Assembly: GCF_947492555.1 (NCBI RefSeq)
Contig: NZ_CANLNE010000003.1
Coordinates: forward strand, 186,001 to 250,000
DNA: 64,000 nucleotides
Origin: an uncultured Roseobacter sp.
GTDB taxonomy: Bacteria > Pseudomonadota > Alphaproteobacteria > Rhodobacterales > Rhodobacteraceae
Direction of reading: 5' to 3'
Shown here: positions 1 to 64,000 of the stretch, piece after piece
Layout of the letters: the number at the start of each line of letters is the position of its first letter
How positions within the stretch are numbered: position 1 is the stretch's first letter
Made by a program: the position numbers and the translations under genes
Notes under the pieces: model-generated
Told to the model about the DNA's origin: nothing
The model's database searches: none
Seen by the model: only the letters and a program-made list of their open reading frames with translations

Positions 1-52
1 TCCGTCAAAATGAGCTTAATGCAGATATTTTCTTTGCACAGGCAGTGTCGGA

Positions 53-1360
53 TTATTTCACGATATGCTCGTCTTTGACAAACATGTTCGCCCACGCGCG
101 GTCGATGAGATCCGGGGACATCTGATACGGGATGCCTTCGAAATCGCAGATCGAAATCATCTGGTCGATCAGGAAAATCGGCTGGTAGTTGGCGTAGATG
201 TTGTCGATCTCGGGATATTTGACCTTCAGCAGGTGCACAAGCGTGGCCTCGTCGAGCGGCATCTTGCGCTTTTTCGCGACCATGGCGAAGATTTTCAGGA
301 AGTTTTCCTGGTTTGGGCCATCAATCTTGATCTTGAAGAAAATCCGGCGCAGGGCGGCCTGATCGAAGATCTCATTCGGGTGGAAGTTGGTGGAGAAGAT
401 CACCAGGGTGTCGAAGGGCACCTCGAACTTTTCGCCCGATTGCAGGGCGAGGATGTCCTTGCTTTCTTCCAGGGGAACGATCCAGCGGTTCACAAGGCTC
501 TGCGGTGGCTCAGCCTGGCGGCCAAGGTCGTCGACGATGAAGATGCCGCCGGTGGATTTCAGCTGTAAGGGCGCCTGATAGGTGCGTGCGGTGGGGTTGT
601 AGACCAGATCGAGCATGTCGAGGCTGAGCTCACCGCCGGTGATCACTGTGGGGCGCTCGCATTTCACATAGCGCATGTCGAACTTGGTCGCGCGGCGCAA
701 AGAGGTTGGATCGTCTTCCTCCATCGGCACGGCGGCGTGCACGATGGGGTCATAGACGGTGATCACCTGGCCCGCGTATTCGATGGCGCGCGGGACAAAG
801 ACGTTGTCGCCAAGCGCGTCGCGGATGCCGTTGGAGATGGAGGATTTACCGTTGCCGGGCGGGCCGTACATTAGGATCGAACGCCCGGCGGAGACTGCCG
901 GGCCCAACTGGTCGAGCAGCATGTCAGGCAGCACGAGGTGGCCCATCGCGCCGGTCAGCTGATCGCGGGTGATCTGCATGTTGCGCACGGACTGGCGCTT
1001 GACCTGTTCGCGGTAGACATCAAGCGGCACTGGCATGGCGCCGAAGTATTCCGATTGCGACAGGGCGTCGAGCGCGCGGGCCTTGCCCTGTTCGGTCAAC
1101 TGGTAGCCCATTTCATTGCCGTTGTTGGCATTGAGCGTGCCTGTCGCCTCCAGCAAACGTTGCTCGCGGGCCATATCCACGAGTTCCTGTGTCACCGGGA
1201 TCGGCAGGCAAATCGCCTTGGAAAGATCGCTGACCATATCCACGTTCTTGCGGAACATTGTCTTCAAAACGATGTCGCGCATCATCACGGTGGAAAGCTT
1301 CATGTCTTCCAGCGTGCGGGGCGGTGGTGGCGCCATGACGTTGGCGGTTTGCATATTCAT
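53..1360 (-). CDS. AAA-family ATPase at the end of the Tad pilus locus
   Basis: A 435-residue ATPase. The Walker A motif GPPGNGKSS lies at residues 166-174 and the Walker B-like stretch GIFIVDDLG at about 272-280, with a probable sensor region containing IFSTNFHP. The first 100 residues look like a winged-helix or similar small domain preceding the ATPase core. There is no signal peptide or membrane segment, so it is predicted to be cytoplasmic. It lies about 80 bases after the prepilin peptidase on the same strand, so it may be the last gene of the pilus operon, but no substrate or partner can be read from the sequence. It could be a pilus remodelling or assembly factor, or an unrelated neighbour. 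The ATG start at 1360 begins MNMQTANVMA. The ATPase fold is certain; the role is inferred from position only. Confidence 0.85.
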   Translation of the reverse strand: MNMQTANVMAPPPPRTLEDMKLSTVMMRDIVLKTMFRKNVDMVSDLSKAICLPIPVTQELVDMAREQRLLEATGTLNANNGNEMGYQLTEQGKARALDALSQSEYFGAMPVPLDVYREQVKRQSVRNMQITRDQLTGAMGHLVLPDMLLDQLGPAVSAGRSILMYGPPGNGKSSISNGIRDALGDNVFVPRAIEYAGQVITVYDPIVHAAVPMEEDDPTSLRRATKFDMRYVKCERPTVITGGELSLDMLDLVYNPTARTYQAPLQLKSTGGIFIVDDLGRQAEPPQSLVNRWIVPLEESKDILALQSGEKFEVPFDTLVIFSTNFHPNEIFDQAALRRIFFKIKIDGPNQENFLKIFAMVAKKRKMPLDEATLVHLLKVKYPEIDNIYANYQPIFLIDQMISICDFEGIPYQMSPDLIDRAWANMFVKDEHIVK

Positions 1361-1443
1361 GGGTCGGTCCTCAATGACAGCAGTTTTATCGCGGTGACGT
1401 GCACCCCGTTTGCCGGAACCGTAACGAGAAAAAATGGCGTAAT

Positions 1444-1941
1444 TCAGGCGCCTTTAAGAGCACCGAGGATCAAGTAGAGGGCAAGAGCCATGCCAAGTGC
1501 GAGCCCCATGGGGAATTTCTTGCCCTGATCCCAGCTGGCCCAATGGGGCGCCAGGTTGCGCAGGCCGGTGGCGCGCGCAATGCGGTGGGTGACGAAGGCG
1601 GCAAGCAGTGATGCTGCGAGCAGCGCCATGATCAGCCGCAGGTCAGGCAATGCCACGTAAGGTGCTGCGGCTGCTATGAATTTCGCATCGCCAGCCCCCA
1701 TGGCCCCGATCCCGTTGAGCAGGATGCCAAGGATCAGCATGATTGCCAGTTGCGCCAATCGCCACAGGTACACATCAAGGCTGGGCATTGCAAAAGGCCC
1801 AATCACCACGAAAACCAATGCCAGTACGATCACTGTCTGGTTGGTGATCTTCATCCGCGACAGGTCGGTGAAGGCCACGTAAAAGCACAAGGGCAGCACG
1901 AATGGCAAAAACCACCAAGCGGAAGAGGCCGTGATTGCCAT
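1444..1941 (-). CDS. cpaA: Prepilin peptidase, A24 family (CpaA/TadV)
   Basis: An integral-membrane aspartyl protease of 165 residues that should cleave the leader of Flp-type prepilins at the cytoplasmic face of the inner membrane. The two catalytic aspartates of the A24 family are visible: Asp26 in FTDLSRMKI and Asp85 in the GAGDAK motif. The remainder is mostly hydrophobic helices. The length matches the short TadV/CpaA type, which lacks the N-terminal methyltransferase domain of PilD. It follows a TPR lipoprotein by 13 bases on the same strand, inside the Tad locus, which supplies the likely substrates (the two Flp pilins near 11.5-12.0 kb). Confidence 0.93.
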   Translation of the reverse strand: MAITASSAWWFLPFVLPLCFYVAFTDLSRMKITNQTVIVLALVFVVIGPFAMPSLDVYLWRLAQLAIMLILGILLNGIGAMGAGDAKFIAAAAPYVALPDLRLIMALLAASLLAAFVTHRIARATGLRNLAPHWASWDQGKKFPMGLALGMALALYLILGALKGA

Positions 1942-1954
1942 GGGGCGCCTGCCG

Positions 1955-2800
1955 TCAGGTATCGAGTGCGTTTAACGCGCGCACGGCTGGCTCAAAGTGC
2001 TGCGGATGCGTTTCGATGGCATCCCGCAACAGTGATTTGCCGACGCTCACATCACCTTGCTTGATCGCCGACAGAGCCATGGTGTGCAGCAGTTGCGCCC
2101 GTTCTGTTTGATCCATCGGGATCACCGGCAGGGTATAATCCCGCCGCGCGCCACGGGCCAGAACGAGGTTGTTCTTCGCGGTAAAGAGTGTGGGATCCTG
2201 ACGAATGGCTTCGCCAAAGAGGCGTTCAGCTTCCTTGTAGTCACCGCGGGTCAGCTTGGAATACCCCCAGTTGTTCAGCACGCCTGATGGTTTTGTCGTC
2301 AGCCCGGTCGCGATCTCGTAGAAACTATCGGACTTGGTCCATTCTTCGTTGCTGTCCGCCAGCATCGCCTCCAGCCGGTAGCGGTTGAAGGTTTCATGCG
2401 TTGGCGGCAGCGCGTCCAACGTGGCTTCGGCCTTGGCCCAGTCACCTGTGCGGATGAGGGTGTCGGCAAAGGCCACGCTGTCTTCGGCCGTGGTACCCTC
2501 CATCGTGGTCACTTTTTCCCAGGCGGTTGCCGCTTCGGTAAAGCGTTTCGCGCGCACCAGCGAATAGGCAAGCCCACGCTGCACATCGATGCGGTCCGGC
2601 TTTTCCTTGGCGGTTCGGGTGAAGTAATTTACCGCCTCGTTGGGATCCGCTACGGTGAGCATCACATCATTCAAATTGGATTCATCGACAACGTTGACGT
2701 CCTGAAAAGCGCGTTCAACGGTTTCGTCTTCATTCTCGGCGCAGCCTGCAACGAGTACTGCACCCGCCAGACAGGCGGACAGAAGGATAGGATGGCGCAT
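1955..2800 (-). CDS. TPR-repeat lipoprotein of the Tad locus
   Basis: A 281-residue protein with an N-terminal lipoprotein signal; the lipobox VAGC places the lipidated cysteine at residue 20. The mature part is built of tetratricopeptide-like helical pairs (for example ALDALPPTHETFNRYRLEA and YKEAERLFGEAIRQDPTLF). It is predicted to sit in the outer membrane or periplasm. It lies between another TPR lipoprotein (TadD-like) and the prepilin peptidase on the same strand. In Tad systems TadD is a TPR outer-membrane lipoprotein that acts as a pilotin-like assembly factor; having two such genes in a row suggests that both serve the secretin complex. Which one is the functional TadD cannot be decided from sequence alone. 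Confidence 0.85.
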   Translation of the reverse strand: MRHPILLSACLAGAVLVAGCAENEDETVERAFQDVNVVDESNLNDVMLTVADPNEAVNYFTRTAKEKPDRIDVQRGLAYSLVRAKRFTEAATAWEKVTTMEGTTAEDSVAFADTLIRTGDWAKAEATLDALPPTHETFNRYRLEAMLADSNEEWTKSDSFYEIATGLTTKPSGVLNNWGYSKLTRGDYKEAERLFGEAIRQDPTLFTAKNNLVLARGARRDYTLPVIPMDQTERAQLLHTMALSAIKQGDVSVGKSLLRDAIETHPQHFEPAVRALNALDT

Positions 2801-2831
2801 GTTGTGCGTCCTTTTACTGCTCTTACCTCAA

Positions 2832-3413
2832 TTACGGCGTTGGACGGATCAGGAAATCACTGCTGCCACGCCGGACCAACTTATAGTCGTCGGTTTGTAA
2901 GGCCGTTGTAGCAGAATTTTCGGATTTTGCGAGTGCTAAGCGCAAGTTGTCGCGAATTGCGACACTTTCGCCATTGTCGAGGGCAAAGGCACGTTTGAAA
3001 ATCTGCTCTGCCTCGACCGTTTTGCCCGCTTCCATGAGCACAACGCCGAGATTGTTCCAGTCTTCCGGCTGCGCGCCCTCGGAGGCAATGGCACGGCGCA
3101 GAAGGGTTTCAGCCTGACCCAAGCGGCCCAGCCCAAGGTTGGCACTGCCCAAGCCCGCAAGGATTTCAGCGTCAATCTTGCCTCGATCAAGAGCGGCACG
3201 GTTGAAGGATCTAATCGCCAGTTCGTATTCCCCGGCTGCAATCAGGCGATGACCGACTTCGACCCCATCCACCGCATCAGCGTTCAGGTCAACGCCGGGG
3301 GCATCAATCTGACCCTCGGGAAGGGAACTGCCGCCCGTGTTGCAGGCGGCAAGTCCGAGACCGGCGATTAGTAAGGCAGCGGGCCAAGACGCCCGCGTCA
3401 GCCTTGATGTCAT
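2832..3413 (-). CDS. tadD: TadD-like TPR lipoprotein
   Basis: 193 residues with a signal peptide and lipobox LAAC (Cys at about residue 24), followed by tetratricopeptide repeats including ASEGAQPEDWNNLGVVLMEA. The ATG at 3413 overlaps the last base of the upstream tadC stop codon (TGATG arrangement), indicating translational coupling. Position directly after tadC and the pairing of lipobox with TPR repeats fit TadD, an outer-membrane lipoprotein needed for Flp pilus assembly. It is shorter than many TadD proteins. Confidence 0.85.
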   Translation of the reverse strand: MTSRLTRASWPAALLIAGLGLAACNTGGSSLPEGQIDAPGVDLNADAVDGVEVGHRLIAAGEYELAIRSFNRAALDRGKIDAEILAGLGSANLGLGRLGQAETLLRRAIASEGAQPEDWNNLGVVLMEAGKTVEAEQIFKRAFALDNGESVAIRDNLRLALAKSENSATTALQTDDYKLVRRGSSDFLIRPTP

Positions 3414-4396
3414 CAGTTAGCGCCCATGTTTCCCAGTTGCGTGATGCCGTGTACCGAAGGGCCGACCAGGATGATCAGCAGTGGCGGCACGGTCAACATC
3501 ATAGTGGCAAGGGTCATCTTGGTTGGCAACTTGTTTGCGGCCTCTTCCGCGCGCATCACGCGCTTGTCCCGCATTTCGCCAGCGTAAACTCGAAGGGCTT
3601 CGGCGATGGATGTCCCGAAGGTTGCGGACTGGATCAGAACGGTCACGAACGAGGATACGTCCTGTACGCCACAGCGTTCACCCATATCGTTGAGCACCGT
3701 AACCTTGTCTTTACCAGCCTTCATCTCATAGGCAACCATGTCGAACTCCTGCGCGAGCGCGGGGTAGGAGGCGTGCAGCTCGCGCGCCACGCGGACGATG
3801 GATTGATCGAGCGATTGGCCCGCCTCGACGCAGACCAGCATCATGTCCAGACTGTCAGGGAAACCGCGGGTGATTTCCTCCTTACGCATCTCGACCCGGC
3901 GGGTCACCCAGTAGCTGGGCAGATAATATCCGACACCGCCGGGCACGATGAAGTAGATCATCATCTTGTTGCTGCTGAACCCTTCGCCACCGCCCAGAAT
4001 GATCAGGTAGACAAAGGCGCCGAGCAGCCCCAGGATTCCCAAGGCAAACTGCGCGAAATGGAAGATGCGCACCGCATCCTTGCTCTGATAACCCGCCTGC
4101 GTCAGCTGCAGTTGCTTCTTGCTGAGCGTGGCCACGTCCTTGGGCTCCAGGAAGCTGGCGAACTTTTGCAGCTGCTCGTTGCGTTCGCCCTGGCGCAGGC
4201 GCTGCTGCGGTTCCTTCGCCGCATTGGGCGATTGAACCGATTTCTTCAGCTTTGCCATTGGGTCTTCGGGCTGTTGCAGGATCAAGGTGACCGTCACCGC
4301 AACCATGATCAAACCGATGGTGCCAAGTATAATGATCGGGCCAAGGGGGCCAAGAAGTTCGATGATCATGGTGTTGAAAGAGCTTAAAAATTCCAT
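3413..4396 (-). CDS. tadC: Tad inner-membrane platform protein TadC (T2SS F family)
   Basis: 327 residues, a GspF/TadC-type polytopic inner-membrane protein. An N-terminal hydrophobic helix (IIILGTIGLIMVAVTVTLIL) is followed by a charged loop, a pair of central membrane segments near residues 110-160, a T2SSF domain with the conserved LDMMLVCVEAGQSLDQSI stretch, and a final C-terminal membrane helix. TadB and TadC together form the platform on which the CpaF ATPase drives pilin polymerisation. It lies 12 bases downstream of tadB and overlaps tadD by one base. Confidence 0.94.
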   Translation of the reverse strand: MEFLSSFNTMIIELLGPLGPIIILGTIGLIMVAVTVTLILQQPEDPMAKLKKSVQSPNAAKEPQQRLRQGERNEQLQKFASFLEPKDVATLSKKQLQLTQAGYQSKDAVRIFHFAQFALGILGLLGAFVYLIILGGGEGFSSNKMMIYFIVPGGVGYYLPSYWVTRRVEMRKEEITRGFPDSLDMMLVCVEAGQSLDQSIVRVARELHASYPALAQEFDMVAYEMKAGKDKVTVLNDMGERCGVQDVSSFVTVLIQSATFGTSIAEALRVYAGEMRDKRVMRAEEAANKLPTKMTLATMMLTVPPLLIILVGPSVHGITQLGNMGAN

Positions 4397-4408
4397 TGGA
4401 TCAGTTCC

Positions 4409-5371
4409 CTACACCTTGATGTCGGTCAGAATGCGCATCACCAGAAGGTTCAGTGCGAGTAGAATGCCCACGGTGAAACACGCAGGAATGAACAGCGCGT
4501 GGTCGCGCACCTCATCGTAGTAATTGGGGTCAGAGACGTTGATGACGATCAATGCCACGATGGGGAAGGCGGACAGGAACTTGCCGGACCATTTCGCCTC
4601 TGCGGTGATCGCTTTGACGCGGCGGAAGAGACGGAAGCGCGCGCGGATCACCTTGGCCAAACCGGCCAGAATTTCGGCGAGGTTACCGCCCGAAGTCTGC
4701 TGGATTGTCACGGCCACGGCAAGGAAGCGCAGATCCTGCATGTCCAGGCGTTCCGCCATTTCCTTGAGGGCATCACCCACATCGCGACCATAGGCGGATT
4801 CATCTGCAATCATGCCGAATTCCGAGGCCAACGGATCCTGAACTTCCTTGGCCACGATCTGGATGGCCGAGGAAAACGGGTGACCGACGCGCAAGCTCCG
4901 CACCATCAGTTCCACTGCATCGGGCAGTTGTTCTTCGATCATCGACAGACGTTTGTTCGCCTTGGAGGACACCCAGAAGTAGACTGCCCCGACACCAATA
5001 CCGACGGAGAGCAGGGCGCGTACGCCAACCTCCGTCGCGGTACCCACGGTCAATCCCATGAAGGCGACGCCACCCAGCAGCGCCATAACCATGATCAACT
5101 GGCGAGGCGTAAAGGCAATTGCGGCCTTTTGTGCTTTTTCACCGAGCAGGGAATAGAGCGGGATGCTCCGGCTTTTCATGTGCTGCTGCATTTCCTTGCG
5201 CAGCTTTTCCAGCACCTCTTCGCGACCATTGCCTTTGTCGAGCATTTCCAGCCGGCGATTCACGCGGCTGTTGAGGCTGATAGATTTGCCGAAGGTGACC
5301 AGATACAGGCCTTCGACCAGCACCAGTACGCCGATGAAAATCAAGCCGTAGATGATTGGTTCTGCACTCAT
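4409..5371 (-). CDS. tadB: Tad inner-membrane platform protein TadB (T2SS F family)
   Basis: About 320 residues with an N-terminal membrane helix (IYGLIFIGVLVLVEGLYLV), two central helices, a T2SSF domain containing LPDAVELMVRSLRVGHPF, and a C-terminal helix, the TadB arrangement. The chosen start is the ATG at 5371 (MSAEPII), which has an AGGA-type ribosome site and lies 11 bases after the cpaF stop codon; the frame is open further upstream but would run into cpaF. With tadC it forms the inner-membrane platform of the pilus. Confidence 0.94.
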   Translation of the reverse strand: MSAEPIIYGLIFIGVLVLVEGLYLVTFGKSISLNSRVNRRLEMLDKGNGREEVLEKLRKEMQQHMKSRSIPLYSLLGEKAQKAAIAFTPRQLIMVMALLGGVAFMGLTVGTATEVGVRALLSVGIGVGAVYFWVSSKANKRLSMIEEQLPDAVELMVRSLRVGHPFSSAIQIVAKEVQDPLASEFGMIADESAYGRDVGDALKEMAERLDMQDLRFLAVAVTIQQTSGGNLAEILAGLAKVIRARFRLFRRVKAITAEAKWSGKFLSAFPIVALIVINVSDPNYYDEVRDHALFIPACFTVGILLALNLLVMRILTDIKV

Positions 5372-5382
5372 TGTCCTGATCC

Positions 5383-6825
5383 TTATTCGGCCGCGATGGG
5401 CTCGTAGATGGAAGGTGGCAAGTCGTAACCCCACATGCGGAACCGTTCAGCATAGGCCGAGCGGACGCCAGTGGCGGTAAAGTGACCGATGATCTTGTTC
5501 TCGGGTGTCAGACCAACGCGCTGGTAACGGAAAATCTCCTGCATCGAGATGACCTCACCTTCCATGCCGGTGATCTCTGTGATCGATGTCATGCGGCGCG
5601 AGCCATCCTGAAGGCGCGAGGCCTGCACGATGAGGTTCACGGCCGAAGAGATTTGCGAGCGCACGGCCTTCAAAGGCATTTCGATCCCGGCCATGGCGAT
5701 CATGTTCTCCAGACGGCTCACCCCATCTCGGGCAGAGTTGGCGTGGATCGTGGTCATGGAGCCGTCGTGGCCAGTGTTCATGGCCTGCAGCATGTCGATG
5801 ACTTCCTCGCCGCGTGTCTCGCCGACGATGATCCGGTCGGGGCGCATCCGCAGGGCGTTCTTCAGACAGTCGCGGGGGGAGACCTCGCCCTTGCCTTCGA
5901 CGTTCGGCGGGCGGCTTTCCATCCGGCCCACATGGGTCTGTTGCAGTTGCAGTTCCGCCGTATCCTCGATGGTCAGGATGCGTTCAGCATTGTCGATGAA
6001 GGAACTCAGTGCGTTGAGGGTTGTCGTTTTACCCGAACCTGTACCTCCAGAGACGATCACATTGAGGCGCGTGGCGACGGCTGCTTGCAGATATGCAGCC
6101 ATTTCTTCGGTGAAAGCGCCGAATTCTACCAGATCATCGATACCCAACTTGTCTTTTTTGAACTTCCGGATGGAAACGAGGCTGCCGTCCACGGCCACCG
6201 GCGGTACCATCGCGTTGAAGCGCGAACCGTCCTTGAGACGGGCGTCCACGTAAGGATTGCTTTCGTCGACACGGCGGCCCACGGCGGAGACGATCTTGTC
6301 GATGATCCTAAGAAGGTGGCGTTCGTCCTTGAAGGTGACATCGGTCAGTTCCAGCTTGCCGGAGCGTTCCACGAAAATCTGTTGTGGCCCGTTCACGAGG
6401 ATATCGTTCACGGTTTCATCTTTCAGAAGGGTTTCGAGTGGCCCAAGGCCTGTCACTTCGTCATAGAGCTCGGACGTCAGGTTCTGGCGATCTTCACGGT
6501 TCAGAACGATGCTGCGTTCTTCCAGAAACTCGCTCGAAATCGCACTGATCTCCTGGCGCAAATCCTGTTCGGTCGCATGCTCCAGGGCTGAAAGGTTCAG
6601 GTTATCGAGCAGCACACGGTGGAGATCGAGCTTGATCTCGCCCATGCGTTCTTTGCGCTTTCGTTCCTTGTCCATCGGCGTGACCTGTGCCGACGCCGCC
6701 GGTGCCGCTTTGCGGGTTACCGCTGCCGCGGCTGCTGGCTTGGCCGACGCGATATCGGCGACGGGTGCTGCTTCCTTGCTCGCGGCAGGCGGGGTCGCCG
6801 ATGGCTTTTTGTACTTCGAGAACAT
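5383..6825 (-). CDS. cpaF: Tad pilus assembly ATPase CpaF/TadA
   Basis: A 480-residue secretion ATPase of the T2SSE/VirB11 family. It carries Walker A GGTGSGKTTT at about residues 259-268, an Asp-box/Walker B region (ERILTIEDTAELQL), and the His-box region GHDGSMTTIHANSARDG characteristic of this family. The N-terminus is Ala/Pro-rich and low complexity, and the middle holds the N-domain. It should hydrolyse ATP at the cytoplasmic side of the TadB/TadC platform to polymerise Flp pilin. It follows cpaE with a 19-base gap on the same strand. Confidence 0.96.
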   Translation of the reverse strand: MFSKYKKPSATPPAASKEAAPVADIASAKPAAAAAVTRKAAPAASAQVTPMDKERKRKERMGEIKLDLHRVLLDNLNLSALEHATEQDLRQEISAISSEFLEERSIVLNREDRQNLTSELYDEVTGLGPLETLLKDETVNDILVNGPQQIFVERSGKLELTDVTFKDERHLLRIIDKIVSAVGRRVDESNPYVDARLKDGSRFNAMVPPVAVDGSLVSIRKFKKDKLGIDDLVEFGAFTEEMAAYLQAAVATRLNVIVSGGTGSGKTTTLNALSSFIDNAERILTIEDTAELQLQQTHVGRMESRPPNVEGKGEVSPRDCLKNALRMRPDRIIVGETRGEEVIDMLQAMNTGHDGSMTTIHANSARDGVSRLENMIAMAGIEMPLKAVRSQISSAVNLIVQASRLQDGSRRMTSITEITGMEGEVISMQEIFRYQRVGLTPENKIIGHFTATGVRSAYAERFRMWGYDLPPSIYEPIAAE

Positions 6826-6844
6826 GCGCTATTCCTTTGGCGGA

Positions 6845-8077
6845 TCAGGCCGCTTTTACGTCATTGGTGTTCAACTCGTGGATCGATGCCGCCAGTTTCG
6901 CGATCTCGCGCCGCAGTGGGTTCTTGGGAGCGGATTGTGCAAGCGGCAGACCGTGATCGGCGCCCTGCGTGATGGGCTTGCCACCGTCGGGCATGTGCAC
7001 ATCAATCGAGATGCCGAGGCTTTCCGCCATCCGTTTCACACGAGCCTTGCCGCTGAGGTCGGTAAATTTTGGTGCACGGTTCATGACGTAGCGCAGTTTC
7101 TCGACCGGGAGTTCTTCGGCCTGCAACGCCCGCTTGAAACGCAGGGTGTTTTGAGCACAGCGCATGTCGAGCTCAACGGTTGCAAAGTAAACGTGGGCGG
7201 CGCTCAGGACCGCTTCGGACCAGCTGACCAGCGTTGAGGGCATATCGATCACCACGTAGTCAAAGTGCCGACGTGCCATATCGAGCACACGGTTCACGTC
7301 TTCGGCTGTGATGATGTCCAGTGGCAGCATTTCCATCGGCGCGGTCAGCACCTGCATCTTGTCCTGAAAGGTCAGCAGTGACTGGCCAAAAATCTCGTCG
7401 TCCATGCCTTCGGTGTCAGACAGCATATCGTAGACAACTTCGCGACGCGGCAGGTCGAGGAAGGTTGCGACAGCACCGTATTGAAGATCGAGATCCAGTA
7501 CGCAAACACTTGGGCCGTTTTCCTTCTCGGCTGTCGCCAGTTCCCAAGCCAGGTTGACGCCGAGGGTGGTAGCACCAGTGCCGCCAGCCAATCCGTGCAC
7601 AACGATCACCGCACCCTCTTTTTGGTTTGAGGATTGCAGGGTGGGGGCGGCGGCGGAGGCGGGCAACGCCTCTTCCTGCATGCGTACCCGTTCGATGGCT
7701 TCGCCCAATTCGTTTTCAGGAAGCGGGTAGGGGACAAACTCATCCGCACCCTGACGCAGCAAGGAATGCAGGGATGCGGGCGTCACGTCTTCAGCGATCA
7801 GAATGACCTTGATGCCACGCGCCTTGGCCTGCGTGATAATCTCACCCATGAGCGGCAGGTTGTCCTCGTCGGTTTCATCAATGGCGAGGGCAATGAATTC
7901 AAGCGCTTGCGCTTCCGGCTGTCCAAAAAATGCGAGCGCTTCAGCAAAACCGAGATCGCCCCAACTTTCGCCGAGGGCCAACTCCATATCTTCAATCAGC
8001 AAATCGAAGTTTTGCACATCGCGACTGACCGTGCAGGCGACGATAAGTGATGTATCCGGTTGCGGCATTGTGCTCAT
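6845..8077 (-). CDS. cpaE: Tad localisation protein CpaE/TadZ (receiver-like plus MinD-like ATPase)
   Basis: About 410 residues. The N-terminal 150 residues resemble an atypical receiver domain, and the C-terminal part is a ParA/MinD-type ATPase with a deviant Walker A reading GGTGATTLGVNLA, lacking the usual lysine between glycine and threonine, and the DLDLQYG motif. TadZ/CpaE proteins mark the cell pole for pilus assembly. The ATG at 8077 (MSTMPQ), preceded by a GAGG sequence, is preferred over an in-frame TTG eight codons upstream. It follows the CpaD-like gene after a 240-base gap, so it may have its own promoter. Confidence 0.92.
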   Translation of the reverse strand: MSTMPQPDTSLIVACTVSRDVQNFDLLIEDMELALGESWGDLGFAEALAFFGQPEAQALEFIALAIDETDEDNLPLMGEIITQAKARGIKVILIAEDVTPASLHSLLRQGADEFVPYPLPENELGEAIERVRMQEEALPASAAAPTLQSSNQKEGAVIVVHGLAGGTGATTLGVNLAWELATAEKENGPSVCVLDLDLQYGAVATFLDLPRREVVYDMLSDTEGMDDEIFGQSLLTFQDKMQVLTAPMEMLPLDIITAEDVNRVLDMARRHFDYVVIDMPSTLVSWSEAVLSAAHVYFATVELDMRCAQNTLRFKRALQAEELPVEKLRYVMNRAPKFTDLSGKARVKRMAESLGISIDVHMPDGGKPITQGADHGLPLAQSAPKNPLRREIAKLAASIHELNTNDVKAA

Positions 8078-8318
8078 TGCCTCGTCTTCCTTTGTGTTCA
8101 AGGGCGAGGCAGAAAGCCGATGGAGGATTGTTTTTTATGTCACCCCAACGTCCCCTGCGACCGCCCATGCCCAGCTCTGTGGCCGGACATAAGTGTCCCA
8201 TTGGAGGGAAAGTCGCAGTGAACTTGGGCGAGATTAGGGCTTAATCCGCCCAATTGTTGGGTATCTCGACACAATAACCGTGTTTGAGGGCGGATTTGTT
8301 GGAGTAGAGCCGGGGGCT

Positions 8319-8708
8319 CTACTCGCCTGTCGCTGTCGATACAGTGATGGCCTGGCCAGCGCTGCCAACATAGTCGCGATAAATCACGCGAGCATATTTT
8401 CCGTCCAGCCGACCCGTGCAATGTACGCGGTACACTGGATTTGCCGGAGAGCTCACAGGATCAAGGACAACCACCGGATCTTTTGGCGATGTGCCGATCT
8501 TGCCGGTCTTGTACGTGCTGCCGTTCGGGTTGCAGACATGGGCAACCATGTTTTGCATCGTTGCGTTGCCGAATTCGCCGCTGTCAAGCTGTGCTCCGGC
8601 TTCGCGGAACCATTTCCCGCCGCTTCCCTGTTCGCCGCACGCCGCGAGGGTCGCAAGACCGACAAGCAGGACAACTGCGTGTGTTTTCCGATATGTCAGG
8701 CGTTCCAT
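8319..8708 (-). CDS. Short CpaD-like lipoprotein of the Tad locus
   Basis: 129 residues with a lipoprotein signal peptide (lipobox LAAC, Cys at about residue 24). The stretch FGNATMQNMVAHVCNP resembles the C-terminal conserved part of CpaD (FGxAxxxNLAAxVAxP). CpaD proteins are usually about twice as long, so this is a reduced form keeping mainly the C-terminal signature. The ATG lies four bases after the cpaC stop codon, suggesting coupled translation with the secretin. Probably an outer-membrane-associated factor of the secretin. A perfect 10-bp inverted repeat (8302-8311 with 8315-8324) spans the stop codon. The CpaD link rests on this motif and on position. Confidence 0.72.
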   Translation of the reverse strand: MERLTYRKTHAVVLLVGLATLAACGEQGSGGKWFREAGAQLDSGEFGNATMQNMVAHVCNPNGSTYKTGKIGTSPKDPVVVLDPVSSPANPVYRVHCTGRLDGKYARVIYRDYVGSAGQAITVSTATGE

Positions 8709-8712
8709 CCTA

Positions 8713-10152
8713 TCACTCCATCACGTAGCCGTAGGACCCGCTGAAGTCTTGCTTGGCGACTTCGCCGGCGGCACCCCGGCGGGGTGCATTGGCGTTTCTG
8801 GTGGTCCGACCAAAGAGAAACAGATCCTGTTCGGTCGGCGGCTTGATCCGGTCAGTTGGCAAGGACAGGGCCTCGCCACGGGTAGGGGAAACCAGGTGGG
8901 CGGTGATGATGATCACCAGTTCCGTCTGGCTGCGTTGATAGTCCGCACTCCGGAACAGGGCACCCAGAATGGGCACATCACCGATCCAGGGCAGTTGCGA
9001 AGACTGATCGGTGAAGTCATCTTGCAAAAGGCCTGCAATCGCAAAGCTTTCACCGTCGCGCATCTCGACCGTCGTGGAGGTCTCGCGGCGCGAGAAGGCG
9101 TCAAGTTCAAACCCACCGCCCAGCGAAATACCATTGGAGGGATCAATTGCCGAGACCGCTGCGGAAAGCTGCAGATTGATGATGTCTTCGTCTACCACGC
9201 GGGGGACGAAGTTCAGCTCGACACCAAAGGGTTTGAATTCCACGCTGATCGTGTCGCTGTCTTGCGCGACTGGAACGGGATATTCGCCGCCCGCAAGGAA
9301 ATTCGCCTCCTGCCCGGACAGCGCAACCAGATTTGGTTCAGCCAATGTGCGCACGGCCCCTTTACGTTCAAGAGCTTCGAGCAAAATACCGACCTGTGTC
9401 GATCCGACGTTGAAGCCGAAGAGGACAGCACCAAAGTTGTCATTGCTAGACGGGATCAGGCCGTTGAGAGAGTTGGCAACGCCACCTGATGTGTTGGAAG
9501 TGCCGGTCCCGATCTGCCCGGTATCCCCGCCTGACAGCGGGTTATCCAGCGCCAGCGACGTGCTGAATGCCTTGGATACTGTGCGGTTCATCTCGGCAAA
9601 GCGTACTTTCAGCATCACCTGCTGAATGCCACCAACGCTCATCAGGTTGGACACTCTGTCCGGCGCGTAGCGCTGCGCCAGATCAAGTGCTTTTTGCAGT
9701 TTTTGAGAGCTGGATACCGTGCCGGACAAAACGATGCCATCATTCGCGGTGCGCACTTCAATGCGCTCGCCGGGAAGGATTTGGCCCAAACGCTCCTTGA
9801 ATTCTGTTACATCAGGTGCAACACGCACCTCGACATTGGTGATCAGCTGACCGGTTGCATCCAGCAGCGTCAATGTCGTCATGCCCGGTGTTTTGCCAAG
9901 CACGTAGATGCTACGGTCCGACAGGGACGAGATATCCGCGATGCCGGGATTGGCGATGCTGAGTTCGGCGAAAGGAATTTCGCTTTCAACGACAACCGCG
10001 CGGTTCATGGGAACCGCAAGTGTCTTGTTGGTTCCCTTGGTGACCACACGCAATGTGTCTGCTTGTGCCGTGACTGGTGCGGTAAGCGCCAGCGGTGACA
10101 CGCTTAGTGTCAGCCCCAAAAGGGCCGCTTTAAACATTCCATCAATTTTCAT
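8713..10152 (-). CDS. cpaC: Tad outer-membrane secretin CpaC/RcpA
   Basis: 479 residues with a cleavable signal peptide ending near TAPVTAQA. An N-terminal pilus secretin domain is followed by a BON-like segment (ANDGIVLSGTVSSSQKLQKA) and the C-terminal secretin core, with LVALSGQEANFLAGGEYPVP and LPWIGDVPILGALFRS, both typical of the family. It should form the outer-membrane channel for the Flp pilus. An AGG-containing ribosome site precedes the ATG. An intrinsic terminator belonging to cpaB lies just upstream, so cpaC probably starts a transcription unit of its own within 10153-10285. Confidence 0.95.
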   Translation of the reverse strand: MKIDGMFKAALLGLTLSVSPLALTAPVTAQADTLRVVTKGTNKTLAVPMNRAVVVESEIPFAELSIANPGIADISSLSDRSIYVLGKTPGMTTLTLLDATGQLITNVEVRVAPDVTEFKERLGQILPGERIEVRTANDGIVLSGTVSSSQKLQKALDLAQRYAPDRVSNLMSVGGIQQVMLKVRFAEMNRTVSKAFSTSLALDNPLSGGDTGQIGTGTSNTSGGVANSLNGLIPSSNDNFGAVLFGFNVGSTQVGILLEALERKGAVRTLAEPNLVALSGQEANFLAGGEYPVPVAQDSDTISVEFKPFGVELNFVPRVVDEDIINLQLSAAVSAIDPSNGISLGGGFELDAFSRRETSTTVEMRDGESFAIAGLLQDDFTDQSSQLPWIGDVPILGALFRSADYQRSQTELVIIITAHLVSPTRGEALSLPTDRIKPPTEQDLFLFGRTTRNANAPRRGAAGEVAKQDFSGSYGYVME

Positions 10153-10287
10153 GTGACCTGCCCTTTTTGATCACGCCTCGGTTTCGGGTCTTGGTGCCCG
10201 CATAGGCTGTACTCTGCGTCGGTTTTGTTTTTTTTGCAAGAATCAACGGGTTCTGCACCTGCCTTTATGTGGATAAATGGCAACAGA

Positions 10288-10326
10288 CAAAAAAATGAAA
10301 GGCGCCGCAGGGACGTGCGGCGCCTT
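10288..10326 (-). terminator. Intrinsic terminator after cpaB
   Basis: An 11-bp perfect stem pairs 10299-10309 with 10316-10326 (arm AAGGCGCCGCA, loop of six). Read on the minus strand it is followed by a T-rich tract (complement of the A run at 10288-10295). It sits about 20 bases after the cpaB stop codon and ahead of cpaC. Confidence 0.85.
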
Positions 10327-10346
10327 CGTAATGTGTTGGTTTTGCT

Positions 10347-11195
10347 CTAGTTTGTGCAGGGGATCGGGATCGAGACAACTTCCGCCCCACGGCGGGTTCT
10401 GATGCTGCATTCCCGCTTTTGCTCTACCTTGGGTGCAGGTGCTGCCTCCTTCAGACCGAGCAGAGAAACCTGATCGACCTCGATTTCGGAAAGCTCTGTG
10501 TCGTCGCCAACGCCCACAAGCGACAGCGACAGGCTGCCAGTAGACTGCGCCTGTGCAAGGGCAGCCACCTGTTCCGGGCGGACAGCGACCGTTACCGTCC
10601 GGGCAATCCGTGTGCCGTTGGTGGTCTTGTCGTCCTGGTCCACAGCGATTAGGCGGATGGAGGTATCAATCAGCTTGGTTACATCTTCACTGCCGCCGCC
10701 GAATTCCACGCGGCCAGTCCAGTATACGTCAACCCGGTCCCCCGGACGCAGGAAACCCGAAACGCCGCTGGCCACGTCTACCCGGATGGCAAAAGCACGC
10801 ATGCCCTTTTCCAGTCGGGTGGTCAGACCGATATCCTCACCGGGCTCGGTGACTTTTACCGCCAGCACGGCTTCGTCTTTCTCCATTGCCCGAACGATCA
10901 GGCGAGGTTCTTCTTCGTTTGCTGGGAACAGCACTTCGATATCACCAAAAGTACCTTCGGGGATCGCGGTCTGCGGCCAGGCAACGGGGCGCACATCTTC
11001 TTTTGTCAACCGTTCGCCATATCCCAATTCGCGTGTTGCGACGTAGACGATCTGGGTCGGTACAAGCTGCGCTTCATTCTGCTTGGCGCGCGCCAGTTCG
11101 GCCTGGTAAGTGCCGATGAAATTTTTTGCCATGTATACCGCGCCGCCAGCCAGCGCGAGCCCGGCCAGAAGCACCAATCCGAATATCATTCGCAT
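10347..11195 (-). CDS. cpaB: Flp pilus assembly protein CpaB/RcpC
   Basis: 282 residues with an N-terminal membrane anchor (MIFGLVLLAGLALAGGAV), a SAF-type domain (about residues 45-115, with ELGYGERLTKEDVRPVAWP) and the RcpC/CpaB C-terminal domain (GFLRPGDRVDVYWTG). CpaB proteins are periplasmic, inner-membrane-anchored partners of the secretin. A GAGG ribosome site lies 7 bases before the ATG. The last residues include two cysteines (ECSIRTRR and PIPCTN) that could form a disulphide bond. Confidence 0.93.
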   Translation of the reverse strand: MRMIFGLVLLAGLALAGGAVYMAKNFIGTYQAELARAKQNEAQLVPTQIVYVATRELGYGERLTKEDVRPVAWPQTAIPEGTFGDIEVLFPANEEEPRLIVRAMEKDEAVLAVKVTEPGEDIGLTTRLEKGMRAFAIRVDVASGVSGFLRPGDRVDVYWTGRVEFGGGSEDVTKLIDTSIRLIAVDQDDKTTNGTRIARTVTVAVRPEQVAALAQAQSTGSLSLSLVGVGDDTELSEIEVDQVSLLGLKEAAPAPKVEQKRECSIRTRRGAEVVSIPIPCTN

Positions 11196-11485
11196 AATCT
11201 TACCTCGTGTTTCACATGGCCCGTAAACAAACAGGTCATTTTGCCAAGGTTATCCCAAGGGATTGTGGCAATTTCGGGATTAACGCGTGTCAGACGCAGG
11301 GCTTTCTGTCGGATATCGCAACAATCATATCTAAAGGGGGCATTTGCGCAGTGCGTGAATCACGACAACATCAGGCCTGTCGTCACGCATCATTGGATCC
11401 GTCTGAGGTCTTCGCTTCACAAAAAAAGAACCGCCCTGTACGAGGACAGGGAGGTTCAATTGAGTCTGTCTGGCGCAATGTAACT
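11196..11485. other. Intergenic region between flp1 and cpaB
   Basis: This 290-base stretch holds the flp1 terminator (11421-11457) at one end and, by inference, the cpaB promoter at the other. No further gene was found here. Confidence 0.5.
11421..11457 (-). terminator. Intrinsic terminator after flp1
   Basis: A hairpin pairs 11428-11439 with 11446-11457 (five plus six base pairs with one mismatch). On the minus strand it is followed by seven T residues (complement of the A run at 11421-11427). It lies about 30 bases beyond the flp1 stop codon, so most flp1 transcripts should end before cpaB. Confidence 0.85.
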
Positions 11486-11677
11486 TTATTCGCCAATCTC
11501 GCCGACAACCTGGGTGCCGAGAAAACTCTCGGTACTTTCGGTCAAACCGGCGGAACCGGCCTTGAGCTCAACAACGAGCCCAACTGCAAGTCCAACCACT
11601 GCGGCAGTCAAGACCACCCAGTCTACAGTAACAGCCCCGGCCTCATCGTCTTTGAAATTTTTAAAAGCGTGCAACAT
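11486..11677 (-). CDS. flp: Flp-type type IVb prepilin (copy 1)
   Basis: A 63-residue Flp pilin: a short charged leader (MLHAFKNFKDDEAG) followed by the hydrophobic pilin helix GAVTVDWVVLTAAVVGLAVG. The prepilin peptidase should cut after the glycine. The canonical Flp +5/+6 pair Glu-Tyr is replaced here by Asp-Trp. The ATG at 11677 is chosen because it aligns with the start of the second copy; an in-frame TTG at 11692 with AAGG upstream is an alternative. The C-terminal half (ESFLGTQVVGEIGE) matches the second copy. Confidence 0.9.
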   Translation of the reverse strand: MLHAFKNFKDDEAGAVTVDWVVLTAAVVGLAVGLVVELKAGSAGLTESTESFLGTQVVGEIGE

Positions 11678-11720
11678 GTGTGATGCTTTCAATTGAGGAA
11701 CCTTGTGTGGGTCCGGGTAA

Positions 11721-11756
11721 AAACAGGGCCGCGTTCACGCGAATGAAGGCGGCCCC
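11721..11756 (-). terminator. Probable terminator between flp2 and flp1
   Basis: Arms GGGCCGC (11726-11732) and GCGGCCC (11749-11755) pair, with a further small GCG/CGC hairpin inside the loop. On the minus strand a T5 run follows (complement of the A run at 11719-11723). It is weaker than the two downstream terminators and may attenuate rather than end transcription. Confidence 0.6.
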
Positions 11757-11789
11757 ATCAAATAAAGTCAGGCGGTAAGGGCGCCTGTA

Positions 11790-12002
11790 TTAGCTGCTGC
11801 CGCTGGACGAAGATTCGCCGATGCTGCCAACTGTCTGGGTGCCCAGGAACGAAGATGTGGAGTCGGTCAGAGCTGTCGCGCCATCTTCGATGGACTGGTA
11901 AGCTGCGATCGCCAGGCCAACAACAGCGGCTGTCAGCACAACCCAGTCAACTGTCACGGCACCGTCTTCGTCTTTACGGAAGTTCTTGATAAATTTCATC
12001 AT
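11790..12002 (-). CDS. flp: Flp-type type IVb prepilin (copy 2)
   Basis: 70 residues with leader MMKFIKNFRKDEDG and pilin helix AVTVDWVVLTAAVVGLAIA, then a serine/glycine-rich tail ending SSSSGSS. Like copy 1 it has Asp-Trp where most Flp pilins have Glu-Tyr. A strong GGAGG ribosome site lies 8 bases before the ATG at 12002. It is the first gene of the Tad locus and probably the major pilin. The GESSSSGSS tail is absent from copy 1, so the surface properties of the two pilins would differ. Confidence 0.92.
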   Translation of the reverse strand: MMKFIKNFRKDEDGAVTVDWVVLTAAVVGLAIAAYQSIEDGATALTDSTSSFLGTQTVGSIGESSSSGSS

Positions 12003-12356
12003 GGTATGTCCCTCCAAAGGATCATTTAGATTTCACTTGCTAACCTTGCCGTCCTCAGTGACCGTTTCTCTCGTTTGGCCCGTCCGACTTGGTATGCAGC
12101 AATATAGCCAAGGGATTGGGGCATGATTTTGGCGGCAAATGTGACTTTTGAGGATTCGCCGTCGAAAATCGCCAGAAAAATCGTAACGCGATGAATCAGA
12201 AAGAAAAAAAAACTCTCCGATGTTTACATTTCATTAAAGTGACGCCCGAATGTGGCAAAATCGCCGCGTTCAAGGCCCGGATTTACTGGTGTGATGTGGG
12301 ATTCTCTGCGATGTTGGCTGCAAAACAACGCAGAAAACAGATCGCGAGCAGTCGAT
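12003..12356. other. Divergent intergenic region between flp2 and a transglycosylase
   Basis: These 354 bases separate two divergently read genes and should contain both promoters. The part nearest flp2 is relatively A/T-rich. No confident -35/-10 pair, sigma-54 site or RNA gene could be recognised. Confidence 0.4.
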
Positions 12357-13178
12357 ATGCGTATCCTACCATGTATCGCGGCCTTTGCCGTGGCGTTTTC
12401 AGGCGATTCCATAGAGGCCGAAACACCCAAACCCTTTCCTGTCTTCGAAGCGAAGCGGGTCGGGGTGCCAAAAACCGGGCAAAAACGGATTAAGGTGCAG
12501 ATTGACCCCGAGGCGCAGAAGGCAGCACTTGCGGTGCCGAAACCTGAACCGGAGCTGCCTGAAGCGGACGCACCGCCACCTGCCACGCAGCCTCTTGGCC
12601 AATACAGCTGGTTCTGGGACAGGGTGTCGCCCTCCATTTTCGACGTTCAGCCGGGACGACTCGAGGCCATCATGGATGTCATCACCGGGTCAGGGAAAAT
12701 TGCAGCCCCAAGATTGCAGCATATGCAGAGCATCGCGCAGGCCAATGGTGTCGAGATACTAAAGTCCACCATTGGAACGAAGGTATCACCCGCTTTGGTG
12801 CTCGCCGTGATCTCCGTTGAGTCATCTGGCAGGCCGGATGCCATCAGCAAGGCGGGGGCGCAGGGCCTGATGCAATTAATGCCCGATACGGCAGCACGCT
12901 TTGGAGTTCAGGACAGCCTGATTGCCGCCGAGAATATCGCAGGCGGTGTCAAATACCTTGATTGGTTGATGGGGGAGTTCGCAGGCGACCCGGTTCTGGT
13001 GCTGGCCGGGTACAACGCGGGCGAAGGATCCGTACGCAGCCACGAGGGCGTGCCACCCTTTGCCGAGACCCGGGACTATGTGCCCAAGGTTCTGGCCGCG
13101 TTTCAGGTTGCGCGCGGATTGTGCAAAACACCACCTGAATTGATTACGGATGGCTGCGTCTTTGCCGCCATGAACTAA
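12357..13178 (+). CDS. Lytic transglycosylase, SLT family
   Basis: About 273 residues from the ATG at 12357, which gives a signal peptide (MRILPCIAAFAVAFSG). A proline-rich linker (VPKPEPELPEADAPPPATQP) is followed by an SLT domain with the catalytic glutamate in VISVESSGRPDAISKAGAQG, the GLMQLMP motif and the NAGEGSV segment. It should cleave peptidoglycan in the periplasm. The frame is open upstream to a GTG at 12252, but that start would lose the signal peptide. It is divergent from the pilin genes, so it could open the wall for the Tad machinery; this is inference from position. It ends overlapping the convergent acetyltransferase gene by four bases. Confidence 0.9.
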   Translation: MRILPCIAAFAVAFSGDSIEAETPKPFPVFEAKRVGVPKTGQKRIKVQIDPEAQKAALAVPKPEPELPEADAPPPATQPLGQYSWFWDRVSPSIFDVQPGRLEAIMDVITGSGKIAAPRLQHMQSIAQANGVEILKSTIGTKVSPALVLAVISVESSGRPDAISKAGAQGLMQLMPDTAARFGVQDSLIAAENIAGGVKYLDWLMGEFAGDPVLVLAGYNAGEGSVRSHEGVPPFAETRDYVPKVLAAFQVARGLCKTPPELITDGCVFAAMN

Positions 13179-13465
13179 ACGCTGAAGACGTCGGCCCATT
13201 CAGGATGGCGCCGGCGTTGCGCGTTCACAAATGGGCAGAGCGGTACGATCTTGAAGCCTTGCTGGCGTGCATCTGCAATCAATCGGGCCACGAGAGCCTG
13301 TCCGGCACCCGACCCCCTAAGCGCATCCGGAACCGCCGTGTGATCGGCAATGACCGTTTGCGGTGAGAGAATGGAATATGTCAGGTCGGCTTCGTGCCCG
13401 TCCTGGACCAGCACATAGCGTCCCTTGGTACCATCAACACTGCGGGTGATGTCAAACTCGGACAC
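13175..13465 (-). CDS. Small GNAT-fold acetyltransferase-like protein (YjdJ type)
   Basis: About 96 residues. The stretch VPDALRGSGAGQALVARLIA is the acetyl-CoA binding motif A of small GNAT-like proteins of the COG2388 type, and PLCPFVNAQRRRHPEWADVF is their usual C-terminus. The substrate is unknown. The likely start is the GTG at 13465 (VSEFDITR, with GGGA 8 bases upstream); a GTG six codons earlier is also possible. Its stop codon overlaps that of the convergent transglycosylase. Confidence 0.82.
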   Translation of the reverse strand: MSEFDITRSVDGTKGRYVLVQDGHEADLTYSILSPQTVIADHTAVPDALRGSGAGQALVARLIADARQQGFKIVPLCPFVNAQRRRHPEWADVFSV

Positions 13466-13589
13466 TGAGTGTTCCCGTCGCACCGCACAATTTCAATGTT
13501 GTAGGCTTGCCTGCACTTGTCATAGGTTTCCTTGCCGTCGCGTGGGAGGGCCATTATGCGGAGCACTGTCCTCCGCCCGAGCACGCGAT

Positions 13590-14615
13590 CTATCGTGTCA
13601 GAGTGGCGCCCGCCGGGACATCTATTGTGACAAAACTTCCCGCGGCCCCGCGTCCGAGCTGCAAAGTTCCCTCAAGACCTTCGATCAGGCCGTTGACCAT
13701 GCGCCCGCCGACAGTGGTGGTGTCCGGCCAGGTCATGTAGTTCGGAATGCCCACGCCGTCGTCGGAAACGGTCACGCGCAGACCGCCAGCGCTGAGCTGC
13801 GTCATCCGCACCTCCACGAGCCCGGTATCAATGCGATCGAAAGCGTGCTGGAAGGCGTTTGTCAGTAGCTCCGCCACCACAAGCCCGACGCGGGAGGCGG
13901 TCTCGATTGGGATGTCGAGCGGGTCGATCTGCAGGTTAAGCCGAATACCGGAACGTCCATAGACATGTCCAATCGCGCAGCAGAGGCGCGACAGATAGCT
14001 ACCCATGTGGATACTGTCGCGGTTTGACTGCATATCAGACAGCTTCATTTCTTCGTAAAGCAGCTGCAGCGTTTCGATGCGCCGGGTCAGGGCAGCGTAT
14101 TCAGCCGGTACAGAGGTCGAATTCGACTGTTGCCGGATCATGCTGATGATCATCGACATATCCGCCTCGACCCGGTCCTGTACTTCTATCAACTGAGCGT
14201 TGATCTGTTCGGCCGTGTCGCTGCGCTCGCCGTGGCGTAACTCTTGCTGGACACCCATGAAGTACTGAACCTGCTCATTTTCATCAAAGATCGGCGCAAT
14301 CACCAACCTGTTCATGAAAGGCTCGCCGTTCGCACGGTAGTTCAGGAGGTCCACCGTTGCAGATTCTTTGGCCTCAATCGAGGTTCGGAGCAGGTCTACA
14401 GCCGCTTTTTCGGTGTTTTCGCCCTGCAGAAAACGGCAGTTACGACCAATAACCGCACTGCGCGCATACCCCGTTTGTCGTGTGAAAGCCTGATTGACAT
14501 AGACAATAGGGTTATCTTCGAGATGCGGGTTGGTCATGATCAACGGCAGCTGCGTGCGGCTGAACCCGTCGAAAGAGGTGTCTTCAATGAGCAAAGAATT
14601 TAGAGAATCTGCCAT
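13590..14615 (-). CDS. LOV-domain sensor kinase-like protein lacking the phosphoacceptor histidine
   Basis: 341 residues. Residues about 20-125 form a LOV photosensor domain: GRNCRFLQG holds the flavin-adduct cysteine Cys60, Asn92 and Asn102 are the flavin-contacting asparagines, and Gln123 sits in the last strand. Residues about 135-215 align with a HisKA_2 dimerisation region, but where the family has HRVKN this protein reads QDRVEAD, placing Asp147 at the phosphorylated histidine. The ATPase domain is intact: N-box AELLTNAFQHAF (Asn253), G1 box SDDGVGIP and G2 region GGRMVNGLIEGLEG. Cytoplasmic. No response-regulator gene lies next to it. Blue-light sensing is well supported; the signalling output is not. 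It may act through a non-histidine route, or serve only as a light-dependent binding partner. Confidence 0.88.
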   Translation of the reverse strand: MADSLNSLLIEDTSFDGFSRTQLPLIMTNPHLEDNPIVYVNQAFTRQTGYARSAVIGRNCRFLQGENTEKAAVDLLRTSIEAKESATVDLLNYRANGEPFMNRLVIAPIFDENEQVQYFMGVQQELRHGERSDTAEQINAQLIEVQDRVEADMSMIISMIRQQSNSTSVPAEYAALTRRIETLQLLYEEMKLSDMQSNRDSIHMGSYLSRLCCAIGHVYGRSGIRLNLQIDPLDIPIETASRVGLVVAELLTNAFQHAFDRIDTGLVEVRMTQLSAGGLRVTVSDDGVGIPNYMTWPDTTTVGGRMVNGLIEGLEGTLQLGRGAAGSFVTIDVPAGATLTR

Positions 14616-15066
14616 ATCCGGCGCGCCTCACGCTGCTCGAGTTACGCGCCACGCGGCGCGCTGTTCATATGTGCCGCGTGCGACGTATCGCCCACACGTG
14701 CTCCGCAGGCTGTTCACATCACCTTGACGCAAGTGCTGCGGCGCATCCGTTTTGCCGCTGGTATGTGCAGTCCCTGTGCCAGCCTTCCTACGAGAATAGA
14801 GGATGCCACGCCCTTCGGAGATGCAGGCAACCAGTGCCTGGCGATCTCGCAATACTCCATAGAGCGTCAGCGACGCTGTATTCTGCCGATTGTTCATCTC
14901 GCTCCCTGAGCCCGACCGAAAGACCGGACGTCTTCTGATGTACGATAACCGCTCGTTGATTGGCGATCATGTCATTCAACTGGGATTATAGAACGGCTTT
15001 GGCCTTGGTCAAACCACTTTGGCCACTTTCAGATGGAAGCTGCACTATCCTGCAGAAGTCCGGAGC
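14616..15066. other. Intergenic region upstream of the LOV protein
   Basis: 451 bases between topA's stop codon and the LOV-protein start, both on the minus strand. A minus-strand reading frame at 14628-14897 starts behind a GGGAG sequence (MNNRQNTASLTLYG) but has no recognisable family, and its second half looks like random G/C-rich coding. The promoter of the LOV gene should lie here. No RNA gene or terminator was recognised with confidence. Confidence 0.4.
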
Positions 15067-17649
15067 TCATGCTTTTTTAGCGACTGTTTTCTTCTTGGCT
15101 GGCGCCTTCTTTTTTGCAGCCGTCTTGCGGCGGCCCGTACCCTTTTTGGCAGCCTTTTCATCGATCAGCAGGATAGCTGCTTCAATGGTCAAATCGTCCG
15201 GTTCGGTGCCCTTGGGCAGCGTTGCATTGATCTTTTCCCACTTCACGTAAGGCCCGTATTTGCCTTCCATGATGCTGATCTGGCCGCCCTGATCCGGATG
15301 CTCGCCCAACTCCCGCAGCGTTTTGGCCGCGGCACCACGCCCGCCACGGCTGGCGACCTTTTCGGCGAGCAACTGCACCGCGCGGTTCATGCCGACGGTA
15401 AACACCTCATCAATGCTCTCGAGATTGGCGTTTGTGCCGCCGCGCTCCGAGGTTGAGGCCGCATGTTTCAAGTAAGGCCCATACCGCCCGATGTTTGACC
15501 AGACCGTCACGCCATCTTCGGGATGCGGGCCGATTTCGCGGGGCAGGGACAGCAGTTTGAGTGCCTGCGGCAGGTCCACATCCTCGGGCGGCCAATCCTT
15601 GGGGATCGACTGGCGCGGTGGCTTCTTGTTGTCCTCGGTGACCTCGCCACGTTGCACGTAAGGGCCGAAGCGACCCTTGAAGGCGTAGATCTTGTCGCCT
15701 GCGTCCTCGCCCAGCAGCTTGCCTTCGGGCGGGATGCCGCTGTCGTCTTCTTCACCGGGCGGACCGAAGGCGCGGGTGTAGCGGCATTCGGGGTAGTTCG
15801 AGCAACCGATGAACGCGCCGCCCGAGCGCGCGGTGCGCATGCTGAGCCGCCCGGCGCCGCAGTTGGGGCAGAGGCGCGGGTCGGTCCCATCCTCGTTGGG
15901 GGGAAACAGATGCGGCTCCAGCACCTCGTTGATCTTCTCCAGCACCTCGGTGATGCGCAGATCGGCGGTCTCAGAAATGGCGGCGGAGAAATCGCGCCAG
16001 AAGCGCCGCAGCACTTCCTTCCACTCAGCATCGCCGGCGCTTACGTCATCGAGCTCGTTTTCCAGATCGGCGGTGAAGCCATAGCCGACGTATTTACGAA
16101 AGTAATTCTCCAGAAACGCCGTGACGAGCCTGCCCTTGTCCTCCGGGATCAGGCGGTTCTTGTCCTTACGAACGTACTCACGGTCCTGAATTGTGGTGAC
16201 AATCGACGCGTAAGTCGAGGGGCGCCCGATGCCCAGCTCTTCCATCTTCTTGACCAGCGTGGCCTCGGTATAGCGCGGGGGGGGCTGGGTGAAGTGCTGC
16301 TCCGGCGTGACGGCGCGCTTGTCTATCTTGTCGCCCTGGTCGATCTGGGGCAGGCGCTTGTCGTCCTCATCCACCACATCGTCGCGGCCTTCCTCGTAGA
16401 CCCGCAGGAAGCCGTCAAAGAGCACCACCTGACCGGTGGCGCGCAGCATGATCTGGCCATCGGCGCTGCCCACATCGACCGTCGTCCGTTCCATCCGGGC
16501 GGCTTCCATCTGGCAGGCCAGCGTGCGTTTCCAGATCAGATCGTAGAGCTTGCGCTGATCCGCGTCAGAGGTCTTCAGGTCCTCCGCCTTGGTCATCATA
16601 TCGGTCGGGCGCACGCATTCGTGCGCCTCTTGCGCGTTCTTGGCCTTGTTCTTGTACATGCGCGGGCTGCCGGGCACGTAGTCTTTGCCATAAAGCGTCT
16701 CGATCGCGGCGCGCGCGGCCTGCACGGCCTCGGGCGCCATGTCGATGCCGTCGGTCCGCATATAGGTAATGTAGCCTGCCTCGTAGAGCCGCTGTGCTGT
16801 AGACATGGTCTGGCGCGCGCCCATGCCGAACTTGCGGCTGGCCTCCTGCTGCAGGGTTGAGGTCATGAAGGGGGCGGCGGGGTTGCGGTTGGCGGGCTTG
16901 GCCTCGACCGACTGTACCGTCAGATCGCGGGAGCTGATCGCCTGCACCGCCATTTCGGCCTGGGTCTGGTTCTCGATGTCAAACTTGCCGAGCTTCTTGC
17001 CCGCCAGCACCGTCAGCCGTGCCTCGAACTCCTGCCCGCGCGGGGTGGCGAGTTGGGCCTTGACCGACCAGTATTCGCGGTTGCGGAAGGCCTCGATCTC
17101 CATCTCGCGCTCGACGATGAGGCGCAGGGTGACCGATTGCACGCGGCCTGCTGATTTTGCGCCCGGCAGTTTGCGCCATAGTACCGGCGAGAGATTGAAG
17201 CCCACCAGATAGTCGAGCGCGCGGCGGGCCAGGTAGGCCTCGACCAGCGGCATGTCGACCTGGCGCGGGTTCTGCATCGCCTCGGTCACGGCCTTTTTCG
17301 TGATCTGGTTGAACACGACCCGGGAGACGGGGGTATCCTTCTTGATCGACTTGCGCTTGGTCAGCGCCTCCTGCAGGTGCCAGCTGATCGCCTCGCCCTC
17401 GCGATCAGGGTCGGTTGCGAGGATCAGCGCGTTGTCATCTTTCAGCGCATCCGCGATGGCCTTGACATGCTTCTTGCTGTCGGAGGCCACCTCCCAGAGC
17501 ATGTCGAATTCGTTCTCAGGGTCGACAGAACCATCTTTCGGGGGTAAGTCGCGGACATGCCCGTAAGAGGCCAGGACGGTGTAGTCACTCCCCAAATATG
17601 CGTTGATTGTCTTGGCTTTAGCCGGGGATTCAACAACTACAACTGGCAT
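15067..17649 (-). CDS. topA: DNA topoisomerase I
   Basis: About 860 residues, the type IA topoisomerase that relaxes negative supercoils. The N-terminal TOPRIM domain starts VVVVESPAKAKTI and includes ATDPDREGEAISWH. The catalytic tyrosine is Tyr296 in ITYMRTDGID. A four-cysteine zinc finger (LCPNCGAGRLS to GCSNYPECRYT) lies near residue 600, followed by several topoisomerase C-terminal repeats (KGRFGPYVQRG, GRYGPYLKH, EGKYGPYVKWE) and a lysine/alanine-rich basic tail. The ATG at 17649 (MPVVVV) is chosen since the conserved N-terminus starts there. It is the gene after dprA on the same strand, a common arrangement. Confidence 0.97.
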   Translation of the reverse strand: MPVVVVESPAKAKTINAYLGSDYTVLASYGHVRDLPPKDGSVDPENEFDMLWEVASDSKKHVKAIADALKDDNALILATDPDREGEAISWHLQEALTKRKSIKKDTPVSRVVFNQITKKAVTEAMQNPRQVDMPLVEAYLARRALDYLVGFNLSPVLWRKLPGAKSAGRVQSVTLRLIVEREMEIEAFRNREYWSVKAQLATPRGQEFEARLTVLAGKKLGKFDIENQTQAEMAVQAISSRDLTVQSVEAKPANRNPAAPFMTSTLQQEASRKFGMGARQTMSTAQRLYEAGYITYMRTDGIDMAPEAVQAARAAIETLYGKDYVPGSPRMYKNKAKNAQEAHECVRPTDMMTKAEDLKTSDADQRKLYDLIWKRTLACQMEAARMERTTVDVGSADGQIMLRATGQVVLFDGFLRVYEEGRDDVVDEDDKRLPQIDQGDKIDKRAVTPEQHFTQPPPRYTEATLVKKMEELGIGRPSTYASIVTTIQDREYVRKDKNRLIPEDKGRLVTAFLENYFRKYVGYGFTADLENELDDVSAGDAEWKEVLRRFWRDFSAAISETADLRITEVLEKINEVLEPHLFPPNEDGTDPRLCPNCGAGRLSMRTARSGGAFIGCSNYPECRYTRAFGPPGEEDDSGIPPEGKLLGEDAGDKIYAFKGRFGPYVQRGEVTEDNKKPPRQSIPKDWPPEDVDLPQALKLLSLPREIGPHPEDGVTVWSNIGRYGPYLKHAASTSERGGTNANLESIDEVFTVGMNRAVQLLAEKVASRGGRGAAAKTLRELGEHPDQGGQISIMEGKYGPYVKWEKINATLPKGTEPDDLTIEAAILLIDEKAAKKGTGRRKTAAKKKAPAKKKTVAKKA

Positions 17650-17861
17650 GTACTGGGGCACCTCTGGGTGAAATTTTCTGCGTCTATGCTCAAGCCAGAT
17701 GTGCTGTGCAAGCGGATTTTGTCAATCTGCTCATTCTTGTCGCACGCAGTTTTCCGCGTGGATAGCAGCGGCGCATCGGGTCAAATTCAATGGAAAATCT
17801 GGCTCCATCCCGGACGGAATCGGCTCTGGCATGGCGTGGCAAGATAACGTGCAGATAACAC

Positions 17862-19013
17862 TCAGGCGCGAGACAGCAGGCCGCCGGCGCGGCGTGTGAT
17901 TTTACCATCCATTTCGAGATCGAGCAGAACCGGTGCCGCATCCGCCGGTGCAACGGCCAGATCGCGGATCAACTGGTCCTCGGCCACGGGGGCGGGGCTC
18001 AGGCGCGACAGGATCTTGTTGTGCAACGCGGCCACTTCTCTCAACGCGGGGCGCTTTTTCTCTACGGTCTTGACCGGCGGCTGCAACGGCAGTTCCGGCG
18101 CGTTGCCATGCAAGGGGGTGAGCGCTTCCAACACGTCATCTGCACCGCGCACCAGTGTAGATCCCTCCCGGATCAGCTGATTACACCCGGCGGCGCGGGC
18201 GTCGAAGGGGCTGCCCGGGACGGCCAGAACCTCGCGTCCTTGGTCCAGCGCGTCCCGCGCCGTGATCAGGCTACCTGATTTTGCTGCAGCTTCGACGACA
18301 ACCGTCGCGCGGCTGAGCCCGGAGATGATGCGGTTTCGGCTCGGGAAGTGCCGCGCAATCGGCTGGAGCCCCATAGGCTGTTCCGACACCCGCACCCCGG
18401 CTGCCATTATGTCTTGCGCCAGCTTCATGTTTTCGGTGGGATAAATCACATCGACCCCACCTGCCTGCACCGCAACCGTGCCGGTGGCCAGGGCGGCAAG
18501 ATGCGCCGCCGCATCGACACCGCGCGCAAGGCCGGAGACGATCACGTAACCGGCGGCACCGAGATCGCGGGCGAGCGCCTTGGCCATGCGTGTGCCAAGG
18601 GAGGAGGCGTTGCGCGCACCCACAAGTGAAATCATCGGGCGTTTGAGAAGGCTTGGATCCCCCATAATCCATAGAAACGGAGGGGCGTCGTCCAGATCTT
18701 CGAGCAATTCGGGGTAGGCCGGGGTGCCCTGCATGATCAGGCGCGCGCCGACTTTGCGGGCGGCATTCAATTCGGCCTGCACCACGGCTTCGGGACAAAT
18801 CTGGTATTTTTCAACGCCGGCGGCACGCGCTACCTCAGGTAGCGCGGCCAGCGCGTTCTGCGCAGTGCCGTGTTCAGTCAGCAGTCGTTTATACGTCGTT
18901 ACGCCAACCCGGCGGGATCGCAACAGACGGAGACGGGAGAACTGTTCGTCTTCCGAGGTGGGTGGGAGTGGGGGGTGAGTGGAAGAAGGATTGTGGTCCT
19001 TGTCATCAGTCAT
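17862..19013 (-). CDS. dprA: DNA processing protein DprA
   Basis: 383 residues. The Rossmann-like core shows GARNASSLGTRMAKALA, SGLARGVDAAAH and FPSRNRIISGLS, all DprA signatures, and a C-terminal winged-helix-like segment ends KITRRAGGLLSRA. DprA loads RecA on incoming single-stranded DNA during transformation. The N-terminal 25 residues are polar and low complexity. It lies about 210 bases upstream of topA in the same direction. No other competence gene is present in the window. Confidence 0.95.
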   Translation of the reverse strand: MTDDKDHNPSSTHPPLPPTSEDEQFSRLRLLRSRRVGVTTYKRLLTEHGTAQNALAALPEVARAAGVEKYQICPEAVVQAELNAARKVGARLIMQGTPAYPELLEDLDDAPPFLWIMGDPSLLKRPMISLVGARNASSLGTRMAKALARDLGAAGYVIVSGLARGVDAAAHLAALATGTVAVQAGGVDVIYPTENMKLAQDIMAAGVRVSEQPMGLQPIARHFPSRNRIISGLSRATVVVEAAAKSGSLITARDALDQGREVLAVPGSPFDARAAGCNQLIREGSTLVRGADDVLEALTPLHGNAPELPLQPPVKTVEKKRPALREVAALHNKILSRLSPAPVAEDQLIRDLAVAPADAAPVLLDLEMDGKITRRAGGLLSRA

Positions 19014-19118
19014 CCGCGTCTCCGTCCGTTGCAGAATCAGGTTTAAGGCGAGTTGGTTAACAACGCATGAATCAATGTACCGGGCTGGCCTCGCTATTTT
19101 TGGGGAGAGCGGCCCGGA

Positions 19119-20540
19119 TCAGGAGGCCGACCCCCCCACCGTCAGCCCCCCGATCATCAACGTGGGTTGGCCTACACCCACCGGCACCCATTGTCCTGCC
19201 TTGCCGCAATTGCCCATGCCGGGATCAAGCGCCATGTCATTCCCGATGCCGCGAATCTGCTTGAGCGCGGTGGCCCCATCCCCGATCAGCGTTGCCCCTT
19301 TGACCGGCGCACCGACCTTGCCATTTTCCACCCGGTAGGCCTCGGTGCAGCTGAAGACGAACTTGCCGTTGGTGATGTCCACCTGACCGCCGCCAAACCC
19401 CACAGCGTAGATGCCATCCTTGAGATCGGCGAGAATGTCGCCCGGGTCGCTGTCGCCGCCCAGCATATAGGTGTTGGTCATGCGCGGCATCGGCGCATGG
19501 GCATAGCTTTCACGGCGCCCGTTGCCGGTGGGGGCCACGCCCATCAGCCGGGCGTTTTGCCGGTCCTGCATGAAGCCCACCAGAATGCCGTCGTCGATCA
19601 GAGTGTTCTTGCCCGAGGGCGTGCCTTCATCGTCGATGCTGATGGAGCCGCGCCGATCCGGGATTGTGCCATCGTCGAGCACGGTCACGCCCTTGCTGGC
19701 GATGCGTTGACCCATGAGACCGGCAAAGGCGGAGGAGCCCTTGCGGTTGAAATCCCCCTCCAGCCCATGGCCGATGGCCTCGTGCAGCAGGATACCGGGC
19801 CAGCCCGGGCCCAGCACGACATCCATGACACCAGCGGGGGCAGGCACCGCGCCAAGGTTCACGACAGCCACCCGCAGCGCCTCGCGCGTCTTGGCCTGCC
19901 AGTCCGCCGGATCGATCAGGCCATCCAAGTCCACACGGCCACCGCCCCCGGCGGAGCCGCTTTCCCGGCGTCCGTTTTCTTCCACGATCACTGAAACATT
20001 CACCCGCGTCATAGGGCGCACATCCCGCAACGACTGCCCGTCGGGGCGCAGAATTTCGACTTCCTGCAGGCTGGCTGCAATGGTGGCGGAGACCTGCACG
20101 ACCCGCGCGTCGAGGTCCCGGGCAAAAGCATCGATCTGGCGCAATGTATCGATCTTGACGGGAAAGGCGGCCCCGGCAATGGGGTCTTCATCGGTATAAA
20201 GCTTGATATTGGTCGGGTTTGGCGCGTCCGCCATTGTGCCGCCGCCGTCGCCCACTGCCAGACGCGCGGTCTCGGAGGCGCGTTTCAGAGCGGTTTCCGA
20301 AATTTCGGTGGAATGGGCGTAGCCAGCCACTTCGCCGCACACGGCGCGCAGGCCAAACCCCTCCGAGGCATCGTAGCTGGCCGTCTTCAGGCGCCCGTCG
20401 TCGAAGACGAGCGCCTCGGAGCGGCGCCGTTCCAGAAACAGCTCCCCATCATCCGCGCCCTGGGTCGCCGCGCGCAGCACATCAAGGGCCGCATCCCGGT
20501 CGAGCGTATTCTGAAAGGGCATGAAAGGGGTGTCTGTCAC
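19119..20540 (-). CDS. tldD: Metalloprotease TldD
   Basis: About 473 residues. The zinc-binding motif LLHEAIGHGLEGD (HExxxH) and the C-terminal NCGKAGQWVPVGVGQP with metal-ligand cysteine are the hallmarks of TldD, which pairs with PmbA/TldE to degrade unfolded peptides and process certain peptides. The GTG at 20540 is taken as start since GGAGG lies 9 bases upstream. Cytoplasmic. No pmbA partner is in this window. It is divergent from the cytochrome oxidase cluster. Confidence 0.95.
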   Translation of the reverse strand: MTDTPFMPFQNTLDRDAALDVLRAATQGADDGELFLERRRSEALVFDDGRLKTASYDASEGFGLRAVCGEVAGYAHSTEISETALKRASETARLAVGDGGGTMADAPNPTNIKLYTDEDPIAGAAFPVKIDTLRQIDAFARDLDARVVQVSATIAASLQEVEILRPDGQSLRDVRPMTRVNVSVIVEENGRRESGSAGGGGRVDLDGLIDPADWQAKTREALRVAVVNLGAVPAPAGVMDVVLGPGWPGILLHEAIGHGLEGDFNRKGSSAFAGLMGQRIASKGVTVLDDGTIPDRRGSISIDDEGTPSGKNTLIDDGILVGFMQDRQNARLMGVAPTGNGRRESYAHAPMPRMTNTYMLGGDSDPGDILADLKDGIYAVGFGGGQVDITNGKFVFSCTEAYRVENGKVGAPVKGATLIGDGATALKQIRGIGNDMALDPGMGNCGKAGQWVPVGVGQPTLMIGGLTVGGSAS

Positions 20541-20715
20541 AGGTGATTTCCTCCAAAGGTGGGTAAATCTGCATTCAGCGTCTCTATGACGCAAGCTGAA
20601 CTCTTTATCTCGCGATCAGAATATGATTGTAAGAGCACAGATTACAACGGACGGGATGGTGCGCAGTCCTTTCCCCGCCCGCCAACCAAAGATGATCCCA
20701 AGATCAGGACGACAC

Positions 20716-21597
20716 ATGAAACGTTTTTTCACATTCTCAGGCCTGATGGCTGGTTTTGCAGCAACAGCGGCCCAGGCACAGGACAATCTCGAAATCATTG
20801 GGCGTCCCGTGGATGGCAAAATGGGCTTTCAACCTGCCGTGACCGAGCTGGCGGAAGACCTGCAGTGGCTGGACGGCATGATTCTGGTGATCATCACCGC
20901 GATCACGCTGTTCGTGACGGCGCTGATCCTCTGGGTAGCCATCCGTTACAATGCCAAGCGCAATGCGGAGCCTGCGTCCTTCACTCATAATACGCCGGTC
21001 GAGATCGCCTGGACCGTGATTCCGATCGTGATCCTGGTGTTCATCGGCGCGTTCTCTTTGCCGATCCTGTTTAAGCAGCAGGAGATTCCCGAAGCGGATA
21101 TCACGATCAAGGTGACCGGATATCAGTGGTATTGGGACTATGAGTATGTGGATGAGGGGTTCGAATTCTCCAGCTACATGATTGGTGCGCCTGCAACGGG
21201 GGGTACAAATCAGAAGTCACCCGAGGTGATTGCGCAACTGGAAGCGGCTGGTTTCTCCGAAGAGGAGTTCCTGCTGGCCACCGATACCTCCGTCGTGGTG
21301 CCGGTCAACAAGACCATCGTGATGCAGGTCACAGGCGGCGACGTGATCCATGCCTGGACCATTCCCGCCTTTGGCGTGAAGCAGGATGCGGTGCCCGGAC
21401 GTCTGGCGGAGCTGTGGTTCAAGGCGGAGCAGGAAGGTATCTACTTTGGTCAGTGTTCAGAGCTGTGCGGTCTGAACCACGCCTATATGCCGATCACCGT
21501 GAAAGTCGTCTCGGAAGAGGCCTATGCCGAGTGGCTGGCCGGAGCGAGAGAGGAATACGCAGGCATTCCGCAAACCCGCGTGATCGCGTCGAACTGA
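20716..21597 (+). CDS. ctaC: Cytochrome c oxidase subunit II (aa3 type)
   Basis: About 293 residues from the ATG at 20716, preceded by an AGGA ribosome site. A signal peptide ends near AATAAQA, then two membrane helices ([20 protein letters not shown] and [19 protein letters not shown]) and a periplasmic cupredoxin domain. The CuA ligands are seen in [13 protein letters not shown] and [16 protein letters not shown] (Cys, Glu, Cys, His, Met). It accepts electrons from cytochrome c. It heads the ctaC-ctaB-ctaG-ctaE cluster. Subunit I (ctaD) is not in this window. Confidence 0.97.
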
Positions 21598-21655
21598 TCT
21601 GGCACAGGTGGCCTGAAAGCCCACCCTACCTGCTGATGGCATAGAAGGCACATGA

Positions 21656-22594
21656 ATGGCTGATGCGAGCTACACAACTCCAGCCGAGGAGTATGACACG
21701 CAACTGGGCGATTATTTTGCCCTGTTGAAGCCGCGTGTCATGTCGCTGGTGGTGTTCACGGCCCTTGTGGGGCTGCTGGCGGCGCCAGTTCCCGTGCATC
21801 CGGTAATTGCCTTTTCCTCCATCCTGTTCGTGGCGATCGGGGCAGGGGCCTCTGGTGCGCTGAACATGTGGTGGGACGCGGATATCGATGCCGTCATGCG
21901 CCGCACCGCCAAGCGCCCGATCCCTTCGGGTCGGGTGCCAGCGGGTGAGGCTCTGTCGCTAGGGCTGGCGTTGTCGGGCCTGTCGGTGATGATGCTGGGG
22001 CTCTCGGCGAACCTGCTGGCTGCCGGGCTGCTGGCCTTCACCATTTTCTTCTACGCCGTCATCTATTCCATGTGGCTGAAACGCTCCACGCCGCAGAACA
22101 TCGTGATTGGTGGCGCCGCCGGGGCCTTCCCGCCGGTGATCGGCTGGGTGGTTGCCACGGGCAGTTTCTCGGTCGAGGCCTGGTTGATGTTTGCGCTGAT
22201 CTTCATGTGGACGCCGCCGCATTTCTGGGCGCTCGCGCTGTTCATGAAATCAGACTACGACGACGCGGATGTGCCGATGCTGACGGTCACCCACGGGCGT
22301 CGTGCCACAAGGGCGCATGTGCTGGGGTATACGCTGCCGTTGGTGCTGCTGGCGGTTGGCACAGGGTTCACAGCCATTGGCGGGCCGCTCTATCTGGCGG
22401 CCGCGGTTATCCTGAACGCGATGTTCCTGAAGGGGGCATTTGACATCTGGCGCCGGGATGAAACGCAGGCCGAGGCCGACGCATACCGGGTGGAAAAGAA
22501 GTTCTTCCGCCTGTCGCTGTGGTATCTTTTTGCGCATTTCGGCATGATCCTGATCGAAGCGATGCTGCGCCCCTTCGGCATGGGAGGCTGGTGA
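21656..22594 (+). CDS. ctaB: Protohaem IX farnesyltransferase (haem O synthase)
   Basis: A 312-residue polytopic UbiA-family prenyltransferase that adds a farnesyl group to haem b. The substrate-binding motif is present as NMWWDADIDAVMRRTAKRP, and the second conserved loop as DYDDADVPMLTVTHG. About eight hydrophobic segments. It lies 58 bases after ctaC and is followed after three bases by a small membrane-protein gene, so these are co-transcribed. Confidence 0.97.
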   Translation: MADASYTTPAEEYDTQLGDYFALLKPRVMSLVVFTALVGLLAAPVPVHPVIAFSSILFVAIGAGASGALNMWWDADIDAVMRRTAKRPIPSGRVPAGEALSLGLALSGLSVMMLGLSANLLAAGLLAFTIFFYAVIYSMWLKRSTPQNIVIGGAAGAFPPVIGWVVATGSFSVEAWLMFALIFMWTPPHFWALALFMKSDYDDADVPMLTVTHGRRATRAHVLGYTLPLVLLAVGTGFTAIGGPLYLAAAVILNAMFLKGAFDIWRRDETQAEADAYRVEKKFFRLSLWYLFAHFGMILIEAMLRPFGMGGW

Positions 22595-22597
22595 TCC

Positions 22598-22762
22598 ATG
22601 ACTTTCAAGCCTGAACATGAACTGCACACGCGGCGCAAGGGCCGGAACATCGGTGTTGGCTTGATGCTGGCCGGCTTCGTCGTGCTGGTGCTGGCTCTGA
22701 CCTTCACCAAGGTCACCAATGGCGATTTTGAGCTGCCCAAGGCAGAGGAGCTGACCCAGTAA
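22598..22762 (+). CDS. Small single-span membrane protein between ctaB and ctaG
   Basis: A 54-residue protein (MTFKPEHELHTRRKGRNI at the start) with one membrane helix, VGLMLAGFVVLVLALTF, a basic N-terminal side and an acidic C-terminal tail (ELPKAEELTQ). The positive-inside rule puts the N-terminus in the cytoplasm. Its ATG lies three bases after the ctaB stop, and its TAA overlaps the ctaG ATG by one base (TAATG), so it is tightly coupled. Position suggests a part in oxidase assembly or haem/copper delivery. The exact role is unknown and no catalytic motif is visible. Confidence 0.88.
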   Translation: MTFKPEHELHTRRKGRNIGVGLMLAGFVVLVLALTFTKVTNGDFELPKAEELTQ

Positions 22763-23346
22763 TGGCGCTTTCCGGACCCGCGAAAACCGTTGCCCAGACT
22801 GTCAGCGTTGTGCTTGTCATGGGCGGGCTCGCCTGGGCCTCCGTGCCGTTCTACGACTGGTTCTGCCGGGTGACCGGATTTGGCGGTGTGACCGGCGTGT
22901 CCGATGTGGCACCAGACGACGTGTTGGACCAGACGATCAAGGTGCGCTTTGACGGATCGCTGCACAGCGAAATGGCGTGGACCTTCAAACCGGTCGAGCG
23001 CGAGATGGAAGTGCGCATCGGCGAGACCGGCCTGGCCTTTTACGAGGCCTACAACCCGACCAACCGTCCGATTGCCGGATCTGCCAGCTACAATGTCACC
23101 CCCTACCAGGCGGGCGGCTTTTTCAACAAGATCCAGTGTTTCTGTTTCGAAGAACAGATCCTGCAGCCCGGCGAACGGGTGCAGATGCCGGTGACCTTCT
23201 ACGTGGACCCGGAAATCGTCGATGATCGTGACGGAAAATATGTACATACCATCACACTCTCCTATACATTCTACGAAATTGACCTGCCCGAAGGCTACGC
23301 CGCCGTGCAGGACATGGAACCAACCTCAGACACAAGTCTGAACTGA
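22762..23346 (+). CDS. ctaG: Cytochrome c oxidase copper-assembly protein CtaG/Cox11
   Basis: 194 residues with one N-terminal membrane anchor and a periplasmic immunoglobulin-like domain. The copper-binding motif CFCFEEQ is intact ([15 protein letters not shown]), as are the conserved [16 protein letters not shown] and PVTFYVDPE segments. Cox11 delivers copper to the CuB site of subunit I. Start overlaps the stop of the preceding small gene by one base. Confidence 0.97.
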
Positions 23347-23368
23347 CCAAGATAAGGCAAGCGACGTC

Positions 23369-24190
23369 ATGGCCCATGAAAAGAACCACGATTACCATAT
23401 TCTGAACCCCTCGATCTGGCCGCTGTTGGGTGCGCTCGCCGGGTTCTTCATGCTCTTTGGCGCCGTTTTGTGGATGCAGGGCATCACGCCGTTCATGTTC
23501 TGGGGCGGTTTCGTCGCCGTGCTCTATGTGATGTTCGGCTGGTGGTCCGAGGTCGTGGCTGAAAGCAAGATCGGCGATCATACCCCGGTGGTGCGGATCG
23601 GTCTGCGCTACGGCTTCATCCTCTTCATCATGTCGGAGGTGATGTTCTTTGCCGCCTGGTTCTGGAGCTTCTTCAAACACGCCATCTACCCGATGAGTGG
23701 ATACGCGGGCACGGAATACGTGCAGCCGGAAATCTACCACGTGGACGCGTTCCACCTGCCGCTGATCAACACGCTGATCCTGCTATTGTCGGGCTGCGCG
23801 GTCACATGGGCGCACCACGCGCTGGTGCATGAAAACAACCGCAAGGATCTGATCTGGGGTCTGGCGATCTCGATCATCCTCGGTGTGCTCTTCACTGCGC
23901 TGCAGGCCTACGAATACTCCTACCTGCTCTACAAGGGCTGGGAGTTCGGCGGGGACAAGTTCTACTCCAACTTCTTCATGGCTACCGGCTTTCACGGGGC
24001 GCATGTGATCATCGGGACGATCTTCCTGACGGTCTGCCTGGTGCGGGCGATGAAGGGGCATTTCACGCCAGAGAAACACGTGGGCTTCGAGGCCGCCGCC
24101 TGGTACTGGCACTTTGTGGACGTGGTCTGGCTGTTTCTCTTCTTTGCCGTTTACATCTGGGGTGTCGGGCAGATGCCCGGAGCGCATTAA
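23369..24190 (+). CDS. ctaE: Cytochrome c oxidase subunit III
   Basis: 273 residues with about seven membrane helices. Conserved stretches include [16 protein letters not shown] (with the lipid/proton-related glutamate), [37 protein letters not shown] and [17 protein letters not shown]. It begins 22 bases after ctaG. A strong intrinsic terminator follows, marking the end of the oxidase transcription unit. Confidence 0.97.
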
Positions 24191-24212
24191 ACGGCCTTAC
24201 ATGTCTTGAGAA

Positions 24213-24239
24213 AAAAGCGCGCGGCTCTCGCGCGCTTTT
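24213..24239 (+). terminator. Intrinsic terminator after ctaE
   Basis: An 11-bp perfect stem pairs 24213-24223 with 24229-24239 (arm AAAAGCGCGCG, five-base loop) and is followed by CCTTTT. It lies 23 bases after the ctaE stop codon and 22 bases before the SURF1 gene, so some read-through into SURF1 is likely. Confidence 0.85.
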
Positions 24240-24260
24240 CCTTTTAGGTCCGGAACACTC

Positions 24261-24947
24261 ATGCGGCGACTGGCATTCTTTCTGATCTTCGGGCTGGGAG
24301 GGGCGGCGATCCTGATCAGCCTCGGCATCTGGCAGGTGCAGCGGCTGGCCTGGAAAGAAGGTCTGCTGACCCGTATCGAGACCGAGATAGCCGCCGACCC
24401 GGTGGCGTTGCGCGACGCGCTGGAGCCTGAACCGCGCCGTTATGCGCCGGTGCGGCTTACAGGCGCATTCGATCCCGAAGGGGGCCATGTCCGGGTTTTG
24501 GCGTCACGGAAGTCCATTGGTGCTGTCTACCGCATCATCCGCCCGTTTCAGTCAGAGGGGTATGGTCGGGTGCTGGTTGATACCGGCTGGGTGGCAGATG
24601 GCATTACCGCTCTGCCGCCGGTACCGGAGGGACCGGTGACGCTGGTTGGCAATCTCGATGATCCCATTGAGGCGGATGGATTCACGCCCGCACCTGACCT
24701 TGACACCAACATCTGGTTTGCCCGCGACGTGCCCGCCATGGCCCGCACGCTGAGCACCGAGCCGGTGCTGGTCGTGTTGCGCGAGGTGCCGGATTCGGAC
24801 CTTGGCGTGACGCCCTGGCCGGTAGACACCGCTGGTATTCCGAACGATCACTTGCAATATGCGATCACATGGTTCTCGCTGTCCGCCATCTGGCTGGCGA
24901 TGACCGCCATTTTCCTGCGTCGCCCAAAGGCGGCCAACAAAAGCTGA
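24261..24947 (+). CDS. SURF1-family cytochrome oxidase assembly protein
   Basis: 228 residues with two terminal membrane helices (FFLIFGLGGAAILISLGIWQ and YAITWFSLSAIWLAMTAIFL) enclosing a periplasmic domain; the GIWQVQRLAWKE and VLVDTGWV motifs identify SURF1/Shy1. It assists insertion of haem a into subunit I. It follows the oxidase cluster beyond a terminator and lies four bases before thrC, with which it may share a transcript. Confidence 0.94.
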   Translation: MRRLAFFLIFGLGGAAILISLGIWQVQRLAWKEGLLTRIETEIAADPVALRDALEPEPRRYAPVRLTGAFDPEGGHVRVLASRKSIGAVYRIIRPFQSEGYGRVLVDTGWVADGITALPPVPEGPVTLVGNLDDPIEADGFTPAPDLDTNIWFARDVPAMARTLSTEPVLVVLREVPDSDLGVTPWPVDTAGIPNDHLQYAITWFSLSAIWLAMTAIFLRRPKAANKS

Positions 24948-24951
24948 GACC

Positions 24952-26340
24952 ATGCGTTACATTTCGACCCGCGGCACCGCACCCATCCTGAATTTCGAGG
25001 AGGCGATGTTGACCGGCTTGGCCCGCGACGGCGGTCTCTACGTGCCCGAAACGATCCCGCAGATGACCGGGGCCGAGATCGCGCGACTGGAGGGTCTGAG
25101 CTATGAGGCGATTGCCTACCGCGTGATGCGGCCGTTTGTCGGCGATGTTTTCACGGATGACGAGTTCGAGGGGATAATCGACCGGGCCTATGCCGGGTTC
25201 GGCCATGCGGCGCGCGCGCCTCTGGTGCAGCTCGATCAGGGGCATTTCCTGCTGGAACTGTTTCACGGGCCAACGCTGGCCTTCAAGGACTTTGCCATGC
25301 AGCTCATCGGGCAGATGTTCCAGACTGCACTGGGCCGCAAGGGTGAGCGGGTGACCATCGTGGGCGCCACCTCCGGCGATACCGGCTCGGCCGCGATTGA
25401 GGCGTTCCGGGGTCTCGACAACGTGGATGTCTTCATCCTCTACCCGCATGGGCGCATCTCCGAGGTGCAGCGGCGGCAGATGACGACGCCAACGGAGAGC
25501 AACGTGCATGCGCTGGCGATGGACGGAGATTTCGACGACTGCCAGGCGCGGCTGAAGGATATGTTCAACGACTTCGCCTTCCGCGATGAGGTGAAGCTGG
25601 CGGGTGTGAACTCGATCAACTGGGGCCGGGTGCTGGCGCAGGTTGTGTACTATTTCTCTGCCGCCGTGTCGGTGGGCGCGCCACATCGCCCCGTCAGCTT
25701 CACCGTGCCCACAGGCAATTTCGGCGATATCTTCGCAGGCTACATCGCCAAACGCATGGGTCTGCCCATCGACAAGCTTGTGGTCGCGACCAACCAGAAC
25801 GACATTCTCGACCGCTGCCTCAAGGGGCAGGGCTATCACAAGGGCGAGACCGTGCCTTCGATCAGCCCCTCGATGGACATTCAGGTCTCCTCCAACTTCG
25901 AGCGCGCGCTGTTCGATGCCTATGACCGTGAGGGGCCAGCCATTGTCCAGCTTATGGAAGAGTTGAAAGCGGGCGGTTTCGAGGTCAGCCAGGGCGCCAT
26001 GCAGGTGCTGCAATCGCATTACCTGTCTGGTCGCGCCTCCGAGGAGGAAACCTCGGCCACAATTGCCTCCGCGCTGCAGGCAACCGGCGAGCTGCTCTGT
26101 CCGCATTCTGCCGTGGGCGTGAAGGTGGCGGAGGAGCAGCGCGTCACCGGCACGCCGATGATCACGCTGGCCACGGCGCATCCGGCGAAGTTTCCCGATG
26201 CGGTGGAAGAGGCGTCGACGCAACGGCCCCCCTTGCCCCCGCGTATGGCAGACCTGTATGAACGCGCGGAACGGGTGAGCCGGGTGCCGAACGATCTGGC
26301 CGCGCTCACCGCGCACATCAAAGGGCACAGAGCTGCGTGA
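24952..26340 (+). CDS. thrC: Threonine synthase
   Basis: A 462-residue pyridoxal-phosphate enzyme converting O-phosphohomoserine to threonine. The N-terminal MRYISTRG, the PLP-lysine segment GPTLAFKDFAMQ and the phosphate loop VGATSGDTGSAA are all present. It is of the long, yeast/proteobacterial class. Its TGA overlaps the GTG start of the M16 peptidase gene by four bases. Confidence 0.97.
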   Translation: MRYISTRGTAPILNFEEAMLTGLARDGGLYVPETIPQMTGAEIARLEGLSYEAIAYRVMRPFVGDVFTDDEFEGIIDRAYAGFGHAARAPLVQLDQGHFLLELFHGPTLAFKDFAMQLIGQMFQTALGRKGERVTIVGATSGDTGSAAIEAFRGLDNVDVFILYPHGRISEVQRRQMTTPTESNVHALAMDGDFDDCQARLKDMFNDFAFRDEVKLAGVNSINWGRVLAQVVYYFSAAVSVGAPHRPVSFTVPTGNFGDIFAGYIAKRMGLPIDKLVVATNQNDILDRCLKGQGYHKGETVPSISPSMDIQVSSNFERALFDAYDREGPAIVQLMEELKAGGFEVSQGAMQVLQSHYLSGRASEEETSATIASALQATGELLCPHSAVGVKVAEEQRVTGTPMITLATAHPAKFPDAVEEASTQRPPLPPRMADLYERAERVSRVPNDLAALTAHIKGHRAA

Positions 26341-27599
26341 CACTGAACCAACACCGCCTGCCAAACGGCTTCCGCATCGTAACCGAAGAAATGCCCGGCC
26401 TCGCCTCGGCTTCCATTGGCGTCTGGGTGACCGCAGGCGCGCGGCATGAAACGCCCGCCCAGAACGGCATTGCGCATTTTCTGGAGCATATGGCCTTCAA
26501 AGGCACCAAGCGGCGCACGGCGCTGCAGATCGCCGAGAGCATCGAAGACGTGGGCGGGTATATCAACGCCTACACCAGCCGCGAGGTCACGGCTTATTAT
26601 GCGCGGGTGCTGCAGAATGACGTGCCGCTGGCGCTCGACGTGATCGCCGATATCCTGCTGAACCCGACGCTGGAAGAGGCGGAGATCGAGGTGGAGCGCG
26701 GCGTGATCCTGCAGGAGATCGGGCAGGCGCTGGATACGCCCGACGATGTGATTTTTGACTGGCTGCAAGAGCAGGCCTATCCGGATCATCCGATGGGCCG
26801 CACCATTCTGGGCCCGGCTGAGCGGGTGGCCAATTTCGCCCGCGCGGACCTTCAGGGGTTCATCAAGCAGCACTATGGGCCTGAGCAGATGATCCTCTCC
26901 GCGGCGGGTGCGGTGGATCATGAAGCCATTGTGAAGCTGGCCGAAGAGCTTTTTGGCGACATGGAAGCACGGCCGGTCTTTAACGCGGACGCAGCACGGT
27001 TTCTGGGCGGTGAGCGGCGCCAGCCCAAGGCGCTGGAGCAGGCGCATTTTGCGCTGGCCTTCGAGAGCCCCGGCTACCGGGATGACAGCATCTATACGGC
27101 GCAGATTTACGCCTCAGCCCTGGGTGGCGGCATGTCGAGCCGCCTGTTTCAGGAAATCCGCGAAAATCGCGGGCTATGTTATTCGATCTTTGCGCAGGCG
27201 GGGGCCTATGCCGATACCGGCATGACCACGATTTATGCGGGTACCAGCGCGGCGCAACTGCCACAGCTGGCCGAGATCACCATTGACGAGATGAAACGCG
27301 CGGCCTCTGACATGTCTCCGGCAGAGGTGGCGCGGGCACGGGCGCAGATGAAAGCCGGGCTGTTGATGGGGCTGGAGAGCCCGTCGAACCGGGCGGAGCG
27401 GCTGGCGCGGCTGGTGCAGATCTGGGACCGGGTGCCGCCGCTGGAAGAGACCGTGGCGATGATCGACGCGGTGACCACGGGAGACGTGCGCGAGTTTGCG
27501 CAAGACATGGCTTCGGCTGCCCCGGCGGCGCTGGCCCTCTACGGGCCGATTGACGATGCCCCAAGCCTTGCGGCGTTGCAGGAGCGTCGGGCGGCGTGA
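26337..27599 (+). CDS. M16-family zinc peptidase (processing-peptidase type)
   Basis: 420 residues with the inverted zinc motif HFLEH in GIAHFLEHMAFKGT, followed by the downstream glutamate in the helix EIEVERGVILQEI. The C-terminal half has the M16_C domain (with GGGMSSRLFQEIRENRGLCY). The length and motif resemble the mitochondrial processing peptidase beta subunit. GTG start overlapping the thrC stop (GTGA). It has no signal peptide, so it should be cytoplasmic. The substrate is unknown. Confidence 0.94.
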   Translation: MTLNQHRLPNGFRIVTEEMPGLASASIGVWVTAGARHETPAQNGIAHFLEHMAFKGTKRRTALQIAESIEDVGGYINAYTSREVTAYYARVLQNDVPLALDVIADILLNPTLEEAEIEVERGVILQEIGQALDTPDDVIFDWLQEQAYPDHPMGRTILGPAERVANFARADLQGFIKQHYGPEQMILSAAGAVDHEAIVKLAEELFGDMEARPVFNADAARFLGGERRQPKALEQAHFALAFESPGYRDDSIYTAQIYASALGGGMSSRLFQEIRENRGLCYSIFAQAGAYADTGMTTIYAGTSAAQLPQLAEITIDEMKRAASDMSPAEVARARAQMKAGLLMGLESPSNRAERLARLVQIWDRVPPLEETVAMIDAVTTGDVREFAQDMASAAPAALALYGPIDDAPSLAALQERRAA

Positions 27600-28183
27600 T
27601 GCTGCGCGGGTTTCGGAAACTCCGCATTGAAACGGAACGGATGACCCTGCGCCCGCCGATCCATTCGGATTTCCGGGCCTGGACCGCGCTGCGGGCGCAC
27701 AGCAAGGATTACCTGACCTCCTGGGAGCCCAGCTGGGCCAAGGATCATCTGACGCGCAAGGCCTTTACCAACCGGGTCTATTGGGCGCAGCGGTCGGTGT
27801 CGGGAGGCACAGCGCTACCGCTTTTCCTGATCCGGCGGCAGGATGATGCGCTGCTGGGGGCGATCACGCTCGATAATATTCGGCGCGGTCCCGCGCAGGC
27901 GGGTACCTTGGGCTATTGGACAGGCGAGCCCTTTGCGCGGCAGGGGTATATGCGCGAGGCGATAACAGCATTGGTACATCACGCCTTCACGCAACTGGAC
28001 CTCAGCCGGATCGAGGCGGCCTGCCTGCCGGAGAACGCCGCCTCGCGCGGATTGTTGGAGACCTCGGGGTTCAAATACGAAGGTGTGGCGCAGAGCTATC
28101 TGCAGATCGACGGGCGCTGGCGCACCCATGTGCTTTATGCCGCCCTGCGCAGCGACCGGCGCGGCAAGACGCAGGCGGGGTAG
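27599..28183 (+). CDS. GNAT acetyltransferase, RimJ/RimL type
   Basis: About 194 residues. LRKLRIETERMTLRPP at the start (seen as FRKLRIETERMTLRPP) and the cofactor region GYWTGEPFARQGYMREAI, followed by IEAACLPENAASRGLLE, are typical of RimJ/RimL-like N-terminal acetyltransferases that modify ribosomal proteins. Start ATG overlaps the M16 peptidase stop by one base (TGATG). The three genes thrC, M16 and GNAT therefore form a tightly coupled set. Confidence 0.9.
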   Translation: MLRGFRKLRIETERMTLRPPIHSDFRAWTALRAHSKDYLTSWEPSWAKDHLTRKAFTNRVYWAQRSVSGGTALPLFLIRRQDDALLGAITLDNIRRGPAQAGTLGYWTGEPFARQGYMREAITALVHHAFTQLDLSRIEAACLPENAASRGLLETSGFKYEGVAQSYLQIDGRWRTHVLYAALRSDRRGKTQAG

Positions 28184-28190
28184 GATTCCC

Positions 28191-28260
28191 TTTTGCGGCT
28201 TTTTGCAAAAGCCGCGTGCCTCCGGCGGGGATATTTTTGACCAGAAGAAAGTGTTGGGGC
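28191..28260. repeat. Candidate dispersed intergenic hairpin element
   Basis: A 9-bp perfect stem with a three-base loop (28195-28203 with 28207-28215, arm GCGGCTTTT) is followed by CGTGCCTCCGGCGGGGATAT and a TTTTTGACCAGAAGAA segment. From memory, sequences resembling this second part recur between genes in Roseobacter-group genomes, in the manner of REP elements. On the plus strand it could also serve as the terminator of the thrC-M16-GNAT set. Confidence 0.45.
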
Positions 28261-28357
28261 GCATTTTTGGGCGAACGGCCTGTCGTATCGGCGGCGCGCC
28301 TGAAAACCCTTCGGTGAATCGGGAGATCGCGATAGGCTATCTGTGTGGGAGGTGGTC

Positions 28358-29170
28358 ATGCTCATTCGGCTTTTTGCAGTTTTTGTTTTTATGGCGCAGA
28401 TGGCGGTGGCGCAGGAACGTACGCCGAGCCATTGCGTCGCGTTGGCCGAGGCGCCGGGTCTGGAGTATGTGGTGCCTGCCAGCCTGGGTGCGGTGGCCGA
28501 AGAGACGGTGCGCATTCACTATATTGCCCACGCAAGTTTTCTGATCCGCAGCCATGGGGGCCTGAACATGGTGACGGATTTCACCGGGTTTACCGGATCG
28601 GCCCCGATGATCCCGGATGTGGTGACCATGAACCATGCCCATGACACCCATTGGACGGCGCACCCGGATCCGGCGATCCCGCATGTGTTGCCGGGGTGGG
28701 GGCCGTTCGGAGAGGGGATCGAGCATCATCTTGATCTGGGTGAGGTGTTGATCCGCAATGTCTCCACCGATATCCGGTCGCAATTTTCCGGGGTCGAGGA
28801 GAAGGGTAATTCGATCTTCGTCTTTGAACTGGCGGGCCTATGTGTCGGGCATCTGGGGCATCTGCATCACGAACCGGATGCGTCGCAATATGCGGCCCTC
28901 GGGCGGCTGGATGTGGTGATGGCGCCGGTGGACGGTGGGTATACGCTGGATTTGCCCACGATGATCCGGGTGCTGAAGCGGCTGAAGTCCTCTGTCGTGA
29001 TCCCGATGCACTGGTTTTCGCTGTATGCGCTGGACGAGTTCCTGACCGGCATGTCGGATGAATTTGCGGTGGTGGAGGTCGGTGGTCCGGCGCTGGACAT
29101 CTCGCTGGACCGGTTGCCGGGGCGGCCCACGGTGATGGTTTTGCGTCCGGCCCTTCTCAGCACGCCCTGA
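28358..29170 (+). CDS. Exported MBL-fold metallo-hydrolase-like protein
   Basis: About 270 residues from the ATG at 28358 (GGGAGG upstream) with a signal peptide ending MAQMAVAQ. It resembles COG2220 MBL-fold proteins: HYIAHASFLIRSHGGLN, LAGLCVGHLGHLHHEPD and VVIPMHWFS are recognisable. The usual HxHxDH metal motif is altered to NHAHDTHW, with the aspartate shifted by one place, so metal binding may differ. The function is unknown. Confidence 0.8.
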   Translation: MLIRLFAVFVFMAQMAVAQERTPSHCVALAEAPGLEYVVPASLGAVAEETVRIHYIAHASFLIRSHGGLNMVTDFTGFTGSAPMIPDVVTMNHAHDTHWTAHPDPAIPHVLPGWGPFGEGIEHHLDLGEVLIRNVSTDIRSQFSGVEEKGNSIFVFELAGLCVGHLGHLHHEPDASQYAALGRLDVVMAPVDGGYTLDLPTMIRVLKRLKSSVVIPMHWFSLYALDEFLTGMSDEFAVVEVGGPALDISLDRLPGRPTVMVLRPALLSTP

Positions 29171-29210
29171 GCCCCCTTGCATCGCGTTCTTGCGCGGGGG
29201 ATCAAGGGGC

Positions 29211-30626
29211 ATGGATTTGAACTCTGCCGATTCCGCCTTTGAGACACGCCTGCGCCAGCAGTTGCCGGAGGGGGTGATCAAAACAACCGAACCGCGCCAT
29301 CTGGAAGAGCCAAGGGGGCGCTACCATGGGCGCGAAACGCTTGTTGCCCTGCCGCGTACAACCCAAGAGGTGGCGGCGATTGTGCGGTTGGCCGCCGATG
29401 CGCGCGTGGGCATTGTGGCCTATGCGGGGGGCACTGGGCTTGTCGGCGGGCAGATATCGCCGGAGGGGGTCTTGCCGCTTATTCTGTCCTTGGAGCGGAT
29501 GACCGAAATTCGAGCGGTTTATCCGGAGGAAAACGTGCTGATCTGCGATGCCGGTGCGGTGCTGGCCGATGTGCAGGCTGCGGCGGAAGAGGCGGGTCGG
29601 CTGTTTCCGCTGTCGCTTGCCTCTGAAGGATCGGCGCGGATCGGCGGAAATCTTGCGACCAACGCCGGTGGCACGGCCGTGCTGCGCTATGGGAATGCCC
29701 GCGATCTCTGCCTTGGGTTGGAAGCGGTGCTGCCCGACGGGCAAATCTGGCACGGGTTGAAGCGGTTGCGCAAGGACAACACCGGCTATGATCTGCGCAA
29801 CCTGCTGATCGGGTCGGAAGGCACGCTGGGCGTGATCACCGCGGCAGCGTTGAAGCTGAGCCCACGCCCGGCGGCTATGGGAACGGCCATCTTTGTCGTG
29901 CCGTCACCGGAGGCGGCTTTGTCCCTTCTGGCACTGGCCCGATCACAATTGGGCGAATTGGTGAGTGGCTTTGAATTGATCAACGGTCAGGGGCTGGCGT
30001 TTCTGGCGGAAACCCTGCCCGAGGTGCGTCAGCCTTTTGCTGAGCGGCCCGAGTGGTCGGTACTGATTGAGGTGGGGGTGGTCGCCGGTCTGGACCCTCA
30101 GGCGGCGTTGGCAGATCTGTTCGAGAAGGCCGCGACAGAGGGGGTGGCCCTGGACGGAGTGATTGCGCAGAGCGCGCAGCAGTCGGACGCGTTCTGGTCG
30201 GTACGCGAACACATCCCGGAGGCCAACAAGCGCGTGGGGGCGATCATATCCAGCGATGTGTCGGTCCCCCTCGGCGCCATTCCGGAATTCATCGCCGAAG
30301 GCAGGGAGGTGATCGGAGGGGTCGGCACCTTCCGCATTAACTGCTTTGGTCACGTGGGAGATGGTAACCTGCATTACAACATCTTTCCCCTGCCGGGGCA
30401 GAAGGCGTCCGATCATGCCAATCAGCGCGCCGAATTGCAGCGGGTCGTGCACGATCTTGCGCACCGGCTTGGCGGGTCGGTCAGTGCCGAGCATGGCATT
30501 GGGCGGCTGAAAGTGGAGGATTTGGAGCGCTATGGCGACCCCGCCAAACTCTCTGCGATGCGGGCGATCAAGGCCGCGCTCGATCCTCTGGGCATCATGA
30601 ACCCCGGCGCGGTCCTCAAGAAGTGA
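29211..30626 (+). CDS. FAD-linked 2-hydroxyacid dehydrogenase (GlcD / D-2-hydroxyglutarate dehydrogenase type)
   Basis: About 471 residues with a PCMH-type FAD-binding half (YAGGTGLVGGQISPEG, SARIGGNLATNAGGTAVLRYG) and a C-terminal FAD-oxidase half with NCFGHVGDGNLHYN and SAEHGIGRLK, the metal-binding and catalytic histidine segments. It should oxidise a D-2-hydroxyacid such as D-lactate, glycolate or D-2-hydroxyglutarate; the exact substrate is not readable. ATG at 29211 chosen for the conserved N-terminal length. No glcE or glcF partner is adjacent, which favours a stand-alone enzyme. Confidence 0.92.
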   Translation: MDLNSADSAFETRLRQQLPEGVIKTTEPRHLEEPRGRYHGRETLVALPRTTQEVAAIVRLAADARVGIVAYAGGTGLVGGQISPEGVLPLILSLERMTEIRAVYPEENVLICDAGAVLADVQAAAEEAGRLFPLSLASEGSARIGGNLATNAGGTAVLRYGNARDLCLGLEAVLPDGQIWHGLKRLRKDNTGYDLRNLLIGSEGTLGVITAAALKLSPRPAAMGTAIFVVPSPEAALSLLALARSQLGELVSGFELINGQGLAFLAETLPEVRQPFAERPEWSVLIEVGVVAGLDPQAALADLFEKAATEGVALDGVIAQSAQQSDAFWSVREHIPEANKRVGAIISSDVSVPLGAIPEFIAEGREVIGGVGTFRINCFGHVGDGNLHYNIFPLPGQKASDHANQRAELQRVVHDLAHRLGGSVSAEHGIGRLKVEDLERYGDPAKLSAMRAIKAALDPLGIMNPGAVLKK

Positions 30627-30686
30627 GGCGCTGCCGCGCCGCATGATGTTTTTCAAATCCTTCCAGGATTTGGTTCTGGCGCGGGT

Positions 30687-31217
30687 TCAAAGGCCGTCGA
30701 ACGCACAGAGCGCATGGACATCCATGCCCATGGCTTCAAGTTTTTTGCGCCCCCCAAGCTCCGGCAGGTCGATGATGAACGCACAGGAGACGATTTCGCC
30801 CCCCAACCGCTCCAGCAGCTTGATCCCGGCCTCTGCGGTGCCGCCGGTCGCCAGCAGGTCATCGACTACGAGCACTTTCTCCCCTGCCGTGATCGCATCG
30901 TCGTGGATTTCGACAATCGCCTCGCCGTACTCCAGTTTGTAATCCTGACTGATCGTGGTGCCGGGCAGTTTGCCCTTTTTACGGATCGGCACGAAGCCGA
31001 CCGACAGCTGGTGCGCGATGGCCCCGCCGAGGATGAAACCACGCGCTTCCAAGCCGACGACCTTGTCAATTTCGAGACCCGCGTAGGGGTGCAGCATCTG
31101 GTCGATGGCCATGCGAAAGCCGCGCGGGTCGGCAAAAAGCGTGGTGACATCGCGAAACATGATCCCCTCATGCGGGAAGTCCACGATGGTGCGAATGTAG
31201 TCCTGAACCGTTTTCAT
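30687..31217 (-). CDS. apt: Adenine phosphoribosyltransferase
   Basis: 176 residues. The PRPP-binding motif [14 protein letters not shown] and the upstream segment [17 protein letters not shown] identify Apt, which converts adenine and PRPP to AMP. The purine salvage link fits the nearby mtnP, which releases adenine from methylthioadenosine: two other genes lie between them on the same strand. Starts 12 bases after the LysE-type exporter gene. Confidence 0.97.
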
Positions 31218-31229
31218 GACGCTTTTTCC

Positions 31230-31853
31230 TTAGTTCGCGCGGCGCAGCGTGGCAGTGAGCACGCCCATGCCGATCAGTGTTGTGCCGCCTGCGCGGGTGA
31301 TCCACGTCAGGACCGAGGGGCGACCGATGACGCGGCGAAGCCGGTCTGCCAGCAGCGCATAGGCCAGTGCGTTTACCGCGGCGAGCGTTACGAAAGTGGT
31401 AATCAGGAGCGCAAACTGTGGGAGTAGTGGGGCCTCCGGGCGCAGGAACTGCGGCACGAAGGCGATGAAAAAGGCGATGGATTTTGGGTTGAGCGCGGTC
31501 ACGGCTGCGGTGTGGCTGAAAACACCCTTTGCGTTGATTTCCAGAGTGCCTGGCGCCAGGCCGGCGCTCGGGGCAGAGCGGATCAGCTTGATCCCCAGCC
31601 AGACCAGATACACCGCCCCGATCCATTTCAGCAGGGTAAAGAGCGTGGCCGAGGCCAGGACCAGCGCCCCCAGTCCCGCGAGCGAAGCGCTCATGGCGAT
31701 CAGATCGCCCATGGCAACACCTGCCGCGGAGGCGACGGCGACAGAGCGGCCTTTGGACAGGGCATAGCTCAGGACCAGCAGGACGGTCGGGCCGGGGATC
31801 AGCAGCAAGGCGGTGGAGGCGGCGACAAATGTCAGCCAGAGATCAAGAGGCAT
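31230..31853 (-). CDS. LysE/RhtB-family amino-acid exporter
   Basis: About 207 residues with six hydrophobic segments; the N-terminal ALLLIPGPTVLLVLSYAL, and GAVYLVWLGIKLIRS further on, are characteristic of LysE/RhtB translocators. It should export an amino acid or homoserine-type metabolite through the inner membrane. The ATG at 31853 with AAGGA 7 bases upstream is preferred to an upstream in-frame start. Confidence 0.92.
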   Translation of the reverse strand: MPLDLWLTFVAASTALLLIPGPTVLLVLSYALSKGRSVAVASAAGVAMGDLIAMSASLAGLGALVLASATLFTLLKWIGAVYLVWLGIKLIRSAPSAGLAPGTLEINAKGVFSHTAAVTALNPKSIAFFIAFVPQFLRPEAPLLPQFALLITTFVTLAAVNALAYALLADRLRRVIGRPSVLTWITRAGGTTLIGMGVLTATLRRAN

Positions 31854-31938
31854 TGTGTTTCCTTGGTTTTCGCGATGACACACCGCCAGTTAAAGTGGTT
31901 TGAGCCACGCCACGTCAAGCGTCATGGTCAGGTGGGCG

Positions 31939-32616
31939 TCATTGAGGTGGGTAGTGTCGGCGCAAGGCCATGATGTCTTGCGGTTGCAGCCGAGTGACGG
32001 TGTTGTCAGACAACTCAGCAAAGATGGACCGGAACCTGTACCAGGGGCTGTCGATGTCCGTCATCAAGCCGGTTGCCTGCACGACCTCTTCGAGCATGAT
32101 GGACTCGATTTCTTCCCATTTCACATCGCGGGCAAAGAGGATGACGGCCCGCTGGATTTCATCCCTGCCGTTCCACCATATCCAGAAAAGTGCGGCGGGC
32201 ATTTCATTGCCGTTCAACTCGGGCTCCGGAAAATCCCTGATGATGCTGCCCATCTTTTGATCCACCAGATGGATCGCGATGTCTGGTTTTTCGTCAGGGG
32301 CCGCCCGGCGCAGACGCAGTCCGGCGTCGGCGGCGTTGACTTCGGTGATTGCCCGGTAAAGCGCGCGGCGGATCGGTGTGCGCAGAAGCCGCGGGTAATC
32401 TTGATGGATGGCGACGATGCCCAGGCTGAGGTTGCCAGCCATTTCTTCGGGCCAGCGCACACGGCTTTTGGCGCAAGGGCCGTCGGGGGCTGCGGCGCAG
32501 CTGACCAGATTGTAAAAATCAGTATCGTTCAGCGGCGCATTCGGGACGGAAACATAATCCTGCGCGCCCGCAGAGGGGCCAAGCCAGAGGAGTATGAGGA
32601 AGAGCCAGCGGATCAC
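31939..32616 (-). CDS. Exported DUF2927 protein
   Basis: About 225 residues with a signal peptide (IRWLFLILLWLGPSAGAQ). The C-terminal segment IMLEEVVQATGLMTDIDSPW is the family signature: a glutamate-pair motif reminiscent of a metalloprotease helix but without HExxH. Probably periplasmic. The GTG start at 32616 overlaps the mtnP stop codon by four bases (GTGA), so the two are co-translated although a link in function is not evident. Confidence 0.82.
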   Translation of the reverse strand: MIRWLFLILLWLGPSAGAQDYVSVPNAPLNDTDFYNLVSCAAAPDGPCAKSRVRWPEEMAGNLSLGIVAIHQDYPRLLRTPIRRALYRAITEVNAADAGLRLRRAAPDEKPDIAIHLVDQKMGSIIRDFPEPELNGNEMPAALFWIWWNGRDEIQRAVILFARDVKWEEIESIMLEEVVQATGLMTDIDSPWYRFRSIFAELSDNTVTRLQPQDIMALRRHYPPQ

Positions 32617-33485
32617 AAAAGGCGACCGGCAACCGCACCGAGTTTCGCCATCAAGGCCGGATCGCGGGCTTCGGGCGCAGTCAGGATCGCGTATTCGAGT
32701 GCGCGGTCGCATCCATGCGGGCAGGGCGTGCGCTCTGGTCCCAGCAATTCGGGAAGGCGGCGGACCATGTCGCGGCCCTTGTCCGCGTTCCCCATGAGCG
32801 TGGCGATGATCTGGGTCACGTCCACCTCGCCATGATCGGGGTGCCAGCTGTCATAATCGGTGATCATGGCGACGGAGGCGTAGCAAAGCTCGGCCTCGCG
32901 GGCGAGTTTCGCTTCCGGCATGTTGGTCATGCCGATCACATCCGCGCCCCAGCTTTCGCGGTACATTTTGGATTCGGCCAGCGTCGAGAATTGAGGCCCT
33001 TCCATCGCGAGGTAGGTGCCGCCCTTGTGTACGGTGATGCCTGCGTCCTTCGCGGCGATCTCACAGGCGTCGGTCAGGCGCGGGCAGGTCGGGTGAGCAA
33101 CCGACACATGCGCTACGCAGCCGGTACCGAAGAAGGATTTCTCCCGCGCGAACGTGCGGTCAATGAATTGATCGACAAGGACGAAATCTCCCGGCGCCAT
33201 CTCCTCGCGAAAGGAACCGCAGGCCGAAATGGATACCACATCGGTGCAGCCCAACCGTTTCAGCGCGTCGATATTGGCCCGGTAGGGAACGGAGGTCGGG
33301 CTATGAATGTGACCGCGCCCATGCCGGGGCAGGAACGCCATCTCGGTACCGTGCAACCGTCCGGTCAGGATCGCGTCTGACGGGGCACCCCAGGGGGTTT
33401 CCACACTGGTCCAGCTGGTGTCCTCCAGCCCGTCGATCTCGTAAATGCCAGAGCCGCCAATCACGGCGATCTTGGGTGCGGTCAT
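32613..33485 (-). CDS. mtnP: S-methyl-5'-thioadenosine phosphorylase
   Basis: About 290 residues. The N-terminal IAVIGGSGIYEIDGLED, the phosphate-binding region and the substrate segment MEGPQFSTLAESKMYR (followed by DVIGMTNMPEAKLAREAE) are typical of MtnP. It splits methylthioadenosine into adenine and methylthioribose-1-phosphate; adenine can be recycled by the nearby Apt. The ATG at 33485 starts MTAPKIAVIGG. Confidence 0.95.
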   Translation of the reverse strand: MTAPKIAVIGGSGIYEIDGLEDTSWTSVETPWGAPSDAILTGRLHGTEMAFLPRHGRGHIHSPTSVPYRANIDALKRLGCTDVVSISACGSFREEMAPGDFVLVDQFIDRTFAREKSFFGTGCVAHVSVAHPTCPRLTDACEIAAKDAGITVHKGGTYLAMEGPQFSTLAESKMYRESWGADVIGMTNMPEAKLAREAELCYASVAMITDYDSWHPDHGEVDVTQIIATLMGNADKGRDMVRRLPELLGPERTPCPHGCDRALEYAILTAPEARDPALMAKLGAVAGRLL

Positions 33486-33581
33486 GGTATGCTCCGTTCT
33501 GTGTCCAGCTTGGATCGTGGCGGGAATAGGCGGTGAGATCAATGGGGTGGGCAGGTTGATTTTTCGTGAGCGGCGCGTGCG

Positions 33582-35315
33582 TCAGTCCCGCCGGATGATC
33601 CCGGTCACGGCGGCGGCCGCAAGACCTGTGACAATCCATCCCGTGGTTGTCGCGACCCAACGCCACCACCACAGAAACGTTCCCCAAGCCCCGCGCGTGG
33701 CCGATGGCGCCCAGGCATCGGTCTGGCCGAACGCGATGATCGGAATGGCAATGTCCGCACCATAGGCCAGCGCATTGAACGTCTCCCAATCGCGGCCGGG
33801 GGCCGTATCGCGCCACATCTGCTCCGGTGTCTCAGGGTCGGGGGACCATCCCGCCGGGATGACTTCGCCGATCCAGACATGGGCGGGCGCCCCCTCAACA
33901 GCGTGATGCGCAAGCCACCCCGGTGACACCAGAACATGCGCGGAATTCGGGGTGATGCCGCCTGTCTGCCATGCGCGGTCGGCAAAAACGGCGCTGAGGG
34001 CGATCAAGGCAAACAGGATCATCACGCTGCGAAATGGGTGATAACCGTATCCCACCACCGTGCGCGCCAGAAAGGACCACAGGATGACGTGGAAATTGAT
34101 TTGTCGGAGGGCCACGCCGTCCTCGGGTGTCCCGTTGTGAAGCGTGACCTTGCTGAAAAAGCGGTGCCGTAGCAAACGCCGTTCCCGCTCTGCGAGGATA
34201 TCGCGTGCATCGCCGTCCTGCCCCATCTCGCGGTAGGTCTTGGCAAGCTGGGTATAGGGCTGGGGGTAGAACTCATGGCCCCAGGTGCTGCCCTTGGCAA
34301 GCCAGTCGAGCCGATCAGAAAGTCTTAGAAACTTTGCATTCTCCACGCGCGAATAGATGAATCCGTCCAGAATGAGCCTGTCTTTGGGTGGCCAGCTGTG
34401 CGGATCGTCCACCAGGGTGCCCACCTGTGCCGCGTTCAAATCGATCACGCCCTGGCCTGTTCTGACACGGCGAAAGAGGAAACCCTCCGCCACCTGCGCG
34501 CCTTGGGCTTTGAGCGCCGCGTTGAATGTAGCACCGTCGCAGCCAAGCTGCCCGCCGATGGTGGCGCCGCGGACATCGATGGTTGCCTCTGCGGTGATGT
34601 TTCGTAAAAAAATGTCGCCTGTTACCTGCGCGCCCTGGGCGTTGAGGGCGTCACCGGAGGTTGCGTTGAATGTGGCACCGGTGCAGGAAAGCTGCCCGCC
34701 GATGGTGGCGCTGTTGACATAGACGGTTGCCTCTGCGGTGATGTCTCTCAGGAAGACGCTTCCCTTTACTTGCGCGCCTTGAGCTTTGAGGGCATGGCCA
34801 GAGGTCGCGTTGAACGTGGCACCGGTGCAGTCAAGCTGCCCGCCGATGGTGGCGCTGTTGACATCGACGGTTGCCTCGGCGGTGATGTCTCTCAGGTAGA
34901 CGCTCCCCGTCACTTGCACGCCTTGGGCGTTGAGCGCTGGAAACGCGCTGCTGTGCAGACTGAGAAGTTGCAGTTTCGCCTGGAGCGCCTCAATTGGCTC
35001 ATCAAAACGGCACCGGATGAGCCCGGTGACACCCTTTTCTGTTGCGAACCTCAGGTCCAAGGCATCGATGACATGGGCGCCGTAAAGCTCGACGCCCCAA
35101 TCGGCGACCAGATGCGTTTCACAGCCACCAGTGATGAGATAGCGCAGGACATCGGCGCGGATGCGGACCTGTGGGTCCGATGTGCCTTTTGGCGGAACCC
35201 CATCGCCCAGATAACAGGGCTTCCCGGCCAGACAGGCAGCGAGGAGCTGTTTCTCGGCGGGAGTAGGGCCGTCGAGCAGGTCGTCTATGTCGGCGCGGGT
35301 GCGGATGAGGGGCAT
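33582..35315 (-). CDS. Repeat-containing membrane protein with a predicted beta-solenoid
   Basis: About 577 residues from ATG 35315 (an ATG at 35402 is also in frame; neither has a strong ribosome site). A soluble N-terminus is followed by near-identical tandem units (for example ITAEATVDVNSATIGGQL), predicted to stack as a right-handed solenoid. Then comes an amphipathic stretch, and the C-terminus has two membrane helices (VMILFALIALSAVFADRAW and WIVTGLAAAAVTGIIRRD). No enzyme motif is seen. Such proteins are sometimes annotated as membrane-associated oxidoreductases without evidence. The function is unknown. The gene stands alone, divergent from the SulP transporter. Confidence 0.8.
   Translation of the reverse strand: MPLIRTRADIDDLLDGPTPAEKQLLAACLAGKPCYLGDGVPPKGTSDPQVRIRADVLRYLITGGCETHLVADWGVELYGAHVIDALDLRFATEKGVTGLIRCRFDEPIEALQAKLQLLSLHSSAFPALNAQGVQVTGSVYLRDITAEATVDVNSATIGGQLDCTGATFNATSGHALKAQGAQVKGSVFLRDITAEATVYVNSATIGGQLSCTGATFNATSGDALNAQGAQVTGDIFLRNITAEATIDVRGATIGGQLGCDGATFNAALKAQGAQVAEGFLFRRVRTGQGVIDLNAAQVGTLVDDPHSWPPKDRLILDGFIYSRVENAKFLRLSDRLDWLAKGSTWGHEFYPQPYTQLAKTYREMGQDGDARDILAERERRLLRHRFFSKVTLHNGTPEDGVALRQINFHVILWSFLARTVVGYGYHPFRSVMILFALIALSAVFADRAWQTGGITPNSAHVLVSPGWLAHHAVEGAPAHVWIGEVIPAGWSPDPETPEQMWRDTAPGRDWETFNALAYGADIAIPIIAFGQTDAWAPSATRGAWGTFLWWWRWVATTTGWIVTGLAAAAVTGIIRRD
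34515..34934 (-). repeat. Intragenic tandem repeat, 144-base units
   Basis: Three consecutive coding units (34934-34791, 34790-34647, 34646-34515), the first two each 48 codons and the third 44, with a degenerate fourth unit after it. The first two units are identical at 41 of 48 residues. The units are coding and in frame, so length changes by whole units would keep the frame. Confidence 0.88.
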
Positions 35316-35526
35316 GAAAGGCTCAGGTGCTAAAATCGCATTAATTGCGGGCAGAGTAACGTTGCATTGCTGTTTGTGAGGGGCCGACGCGCGGGCGTTC
35401 ATGAAATATTTACCATAACCGCGCAGGCCGGTGGGGTTTCCATTTGGGGCGAAAGCGTCTAGGGAGCGCGCAAATCTACCGGCTCGGCCCGGGTTTTTTC
35501 ACAAGATACGATTTAGGATATTGAGC

Positions 35527-37161
35527 ATGGCGCGAACGACGTTCAGCAGCTTTACAAAGAATTTGGACGTGACCGATCTGCGCTGGATGCCGGAGGACGG
35601 GTTTTCGCCCGCCCGGCTTCGGATCGAGTTGTTGTCGGGTCTGACCGTGGCGCTGGCGCTGGTACCCGAAGCGGTTGCTTTTGCCTTTGTCGCAGGGGTG
35701 CATCCGCTGGTGGGGCTCTATGCGGCGTTTCTGGTGGGCCTGATCACGGCGTTGATTGGCGGTCGTCCGGGCATGATTTCGGGGGCGACCGGGGCGCTGG
35801 CCGTTGTGATGGTGGCGCTGGTGGCTGAACACGGGGTCGAATATCTCTTTGCGACCGTTGTCCTGATGGGGCTTTTGCAGGTCTTTGCGGGCGTGATGCA
35901 GTGGGGCAAGTTTATTCGACTGGTGCCGCATCCGGTGATGCTGGGCTTTGTGAATGGCCTGGCCATTGTTATTTTCCTGGCGCAGATGAGCCAGTTCAAG
36001 GTGCCGGGCACCATGGAGAACACCGGCCACGGCATGGGCGGCGGCGAATGGCTGAGCGGCCAGCCGCTGTTCCTGATGCTGACGCTGGTGGCCGCGACGA
36101 TGGCGATCATCTGGGTCATGCCGCGGATCACGCGAACCATCCCGGCACCGCTGGCGGGCATTGGTATTGTTGCCGCCGTGGTGATCGGTTTCGGGCTGGA
36201 AGTGCCGCGCGTGGGCGATCTGGCCTCCATTCAGGGCGGCTTGCCGAGCCTGCATATTCCGATGGTGCCGCTCAACTGGGAAACCTTCGAGATCATTCTG
36301 CCCTATGCGGTGATCCTGGCAGCCATTGGCCTGATCGAGAGCCTGTTGACGCTGAACCTTGTCGGCGACATGACTAACCAGCGCGGCGGGGCGAGCCAGG
36401 AGTGTATCGCGCAGGGCGTGGCCAATACGGTCACCGGGTTCTTTGGCGGCATGGGCGGCTGCGCGATGATCGGTCAGTCGATGATCAATGTGAAATCCGG
36501 CGGCCGCACGCGGGTGGCCGGCATTGCGGCGGCGATCTTTCTGTTGCTGTTCATCCTTGTGGGCGCACCGATTATCGAGCTTATTCCACTGGCCGCACTG
36601 GTCGGTGTGATGTTCATGGTGGTGATCGGAACCTTTGCCTGGAACAGCCTGACGATCCTGCGCAAGGTGCCCTTTACGGATGCGTTTGTGATCCTGCTTG
36701 TGACTGTGGTCACGGTGATGGAAGACCTCGCGGTTGCCGTCGTCGTGGGCGTGATCGTGAGCGCGCTGGCCTACGCCTGGAACAACGCGCGGCGTATTTA
36801 TGCCACGACACGCGAGTCGCACACGGAAAAAGGCGCCAAGGTTTATGAGATCAATGGGCCGCTGTTCTTTGGGTCATCGGACGGGTTCATGGAGCTTTTT
36901 GACGTGGCGAATGATCCGGATACGGTGATCGTGGACTTTGCCGAGAGCCGCGTGGTCGATCAGTCGGCGTTGCAGGCCATTGAAGCCTTGGCCGCGAAGT
37001 ATGAAGCAGCGGGCAAGACGCTCATGCTGCGTCATTTGAGCCGGGATTGTCACAAGCTTTTGCAGAAGGCTGGACAGTTGATGGTCGACAGCGATGACGA
37101 CCCCGATTACGCGCTGGCGGTGGACTATTCCGTGCGGACCGGGATGTTGGGCGGACACTGA
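35527..37161 (+). CDS. SulP-family anion transporter with STAS domain
   Basis: About 544 residues: a SLC26/SulP transporter core (residues about 25-420, ten or more hydrophobic segments, with ALALVPEAVAFAFVAGVHP near the start and GGMGGCAMIGQSMINVKSGG in the middle) followed by a cytoplasmic STAS domain (about 440-530, with VDQSALQAIEALAAKYEAAG). The family moves sulfate, bicarbonate or other anions; which one cannot be told. ATG at 35527; the ribosome site is weak. Confidence 0.94.
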   Translation: MARTTFSSFTKNLDVTDLRWMPEDGFSPARLRIELLSGLTVALALVPEAVAFAFVAGVHPLVGLYAAFLVGLITALIGGRPGMISGATGALAVVMVALVAEHGVEYLFATVVLMGLLQVFAGVMQWGKFIRLVPHPVMLGFVNGLAIVIFLAQMSQFKVPGTMENTGHGMGGGEWLSGQPLFLMLTLVAATMAIIWVMPRITRTIPAPLAGIGIVAAVVIGFGLEVPRVGDLASIQGGLPSLHIPMVPLNWETFEIILPYAVILAAIGLIESLLTLNLVGDMTNQRGGASQECIAQGVANTVTGFFGGMGGCAMIGQSMINVKSGGRTRVAGIAAAIFLLLFILVGAPIIELIPLAALVGVMFMVVIGTFAWNSLTILRKVPFTDAFVILLVTVVTVMEDLAVAVVVGVIVSALAYAWNNARRIYATTRESHTEKGAKVYEINGPLFFGSSDGFMELFDVANDPDTVIVDFAESRVVDQSALQAIEALAAKYEAAGKTLMLRHLSRDCHKLLQKAGQLMVDSDDDPDYALAVDYSVRTGMLGGH

Positions 37162-37291
37162 CGCTGGACGGCGCTGTTGGCCTGCGGCCAAGGCGCCCCG
37201 CCCACCGTCCCGTTTGGGCATTGTTTGGCAGACCGCAGGTTTGCTTTGCATGCCCACTTGTCTGCGTCGTCGCTCCTGCGGAGTGACGGGG

Positions 37292-38119
37292 TCAGTAGAT
37301 TTTGAAGCTTGCCACGAAGGGCAGATGGTCGGAGACGCTTTTGCGGAAGGCTTCGCGCCCCAAGTTCATGGTCCAGTGCATCGGGAAAAGCCGCAAACTT
37401 CCTTTGATGTAATCCGTGGAGAAATTTCGGCTGACGGCAAATCCGTCCAGCAGGTTGGCGCGGCCTTTTTCGAGAATATGTGAGAACCGATCCTGCAGAT
37501 CCCAGGAGGACACGAAGTCCATCACATCATCCCCGCCGAGGAAGTGGAAGTTCGACACGTCCTGCCCGGGGATCATGTTGAAATCCCCCATCAGGAAGAT
37601 GGCGCGGCGCTTCAACCCCGGCGTCTGGTGGATCTGCGAGATGTAGTCACCGATCACCTTGCATTGGCTGTCGCGCATCTTCTGCTGCGGCTTGTTGCGT
37701 CCGGATTTCAGATGCACGCCGATGACGATGGCCTTGAGTTTGGCGATCTTGACGTCGACGGCAAAGGCCTGACGCCCGCCTGTATAATCGCCTTCCGAGC
37801 CTTCAATGAAACGTGGCTTGGTTACCTCTATGCCCGGCTTGTGCAGAAACCCGATGTGAATATTGCCGCTCTTCTGTGGCAGGAGGGTGTGGTTGTACTC
37901 GACGCCGTAGGTTTTCAGTTTTTGCACCAGCGTTTCGATGTAGTTAGCCGGTGATACCTCCACCAGCGTGACAAACTCCGCATCCAGCAAGGCCAGACCT
38001 TCTGCCTGTTTCTCAGCCTTCTTGGAACGCGCGGAGATCCCCACGGGACGCCCCGGCAAAGAGTAACCGGCTAGGTTCCAGACGGCTGCGCGAATAATCG
38101 AATGATTGAAATTGGTCAT
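37292..38119 (-). CDS. Endonuclease/exonuclease/phosphatase-fold protein
   Basis: About 275 residues. The N-terminal AAVWNLAGYSLPG, then VTLVEVSPANYIETL, VIGVHLKSGRNKPQQKMRDS, LMGDFNMIPG and SDHLPFVASF are the ordered motifs of the EEP superfamily, including the catalytic aspartate/asparagine and final histidine. It may cut nucleic acid or remove phosphates; the substrate is unknown. It has no signal peptide. ATG at 38119 with GAGAGG upstream. Confidence 0.88.
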   Translation of the reverse strand: MTNFNHSIIRAAVWNLAGYSLPGRPVGISARSKKAEKQAEGLALLDAEFVTLVEVSPANYIETLVQKLKTYGVEYNHTLLPQKSGNIHIGFLHKPGIEVTKPRFIEGSEGDYTGGRQAFAVDVKIAKLKAIVIGVHLKSGRNKPQQKMRDSQCKVIGDYISQIHQTPGLKRRAIFLMGDFNMIPGQDVSNFHFLGGDDVMDFVSSWDLQDRFSHILEKGRANLLDGFAVSRNFSTDYIKGSLRLFPMHWTMNLGREAFRKSVSDHLPFVASFKIY

Positions 38120-38227
38120 GATACCTCTCACTTCTTGCACCGGCGGTCGAAGGACAGGCCGCCATGCATCCATGGGTTGCACCATAGCACAAGAGTGAGA
38201 GGGCGTGATTATTGCCGTGCGTGGCGC

Positions 38228-38833
38228 CTACATGCCGGGGCGCACCAGCTCAAAAAGCTCCGTCACGCGGGCGTAGTCGTGATAGCCCAGACGGCTGAGC
38301 GGCTGGAAACTGGTGACGTCGAAACGCCCGTCCACGATGGTGTCGTTACGGATATGAACGCCCACCACCTCACCAAAAACCACAAAGTTGGTCTCACCCT
38401 CGACCTTGATGATCTGGGTCATCCTGCATTCGAGCGCGGCAGGCGCACCGGTCACGCGGGCGCAGTCGATCTCGGTGCATTCCGTCGGGGTGATGCCCGC
38501 CGCGTCGAACTCATCCTGATCCTTTGCCAGCGGGGCGGAGGAGGCGTTCATCACATCGCGCATCCCGTATTCGACGATGTTCACGCAGAAGGTGCCGGTT
38601 TCGCGGATATTCGCCACGGAATCCTTGGTGTCGCCCCGGTCGGGTTTGCTGCTGGTGGAGGCGAACATCACCTGGGGCGGCACATAGGCCACGGCGTTGA
38701 AAAAGGAGTAGGGGGCCAGGTTGTTGCGCCCCTGCACATCGCGCGTTGATATCCAGCCAATGGGGCGCGGGCTGACGATGGCGTTGAAGGGGTTATGCGG
38801 CAGACCATGGCCATCGGCGGGGCGGTAGAACAT
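38228..38833 (-). CDS. Flavin reductase family protein (FMN-binding split barrel)
   Basis: 201 residues with the family signature SPRPIGWISTRD and the flavin-contacting FFNAVAYVPPQVMFAS and TGTFCVNIVEY-like segments (seen as ETGTFCVNIVEYGMRD). It should bind FMN and use NAD(P)H, perhaps supplying reduced flavin to a monooxygenase. It stands alone, with the convergent EEP gene beyond. Confidence 0.92.
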   Translation of the reverse strand: MFYRPADGHGLPHNPFNAIVSPRPIGWISTRDVQGRNNLAPYSFFNAVAYVPPQVMFASTSSKPDRGDTKDSVANIRETGTFCVNIVEYGMRDVMNASSAPLAKDQDEFDAAGITPTECTEIDCARVTGAPAALECRMTQIIKVEGETNFVVFGEVVGVHIRNDTIVDGRFDVTSFQPLSRLGYHDYARVTELFELVRPGM

Positions 38834-38919
38834 CGGAAACTCCTGATCGTTTGCAGCCGGTGTAACGCATGTGCTACGGGCGGGCTACCTGAAACCCAAG
38901 CCGGGGCAACGCGCCTGCA

Positions 38920-39426
38920 GTGTACGAACTGAAAGTAGAAACCGCGCAGGATGTGCATGAGGTCGAAGCGCTTTTCGATCTGTGTTTTGCGCCCGGACGC
39001 GAGGCGCTGTCGTCCTACCGGTTGCGCGATGACGTGGCCCCTGTGGCAAGCCTCAACCAGGTTGCGCGGGATGTGGATGGCATCCTGGCAGGCGCAATCC
39101 GCTACTGGCCCGTTCTGGCCGGAGGGGCGGTGTCTCTTTTGCTGGGTCCGATCGCTGTCCACCCCACGCGGCAGGGGGAAGGGTTGGCCGGTGAACTGAT
39201 CCGCAGCTCTCTGGCGCTTGCGACGCGTGACGGGTGGGCGCGGGTGATGTTGGTCGGCGACGCGCCTTATTACGCGCGGTTCGGCTTTGAAAAGCTGAGC
39301 GGTGTTGTCATGCCGCCTCCCACCAACCCGGACCGTGTGTTGGGGCAGGCGTTGGCGCCCGGTGCGTGGACGGGCATCGCCGGAACGGTCCAGCGGTACC
39401 CGTCCGACGGTTTGGGGCCCGATTGA
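38920..39426 (+). CDS. GNAT-family N-acetyltransferase
   Basis: 168 residues. The cofactor-binding motif is IAVHPTRQGEGLAGELIRSS, followed by GWARVMLVGDAPYYARFGFE, typical of the YhbS-like N-acetyltransferases (COG3153). The substrate is unknown. A GTG start (38920) gives the expected N-terminus MYELKVETAQDV. The gene is divergent from the flavin reductase. Confidence 0.9.
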   Translation: MYELKVETAQDVHEVEALFDLCFAPGREALSSYRLRDDVAPVASLNQVARDVDGILAGAIRYWPVLAGGAVSLLLGPIAVHPTRQGEGLAGELIRSSLALATRDGWARVMLVGDAPYYARFGFEKLSGVVMPPPTNPDRVLGQALAPGAWTGIAGTVQRYPSDGLGPD

Positions 39427-39468
39427 AAACGGCACATCTCTCCCCATTTGTGAAAGAGGAGAGATTTT

Positions 39469-40230
39469 ATGGATGATATTTCACAGATCGTACCGGTGGA
39501 TGTGGACGTGCAGTTGGATGCGCTGGCGCGGCGCTACAAACGCGCCAGTGGCGGGGCGGTCGATCTCCTGAACATCATCGGCGGACGGGCTGAAGGATTG
39601 TTGGACCGATTGCCCACCGCCGCCCAATCCGGACTTCAGGAGGCGACGCGCCGGGCGCTGGAGCAGGCCATGAAGGTGGCGCACAGCAGCCGCGATGTGG
39701 TGCCGGATCAGAAAGGCTGGCTCAACACCGTGGTGGGCACGGCCATGGGTGCCGCCGGCGGGGTCGGGGGGCTGCCCACGGCGCTCGCAGAACTGCCTGT
39801 GACCACAACCCTTCTGTTGCGGATCATTCAGGGCGTCGCCGTCGAACACGGGTTCGATCCGTCGTCGGAAAGCGTGCAATTCGACTGCATCGAGGTGTTT
39901 GCCGCTGCCGGACCCTTGGCGGACGATGACGGCGCCGATCTTGGGTTTCTTTCTGCGCGGGTGACGCTGACCGGTCCTGCATTGCAGAGCATCATAACGC
40001 GTGTGGCGCCAAGGCTGGCCACGGTTCTGGGCCAGAAGCTGGCCGCGCAGACCGTGCCCGTATTGGGGGCGGTGGCCGGGGCCGCGACAAATTACGCCTA
40101 TACGACCTACTATCAGGAAATGGCCCATGTTCATTTCGGTCTGCGAAAACTGTCGATAGACGCGGATGTGCCCATTGAGGAATTGGTGGCCAGATTGCGC
40201 GTGCGCATGGCCGCGCGGGATTTGCGCTGA
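39469..40230 (+). CDS. EcsC-family protein
   Basis: 253 residues, with the EcsC signature around GAAGGVGGLPTALAELPVTT and TLLLRIIQGVAVEHGFDPSS. The hydrophobic patches suggest peripheral or membrane association. EcsC proteins take their name from a gene next to an ABC transporter in Bacillus, but their action is unknown. It follows the GNAT gene by about 40 bases; a GAGGAGA ribosome site precedes the ATG. Confidence 0.88.
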   Translation: MDDISQIVPVDVDVQLDALARRYKRASGGAVDLLNIIGGRAEGLLDRLPTAAQSGLQEATRRALEQAMKVAHSSRDVVPDQKGWLNTVVGTAMGAAGGVGGLPTALAELPVTTTLLLRIIQGVAVEHGFDPSSESVQFDCIEVFAAAGPLADDDGADLGFLSARVTLTGPALQSIITRVAPRLATVLGQKLAAQTVPVLGAVAGAATNYAYTTYYQEMAHVHFGLRKLSIDADVPIEELVARLRVRMAARDLR

Positions 40231-40368
40231 TTCAAGATTGTCACAGGGCCCGATCTGTTTTGCCACGCAGGCCTTGATTTGTTGGCAAACCGCTCATCCT
40301 CGGGCATATTTGAAGATGTTCAGCGACGCATTGAGCGCCGGTTTTTCCAAAGTTCTTGTGATCTCACT

Positions 40369-40839
40369 ATGATAAAACAACTGCCAATATCGCTGTCGGG
40401 CGCAGGCAAGCGGGACGTGCGGACGCAGTTTGCAGCATTGTGCTACCGGGTTCAGAAAGGCAAGATTCGCGTGCTTATGATCACCTCGCGCGGCTCGAAA
40501 CGCTGGATTGTGCCTAAGGGGTGGCCCATGGATGGTCTCACCCCCGCAGGTTCCGCCGTGCAGGAGGCCTGGGAAGAGGCCGGGGTCCGCGGGACATCCG
40601 ACGGGCGCTGCCTGGGCATCTTTTCCTACAGCAAGGATGCGGAGGATCTGGGCGCGCTGCCCTGCCTGGCCATGGTCTATGCCGTGGAGGTCGAAACGCT
40701 GGCCGATGACTACCCCGAGGCTGGCCAGCGGGAGCGCGCGTGGATGTCGCGTAAGAAAGCGGCGCGCCTTGTGGACGAACCCGAACTAGCGCGCATTCTG
40801 CGCGACTTCGATCCACGTGCCTCGGCCGGATCTCCTTGA
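40369..40839 (+). CDS. Nudix hydrolase
   Basis: About 156 residues. The Nudix box is present as GWPMDGLTPAGSAVQEAWEE, then AGV; the family glutamate at position 7 is leucine and the usual arginine before the first catalytic glutamate is glutamine, while the EEAG core is intact. RWIVPKGWPM upstream is typical of the diphosphoinositol/diadenosine polyphosphate-type branch. It should split a nucleoside diphosphate-linked compound. ATG at 40369. Confidence 0.9.
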   Translation: MIKQLPISLSGAGKRDVRTQFAALCYRVQKGKIRVLMITSRGSKRWIVPKGWPMDGLTPAGSAVQEAWEEAGVRGTSDGRCLGIFSYSKDAEDLGALPCLAMVYAVEVETLADDYPEAGQRERAWMSRKKAARLVDEPELARILRDFDPRASAGSP

Positions 40840-40903
40840 CGACAGGTGGTCTCTGCCCCATGTCATAAAGACTTGGTAACGGCTTTGGAGTATTCTGCGG
40901 GCC

Positions 40904-41329
40904 ATGATTCAATATGCGCTGAAATGTGATCAGGGGCATGATTTCGACAGCTGGTTTCAGTCGGCGTCGGCCTTTGACAAGCTGCAGGCGGCAGGACATG
41001 TGGCCTGCGCCGTGTGCGGATCGGAGACCGTAGACAAGGCGGTGATGGCCCCGCGTGTTGCCCTCTCGGCAGAGGATGCACCAGAAAAGCCTTTGCGCAC
41101 GTCAAAGACGGAGCAGGAAAAGGCGCTGACCGAACTGCGACGCCATGTCGAAGATAACGCGGACTACGTCGGGCCGCGTTTTGCGGAAGAGGCGCGGTCG
41201 ATGTACCTGGGCGCCACGCCGGAACGGGCGATCTACGGCGAGGCGAACGGCGCCGAGGCCAAGAAGCTGATAGAGGACGGTATCCCGGTGGCACCGCTGC
41301 CGTTTTTGCCCAACCGAAAGGCCAATTGA
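40904..41329 (+). CDS. DUF1178 protein with a zinc-ribbon-like N-terminus
   Basis: 141 residues. The N-terminal motif MIQYALKCDQGHDFDSWFQS and a second cysteine pair ACAVCGSETVDK suggest a four-ligand zinc ribbon (Cys8, His12, Cys and Cys). The rest is rich in charged helices. It is a common small alphaproteobacterial protein of unknown function, seen next to Nudix or SDR genes. Ends four bases before the SDR gene. Confidence 0.88.
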   Translation: MIQYALKCDQGHDFDSWFQSASAFDKLQAAGHVACAVCGSETVDKAVMAPRVALSAEDAPEKPLRTSKTEQEKALTELRRHVEDNADYVGPRFAEEARSMYLGATPERAIYGEANGAEAKKLIEDGIPVAPLPFLPNRKAN

Positions 41330-41333
41330 AATC

Positions 41334-41972
41334 ATGACCATTGTCATCACCGGTGCGAACCGCGGGATCGGCGCGGGGCTGGCTGCCGCCTATCGCAAGC
41401 GCGGTGAGCAGGTGATCGGCACCGCGCGGGACGGAGACCACCCGCTGGAGGTCACTGACCCGGCAAGCCATGCTGCCCTTGCCGCCCGTCTGGACGGGCA
41501 GGCGGTCGACCTATTGGTCTGTAACGCCGGTGTCTATCTGGACAAGGGGCAGATGCTGGAGGATGGCTACCCGCTCGAGCAATGGGCCCAGACCTTTGCC
41601 GTCAACGTAACCGGTGTCTTTCTGACGGTACAGTCGCTGCTGCCAAATCTGCGTCTGTCAAAGGCGGGGCGGATCGCGATTATCTCGTCGCAAATGGCAT
41701 CGTCAGAGCGTGCTCCGGGCGGCAGCTACATCTACAGGTCCTCCAAGGCTGCGGCCCTGAACATCGGGCGCAATCTGGCCAGTGACCTGATGCCCGAAGG
41801 GATTGCGGTGGGTATCTATCACCCGGGCTGGGTGCAGACCGACATGGGCACATCTGCAGCGGAAATCACCGTAGACGAAGCCGTGAACGGCTTGGTTGCC
41901 CGTTTCGATGCGCTTGACGTGACCCGCACCGGTGTCTTTGAAACCTGGGATGGCCGTCCCCACGCCTTCTGA
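41334..41972 (+). CDS. Short-chain dehydrogenase/reductase
   Basis: 212 residues. The cofactor motif TGANRGIGAGLAAAYR (TGxxxGxG), LLVCNAGVYL (NAG), the catalytic serine in IAIISSQMASS and the YxxxK motif in YRSSKAAALN are all present. Short for the family, but complete. The substrate is unknown. The start lies four bases after DUF1178, suggesting a shared transcript. Confidence 0.92.
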   Translation: MTIVITGANRGIGAGLAAAYRKRGEQVIGTARDGDHPLEVTDPASHAALAARLDGQAVDLLVCNAGVYLDKGQMLEDGYPLEQWAQTFAVNVTGVFLTVQSLLPNLRLSKAGRIAIISSQMASSERAPGGSYIYRSSKAAALNIGRNLASDLMPEGIAVGIYHPGWVQTDMGTSAAEITVDEAVNGLVARFDALDVTRTGVFETWDGRPHAF

Positions 41973-42069
41973 AATCCCGCGACACGATTGCTGGCAATAA
42001 GCCCCTGAACGGCTTGTGGTTCCCTGCGCCACAGCGTAAACCCGCCGCGATTAATGCAAGGGGCGCATC

Positions 42070-43308
42070 ATGCCTGTTCTGGTGATGAAATTCGGTGGCA
42101 CCTCCGTGGCCACGCTGGACCGTATCCGGCGCGCGGCCAAGCGCGTTGGCGTCGAAGTGGCCAAGGGCTACGATGTGATCGTCATCGTGTCGGCCATGTC
42201 GGGCAAGACCAATGAGCTTGTGGGCTGGGTGAACGAGACATCGCCGCTCTATGATGCGCGCGAATATGATGCTGTGGTCTCCTCCGGCGAAAACGTGACC
42301 GCTGGACTGATGGCGCTGACCCTGCAGGAAATGGACGTGCCCGCCCGCAGCTGGCAGGGCTGGCAGGTGCCGGTGAAAACCACCTCCGCCCATTCCGCCG
42401 CGCGCATTGAGGAAATTCCTCCGGACAATATCATGGCGAAGTTCGGCGAGGGCATGAAGGTTGCCATTGTCTCCGGGTTTCAGGGGGTGAGCCCCGAGGG
42501 CCGGATCACCACGCTGGGACGGGGCGGGTCCGATACGACGGCTGTGGCCTTTGCTGCGGCTTTCGAGGCGGAGCGCTGCGATATCTATACGGATGTGGAT
42601 GGTGTCTACACTACCGATCCGCGGGTCAGCCCAAAGGCACGCAAACTGGAAAAGATCGCCTTTGAAGAGATGCTGGAACTGGCCTCGCTGGGCGCCAAGG
42701 TGCTGCAGACCCGGTCTGTCGAGCTGGCGATGCGCTACAAGGTGCGGCTGCGCGTGCTCAGCAGTTTTGAAGAACAATCGGATAACGCAGGGACGCTGGT
42801 CTGCGACGAGGAGGATATCATGGAAAGCAATGTGGTGGCGGGCGTGGCCTTTTCACGCGATGAAGCAAAGATGACCCTTGTGAGCGTGGCCGACCGCCCC
42901 GGCATCGCGGCCAGTATCTTTACGGCCCTGAGCGATGGCGGCGTGAACGTTGACATGATCGTGCAGAACATCTCCGAGGAAGGTCGCACGGACATGACTT
43001 GGTCCTGCCCGACCGATCAGGTCGCGCGCGCCGAAAAAGCCGTGGCGGACGCCAAAGCCGATGGCGTGATCAACTTTCACGAAGTCATCGCCGACACGGA
43101 TGTGGCCAAGGTTTCCGTCGTGGGGATCGGCATGCGGTCCCACACTGGTGTCGCCGCGAAAATGTTCCAGGTGCTGAGTGCCGAAGGCATCAACATCAAG
43201 GTCATTACGACGTCGGAGATCAAGATTTCGGTGCTGATCGACAGGAAATACATGGAACTCGCCGTTCAGGCGCTGCATGATGCCTTCGAGCTGGAAAAAG
43301 CCGCCTGA
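42070..43308 (+). CDS. lysC: Aspartate kinase
   Basis: 412 residues. The kinase domain starts VLVMKFGGTSVATLDRIRR and contains GRGGSDTTAVAFAAAFEAE and YTDVDGVYTTDPR. The C-terminal 160 residues carry paired ACT domains for feedback binding (VSVADRPGIAASIFTALSDG, and GIGMRSHTGVAAKMFQVLS). It catalyses the first step of the lysine, methionine and threonine pathway. Followed 50 bases later by ptsP, a frequent neighbour in Rhodobacterales. Confidence 0.97.
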   Translation: MPVLVMKFGGTSVATLDRIRRAAKRVGVEVAKGYDVIVIVSAMSGKTNELVGWVNETSPLYDAREYDAVVSSGENVTAGLMALTLQEMDVPARSWQGWQVPVKTTSAHSAARIEEIPPDNIMAKFGEGMKVAIVSGFQGVSPEGRITTLGRGGSDTTAVAFAAAFEAERCDIYTDVDGVYTTDPRVSPKARKLEKIAFEEMLELASLGAKVLQTRSVELAMRYKVRLRVLSSFEEQSDNAGTLVCDEEDIMESNVVAGVAFSRDEAKMTLVSVADRPGIAASIFTALSDGGVNVDMIVQNISEEGRTDMTWSCPTDQVARAEKAVADAKADGVINFHEVIADTDVAKVSVVGIGMRSHTGVAAKMFQVLSAEGINIKVITTSEIKISVLIDRKYMELAVQALHDAFELEKAA

Positions 43309-43357
43309 TCCGCGTTGACTGCGGACGGGTGCTCGAAGACGTGGGAGGATCGCACGC

Positions 43358-45601
43358 GTGGCAGAACGTCTGGAAACCGGATCGCGCAAGCTGCTGGGGC
43401 GGCTGCGCGATGCGATGGCGGGCGATGTCGAAGGACAGGCCCGGCTCGACAAGATCACCCATCTGATTGCCGACAGCATGGGGTGCGAAGTGTGCTCCAT
43501 CTACCTGTTCCGCGATGAGGATACGCTGGAGCTCTGCGCCACGGAGGGGCTCAATCAGGACGCGGTGCATAAAACCCGTATGAAACTGGGCGAGGGCCTT
43601 GTGGGCCAGGTGGCACGGCGGCGCCAAGTGGTGAACACGGCTGATGCGCCTCAGGCCAGAGGGTTCCGCTTTATGCCGGAAACCGGAGAGGAGGTGTTCT
43701 CCAGTTTCCTCGGCGTGCCGGTACAGCGGCTGGGGGAGGCGCTGGGCGTTCTGGTTGTGCAATCCAGAACGGCGCGCGAGTTTCTGGCGGATGAGGTCTA
43801 TGCGCTGGAGGTCGTGGCCATGGTGCTGGCCGAGATGACCGAACTTGGCGCTTTCATCGGCGACAACGCGGCGATGTCGGCACGCCACTCGCAACCGGCG
43901 ATGTTCCGCGGGACCGTTGGTCAGGAAGGCGCGGCCGAGGGACATGTCTGGCTGCATGAACCGCGCGTGGTGGTGACCAACCCCATCGCTGATGATCCCG
44001 TGCGTGAGCTGGAGCGCCTCAAAGAAGCGGTCGAACAACTGCGCGTTGGTGTCGATAAGATGCTGGAGATCGCGGGCAGTCAGGACAAGGATCAGCAGCA
44101 GGTGCTGGAAGCCTACCGGATGTTCGCCAACTCCAAAGGCTGGATGCGGCGGATGGAGGAAGATATCTCCAACGGCCTCTCCGCCGAAGCGGCAGTCGAG
44201 AAAGAGCAATCACTGGCCCGTGCCCGTATGGGGCAGGTGACCGATAATTACCTGCGCGAACGTCTCAGCGATCTGGATGATCTCAGTAATCGTCTGCTGC
44301 GGATTCTGACCGGGCAGGGGGCGGATACGGGTGCGGAAATGCCTGCCGATCCGATTCTGATTGCGCGCAACATCGGGCCTGCGGAACTGCTGGAATATGG
44401 GCGCAGTCTTAAGGGCATCGTGCTCGAACAAGGGTCAGTGGGCAGTCACGCAGCCATTGTCGCGCGCGCCCTGGCCATCCCGCTGGTGGTGCATGCCAAC
44501 CGGGTCACGACCGAAGCGCTGAATGGCGATCACATCATGGTGGATGGGGAGCAGGGCGTCGTGCACTTGCGGCCTGATGACACCGTGGTCAGCGCCTTCC
44601 GCGACAAGATCGCGATGCTGGCGGCGGCGCAGGAGCGCTATGCCTCTATCCGCGACAAGCCTGCGGAAACAAAGGACGGTGCGGTGTTGTCGCTGCACAT
44701 GAACGCAGGTCTGATGGCGGATCTGCCGTCCCTGCCAAACTCAGGTGCCGAGGGTGTTGGGCTTTTCCGCACGGAATTGCAGTTTCTCGTGCGCAACCAG
44801 ATGCCGCGCCGTTCCGAGCTCGTCGCTCTTTACGCGCGGGTGCTGGACGCGGCGCAGGGCAAGCGGGTGATTTTCCGCACGCTCGACATCGGGTCGGACA
44901 AGGTTCTGCCCTACATGAAACCGAATGACGAGCCCAATCCGGCCCTGGGCTGGCGGGCCATTCGCGTGGGTCTCGACAAACCGGGCATCATGCGGATGCA
45001 GCTGCAGGCGCTGATCCGGGCGGCCAATGGGCGTCCACTGACCGTGATGTTTCCTTTCGTGGCGCAATTCGAAGAATACCGCGCCGCCCGCAGGCTCATG
45101 GAAAAGACGCTGGCCGCCGAGGAACGTCTCGGCCATGTAATGCCTGCGTCTATCGAAATCGGGGCTATGCTGGAAACTCCTAGCCTGGCTTTTGCGCCGG
45201 TGAAGTTTTTCGAGGAGGTGGATTTTCTCTCCATCGGAGGCAATGACCTGAAACAGTTCTTCTTTGCCGCGGATCGGGAGAATGAACGCGTGCGTCGGCG
45301 CTATGATACGTTGAACGTTTCTTTCCTGAGCTTTCTTGAGGGCATCGTCGAACGCTGTGCCAAGACGGGCACGCCGTTGTCGTTTTGCGGCGAGGATGCC
45401 GGACGCCCGGTTGAGGCCATGTGTCTTGCTGCGATCGGGTTGCGCAGTCTTTCGATGCGTCCTGCCTCAATCGGCCCGGTAAAAAATCTGCTCCGCCGCA
45501 GCAATTTGGAAGAGGTTCGCAAAGTCATCGCCGACGCCCGTCACCGCGGGGAAATGTCGGTGCGTCCAGCCGTCATGGAGTGGCTGCGCACCCAGGGTTG
45601 A
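43358..45601 (+). CDS. ptsP: Phosphoenolpyruvate-protein phosphotransferase PtsP (nitrogen PTS enzyme I)
   Basis: 747 residues: an N-terminal GAF domain (about 20-160), the enzyme I N-terminal domain, a phosphohistidine domain with His364 in GSVGSHAAIVARALA, and a C-terminal PEP-binding barrel (GVGLFRTELQFLVRNQMP, IEIGAMLETP, LSIGGNDLKQFFFAAD, SFCGEDAG). It passes phosphate from PEP to NPr in the regulatory nitrogen phosphotransferase system. The GAF domain marks it as PtsP. GTG start with GGGAGG upstream. The phosphotransfer partners are elsewhere. Confidence 0.96.
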   Translation: MAERLETGSRKLLGRLRDAMAGDVEGQARLDKITHLIADSMGCEVCSIYLFRDEDTLELCATEGLNQDAVHKTRMKLGEGLVGQVARRRQVVNTADAPQARGFRFMPETGEEVFSSFLGVPVQRLGEALGVLVVQSRTAREFLADEVYALEVVAMVLAEMTELGAFIGDNAAMSARHSQPAMFRGTVGQEGAAEGHVWLHEPRVVVTNPIADDPVRELERLKEAVEQLRVGVDKMLEIAGSQDKDQQQVLEAYRMFANSKGWMRRMEEDISNGLSAEAAVEKEQSLARARMGQVTDNYLRERLSDLDDLSNRLLRILTGQGADTGAEMPADPILIARNIGPAELLEYGRSLKGIVLEQGSVGSHAAIVARALAIPLVVHANRVTTEALNGDHIMVDGEQGVVHLRPDDTVVSAFRDKIAMLAAAQERYASIRDKPAETKDGAVLSLHMNAGLMADLPSLPNSGAEGVGLFRTELQFLVRNQMPRRSELVALYARVLDAAQGKRVIFRTLDIGSDKVLPYMKPNDEPNPALGWRAIRVGLDKPGIMRMQLQALIRAANGRPLTVMFPFVAQFEEYRAARRLMEKTLAAEERLGHVMPASIEIGAMLETPSLAFAPVKFFEEVDFLSIGGNDLKQFFFAADRENERVRRRYDTLNVSFLSFLEGIVERCAKTGTPLSFCGEDAGRPVEAMCLAAIGLRSLSMRPASIGPVKNLLRRSNLEEVRKVIADARHRGEMSVRPAVMEWLRTQG

Positions 45602-46034
45602 TGCCGGGTCGTGCCCTCTTGTTTGCAAGAATTTTTGGCCAATCGGCTTGAGATAGATGAGGGCGAGCAGCGCGGCAGAGCTCTCTGTCATTCGGTATCG
45701 TTCGAACGCGCAAGTAAGGGGTGGATGGGATCGACAAATGCCTCGCCAAACGGTCAAGAAACCAACCGGTTTTTACATGGACACCTCAGTTTTCCCCGAT
45801 ACTGCAGGACGCCACGCGCGAGCGGCCCTTGAAAGCACCCTAAGCCTTGTCAAAGCCAGAATGAGGGCGGTTGGGAACGGGCGTCAGCTGTCATAGTGCC
45901 AGTAGCTGTCGTAAGGCGGATCAGCCGTTCCGGTCCCTTGATCGCCAGCGCGCGCGGAGTGCCGGACAGTCGGCATATGCGTCTGGAAAACCAGTCATTT
46001 CGGTACCTTGCAAAAGGATCATGGAACCGACATT
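45602..46034. other. Intergenic region at the edge of the glycan block
   Basis: 433 bases between ptsP and the FkbM gene. Several open frames cross it, but none has a ribosome site with a plausible protein. No tRNA, terminator with T-run, or repeat was recognised with confidence. It marks the change from the G/C-rich backbone to the more A/T-rich block that follows. Confidence 0.4.
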
Positions 46035-46832
46035 ATGGCGTCGCAGTTACAGGGACTAAATCATCAGATGCGCAGAAAAATACGCCGGCTTCTGGGGTTG
46101 GACAAAGTAGAAGCCGAACAGAAAGCTGCCTCAAAACCCGGTTTGGTGACCGCAAATCCAGAATTTGTTGATGGGTTTCTGACTGGCCTGATTGCACGCG
46201 AAGGTAAAATCGGTGTGCTGCAGTGCGGTGCGAATGATGGCGTTACGGTGGACCCGATCAACAGATTTCTGATCAGGAACAAATCCAATGTAAAGGCCGT
46301 TCTGGTAGAACCCTTGCCGGATGTTTTTGAGCAGCTGAAAGAGAACTACGCCGGGAACGAAAACGTAGCCTGCCTGAATGTAGCTCTGGGCCCGGAAGGG
46401 AAGCTTACTCTTTACCGCCTGAAAGCCGAGTATTCAGATCGGTATCGCGGCATCATCGCCTCAGGTATTACGTCCTTTGATCGAAATCACGTTCTTAAAA
46501 AATCGATGAATCTTGTAGGTATTGATGAAATTCCACCAGAGGACCGTGTTGAAGAGGTAGAGGTGGAATGTATGACAGTTTCACGTTTGATCGATGATCA
46601 CGCGGATCGGCTAAGTGACCAACCATTCGTGCAGATCGATGCCGAGGGGTTCGATGATCAGGTGGTTTATTCCGTCGATCTTGAACGGCACAGGCCACTG
46701 GGCTTCGGTTACGAGTTCAACAAACTCTCAATCGAAAAGCTTGGTAAGCTCAGAGAACACCTGGCTCGCCATGGCTATTCGACCGTTACGTGGAGTAAGT
46801 CGGATGAACTGGCGTATCTCGTCAGGAACTGA
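46035..46832 (+). CDS. FkbM-family methyltransferase
   Basis: About 265 residues. The glycine-rich SAM segment is VLQCGANDGVTVDPI; VLVEPLPDVFEQLKENYAGN and the later FVQIDAEGFDDQVVYSVDL are characteristic of FkbM-type enzymes, which methylate sugar hydroxyls or other O-positions. It begins the glycan block, so a sugar substrate is likely. The start is uncertain (ATG at 46035, with GGA nine bases upstream, or ATG at 46068). Confidence 0.87.
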   Translation: MASQLQGLNHQMRRKIRRLLGLDKVEAEQKAASKPGLVTANPEFVDGFLTGLIAREGKIGVLQCGANDGVTVDPINRFLIRNKSNVKAVLVEPLPDVFEQLKENYAGNENVACLNVALGPEGKLTLYRLKAEYSDRYRGIIASGITSFDRNHVLKKSMNLVGIDEIPPEDRVEEVEVECMTVSRLIDDHADRLSDQPFVQIDAEGFDDQVVYSVDLERHRPLGFGYEFNKLSIEKLGKLREHLARHGYSTVTWSKSDELAYLVRN

Positions 46833-46904
46833 TGATTTTCTAGAGCTTAAACTGCATCAAGGAACGCAGGGCAGTTTGGCTCGAATGCACCTTAGGAGAG
46901 CGTA

Positions 46905-47717
46905 ATGAAAGTGGATATGTTCCATATCGGGCCTCAGAAGACCGCAACGACGTGGTTTTTCGATGCGATCCGCCATCACCCGGATGTTGCCGTTCCTCCC
47001 AAAGATTCAGTACATTATTTCGACATGCACTATCTGCGCGGAGAAGACTGGTATCATGGGCTGTTTCCCACTGGAAATTTCACACGATATCTTGACCCTA
47101 CGCCCAGTCACATCAGGGACCATGATGCCGCAAAGCGTATTCATGCCTATAACCCTGATGCGCGCATAATCATCAGTGCGCGCCATCCTGTCGAACGCGC
47201 TTTTTCGCACTACTGGCACGAGAAAAAGAAATTGAAGATCGGCTTTTCGTTCGAAGAAGTCTTTGAGAATTACGATCTGTTTGACACCTGGGTTTTACCC
47301 GGAATGTATGCAGGTCACTACAGAAGATATGCAGAGCTGTTTGGCGAGGAGAATGTGTTTATCGGCTTCTTCGATGATGTTTCCGCGAACCCGCAAAAAC
47401 TGATGGATGAAATCTGTGACTTTGTCGGGATTTCCAGATTTGAGCGCCCCGATCTTTTCGCGCGTCGCGTGAACGTCGCAGGGGAACGCAAGTCAAAGCG
47501 ACGCAAAGCTGCGGATAAGATCATGATGCGTTACCGCCTGCTGAGATCCGTAATGAAACGCTATGACAGGGCTATGGGTCGCAAGACAATGGAGACCCTT
47601 GCCGACGTTGATGATCGTTGTATTGCAAAGCTGTACGAGGTTTTTGAACCTGATATCCTGGACCTGGAACGTATCTCGGGGCGGGACTTGTCGGCGTGGC
47701 GAAGCAAGAAATGGTAG
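46905..47717 (+). CDS. PAPS-dependent sulfotransferase
   Basis: 270 residues with the 5'-phosphosulfate-binding loop GPQKTATTWFFDAI near the N-terminus and the 3'-phosphate-binding segment ISARHPVERAFSHYWH. This is the order seen in heparan-sulfate-type and related bacterial sulfotransferases, moving sulfate from PAPS to a sugar hydroxyl or amine. It should act in the cytoplasm on a glycan or glycolipid before export. GGAGAGCG precedes the ATG. The coding end overlaps the deacetylase gene by 22 bases if that gene starts at 47696. Confidence 0.9.
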   Translation: MKVDMFHIGPQKTATTWFFDAIRHHPDVAVPPKDSVHYFDMHYLRGEDWYHGLFPTGNFTRYLDPTPSHIRDHDAAKRIHAYNPDARIIISARHPVERAFSHYWHEKKKLKIGFSFEEVFENYDLFDTWVLPGMYAGHYRRYAELFGEENVFIGFFDDVSANPQKLMDEICDFVGISRFERPDLFARRVNVAGERKSKRRKAADKIMMRYRLLRSVMKRYDRAMGRKTMETLADVDDRCIAKLYEVFEPDILDLERISGRDLSAWRSKKW

Positions 47718-48520
47718 ACGTGCCCGAGCGGGATGCGGTGGTCTATCTACATGACATCCGCGAAACCACTGACGGGCTGTCTGGTGCCAATCTGAGCAAT
47801 GCAGATCTGCTTTCGGATGTGGAAACTTACCTTGAAGAAAGCGGCAAAAAAGTTCTTACGGCGGATGATGGTTACCGATCCGTCCGGCTCCTTTTGCCGT
47901 TGCTTGAGCGGACCGGTGCACGACTGGTTTTGTTCCTCACAACGGGCTTTTTGGACCGCACGGTTTTTCCCTACGAGATTGTCGCGTCCAACATGGTGTC
48001 GACGTTGCCCCGCGTTCAAGTTTTTGGAGAAGAGTTTGACACCGGTAGCGATCCAGAGGCGCGGGAAGTAGCGTTCAAAAGAGTGCATAGGGCGCTGAAA
48101 CCGCAGTCTTACAAACGGCGTGTTCGTTTGATCGACCGTTTGGCGGCTGAAAACAACACCACCAAAGAACAGTTCGTCAGTGATGTTTTCCTATCGTGGG
48201 ACGAAGCCGCTGAGTTGGCCCGGCATTCGCAGATTGACATTGGGGCGCATTCTCACAGGCACCTGCATCTGCCGGATGTCGGGAAACGGACACAGCTTTA
48301 CGAATTGCTGTTTCCGCGCCTACGGTTGGCCCGCAGATTGAGAACGCCGGTCACGTCGATAGCTTATCCTTATGGTGGTGAAAACGCACGGGTGCAGAGA
48401 TACGCGCGGGCCTGCGGCTACCGCAGCGCATTCGGGACATCGCCTGAAAGCGCAGGCCCCTATGCGCGACCACGGCAGACGTTAACGGACGCGCTGAACG
48501 AACTTTCCGGTCACCGATGA
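47696..48520 (+). CDS. Polysaccharide deacetylase family protein (NodB-like)
   Basis: 274 residues. The NodB motif 1 is present as VLTADDGYRS (second aspartate as catalytic base/ligand), and motif 2 as GAHSHRHLHLPDV (His pair), with PYGGENARV as motif 3. It should remove an N-acetyl group from a sugar. It has no signal peptide, so it would act in the cytoplasm, matching the sulfotransferase and glycosyltransferase neighbours. The start is GTG 47696, or ATG 47711; both overlap the previous gene. Its stop overlaps the next ATG by four bases (ATGA). Confidence 0.88.
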   Translation: MAKQEMVDVPERDAVVYLHDIRETTDGLSGANLSNADLLSDVETYLEESGKKVLTADDGYRSVRLLLPLLERTGARLVLFLTTGFLDRTVFPYEIVASNMVSTLPRVQVFGEEFDTGSDPEAREVAFKRVHRALKPQSYKRRVRLIDRLAAENNTTKEQFVSDVFLSWDEAAELARHSQIDIGAHSHRHLHLPDVGKRTQLYELLFPRLRLARRLRTPVTSIAYPYGGENARVQRYARACGYRSAFGTSPESAGPYARPRQTLTDALNELSGHR

Positions 48521-49377
48521 AACCCAGCTTTTTAGTCATAACACTGCACTCCGGCGAAAATGAGTTTGGCGCGTGCAAGGCATCTGTGGCGGCTCAGCAG
48601 GGTGTAGATGTCAGCCACGAGGTTATTGCCGGGCTGGACAATGAGGCGGCACATAAAGCGCTTTATCAGATGATCATGAGCAACGCGGATTCCTATGATC
48701 GTTTTCTGAAGCTGGACGCGGATATGGTTTTGAACCGGCCAACGGCGCTTCAGGAAGTGAACCGGGTTTTTGAGAACAATCCCGGTGTAGATCATGTGGT
48801 ATCGATGGTTCAGGATCACTACACAAACCGTGCAATTTACGGGGTCCACAGTTTCAGCCCGCGCGTCCGATGGGAATTGGAAAAACACGACCAGCTGTTT
48901 GTTGATCCTGATCCGCAATACGAAGGAACGATGTTGCGGGATCCCGATGGCCTGGCAATTTATGTTGATCACGCCCCCGATCCTGACAGGTATCAGGCTT
49001 TCCATTTCGGGTTTCACCGGACCCTCAAGCTGATGCAGATGATCAAAAACAAGCAGTCCGCGAGGCATATCCAGTACCAGTTGGGTATTTTGAAAGATGC
49101 CGAGACTTACTACGAAAAAGATGGGCCAGAGACCCTGGGGATGACCGTTCTTGCCGCCGATTTGGTTCGCCGGGGGGAGTTGACTGCAAAAACCGGGGAC
49201 AAGAACAACGCTCAGGTCGAAGCAGCTTTCCGGAAGATAGAAAACCTATCCGATGATCAAGTGCGCAAAAGGGTGCGTATGGGGAAGCCAGCGAGGATGT
49301 TGGCCTATTGGTGGTTGCTGCTCAGGATACGTCGGAAAGTGGAACGGGAAGAACGTCAAATTGCGCGGAATAGATAG
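48517..49377 (+). CDS. Glycosyltransferase-like protein (GT-A type)
   Basis: 286 residues. SYDRFLKLDADMVLNRPTAL supplies a DxD motif typical of GT-A transferases, preceded by an N-terminal strand (FLVITLHSGENEFGACKASV) where a nucleotide-sugar domain would start. The donor, acceptor and linkage are unknown. A C-terminal basic helix (RKVEREERQIARNR) could contact the membrane. Its start overlaps the stop of the deacetylase (ATGA), indicating a coupled operon. Confidence 0.72.
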   Translation: MKPSFLVITLHSGENEFGACKASVAAQQGVDVSHEVIAGLDNEAAHKALYQMIMSNADSYDRFLKLDADMVLNRPTALQEVNRVFENNPGVDHVVSMVQDHYTNRAIYGVHSFSPRVRWELEKHDQLFVDPDPQYEGTMLRDPDGLAIYVDHAPDPDRYQAFHFGFHRTLKLMQMIKNKQSARHIQYQLGILKDAETYYEKDGPETLGMTVLAADLVRRGELTAKTGDKNNAQVEAAFRKIENLSDDQVRKRVRMGKPARMLAYWWLLLRIRRKVEREERQIARNR

Positions 49378-49594
49378 GATCGCGGGGCCTCAAAGGGGGC
49401 AGACATGTCTGGATGACCGGATGACCTGCCCCCGCGCCGCAAGTCTGCCAAAAGCGCTCTTTATGTCGGATGTCTTTCATCTATAAGGGGATACCAACGC
49501 CACAGCGCGTGAGGTCACCAGGTTTACGAGCCTGGATTTGTGCCAGGAGCCCGGCATCGCCAGCCCATTCAACTGAAATAAAGAAAACTGACTT

Positions 49595-50548
49595 ATGAAA
49601 AAGCAGACAACGATCCGGTTTGTTGTACACCGCAAGAGGATCAACTTCGGCAGTGCTGAGTTGCGGGTCGTGCAGCTTGTCAGGATACTTGAGCAACAAC
49701 TGGGCTCACGGGTCAGGATCGAAATTGAAAAACTGCCTCGCCGTCGCGGCCTGGGCCAGGAACTCTGGGCCCTGAAACAAAAACCGGGCGATGTAATCGT
49801 TTTTGCGAAGATCTCGCTGCCTGAGCTGCGGAGTCGCGTGCTGGATATCCTGAGATACCGTGGTGCTCTCACCTGTCTCGACTATGTTGACTCTGATCTG
49901 AGACTGGTCACGAAGCGACGGGCTGATGTGCATATCGCGGCATCAGAGAGCGCTCTGCGCAAGATGCGGGATCTGATCAGCCAAGCGGAAGCTTCAGGCG
50001 CGCCAGTGTCCGGCCAGCCCTTCCTCCTGCATCACAACACGGATGCACGGCTTGCGGGTCTTAAAGTCCGTCCGTCTGACAGTCTGAACACCATTTACTT
50101 CGGGGATATCCGAAACACGATCATTTCAGATTCTATCGCTAAGCGCATATCTGTTCTGAACATTGATCGTGCCGATCAGATCGAAGACGCAAGTAAAACT
50201 CTGGCTGACTACAACTTGCACTATTGCGTGCGCAGGATGGTTGAAGAAGAACCCGGCGACATCGTGGCCAAGCCTTTTACCAAAGGGTTTATTGCAGCCC
50301 AGATGGGGGCGCCTGTATTAATCAACAAGGACGTTGATGATGCAGTCGAACTACTGGGGAATGACTATCCCTTCCTGATTGCGGATACCTCTGAAACGGC
50401 CATTCTGGACGGTCTTGATCTGGCCGAGGATGCATATGGAGGCCCTGCCTGGCAAGAAGCACTGAGCCGAATGGCGCAGATGCGACAGGTGTTCAGTCAT
50501 GAGGCGATTGCGCGTCAGTTCGGGGACATTCTGGATTACCTGGCCTGA
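49595..50548 (+). CDS. Probable glycosyltransferase-like protein, family unclear
   Basis: 317 residues. An N-terminal strand with a Gly-Ser loop (FGSAELRVVQLVRILEQQLG) and a C-terminal region (VAKPFTKGFIAAQMGAPVLI, followed by DDAVELLGNDYPFLI) are arranged like the two Rossmann halves of a GT-B glycosyltransferase, but no family signature was recognised. It is in the same direction as the four genes before it, after a 217-base gap. The similarity is of fold only, so the function should be taken as unknown. Confidence 0.6.
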   Translation: MKKQTTIRFVVHRKRINFGSAELRVVQLVRILEQQLGSRVRIEIEKLPRRRGLGQELWALKQKPGDVIVFAKISLPELRSRVLDILRYRGALTCLDYVDSDLRLVTKRRADVHIAASESALRKMRDLISQAEASGAPVSGQPFLLHHNTDARLAGLKVRPSDSLNTIYFGDIRNTIISDSIAKRISVLNIDRADQIEDASKTLADYNLHYCVRRMVEEEPGDIVAKPFTKGFIAAQMGAPVLINKDVDDAVELLGNDYPFLIADTSETAILDGLDLAEDAYGGPAWQEALSRMAQMRQVFSHEAIARQFGDILDYLA

Positions 50549-50563
50549 CCCTTGGTCGGTGGT

Positions 50564-51310
50564 TCAGGAGCGTGCAATCAATGGGTCGAGCGGCGAATAG
50601 GGCACACGTGCTTTCGGGTGGCGCTGAAGAAAGTCCCTGACGGTTATCAGATTCAGCAACGCATGACGGTCCCGCTCCAGGTTTTCGTATCCCGACACGG
50701 ATCCCGAATAACATATCTGTCTGCCCGGGCGCACAAAACCCACGCCCCAGTCGACATCCACGACATACATTTCAAGGTTCGAACTTTCGACACGGTGCCG
50801 CGCATATCCCTCCCAGCTTGTGCCGTTCCAAGATGGAAAAGTGCCGTTCACCTCGTATTCCTCACGGGCATGGAAAGCCGTCGGAGGGTTCAGGTCGTGC
50901 AACAGAATAACACCGCCGGGGTTGAGTGCTGCAAGTGCGCCATTGATATCGCGGTATACCTGCTCGCCGGTGTGCAGCCCGTCAATGAAGATAATGTCGA
51001 ACGTATCCGCAGTCGTCTTGAAATACTCATCTGACGTGCAGCAATGGTCTGCTTCGGCGGTCGGGTCGGGATCAACGGATGTTCGAAACTCTGCAAGAAT
51101 ATTCTCGTGCATGTCCGACTTGTTCCGTGTGCCAATCTCAAGATAGTGCCTGTAGCCGTAGACTGTGACCAGATGGTTCACCAGCGCGATCCGGTTGGCT
51201 TCGCATTTTCCATGCGCAAAGCCATATATGCCGTGTGTGCCCATCAGGGTCCGATAGCCAACGAAGCGGCTTGCTTTGCTGCGAAGCTTTCTTAGTTTTT
51301 TGCTTTTCAT
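50564..51310 (-). CDS. Class I SAM-dependent methyltransferase (Methyltransf_24 type)
   Basis: About 248 residues. The SAM-binding segment is HYLEIGTRNKSDMHENIL, with the acidic pair in SVDPDPTAEADH and FDIIFIDGLHTGEQVYRDI; the latter resembles the Methyltransf_24 family found in glycan gene clusters. The ATG at 51310 has AGGA 7 bases upstream. It converges on the gene before it with 15 bases between their stops. Confidence 0.85.
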   Translation of the reverse strand: MKSKKLRKLRSKASRFVGYRTLMGTHGIYGFAHGKCEANRIALVNHLVTVYGYRHYLEIGTRNKSDMHENILAEFRTSVDPDPTAEADHCCTSDEYFKTTADTFDIIFIDGLHTGEQVYRDINGALAALNPGGVILLHDLNPPTAFHAREEYEVNGTFPSWNGTSWEGYARHRVESSNLEMYVVDVDWGVGFVRPGRQICYSGSVSGYENLERDRHALLNLITVRDFLQRHPKARVPYSPLDPLIARS

Positions 51311-51410
51311 GGGACGTCCTTTAATGGCTGAATTCCCTGCCTGCAATTCAAAGATGTCTGCACATGCCACTATACAACAAGGGCAGGTGTCGGTTGCCTG
51401 TTGCTGCAGA

Positions 51411-52232
51411 TTACGGCAGCCCGTGGCTTTCCTTCATTTTGACGATGTTCCGCAAAATTCTGTTTTTGCGACGTTTGTAGAGTATTCTCGCAAAGGACAG
51501 GGCCCGCGGCTTGTCGACTGTATTGGATCGAATTTCGCGCGCGCGCTGGTCGTCGCGAATAACCGGCCAATCGGCGACCTCTGTCATTGGAAAATCCAAC
51601 CGCGTCCATTTTTGCCGGCCGATGTGTTCAGCGAGATTCAGTGTCAATTGATCACGCCTGCAATAGCGCAGGAACAACTCAAACCAAAGGGCATTCAGTT
51701 CATCTGTTTTTACGTCACCGGCCATCTGAATCATGATGGTGTTCTGTGTAAGATCAGGCGTGTGGGGCAGGTCCACAGACTGAAATGTTCGGTGTAGCAG
51801 TCGCCAGGTTTCCTCGTTGAACAGTCCGACCTGGTAGCAGGTGTCCAGCTCATCTCGAACGAATTGTCTGGTCTGATGTCGAAACAGGTAGCGTCCGGGT
51901 GTCGGCGGAGCCGTGAGTTGTTGGGAAATTCTGTCTATGATTTCAGCGGGTGACGAAACAAGCGAAGCTCGATTGTCCACATAAATTGACCAAGTGTGCT
52001 CCGGAAAAAAAAGGTGCGGCATCAGTTTTGCCCGCCGCGATTCATGCAGCGGTCCTAGGGCATCAGAGCGCTGATGCAATAGCCTGATGCCATCGGGAAC
52101 ACTGAGATCCTTGCGATCCGTGACCAATACGCGATCATACCCTTCGCCGGTTCCCAGAGACGTCGGGTTGAAGGGTTCGGGCGCACCAAAAAAACAACCA
52201 TAAACAACGATTTGGTTTTTCTTGGTTGTCAT
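51411..52232 (-). CDS. DUF616 (TOD1/MUCI70-type) glycosyltransferase-like protein
   Basis: 273 residues. RRAKLMPHLFFPEHTWSIYV, with a following DNRAS, matches the DUF616 signature (RRPK-x-PH, then the W-x-D-G-like loop with Asn here), a family linked to glycosyl transfer in plants and bacteria. A typical C-terminal CRRDQLTLNLAEHI follows. The substrate is unknown, and the DxD is altered (VDNRAS). Same direction as the methyltransferase and ABC genes on either side, with 100-150-base gaps. Confidence 0.72.
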   Translation of the reverse strand: MTTKKNQIVVYGCFFGAPEPFNPTSLGTGEGYDRVLVTDRKDLSVPDGIRLLHQRSDALGPLHESRRAKLMPHLFFPEHTWSIYVDNRASLVSSPAEIIDRISQQLTAPPTPGRYLFRHQTRQFVRDELDTCYQVGLFNEETWRLLHRTFQSVDLPHTPDLTQNTIMIQMAGDVKTDELNALWFELFLRYCRRDQLTLNLAEHIGRQKWTRLDFPMTEVADWPVIRDDQRAREIRSNTVDKPRALSFARILYKRRKNRILRNIVKMKESHGLP

Positions 52233-52380
52233 ATGCGCAACCCTTTTGAAGATTGTTGTGTCCTGCCGGGATCGTCTTATGCAAGGGCCTGTCAGTGGCC
52301 TTGAGTGCGACAGTACGTTGCGATGTTCGAGGGCTGCAATTCGAATAGTAGCCCCCTCGGCTTCTGTGTGCGGGCGTCAG

Positions 52381-54180
52381 TCAGTTGGGCGTGGATTCCT
52401 GATTGTACTGAAGGTCGTAGAGATTTCGGAATACACCATCCAGTTCAAGCAATTCATTCAGATTTCCCTGTTCGATTATCTGGCCTTCTTCGAGAACAAG
52501 GATCTTGTGTGCGTTCAGTACCGTCGCAAGGCGGTGTGCGATGACAATTGTTGTCCGCCCCTTGCTAAGCCTGAGCAATGCTTCCTTGACCAGGTTCTCC
52601 GATCCACTGTCCAAAGCACTCGTTGCTTCGTCCATCAGCAAAATCGGACTGTCGCGCAGGACCGCACGCGCGATTGCAATACGCTGACGTTGTCCGCCTG
52701 ACAGGTTGGAACCGTTTTCGCCAGCAGGAGAGTCATATCCTTGCGGCATTTTCATAATGAATTCGTGCGCGTTAGCCGCACGGGCTGCCTCGGCAATCTG
52801 ATCTTCCGTGGCGTCCTTGCGACCAAGTGCAATATTGTCCCGGATGCTGCTATCAAAGAGGAAAGTTTCCTGACCGACAAATGCAATCTTTTCCCGCAAG
52901 GATGCAATTGTCGCTTCCCGAAGATCGCAACCATCGATTTCGATATGGCCCGCAGTCGGATCATAAAGTCGCATGATCAGGTTGATAACTGTAGATTTGC
53001 CGCCACCGGATGGTCCGACCAGCGCTGTTGTCTTGCCAGCCTCAAACTCCACATCGAGATTTTTGATCACGGGTTGGTTCTGAGCAGTGCCATACTGAAA
53101 ACTGACGGACCTGAAGGAAACGGTCCCCTGTCCCTCAGGCAGATCCGCGGCGTTTTCGCTTTCGACAATTGCAATTGGCGTATCCAGGACTTCATACATC
53201 AGTGCCACACTGACCATATTACTCTCAATGCTGATACGCATGCGTGCAAGGCGTTTTGCCGGTTCATAGGCCATTAAAAGTGCCGTCACAAAAGACATCA
53301 GGCCGCCTGCGGTTGTGGAGGCCTCGCCAAAAAGGTTCAGCGCGCTCAAAGCGACGACTGCGGCGATTGCAAAACCGGAAAGGGTTTCCATCAGGGGGCT
53401 TGTTGCTGCACTTAGCCGTGCCATGGCATTTGTCCGGCTTTCTACCGTCGAAACGGCCTCTCGCATCCGGTCTTCCATCTGTTTTTCAAGCGCGAAGGCT
53501 TTCACCACACGGATGCCCGAGGATGTTTCATTGATTATTTTGATGATCTCCTTCGAAGAGGCGATCTGGCCCTGTACTATGTTTCCGACGCGGTTCAGGA
53601 GCAGCCGTATCCCCAAAAGCGCCAGCGGCCCAACAATCAGAGATATCATTGAAAGCGTAGGCTGCTGATAAAACATAACGATTATCAGGCCGACCAGTGT
53701 CAGCGTGTCACGGACCGCGCCCATCACAATGAGCTCGATAACCGTCCGTGCACCCTGCGCGGACCTTGTGACCCGGTTTAGAATGTCCGAAACTCCGCTA
53801 TCGCTGAAGAAGGCAACGCCGTGCCGTAGAATGCAATTGTACAGGCGGCGCTGTTGCGAAGCGATAATGCTGTTGCCTGCATAGCTGAGTGATACAACCT
53901 GGACGTATGTTGCAGCACCCTTGATCGTAAAGATCAAAGCCACAGCGGCAGCAACGGACAGAACTCTGCCGGGTTCAGATGACTCCACGAGTGAATCGAT
54001 GATGTCTTCCATGATCCAGGCCGTGAGTGCGGTTGTTATCGCGATAACGACCATCGCACCGATCGCGATGGAATAATTTCGAGTTTGGAGTTTGAAGTTT
54101 TCCCGCAGCAGCCGACGCAACATCTTGCCGTAAGATGCCTGGACTGCGTCCTTCGCTCTTTGCTTGATGTCGCTGCTCAT
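52381..54180 (-). CDS. MsbA-type ABC exporter (fused membrane and ATPase domains)
   Basis: 599 residues from the ATG at 54180 (AGGAG six bases upstream). Six membrane helices span about residues 35-320. The ATPase half has Walker A GPSGGGKST, Q-loop FVGQETFLFDSSIRDNIA, signature NLSGGQRQRIAIARA, Walker B ILLMDEATSALD and H-loop VIAHRLAT. This is the layout of MsbA and other lipid/oligosaccharide exporters that flip a glycolipid. The open frame extends upstream to 54777, but this extension reads as random sequence and crosses a divergent gene start. By position it should export the product of the surrounding glycan genes. Confidence 0.94.
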   Translation of the reverse strand: MSSDIKQRAKDAVQASYGKMLRRLLRENFKLQTRNYSIAIGAMVVIAITTALTAWIMEDIIDSLVESSEPGRVLSVAAAVALIFTIKGAATYVQVVSLSYAGNSIIASQQRRLYNCILRHGVAFFSDSGVSDILNRVTRSAQGARTVIELIVMGAVRDTLTLVGLIIVMFYQQPTLSMISLIVGPLALLGIRLLLNRVGNIVQGQIASSKEIIKIINETSSGIRVVKAFALEKQMEDRMREAVSTVESRTNAMARLSAATSPLMETLSGFAIAAVVALSALNLFGEASTTAGGLMSFVTALLMAYEPAKRLARMRISIESNMVSVALMYEVLDTPIAIVESENAADLPEGQGTVSFRSVSFQYGTAQNQPVIKNLDVEFEAGKTTALVGPSGGGKSTVINLIMRLYDPTAGHIEIDGCDLREATIASLREKIAFVGQETFLFDSSIRDNIALGRKDATEDQIAEAARAANAHEFIMKMPQGYDSPAGENGSNLSGGQRQRIAIARAVLRDSPILLMDEATSALDSGSENLVKEALLRLSKGRTTIVIAHRLATVLNAHKILVLEEGQIIEQGNLNELLELDGVFRNLYDLQYNQESTPN

Positions 54181-54700
54181 ACTTTCTCCTAGGTATGTGG
54201 GATTACCGGTACTGTAAAGCATCCAGAAACGCTGCCCTGAAAGACCGCCCCCGGGTGTGCTGTCAAGGCTTGGCAGGTCAAAATACGCGACAAAGAGGGG
54301 ATGTTTGTTGAGGGCTGACGATCGCCAACTGACCAAAGAAACCGGCCGAATACGCGGTGGGCGCGTTTGTCGGCATAAACTTGCTGTTTGCCCTTTAAGC
54401 CGTTGTGTGAATGACTTGGTGCGCACGCGTTCCTCACCCGTGCATCGGACAGAATGGTTGCAAATCAGCGCTTCTTTTGATGTGAACGTGATACTTGGAA
54501 TACGGATGTGACTGGGCGTGTTTGCCGATGTCCGTGAGACTGAAGTTTTATTCTGGCCGGGAGCGAGCAGAAGCCGCGGCACCACAAAAAAGGGCTTGTG
54601 CAAATCCGTCGCGCGGTTGAGAAGGCGCCGGGAGGGCAGGTAAGAAGCACAACCGGAACTTGTTTGCACTTGTCCGGCGGTAAACGGTAAAAGGTTCAAG
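54181..54700. other. Divergent intergenic region of the glycan block
   Basis: 520 bases between the ABC exporter (minus) and the RgpF-like gene (plus). Both promoters should lie here. No protein-coding signal was recognised; the continuing open frames are artefacts of base composition. No repeat or RNA gene was seen. Confidence 0.4.
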
Positions 54701-55834
54701 ATGATACCTCGATGGAAACTCAAACGCGAACTGACGCGCCTTTTGAGCAATTCAGCGAAGTTTCCGGCGTCGTTCACGACGTGGTTGTTCGGCGCGGGCT
54801 ACTACGACTTTTTCTTGTCCGGCCGGGTTCAGCAGGAGCCGGGAGAAGTAGATGCCAGCCCGAGGCGGGCAGTCTATCTTATGTTTCCGTCAAAAGGGCT
54901 TTTGGCATCACACGAAAGATCCCTTCGGTATCTGCTGCGAAAAAATATCGCCACGACGGTGGTCTCTAATTTCCCACTTTCGCCGGAAGACAAAAACCGT
55001 GTGTTGGCGTTGTGTCATCGCTACATTGAACGTCCCAATTTCGGATATGACTTTGGCGGCTACCGGGATGGACTGCTGTCGATGGGAGACGAACTTGCCA
55101 GCCTAGAACAACTCGTCTTGCTGAATGATTCATCATGGTTTCCTATCACAGACAAGACCGATTGGCTCGATCAGGTCGAGGCACTGAATGTTGACTTTGC
55201 TGGGGCGGCTTCAAATTACGGAATGTCCCGCCCCGATCCAGAGAGCTATCGCAGTATCAAAGTGGACTATCGTACTGACCACCCGAATTTTCACTACTGT
55301 TCGTATGCGCTTAGCTTTTCAAGCAGGACACTGTCTCATCCGGGCTTCCTGCGCTATTGGAAGAAATTCCCCCTCAGCAATAGCAAGAAACGCACTGTGA
55401 GGCGGGGTGAGATCGGATTGACCCGATGGGCAATCAGCAATGGATTGACGCATGGTGCAACTTTTGATTCAGCAATGATACCGGAAAAGCTTGCCAGTCT
55501 CGAAGAGGCCCGGCTGCGTCATATCGCGGAAATGTTGATCATCATGGATGATCGCAAGCTTCGGCAACTCCAGGCGAGGGTTGAATCACAACTTGCCGCC
55601 ATGCCCAAACTGGATCTGATCGGTTTCATTCTCACCGCTGCTGCCCGCAAAGGCGTCAGCTATGCCACGGCGGAGTTCAATATTTTTGAATGTGGTTTTC
55701 CGTTCCTAAAAAAGTCGCCGCTCTGGATGGAACAGGACACATCGCAAAAGACACTGGACTTGCTGGAAAGACTCAACACCCCTGCGTCGCTTGAAGCCCT
55801 GTTCGAAGCGAGGACGTTTCTGACCCGTTTATGA
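54701..55834 (+). CDS. RgpF-like rhamnan synthesis protein
   Basis: 377 residues. NFGYDFGGYRDGL and LVLLNDSSWFPITDK are the recognisable signature of the RgpF family (PF05045), associated with rhamnose-rich glycan assembly in streptococci and with LPS/capsule loci in many bacteria. It has an aromatic N-terminal region (TTWLFGAGYYDFFLSG) possibly contacting the membrane. AAAGG precedes the ATG by seven bases. The sugar used is not known. Confidence 0.86.
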   Translation: MIPRWKLKRELTRLLSNSAKFPASFTTWLFGAGYYDFFLSGRVQQEPGEVDASPRRAVYLMFPSKGLLASHERSLRYLLRKNIATTVVSNFPLSPEDKNRVLALCHRYIERPNFGYDFGGYRDGLLSMGDELASLEQLVLLNDSSWFPITDKTDWLDQVEALNVDFAGAASNYGMSRPDPESYRSIKVDYRTDHPNFHYCSYALSFSSRTLSHPGFLRYWKKFPLSNSKKRTVRRGEIGLTRWAISNGLTHGATFDSAMIPEKLASLEEARLRHIAEMLIIMDDRKLRQLQARVESQLAAMPKLDLIGFILTAAARKGVSYATAEFNIFECGFPFLKKSPLWMEQDTSQKTLDLLERLNTPASLEALFEARTFLTRL

Positions 55835-55953
55835 TCGGTAGCGGGCTGGTGATGCCCAAGGTTTGATGCGGCTAGACCGCCTTGTCGCAACTATACTGAA
55901 GTGACGGATGCGATGAGACATTCGTTCGGCAACGCCCTCAAGGGCCGCAATAC

Positions 55954-56247
55954 TTGCTGGTTTCGGAAACCAGATATGCCAAAGAAAGCGAGGGCTACAC
56001 CCGCAGTAAGGTCTGTTTCTCGGACAATTGGTTCAAGATGCGGCGTTGGGAGAAGGGGCTTTCCCAGGTACAGGCGGATCACGAGAAAGCGCAAGAAGCC
56101 GAAGCCAAAGGCCGTGCCTGCCTCGCCGAGTGGATCCACGAACGCCATCCCCTGTGCCGTCGCATCACCAACCAGCAGATCGAGGACTTGATCGCGTCAA
56201 AGCTGGTGACGCCTGAGCAAGTTCGAGCTGCGGGTCTGCGGGCATGA
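55954..56247 (+). CDS. Small orphan open frame upstream of hipBA, possibly a gene fragment
   Basis: About 97 residues, rich in charged helix (MRRWEKGLSQVQADHEKAQE) and ending in SKLVTPEQVRAAGLRA. The sequence reads as a real protein rather than a shadow: polar helices and an even spread of residues. No ATG or clear ribosome site is found at the left edge; the frame stays open from 55900 with the first candidate start being a TTG at 55954. This may be the 3' remnant of a longer gene cut off here, or a small gene with a non-ATG start. The family was not recognised. Confidence 0.45.
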   Translation: MLVSETRYAKESEGYTRSKVCFSDNWFKMRRWEKGLSQVQADHEKAQEAEAKGRACLAEWIHERHPLCRRITNQQIEDLIASKLVTPEQVRAAGLRA

Positions 56248-56261
56248 GTGCAGCTCGATTG

Positions 56262-56331
56262 TTACGCCATGGCGTAAAATTCAAATAATTACGTTGCAGC
56301 GTAATTTACTTTAACTTACGCTGCGCCGTAA
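56262..56331. promoter_or_regulatory. Three-operator array upstream of hipBA
   Basis: Three copies of an inverted repeat TTACG-N6-CGTAA at 56262-56277, 56289-56304 and 56316-56331. The first is a perfect 16-bp palindrome (TTACGCCATGGCGTAA). Their starts are spaced by exactly 27 bp, a little over 2.5 helical turns. The third ends 13 bases before the hipB ATG and close to its AAAGGAG ribosome site. By analogy with HipB operators in Escherichia coli (TATCC-N8-GGATA), these are likely HipB sites for autorepression; the half-site here is TTACG. Confidence 0.88.
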
Positions 56332-56344
56332 AAGGAGTCATATC

Positions 56345-56590
56345 ATGGACCTCACAGCACGGACGGCCGAGCAGATCGGGGAGGCACTTCGCCGGACGCG
56401 CAAAGCGCGCGGCTGGACCCAAAGCGATATCAGCGCGCGAACGAATTTGCGCGTCGCGACAATTTCGTCGCTCGAGAATGGCGACGCGGGAGCGAAGCTG
56501 GCCACCGTGCTCGCTGTCATGGCGGCACTTGGGCTTGAGTTCCGATTGGCGGAGCGCGGTGGCGAGCTTGAGATTGAGGATATCTTCTGA
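56345..56590 (+). CDS. hipB: HipB-like antitoxin, XRE-type helix-turn-helix
   Basis: 81 residues. TRKARGWTQSDISARTNLRV followed by ATISSLENGD is a typical XRE helix-turn-helix with the Q/S recognition region. The C-terminal LELEIEDIF-type tail (GELEIEDIF) is short, as in HipB. It should bind the upstream operators and neutralise HipA. An AAAGGAG ribosome site lies upstream of the ATG at 56345. Its stop overlaps the hipA start by one base (TGATG). Confidence 0.94.
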   Translation: MDLTARTAEQIGEALRRTRKARGWTQSDISARTNLRVATISSLENGDAGAKLATVLAVMAALGLEFRLAERGGELEIEDIF

Positions 56591-57882
56591 TGGCCAAACG
56601 CGGGCGTAGCGGCACAATGCAAGTGCTTCTGAACGGGCGGTTGGTGGGGGCTTTGCGTCTCGCTGGTTCAGGAGCGATCAGCTTTACCTATGATCCGGAA
56701 TGGTTGGCATGGGTACATGCCATGCCCATCTCGCTTTCGCTGCCTTTGCGTGAAGAGGCACACCAGGGCGGCCCTGTTATCGGCTACTTGGAAAACCTGC
56801 TGCCGGACAATCAGGCGATACGAGAGCGCGTTGCTGCACGGGTGCGTGCGGGCGGCACGGACGCGTGGCACATGCTGGAGAAAATTGGGCGCGATTGCGT
56901 GGGGGCCTTGCAATTCGTCTCTGCTGAAGTCCCAGAGGTTGGCGTGCTCGAGGGAGAACCCGTATCTGAGGCGCAGATTGCCGATATGCTACGCAACCTC
57001 GCGAGCGCTCCGCTTGGCTTGGAGGAGGAAGATGATTTCCGCATCTCTATCGCAGGGGCGCAGGAGAAAACAGCGCTGCTGCGCCACGAGGGAACGTGGA
57101 TCCGTCCATCGGGACTTACCCCTACAACTCATATCCTCAAGACTCAGCTTGGTGTTCTGCCCGCAGGGATAGATTTGTCCGACAGCGTCGAGAATGAGTT
57201 CTTCTGCATGAGCTTCTGCCGCGCCATGGGCATGGATGTGGCTGAGGTCGAGATTACTGACTTCGAAGACGAACGAAGCCTTGTCGTGACGCGGTTTGAT
57301 CGGCGCTGGACCAAAGATGGCCGCTTGATCCGCCTCCCGCAGGAGGATTTTTGTCAGGCGCTCTCAGTCCCACCCAGCCAAAAATATCAAATGGATGGCG
57401 GGCCGGGGATCACCGAAGGGATCGGGTTGCTGACGGGCAGCGATGACCCCGAGGCGGATCAGCGTGTGTTCTTCCGCGCGCAGGTGCTGTTTTGGCTGTT
57501 GGGAGCGACAGACGGGCATGCGAAGAATTTCAGCATCGCATTGCGCCCTGGCGGGTTCCGCATGACCCCACTCTACGATGTGCTGAGCGCTCAGAAAGCC
57601 GTGGATGACGGTCAAATCCGCCAGAACCGGATGCGCCTCGCGATGGCCGTCGACGGACACTACCGGATCAACGAGGTGGTGCCGCGTCATTTCCTGCAGG
57701 CTGCGAAGGCGGCAGGTTTTGGTGTGGCGCTAGCGGAAGAGATCTTGTCGGGCGTCGCGTCTGAGCTTGTACCCGCCTTGGACAAGACACTAGCAGACCT
57801 GCCGGATGGGTTTCCACAGCCATTGGCGGAAGCAATTGCTGCTAGCATACGGCGTCGGGCGATTGCCTTTCATGCCGTATGA
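56590..57882 (+). CDS. hipA: HipA-family serine/threonine kinase toxin
   Basis: 430 residues. The N-terminal couple-hipA domain (about 10-110) starts MQVLLNGRLVGALRL, followed by the HipA kinase core. The nucleotide-binding loop SIAGAQEKTALLR, the LVVTRFDRR motif, the catalytic segment ATDGHAKNFSI (Asp) and the metal-binding TPLYDVLSA (Asp) are all kept, so it should be active. E. coli HipA phosphorylates glutamyl-tRNA synthetase and induces persistence; the target here is inferred only. The length and order match intact HipA. Confidence 0.96.
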   Translation: MAKRGRSGTMQVLLNGRLVGALRLAGSGAISFTYDPEWLAWVHAMPISLSLPLREEAHQGGPVIGYLENLLPDNQAIRERVAARVRAGGTDAWHMLEKIGRDCVGALQFVSAEVPEVGVLEGEPVSEAQIADMLRNLASAPLGLEEEDDFRISIAGAQEKTALLRHEGTWIRPSGLTPTTHILKTQLGVLPAGIDLSDSVENEFFCMSFCRAMGMDVAEVEITDFEDERSLVVTRFDRRWTKDGRLIRLPQEDFCQALSVPPSQKYQMDGGPGITEGIGLLTGSDDPEADQRVFFRAQVLFWLLGATDGHAKNFSIALRPGGFRMTPLYDVLSAQKAVDDGQIRQNRMRLAMAVDGHYRINEVVPRHFLQAAKAAGFGVALAEEILSGVASELVPALDKTLADLPDGFPQPLAEAIAASIRRRAIAFHAV

Positions 57883-57926
57883 TCCGCAGATCATATTTCC
57901 GCTTTATGGTCGTTAGATCATATCTA
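57878..57926. repeat. Palindromic elements at the end of hipA
   Basis: An inverted repeat TATGATC-CGCA-GATCATA (57878-57895) covers the hipA stop codon. A related sequence AGATCATAT occurs at 57888-57896 and again at 57915-57923, and the second copy lies in a smaller palindrome TAGAT-CAT-ATCTA (57914-57926). The half-site differs from the TTACG operators upstream of hipB. It could be a terminator-like or protein-binding element; no T-run follows. Confidence 0.5.
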
Positions 57927-58203
57927 CTGCGAGCAATCTGCAGGCCCAGTACAGTAGTTGCAGCGTTCCAGGCCAGCTTTGGCGGGAAAGCCCAGAGATT
58001 GATGGCCAAACTCAGATCCTCAACGCCGTGTTTCTGATTACTGAACATAAGCGGGCAGCCGTGTCAGACGCGGGACAAACCCCACTTCAACAAGAAAACT
58101 CCCCTGCGCCAGCGCATTCCTCGCGAAGCAAGTTTCTCGCTGACAGCCCCTTGGTGCCAGCTTTGGTCATGTTCATCGAAACACTCAAAGTGAGGATCGA
58201 AAA
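57883..58203. other. Intergenic region after hipA
   Basis: 321 bases. Apart from the palindromes at its left end, nothing with a recognisable function was seen; the open frames in it lack start signals. A GAGG-type ribosome site at its right end serves the small protein at 58204. Confidence 0.4.
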
Positions 58204-58401
58204 GTGGCTATTCAAACTCTGAAACTGAACGTCAAATCCGGCGAAAAAGATGGCAAGAACTTCTGGGACCGCTGCGGCGTGCTCTTCGTCAACACCGACG
58301 ACCGCGGCAACATCACGTCGATCAACGTCAAACACAGCATGTTCCCCAACGTCGAAATGGTCGCCTTCCCGCGCCGCGATGACGATCCAGTCACCGAATG
58401 A
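58204..58401 (+). CDS. Small conserved-looking protein of unknown function
   Basis: 65 residues from a GTG start at 58204 with GAGG eight bases upstream. The sequence IQTLKLNVKSGEKDGKNFWD and ITSINVKHSMFPNVEMVAFP suggests a small all-beta fold with alternating hydrophobic strands and an acidic C-terminus (DDDPVTE). It does not resemble DUF736 or other families known to me. It stands between hipA and a tRNA-Cys gene, a setting common for accessory genes. Confidence 0.65.
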   Translation: MAIQTLKLNVKSGEKDGKNFWDRCGVLFVNTDDRGNITSINVKHSMFPNVEMVAFPRRDDDPVTE

Positions 58402-58547
58402 CTGCGGTGCCGGGGCGGGTAGCCCGCTCCGGGGAGGGGAGAGAAAACAGCCAATGCGGGACGCCTGAACAGAACATGCACAGAACGTGAATGAGTAGAG
58501 AGGCTTGCCCTACCCACTGCAAAATCTGCTAAGTACTTGGAATTAAA

Positions 58548-58621
58548 TGGAGGCGAGTACCGGAATCGAACCGGTGTACACGGATTTGCAATCCGCTGCG
58601 TCACCACTCCGCCAACTCGCC
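58548..58621 (-). tRNA. tRNA-Cys (anticodon GCA)
   Basis: A 74-base minus-strand tRNA. The acceptor stem pairs GGCGAGT (from 58621) with ACTCGCC, the T-arm GTTCGATTC is intact, the anticodon loop TTGCAAA places GCA at 58587-58589, and CCA is encoded at 58548-58550. Only one tRNA was seen. It is located between the accessory block and the pcm-tolC-popZ backbone, a typical site for integration of mobile DNA. Confidence 0.95.
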
Positions 58622-58767
58622 CTACATGGTGTGCGCGAAGTGCTATCCGATTAGTTATGATGCTGCAAGTGCCACAAAGCGGCAAAATACAGCGTATGAG
58701 CGTTGCCGCAGCCGAATGAATGTGGCACATCTGAAAAACACACAACTGAACGGACGAGTTTAGCCAC

Positions 58768-59421
58768 ATGACCGATTTCGCCGCCCGCCGCACGATGATG
58801 GTAGATACGCAGGTCAGACCGTCTGATGTGACCAAATTTCCCATCATTGATGCGATGCTGACAGTGCCACGTGAGAACTTTGTACCGGCAGCGCAACGCG
58901 AAGCGGCCTACATGGGCGAAAACCTCGAGTTGGGTGAAGGACGGGTCATCCTTGAACCAAGAACGCTCGCAAAGATGCTGGATGCATTGGATGTTTCCAA
59001 TGACGAGCTCGTACTCGATGTGGGTGCGGGCATGGGGTATTCCTCTGCCGTAATCGCACATGTTGCCGAAGCCGTGGTTGCCGTTGAAGACGATGAAACC
59101 ATGGCGTCCGAGGCACAGGAGTCTCTGGCTGAGGCTGGCGTGGACAATGTGATCTTGCACGTGGGTCCGCTTGCCGAAGGCGCGTCACAGCATGGGCCTT
59201 ACGATGTGATGTTGGTACAGGGTGGGATCACCGAGTTGCCTTTGACACTGCAGGATCAGATCAAGGACGGTGGTCGCGTCGCCTGCCTTTTCATGCAGGG
59301 TGCACTGGGTGAGGTGCGCATCGGGCACAAGAAAGGTGGCGTAATTTCCTGGCGGATGTCGTTCAACGCCGGCGCGCCGGTGCTGGCAGGTTTTGGAAAA
59401 GAACACGTATTCGAACTATAA
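58768..59421 (+). CDS. pcm: Protein-L-isoaspartate O-methyltransferase family protein
   Basis: 217 residues. ARRTMMVDTQVRPSDVTKFP and LVLDVGAGMGYSSAVIAHVA (the SAM-binding loop) are typical of the alphaproteobacterial Pcm family, with VPRENFVP near residue 35. It may repair isoaspartyl sites or have a related methyl-transfer role; some members of this branch have unverified activity. It lies 48 bases upstream of tolC on the same strand. Confidence 0.92.
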   Translation: MTDFAARRTMMVDTQVRPSDVTKFPIIDAMLTVPRENFVPAAQREAAYMGENLELGEGRVILEPRTLAKMLDALDVSNDELVLDVGAGMGYSSAVIAHVAEAVVAVEDDETMASEAQESLAEAGVDNVILHVGPLAEGASQHGPYDVMLVQGGITELPLTLQDQIKDGGRVACLFMQGALGEVRIGHKKGGVISWRMSFNAGAPVLAGFGKEHVFEL

Positions 59422-59469
59422 TTCAATCAGGGGCCCGGGCAGGGCAATGGCAGGAAGAGGCGTACAAAA

Positions 59470-60912
59470 ATGGCCCAAGCGAAGAAATCGAAACGGTTGA
59501 TATCCTTCTACCGCGGTCTGGCCTGGTCTGCAGGCCTTGTGGGTGTTCTGGCCGGACATCCGATGAAAGCCGAGACATTGGCGGACGCCTTGGTGGGAGC
59601 CTACAAGACCAGTGGGTTGCTGGAACAAAACCGCGCTCTTCTGCGCGCAGCGGATGAAGATGTGGCTGCGGCAGTTGCTGCTTTGCGACCCATTCTGAAC
59701 TACAGCGCCGATCTGACCCGCGACTTTGGAGATCGTCGATCTTTGACGACAACCGGCGGTTCCACCGTGAGCGATTTGGAAGCCACCACAGGCACTGTCG
59801 GCCTGGCCGCGTCGCTGCTGCTTTATGATGGTGGCGCAACGTCATTGGGGGTGGATGCGGCGAAGGAAACCGTGCTGGGCACGCGCCAACAGCTCATAAG
59901 CTTGGAGCAGAACGTTCTACTGCGGGCGGTGTCCGCCTATCTGAACGTGGTCGCCGCGCGTGAATTCGTATCCCTGCGTCAAAACAACCTCAGACTGCTG
60001 ACACAGGAACTGCGCGCTGCGCAGGACCGGTTTGAGGTGGGCGAGGTGACCCGCACCGACGTGGCGCAGGCGGAATCGAGCCTCGCTGAAGCGCGTAGTG
60101 GTTTGGCAACTGCTCAAGGTGATCTTCTGCAAGCGGTAGAAGAATACCGCAGCGTAGTGGGCAATACGCCTGGACAGCTGACGCCACCACCATCACTGCC
60201 CAGACTGGAAAGCAATGTGGAAAACGCGCGTGCTCGTGCGGTGCAAAGCCATCCTGATTTGCGGGCAGCCCAGCATTTCGTTGCGGTGTCGGAACTCAAC
60301 ATCCTGCGTGCAAAAGCATCGCTCAACCCGACCGTGTCGGCTGTGGGGTCCGTTGGCGTGTCCGAGAGCTTTGGAAACAGCAACTACACACGTTCTGGCA
60401 GCATCGGCATCGAATTGACTGGTCCGATCTATCGCGGGGGCGCTTTGTCTGCCGGTATCCGGTCTGCAATCGCGTCGCGTGACGCACAGCGTGGCAACCT
60501 GATCGAAGTGCGCAAGCAGGTCGCACAGGATGTCGGTTCCGCCTATGCCTCACTGGCAGCGCAGCGCGCCAGTTTGCAAGCCAGTGAAGAGCGTATTCGC
60601 GCAGCACGTATCGCGTTTGAAGGTGTACGGGAAGAGGCCACGCTGGGTGCCCGGACCACGTTGGATGTGCTGGATGCGGAGCAAGAGCTTCTGGATGCGG
60701 AGACTTCCCGGATTTCGGCTCAGGCCAACCTTTACGTCGCGGCCTATGCCGTTTTGCAGGCGACCGGGCGTCTGACTGCACGGGATCTTTCGCTGGGTGT
60801 GCAGCAATATGACCCCAGCGCTTATTACGATCTGGTGAAAGACGCGCCTGTGCCTTCGTCAGCACAGGGTCAACGGCTTGATCGCGTTTTGCGTGCATTG
60901 CAAAAAGACTGA
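59470..60912 (+). CDS. TolC-family outer-membrane efflux protein
   Basis: 480 residues. A signal peptide is followed by TolC repeats with heptad-like alpha-helical segments (for example LAEARSGLATAQGDLLQAV), an outer-membrane beta-barrel region, and the second repeat from about residue 260. EVTRTDVAQAESSLAEAR and LGARTTLDVLDAEQELLDAE are characteristic of TolC/RsaF-type proteins. It should act with an inner-membrane exporter, not encoded next to it. In other alphaproteobacteria the same pcm-tolC-popZ order is seen (for example rsaFa in Caulobacter). Confidence 0.94.
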   Translation: MAQAKKSKRLISFYRGLAWSAGLVGVLAGHPMKAETLADALVGAYKTSGLLEQNRALLRAADEDVAAAVAALRPILNYSADLTRDFGDRRSLTTTGGSTVSDLEATTGTVGLAASLLLYDGGATSLGVDAAKETVLGTRQQLISLEQNVLLRAVSAYLNVVAAREFVSLRQNNLRLLTQELRAAQDRFEVGEVTRTDVAQAESSLAEARSGLATAQGDLLQAVEEYRSVVGNTPGQLTPPPSLPRLESNVENARARAVQSHPDLRAAQHFVAVSELNILRAKASLNPTVSAVGSVGVSESFGNSNYTRSGSIGIELTGPIYRGGALSAGIRSAIASRDAQRGNLIEVRKQVAQDVGSAYASLAAQRASLQASEERIRAARIAFEGVREEATLGARTTLDVLDAEQELLDAETSRISAQANLYVAAYAVLQATGRLTARDLSLGVQQYDPSAYYDLVKDAPVPSSAQGQRLDRVLRALQKD

Positions 60913-60981
60913 CAACTATAACGACCCATTGTGCGGTAATCGCCTGAGGGGTAGAGTTGAAGTGAGTAAGCGTGGTGCAGT

Positions 60982-61731
60982 ATGTCAAAACCGGTTTCGA
61001 ATTCAGATGTGGAAGACGTGTTGTCTTCAATCCGTCGTTTGGTGAGTGATAACAAGGTCCAAGGAGTATCTTCCATGGCACCTGAGACGCCTGATCGATT
61101 GATCTTGTCGCAGCAGCAGCGGGTTTCTGAAAGCGATGTCTTGCGCTTGCAGCCAGCCGATGCGGTGCATCTCCCTGAAAACGCGCATAGCGACTCCGAA
61201 CATACGATAACGCGCACTGATGACACTTCTGAAACGGAAGATCAGGAGACGTTTTTCTCTTCTGATGCGGACGCAGTGTCTGTCGAAACCACTGAAGAGA
61301 CCGAAACAACAAATGACGAGGCAACCGCGCGGTTTGGCGTAAACGAATTGACGGCAAAAATCGCAGAGCTTGAAACGGCCATTGCAAAGACGTCGGATCA
61401 GTGGGAGCCGGATGGTGTCAGCAAAGATGACTACGCCGGAACCGAATCCGAAGGCATGGCATGGCCAGATGCAGCGGAACTGGATGCGACCGGCACACCA
61501 ATAGGCCAAGAGCACAAGGCGGATGACGCCGAGGTTGTGCCCGCCGAAATTCTTGCTGCGAAAAGCCCCGTTGATGACCAGCTTCTGGACGAAGACGCGC
61601 TGCGTGATCTCGTTGCCGATATTGTACGTTCCGAGTTGCAAGGGGCCTTGGGCGAGCGGATCACTCGGAATGTGCGCAAGCTGGTCCGCCGCGAAATCCA
61701 TCGGGCCCTGGCGGCGCGCGACCTCGACTGA
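60982..61731 (+). CDS. popZ: PopZ-like polar organising protein (DUF2497)
   Basis: 249 residues. The N-terminal motif SNSDVEDVLSSIRRLVSDN matches the MEEILASIRRII segment of PopZ, and the C-terminal LDEDALRDLVADIVRSELQG, then LGERITRNVRKLVRREIHRAL, matches its oligomerisation helices. The middle is acidic and low complexity (for example ETTEETETTNDEATA), as in PopZ. PopZ forms a polar hub that tethers chromosome and regulators. Location downstream of pcm and a TolC-family gene repeats the Caulobacter order, which supports orthology. In Caulobacter valS follows; here cobQ on the other strand does. Confidence 0.8.
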   Translation: MSKPVSNSDVEDVLSSIRRLVSDNKVQGVSSMAPETPDRLILSQQQRVSESDVLRLQPADAVHLPENAHSDSEHTITRTDDTSETEDQETFFSSDADAVSVETTEETETTNDEATARFGVNELTAKIAELETAIAKTSDQWEPDGVSKDDYAGTESEGMAWPDAAELDATGTPIGQEHKADDAEVVPAEILAAKSPVDDQLLDEDALRDLVADIVRSELQGALGERITRNVRKLVRREIHRALAARDLD

Positions 61732-61754
61732 TGCGTTTTTCTGAGAGCGGCGGG

Positions 61755-63224
61755 CTAGGTGCGGATCACCGGTGGCCGGGCCAACGCAAGCAGCGCGTTC
61801 AGATCAAGGTGGGTTTCCAGATGATCTGCCAGATCATCCAGCGTCGCCTCGACTTGGACGTCATAGGCCGTTTGTGAGGTCTGCCCGAACTGCGCGAGCC
61901 ACGCGGCCCGAAACGCGTCTGAGCTGAAAATCCCATGTAGATAACAGCCCTGGATTTGGCCATTCCGGGCGCTGGCTCCTGTCGGTGTCCCGCCAATGTC
62001 GAGCCAGGGATGTGCGCAGTCAGGCCCCTGCGTATCCCCCATGTGTATTTCGTAACCGCTGAGCGCTGTGCCGCTCTGCAAATGCGTTCCATGGCTCAGC
62101 GCCAGTGTCTTGCGCGGGTGCAGCACGGTCTCCACGTCCAGATGCCCAAGACCGGCAGCGGCCTCCGGCGGCCCTTCGATCCCTTCGGGGTCCGCAATCG
62201 AATTGCCCAGTATCTGGTAGCCGCCACAGAGGCCCAGCACGTGCCCGCCGCGACGGACGTGGGCGGCAATGTCGATATCCCAGCCTTCGGCGCGCAGGGC
62301 GGCGAGATCGGACAGCGTCGATTTGCTGCCGCCGAGAAGGATGACGTCAGCCTCGACCGGCAGGGGAGCCCCACGTGGGGCGATGATGACGTTGACATTC
62401 GGCTCGGCGGCCAGCGGGTCCAGATCGTCAAAGTTGGAGATGCGCGGCAGCTGGGGCACCACGACGGTGAGGCCGGTACCGCCTGATCTGGCGCGCGCAG
62501 GCAGATCGGCGACATCTTCGGCTGGCAGGCGGCCCGCGCTGTCGAACCAAGGGACAACACCCAGACAAGGCCACCCGGTGCGTGCGCAAGTATCGTTGCG
62601 ACCTTCATCAAAAAGGCGAGCATCGCCCCGGAATTTGTTGATTGCAAAGGCTTTAACGAGAGCACGGTCCGCACCATCAAGGACGGCCTGTGTGCCCACG
62701 ATCTGCGCGATGACGCCGCCGCGATCAATATCCCCCATCAGCACCACGGGCACCTCAGCCGCGCGGGCAAACCCCATATTGGCAATGTCGCGCGCGCGCA
62801 GATTGATTTCCGCCGGGCTGCCAGCACCTTCGACAAGGACCAGATCGCAGCCCTCTGCCAGCCGGTGAAAACTCTCCAAGACGAAGGGCATCAGGCGGTC
62901 TTTTGCCGCTCCGAAATCCCGCGCGTCCTGCTGGCCATAGACCTGTCCCTGCACAATGATCTGCGCGCCGGTGCTCGATTGCGGTTTCAGCAGCACCGGG
63001 TTCATATCCGTGTGCGGTGCGATCCCGGCGGCCTTTGCCTGCAGCGCCTGCGCCCGCCCGATTTCACCGCCGTCGACGGTGACGGCGGCATTGTTCGACA
63101 TGTTCTGCGGCTTGAACGGGCGCACGGCAAGCCCCCGGCGTGTATAGGCGCGCGCAAGCCCGGCGACGATCATCGATTTGCCGACATTGCTGCCGGTGCC
63201 CTGGATCATGATGGCGCGCGCCAT
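61755..63224 (-). CDS. cobQ: Cobyric acid synthase
   Basis: About 489 residues. The ATP-binding P-loop [20 protein letters not shown] and the [20 protein letters not shown] segment lead the synthetase half; the glutaminase half has the nucleophile cysteine in [14 protein letters not shown] and the catalytic histidine near the C-terminus (CYLHGIF). It amidates the side chains of adenosyl-cobyrinic acid a,c-diamide. The ATG at 63224, with AGAGGAA upstream, fits the family start. It is divergent from the following membrane protein gene. No cobalamin riboswitch was seen in the 63-base gap. Confidence 0.95.
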
Positions 63225-63287
63225 GGCGTTCCTCTTTGATGTTTGGCGCAACCTGACGCATGATCGCGCAAAGGAAAAGGACCATTC

Positions 63288-63866
63288 ATGAACACGCCCG
63301 CACATTTGCTGATCGGGGCCGCTGTGATGGGCCGCAAGAGCGCGCGCCCCGTTGTCTGGGCCGCGATTGCGGGCGCTCTGCTGCCGGATCTGTCGCTGTA
63401 TCTATTGGCAGGCAGTGCGCTCTACATCTTTGGTATTGCCCCGCAGGTCGTGTTTGACGAGCTCTACTTCTCCGACACCTGGCAGACGATTTTTGCGATC
63501 GACAACTCGTTTCTGATCTGGGGCGGGCTGTTTGTCTTGGCACTCTGGCGCGGTGCGCCTTGGGCGATTGCCCTGACGGGGGCGGCACTGCTCCATCTGT
63601 GCTTTGATTTTCCGCTGCATCATGATGACGGGCGGGCGCATTTCTGGCCCCTGACGGGCTGGGTATTCGAAAGCCCGCTCAGCTATTGGGATCGCGATCA
63701 CGGGGCGATGTGGCTGGCACCGGTTGAGGCGGTCGTGGCAAGTCTGGCCGCGATCACGCTCTGGCAGCGCCGGTTCGGATGGGGGTTGCTGGTGCTGATC
63801 ACGCTGTTACTGCTCGCCGAAATCTGGGTCGTGCGGCAGTGGCTGTTCTTCTTTACAAACAGCTGA
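63288..63866 (+). CDS. Membrane-bound metal-dependent hydrolase-like protein
   Basis: 192 residues with four or five hydrophobic segments. [14 protein letters not shown] and the histidines in [20 protein letters not shown] are reminiscent of the YdjM/LexA-regulated membrane metal-dependent hydrolase family (PF04307-like). It is often mis-called cobalamin biosynthesis protein because of its place next to cobQ. The substrate is unknown. Followed by a strong intrinsic terminator. Confidence 0.75.
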
Positions 63867-63870
63867 AAAC

Positions 63871-63903
63871 ACAAAAGCGCGCCCGACCGGGGCGCGCTTT
63901 TGT
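63871..63903. terminator. Bidirectional intrinsic terminator
   Basis: A perfect 14-bp stem pairs 63871-63884 with 63890-63903 (arm ACAAAAGCGCGCCC, five-base loop). The TTTT on the right and AAAA on the left allow termination from both strands. It separates the membrane protein gene and the partial gene that ends at 63923. Confidence 0.9.
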
Positions 63904-63922
63904 TCATAAGATCGAATTTTGA

Positions 63923-64000
63923 TCAGGCAGCTTCGGCCTGTTGTGCGGCATTGCGACGTTCGGATTCTTCACGCGACAGCGCAACAGACGTCCGGACACC
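63923..64000 (-). CDS. C-terminal end of an unidentified gene (truncated by the window edge)
   Basis: Only the last 25 residues are present, ending SREESERRNAAQQAEAA before TGA at 63923-63925. The charged, alanine-rich tail looks like a real C-terminus and is followed by a terminator, but there is not enough to identify the family. The rest of the gene lies beyond the window. Confidence 0.6.
   Translation of the reverse strand, partial: GVRTSVALSREESERRNAAQQAEAA

Follow-up and report, generated by a model that had tools for sequence, protein, structure and literature searches.

The window, by which we mean the whole 64,000-nucleotide stretch of DNA analysed here, carries on its minus strand an ORF at 13590–14615, which starts with ATG and encodes a 341-aa product. 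Pfam matched this protein with PAS_9 (residues 33–125), HisKA_2 (residues 144–218; E 5e-5, 23.8 bits, above the cut-off of 22.3) and HATPase_c_2 (residues 235–301), and its comparison with PDB 4r3a, the structure entry of the kinase EL346 of Erythrobacter litoralis, gave an E-value of 2.5e-89. The scores against the NCBIfam models of the blue-light-activated histidine kinase (NF052306, 169.1 bits) and of NifL (TIGR02938, 52.6 bits) stayed under the respective equivalog cut-offs of 450 and 242.45. From the ORF, the Pfam matches and the comparisons with 4r3a and with a further protein, L041 (see below), we describe the product as a LOV/DHp-like/GHKL protein and propose it as an ortholog of LdaP. 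The LOV domain spans approximately residues 20–126 (14238–14558), as delimited by the PAS_9 match and by aligning it with LOV domains, that of EL346 among them. It contains the motif GRNCRFLQ, as LdaP does, and codon 60 is TGC (14436–14438), which agrees with the flavin-adduct cysteine Cys60 named in an earlier, sequence-only reading of this DNA; the cysteine is present in all 38 aligned relatives that lack the phosphoacceptor His (His-less rows). Helix 1 of the DHp-like part, assigned from the HisKA_2 match, covers residues 140–166 (14118–14198) and includes the codons of Asp147 (GAC, 14175–14177), which falls in the alignment column of the phosphoacceptor His, and of Asp152 (GAT, 14160–14162). 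The GHKL or CA domain, supported by HATPase_c_2 and HATPase_c matches, occupies approximately residues 241–336 (13608–13895). It comprises the N box (residues 246–259, 13839–13880), with E249 in 38/38 and N253 in 37/38 His-less rows, the G1 box (residues 283–291, 13743–13769), with D285, G287 and G289 each in 38/38, and the G2/lid and C-terminal strands (residues 300–336, 13608–13718), with G304, G323 and G326 in 38/38 and G303 in 37/38. The ATP-binding motifs of the GHKL domain are thus present, as stated in the sequence-only reading for the N, G1 and G2 boxes, while the phosphoacceptor His of the H box is absent.

The ORFs around the gene include no adjoining response regulator, as had been noted before. 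From their sequences, we take the neighbours to be topA and a lytic transglycosylase gene, and a small GNAT gene (Acetyltransf_CG match) lies beside them. No scoA remnant was found in the gap between the LOV gene and topA (14616–15066), which is the site of scoA in relatives. The minus-strand genes at 1444–11195 presumably form a tad/cpa pilus operon.

The alignment to EL346 is gapless through EVQHRVKNHLAMIVSMIR against EVQDRVEADMSMIISMIR, so the register at position 147 is safe. The codon at 14177–14175 is GAC, EL346 has its His at that position, and the replacement of the phosphoacceptor by Asp147 is real. The earlier description of the altered HRVKN motif named the His alone, but K150, N151 and H152 of HRVKNH are also replaced, the whole block reading DRVEAD in the window protein. 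Of 19 genomes of the genus, among them that of the window, 18 have a full-length ortholog, and the His is missing from every one of these 18 copies; 11 have Asp and seven have Asn, that is, the Asp is not fixed among orthologs. In the nineteenth genome (G006) no ortholog was seen. There the scoB stretch starts at the contig end, with the GNAT and transglycosylase genes after it, and the absence is not firm because the locus breaks at that end. The dN/dS ratio was 0.01 to 0.09 in nine of ten close His-less pairs (dS was not computable in the tenth) and 0.06 to 0.37 in five His-bearing pairs. As the low ratios accompany a His that is absent in 18/18 copies, the change is due neither to chance nor to a sequencing error, the latter having been considered in the sequence-only reading. 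A phosphate-accepting His elsewhere in the helix had also been envisaged. Some His occurs within residues 136–166 in 19/38 His-less rows, although in none of these positions in the window protein, and no position has it in more than 6/38 rows; a substitute His in the helix was therefore ruled out.

The relatives were taken from the matches listed in a contig scan and from a family sample of 394 genomes out of a larger number, neither of which is exhaustive. With E ≤ 1e-40 as the limit for an EL346-like gene and the best five candidates scored per genome, so that a miss is not proof of absence, 40/394 family genomes were carriers; 19 had a His-less gene, one of them (G100) together with a His-bearing one, and 21 had only His-bearing genes. 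In a tree of 85 rows from among the matches listed, the 38 His-less rows formed one clade (95/95) nested in the His-bearing EL346-like rows, though the bootstrap had not settled and the long rows L087, L142, L152 and L082 could not be placed with certainty. When six motif columns were masked and four long rows were left out, 37 His-less rows made up one side of a branch with an SH-aLRT of 99. The set of 38 excludes L087, L092, L095 and L098 (the last three with an unaligned helix) and L002 (a near copy), and the His-bearing set excludes L088–L091, L103 and L152. Position 147 is His in 40/40 His-bearing and 0/38 His-less rows, the rows having been sorted by this very residue, while position 152 is H in all 40 His-bearing and D in 36/38 His-less rows. 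The two exceptions with H152, L040 and L058, are the earliest branches of the His-less clade. Positions 150 and 151 are variable across the clade as well, and R148 is kept in 36/38 rows. In this clade the His was lost once, an old change that the whole clade shares. A thirty-ninth His-less row, L087 from a Hellea MAG (1170–2105), stands outside the clade, although as a long row its place is unsure; it has Asn at the His position by a separate loss, a degenerate N box and no PpsR match in its genome.

The site rates suggest where constraint was given up. The two sets compared, each scaled to its own mean, were the 38 His-less rows and 26 rows with the His; L146, L082, L081 and L151 were also left out, and so were rows with less than 80% of the C-terminal part. 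The relative rate of helix 1 was 1.38 in the His-less and 0.49 in the His-bearing rows, that is, 2.8 times faster (permutation p 0.0002), while that of the LOV domain was unchanged (0.87 against 0.91). The CA domain as a whole was somewhat slower in the His-less rows (0.83 against 1.07, p 0.002) and its N box was somewhat faster (0.60 against 0.42, p 0.035). The comparison covered 10 regions, of which some were nested. The differences of helix 1 and of the H box (p 0.0002) survive strict correction, and those of the CA domain (0.002) and of G2 (0.004) are marginal under it. These rates indicate that the phosphotransfer block was abandoned, and that the clade kept both its light sensing and its ATP domain.

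A protein of this kind has been studied in Dinoroseobacter shibae. LdaP (Dshi_1135) is a 338-aa EL346-like LOV protein with Arg148 at the His position, which has a blue-light photocycle requiring the Cys for adduct formation (PMC10890935). Its autophosphorylation, tried with ATP, was not detected either as 32P label or as a Phos-tag shift, it contacts PpsR, the repressor of photosynthesis genes, in an E. coli test it lifted the repression by PpsR only in the dark, and the ldaP mutant of D. shibae is colourless (PMC10890935). Two details of the same report call for caution about this reading: one of the tested LdaP–PpsR fusion pairs gave a two-hybrid signal, and PpsR peptides co-purified with LdaP in the light too (PMC10890935). 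Among our relatives, L041 (genome G077) is 338 aa long, has GRNCRFLQ at 58 and Arg148 and lies inside the His-less clade; since length, motif and Arg agree with the published Dshi_1135, L041 was taken as ldaP. It shares 51% identity over 333 residues with the window protein. Both have the LOV–DHpL–CA layout, the GRNCRFLQ motif and no phosphoacceptor His, both hosts possess ppsR and photosynthesis genes, and both LOV genes lie beside topA. They differ in the residue at the His position and in the flanks, as ldaP stands in a topA–scoA–LOV–scoB locus (L179) like other members of the clade and the window gene has no scoAB at its sides. A subgroup of EL346-like LOV-HKs without the phosphoacceptor His has been mentioned in one sentence (PMC10359499). 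The window protein resembles it in being EL346-like with the His missing, a likeness of description and not of compared sequences, and the passages on this subgroup that we consulted give no function for it (PMC10359499). A literature search, mostly at the level of titles and beginnings of abstracts, revealed nothing that joins the His-less subgroup with LdaP, and no report of the clade-wide loss, of a tie to phototrophy or of the sco locus. What is already in print is that a His-less subgroup exists and what one protein of this kind, LdaP, does.

Were the His-less rows the LdaP clade, the genomes that carry them should belong to phototrophs. Every candidate was scored in the surveys of the reaction centre, of NepR and of PpsR in the same-genus genomes and named records. 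The reaction-centre family PF00124, surveyed in 57 genomes, was found in 34/35 His-less and 9/21 His-bearing genomes (Fisher p 6e-6), counts that are not independent and could reflect shared ancestry because the His was lost once in the clade; G006 had no reaction-centre match. In the family sample, PpsR (TIGR02040) was found by hand count in 18/19 His-less, 11/21 His-bearing and 136/354 other genomes, the best four candidates being scored per genome, so that a miss does not prove absence. The sole miss among the 19, G306, is a 77% complete genome with a reaction centre. PpsR was also present in 17 of the 19 same-genus genomes, missing from G006 and G016. Among the matches listed, 24 named records gave 5/5 for His-less, 5/18 for His-bearing and none for Hellea, where L063 comes from the same genome as G318 (their PpsR places are equal) and L085 likewise doubles G100. 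The G016 genome (L009) has a full-length His-less LOV gene, yet no PpsR, reaction-centre or NepR match, either because phototrophy was lost recently or because the protein has another partner there. Both G006 and G016 lack NepR together with PpsR, as if a unit of stress-response and photosynthesis genes had been lost whole.

The window genome itself has a reaction centre and ppsR. On its contig C5, bchF, a B12-binding PpaA-like gene, ppsR (a PAS-HTH protein matching TIGR02040) and a UbiA-family gene follow in this order. The PpsR box is TGT-N12-ACA (PMC10890935). In the 16 kb around bchF–ppaA–ppsR this pattern was observed seven times against 1.9 expected from single-base shuffles, and it is found at two places in the bchF–ppaA gap. 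It is absent from 12001–18000 of the window, where we accordingly see no sign of PpsR control over the LOV gene itself.

Many relatives carry the LOV gene between two genes that we take from their sequences to be scoA and scoB. The order scoA–LOV–scoB on one strand was counted by hand in 29/39 distinct His-less and 8/32 distinct His-bearing loci, the latter being those with long enough flanks (L073 and L078 were left out), and most of these loci have gaps below 80 bp and a position after topA. As both His-less and His-bearing genes occupy the scoA–scoB site, the gene most likely already stood at this locus when it lost the His. Of the eight genomes with a His-bearing gene at this site, one (G196) has PpsR. 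At ten of the 39 His-less loci, the window included, scoAB is gone, incomplete or fragmentary beside a full-length LOV gene; one of these, L158, has its contig end just upstream, which hides one side. The window genome has an undivided scoA–scoB pair (2428–3755 of L202, G000:C4:144000–151000) on another contig, away from the topA locus. The arrangement suggests that at the window locus the LOV gene outlived scoAB. In L155, L161 and L163, scoA fragments with 48, 32 and 119 aa matched lie beside the full-length LOV gene, a picture of an operon in decay.

Considering these results, we concluded that the protein is very probably the LdaP ortholog, an antirepressor that would bind PpsR in the dark, be switched off by blue light and do without phosphotransfer. 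The sequence-only reading had argued for another output, since this LOV photosensor has a seemingly intact ATPase site and lacks the usual phosphoacceptor, and in this it was right. In the mechanism we propose, the LOV domain would bind flavin and form a cysteinyl adduct at Cys60 under blue light, and the signal would pass through the DHp-like/GHKL module by partner binding instead of phosphotransfer. Binding of PpsR in the dark would derepress the photosynthesis gene cluster, and blue light would turn this antirepressor off. What our own analysis contributes to this view is the common descent with LdaP, the clade-wide loss of the His with the Cys and the ATP pocket retained, the co-occurrence with PpsR and the reaction centre, and the PpsR-type boxes in the window genome. 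That the window protein acts as LdaP does, with the same dark-on sign, we infer from this relationship, and at 51% identity the partner or the sign could have changed. The function of the gene would thus be mostly explained already, through LdaP: a puzzling His-less kinase-like protein is assigned to a family in which the single member studied is a regulator of bacterial photosynthesis, and the loss of the His appears as an old change of a whole clade that goes with phototrophy.

Another light-dependent output would be the general stress response, where the protein could serve as a light-set phosphatase or as a competitor for PhyR, the regulator on which LOV kinases of this family act. The nepR gene was found in 35/40 EL346-like carriers against 153/354 other genomes, contig C5 of the window genome contains PhyR, NepR and EcfG together with an HRVKNN kinase, and in Rubellimicrobium the LOV kinase RT-HK passes its signal to a PhyR (PMC12148442). 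However, the association, strong for the wider family, is weaker for the His-less rows (13/18 His-less against 22/22 His-bearing, with G100 counted as His-bearing), and 6/35 His-less genomes lack nepR, four of which (G181, G190, G221 and G417) have PpsR. Part of the association can be explained by linkage: of the 17 genomes of the genus with both nepR and ppsR, 16 (all but G001) have them on one contig, within 71 kb of each other in 15 and far apart in G004. The residue at His+4 acts in phosphatase activity in other HK families, and helix 1 is where a receiver would dock. In the His-less clade this presumed docking site is relaxed and the His+4 residue is A, T, S, Q, D, E, N, K, R or G; a phosphatase working through it was ruled out by this variability in the 38 rows, and a role in the stress response seems very unlikely to us. 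We regard it as a shade less probable still that the protein remains a kinase, its intact GHKL site phosphorylating a partner protein, or Asp147 or Asp152. The nearly invariant ATP motifs, the CA domain evolving more slowly than in His-bearing relatives and the prevalence of D152 would suit such an activity, but position 152 is still H in the first branches of the clade and Asp is not conserved at position 147. The latter position is Asn in 16, Asp in just 11, Ser in six, Arg in two and Ala, Gly and Glu in one row each, by which Asp147 was ruled out as phosphoacceptor and the Asp-linked reaction offered in the sequence-only reading became unlikely. Phosphorylation of a partner, also offered there, is not needed as an output, as LdaP, for which neither 32P label nor a Phos-tag shift was seen, works by binding PpsR (PMC10890935).

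The frequent position of the LOV gene between scoA and scoB could mean that it regulates the ScoAB CoA-transferase; yet the gene is full length at the ten His-less loci with a missing or broken pair, and the pair of the window genome stands undivided elsewhere, which makes this reading very improbable. Least credible of all is that the gene encodes a kinase in decay that no longer serves any purpose. Loss of the HRVKNH block and the faster evolution of helix 1 would fit decay, but the frames are open, the close pairs have low dN/dS, Cys60 and the ATP motifs are retained in the His-less rows and the mutant of the relative is colourless (PMC10890935).

Within the LdaP reading, the retained GHKL pocket may have a task of its own. 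Light-gated ATP binding, the third output offered in the sequence-only reading, may still apply. We put forward, tentatively and with more doubt than confidence, that the pocket, strongly constrained although phosphate transfer was not detected, takes up ATP or ADP and thereby gates the contact with PpsR, by which the photosynthesis genes would answer to both light and energy charge in a manner similar to NifL–NifA. If true, a kinase would have become, in the His-less clade, an antirepressor gated by nucleotide. The GHKL domain of NifL binds ADP, which tightens its hold on NifA (PMC9866876), and a term search of PMC10890935 for binding of nucleotides to LdaP gave no hit. NifL is similar in combining a flavin PAS sensor with a GHKL domain and in binding and controlling a transcription factor, but it senses redox state with FAD, inhibits NifA in an ADP-stabilised complex and is not an ortholog (PMC9866876). 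The stress-response set and the photosynthesis genes of the window genome (L194 and L206) lie on one 123-kb contig (G000:C5). At L195 (6414–7220, minus strand), adjacent small genes presumably encode an RsbW-type ATPase and an RsbV-type STAS protein, which they resemble.
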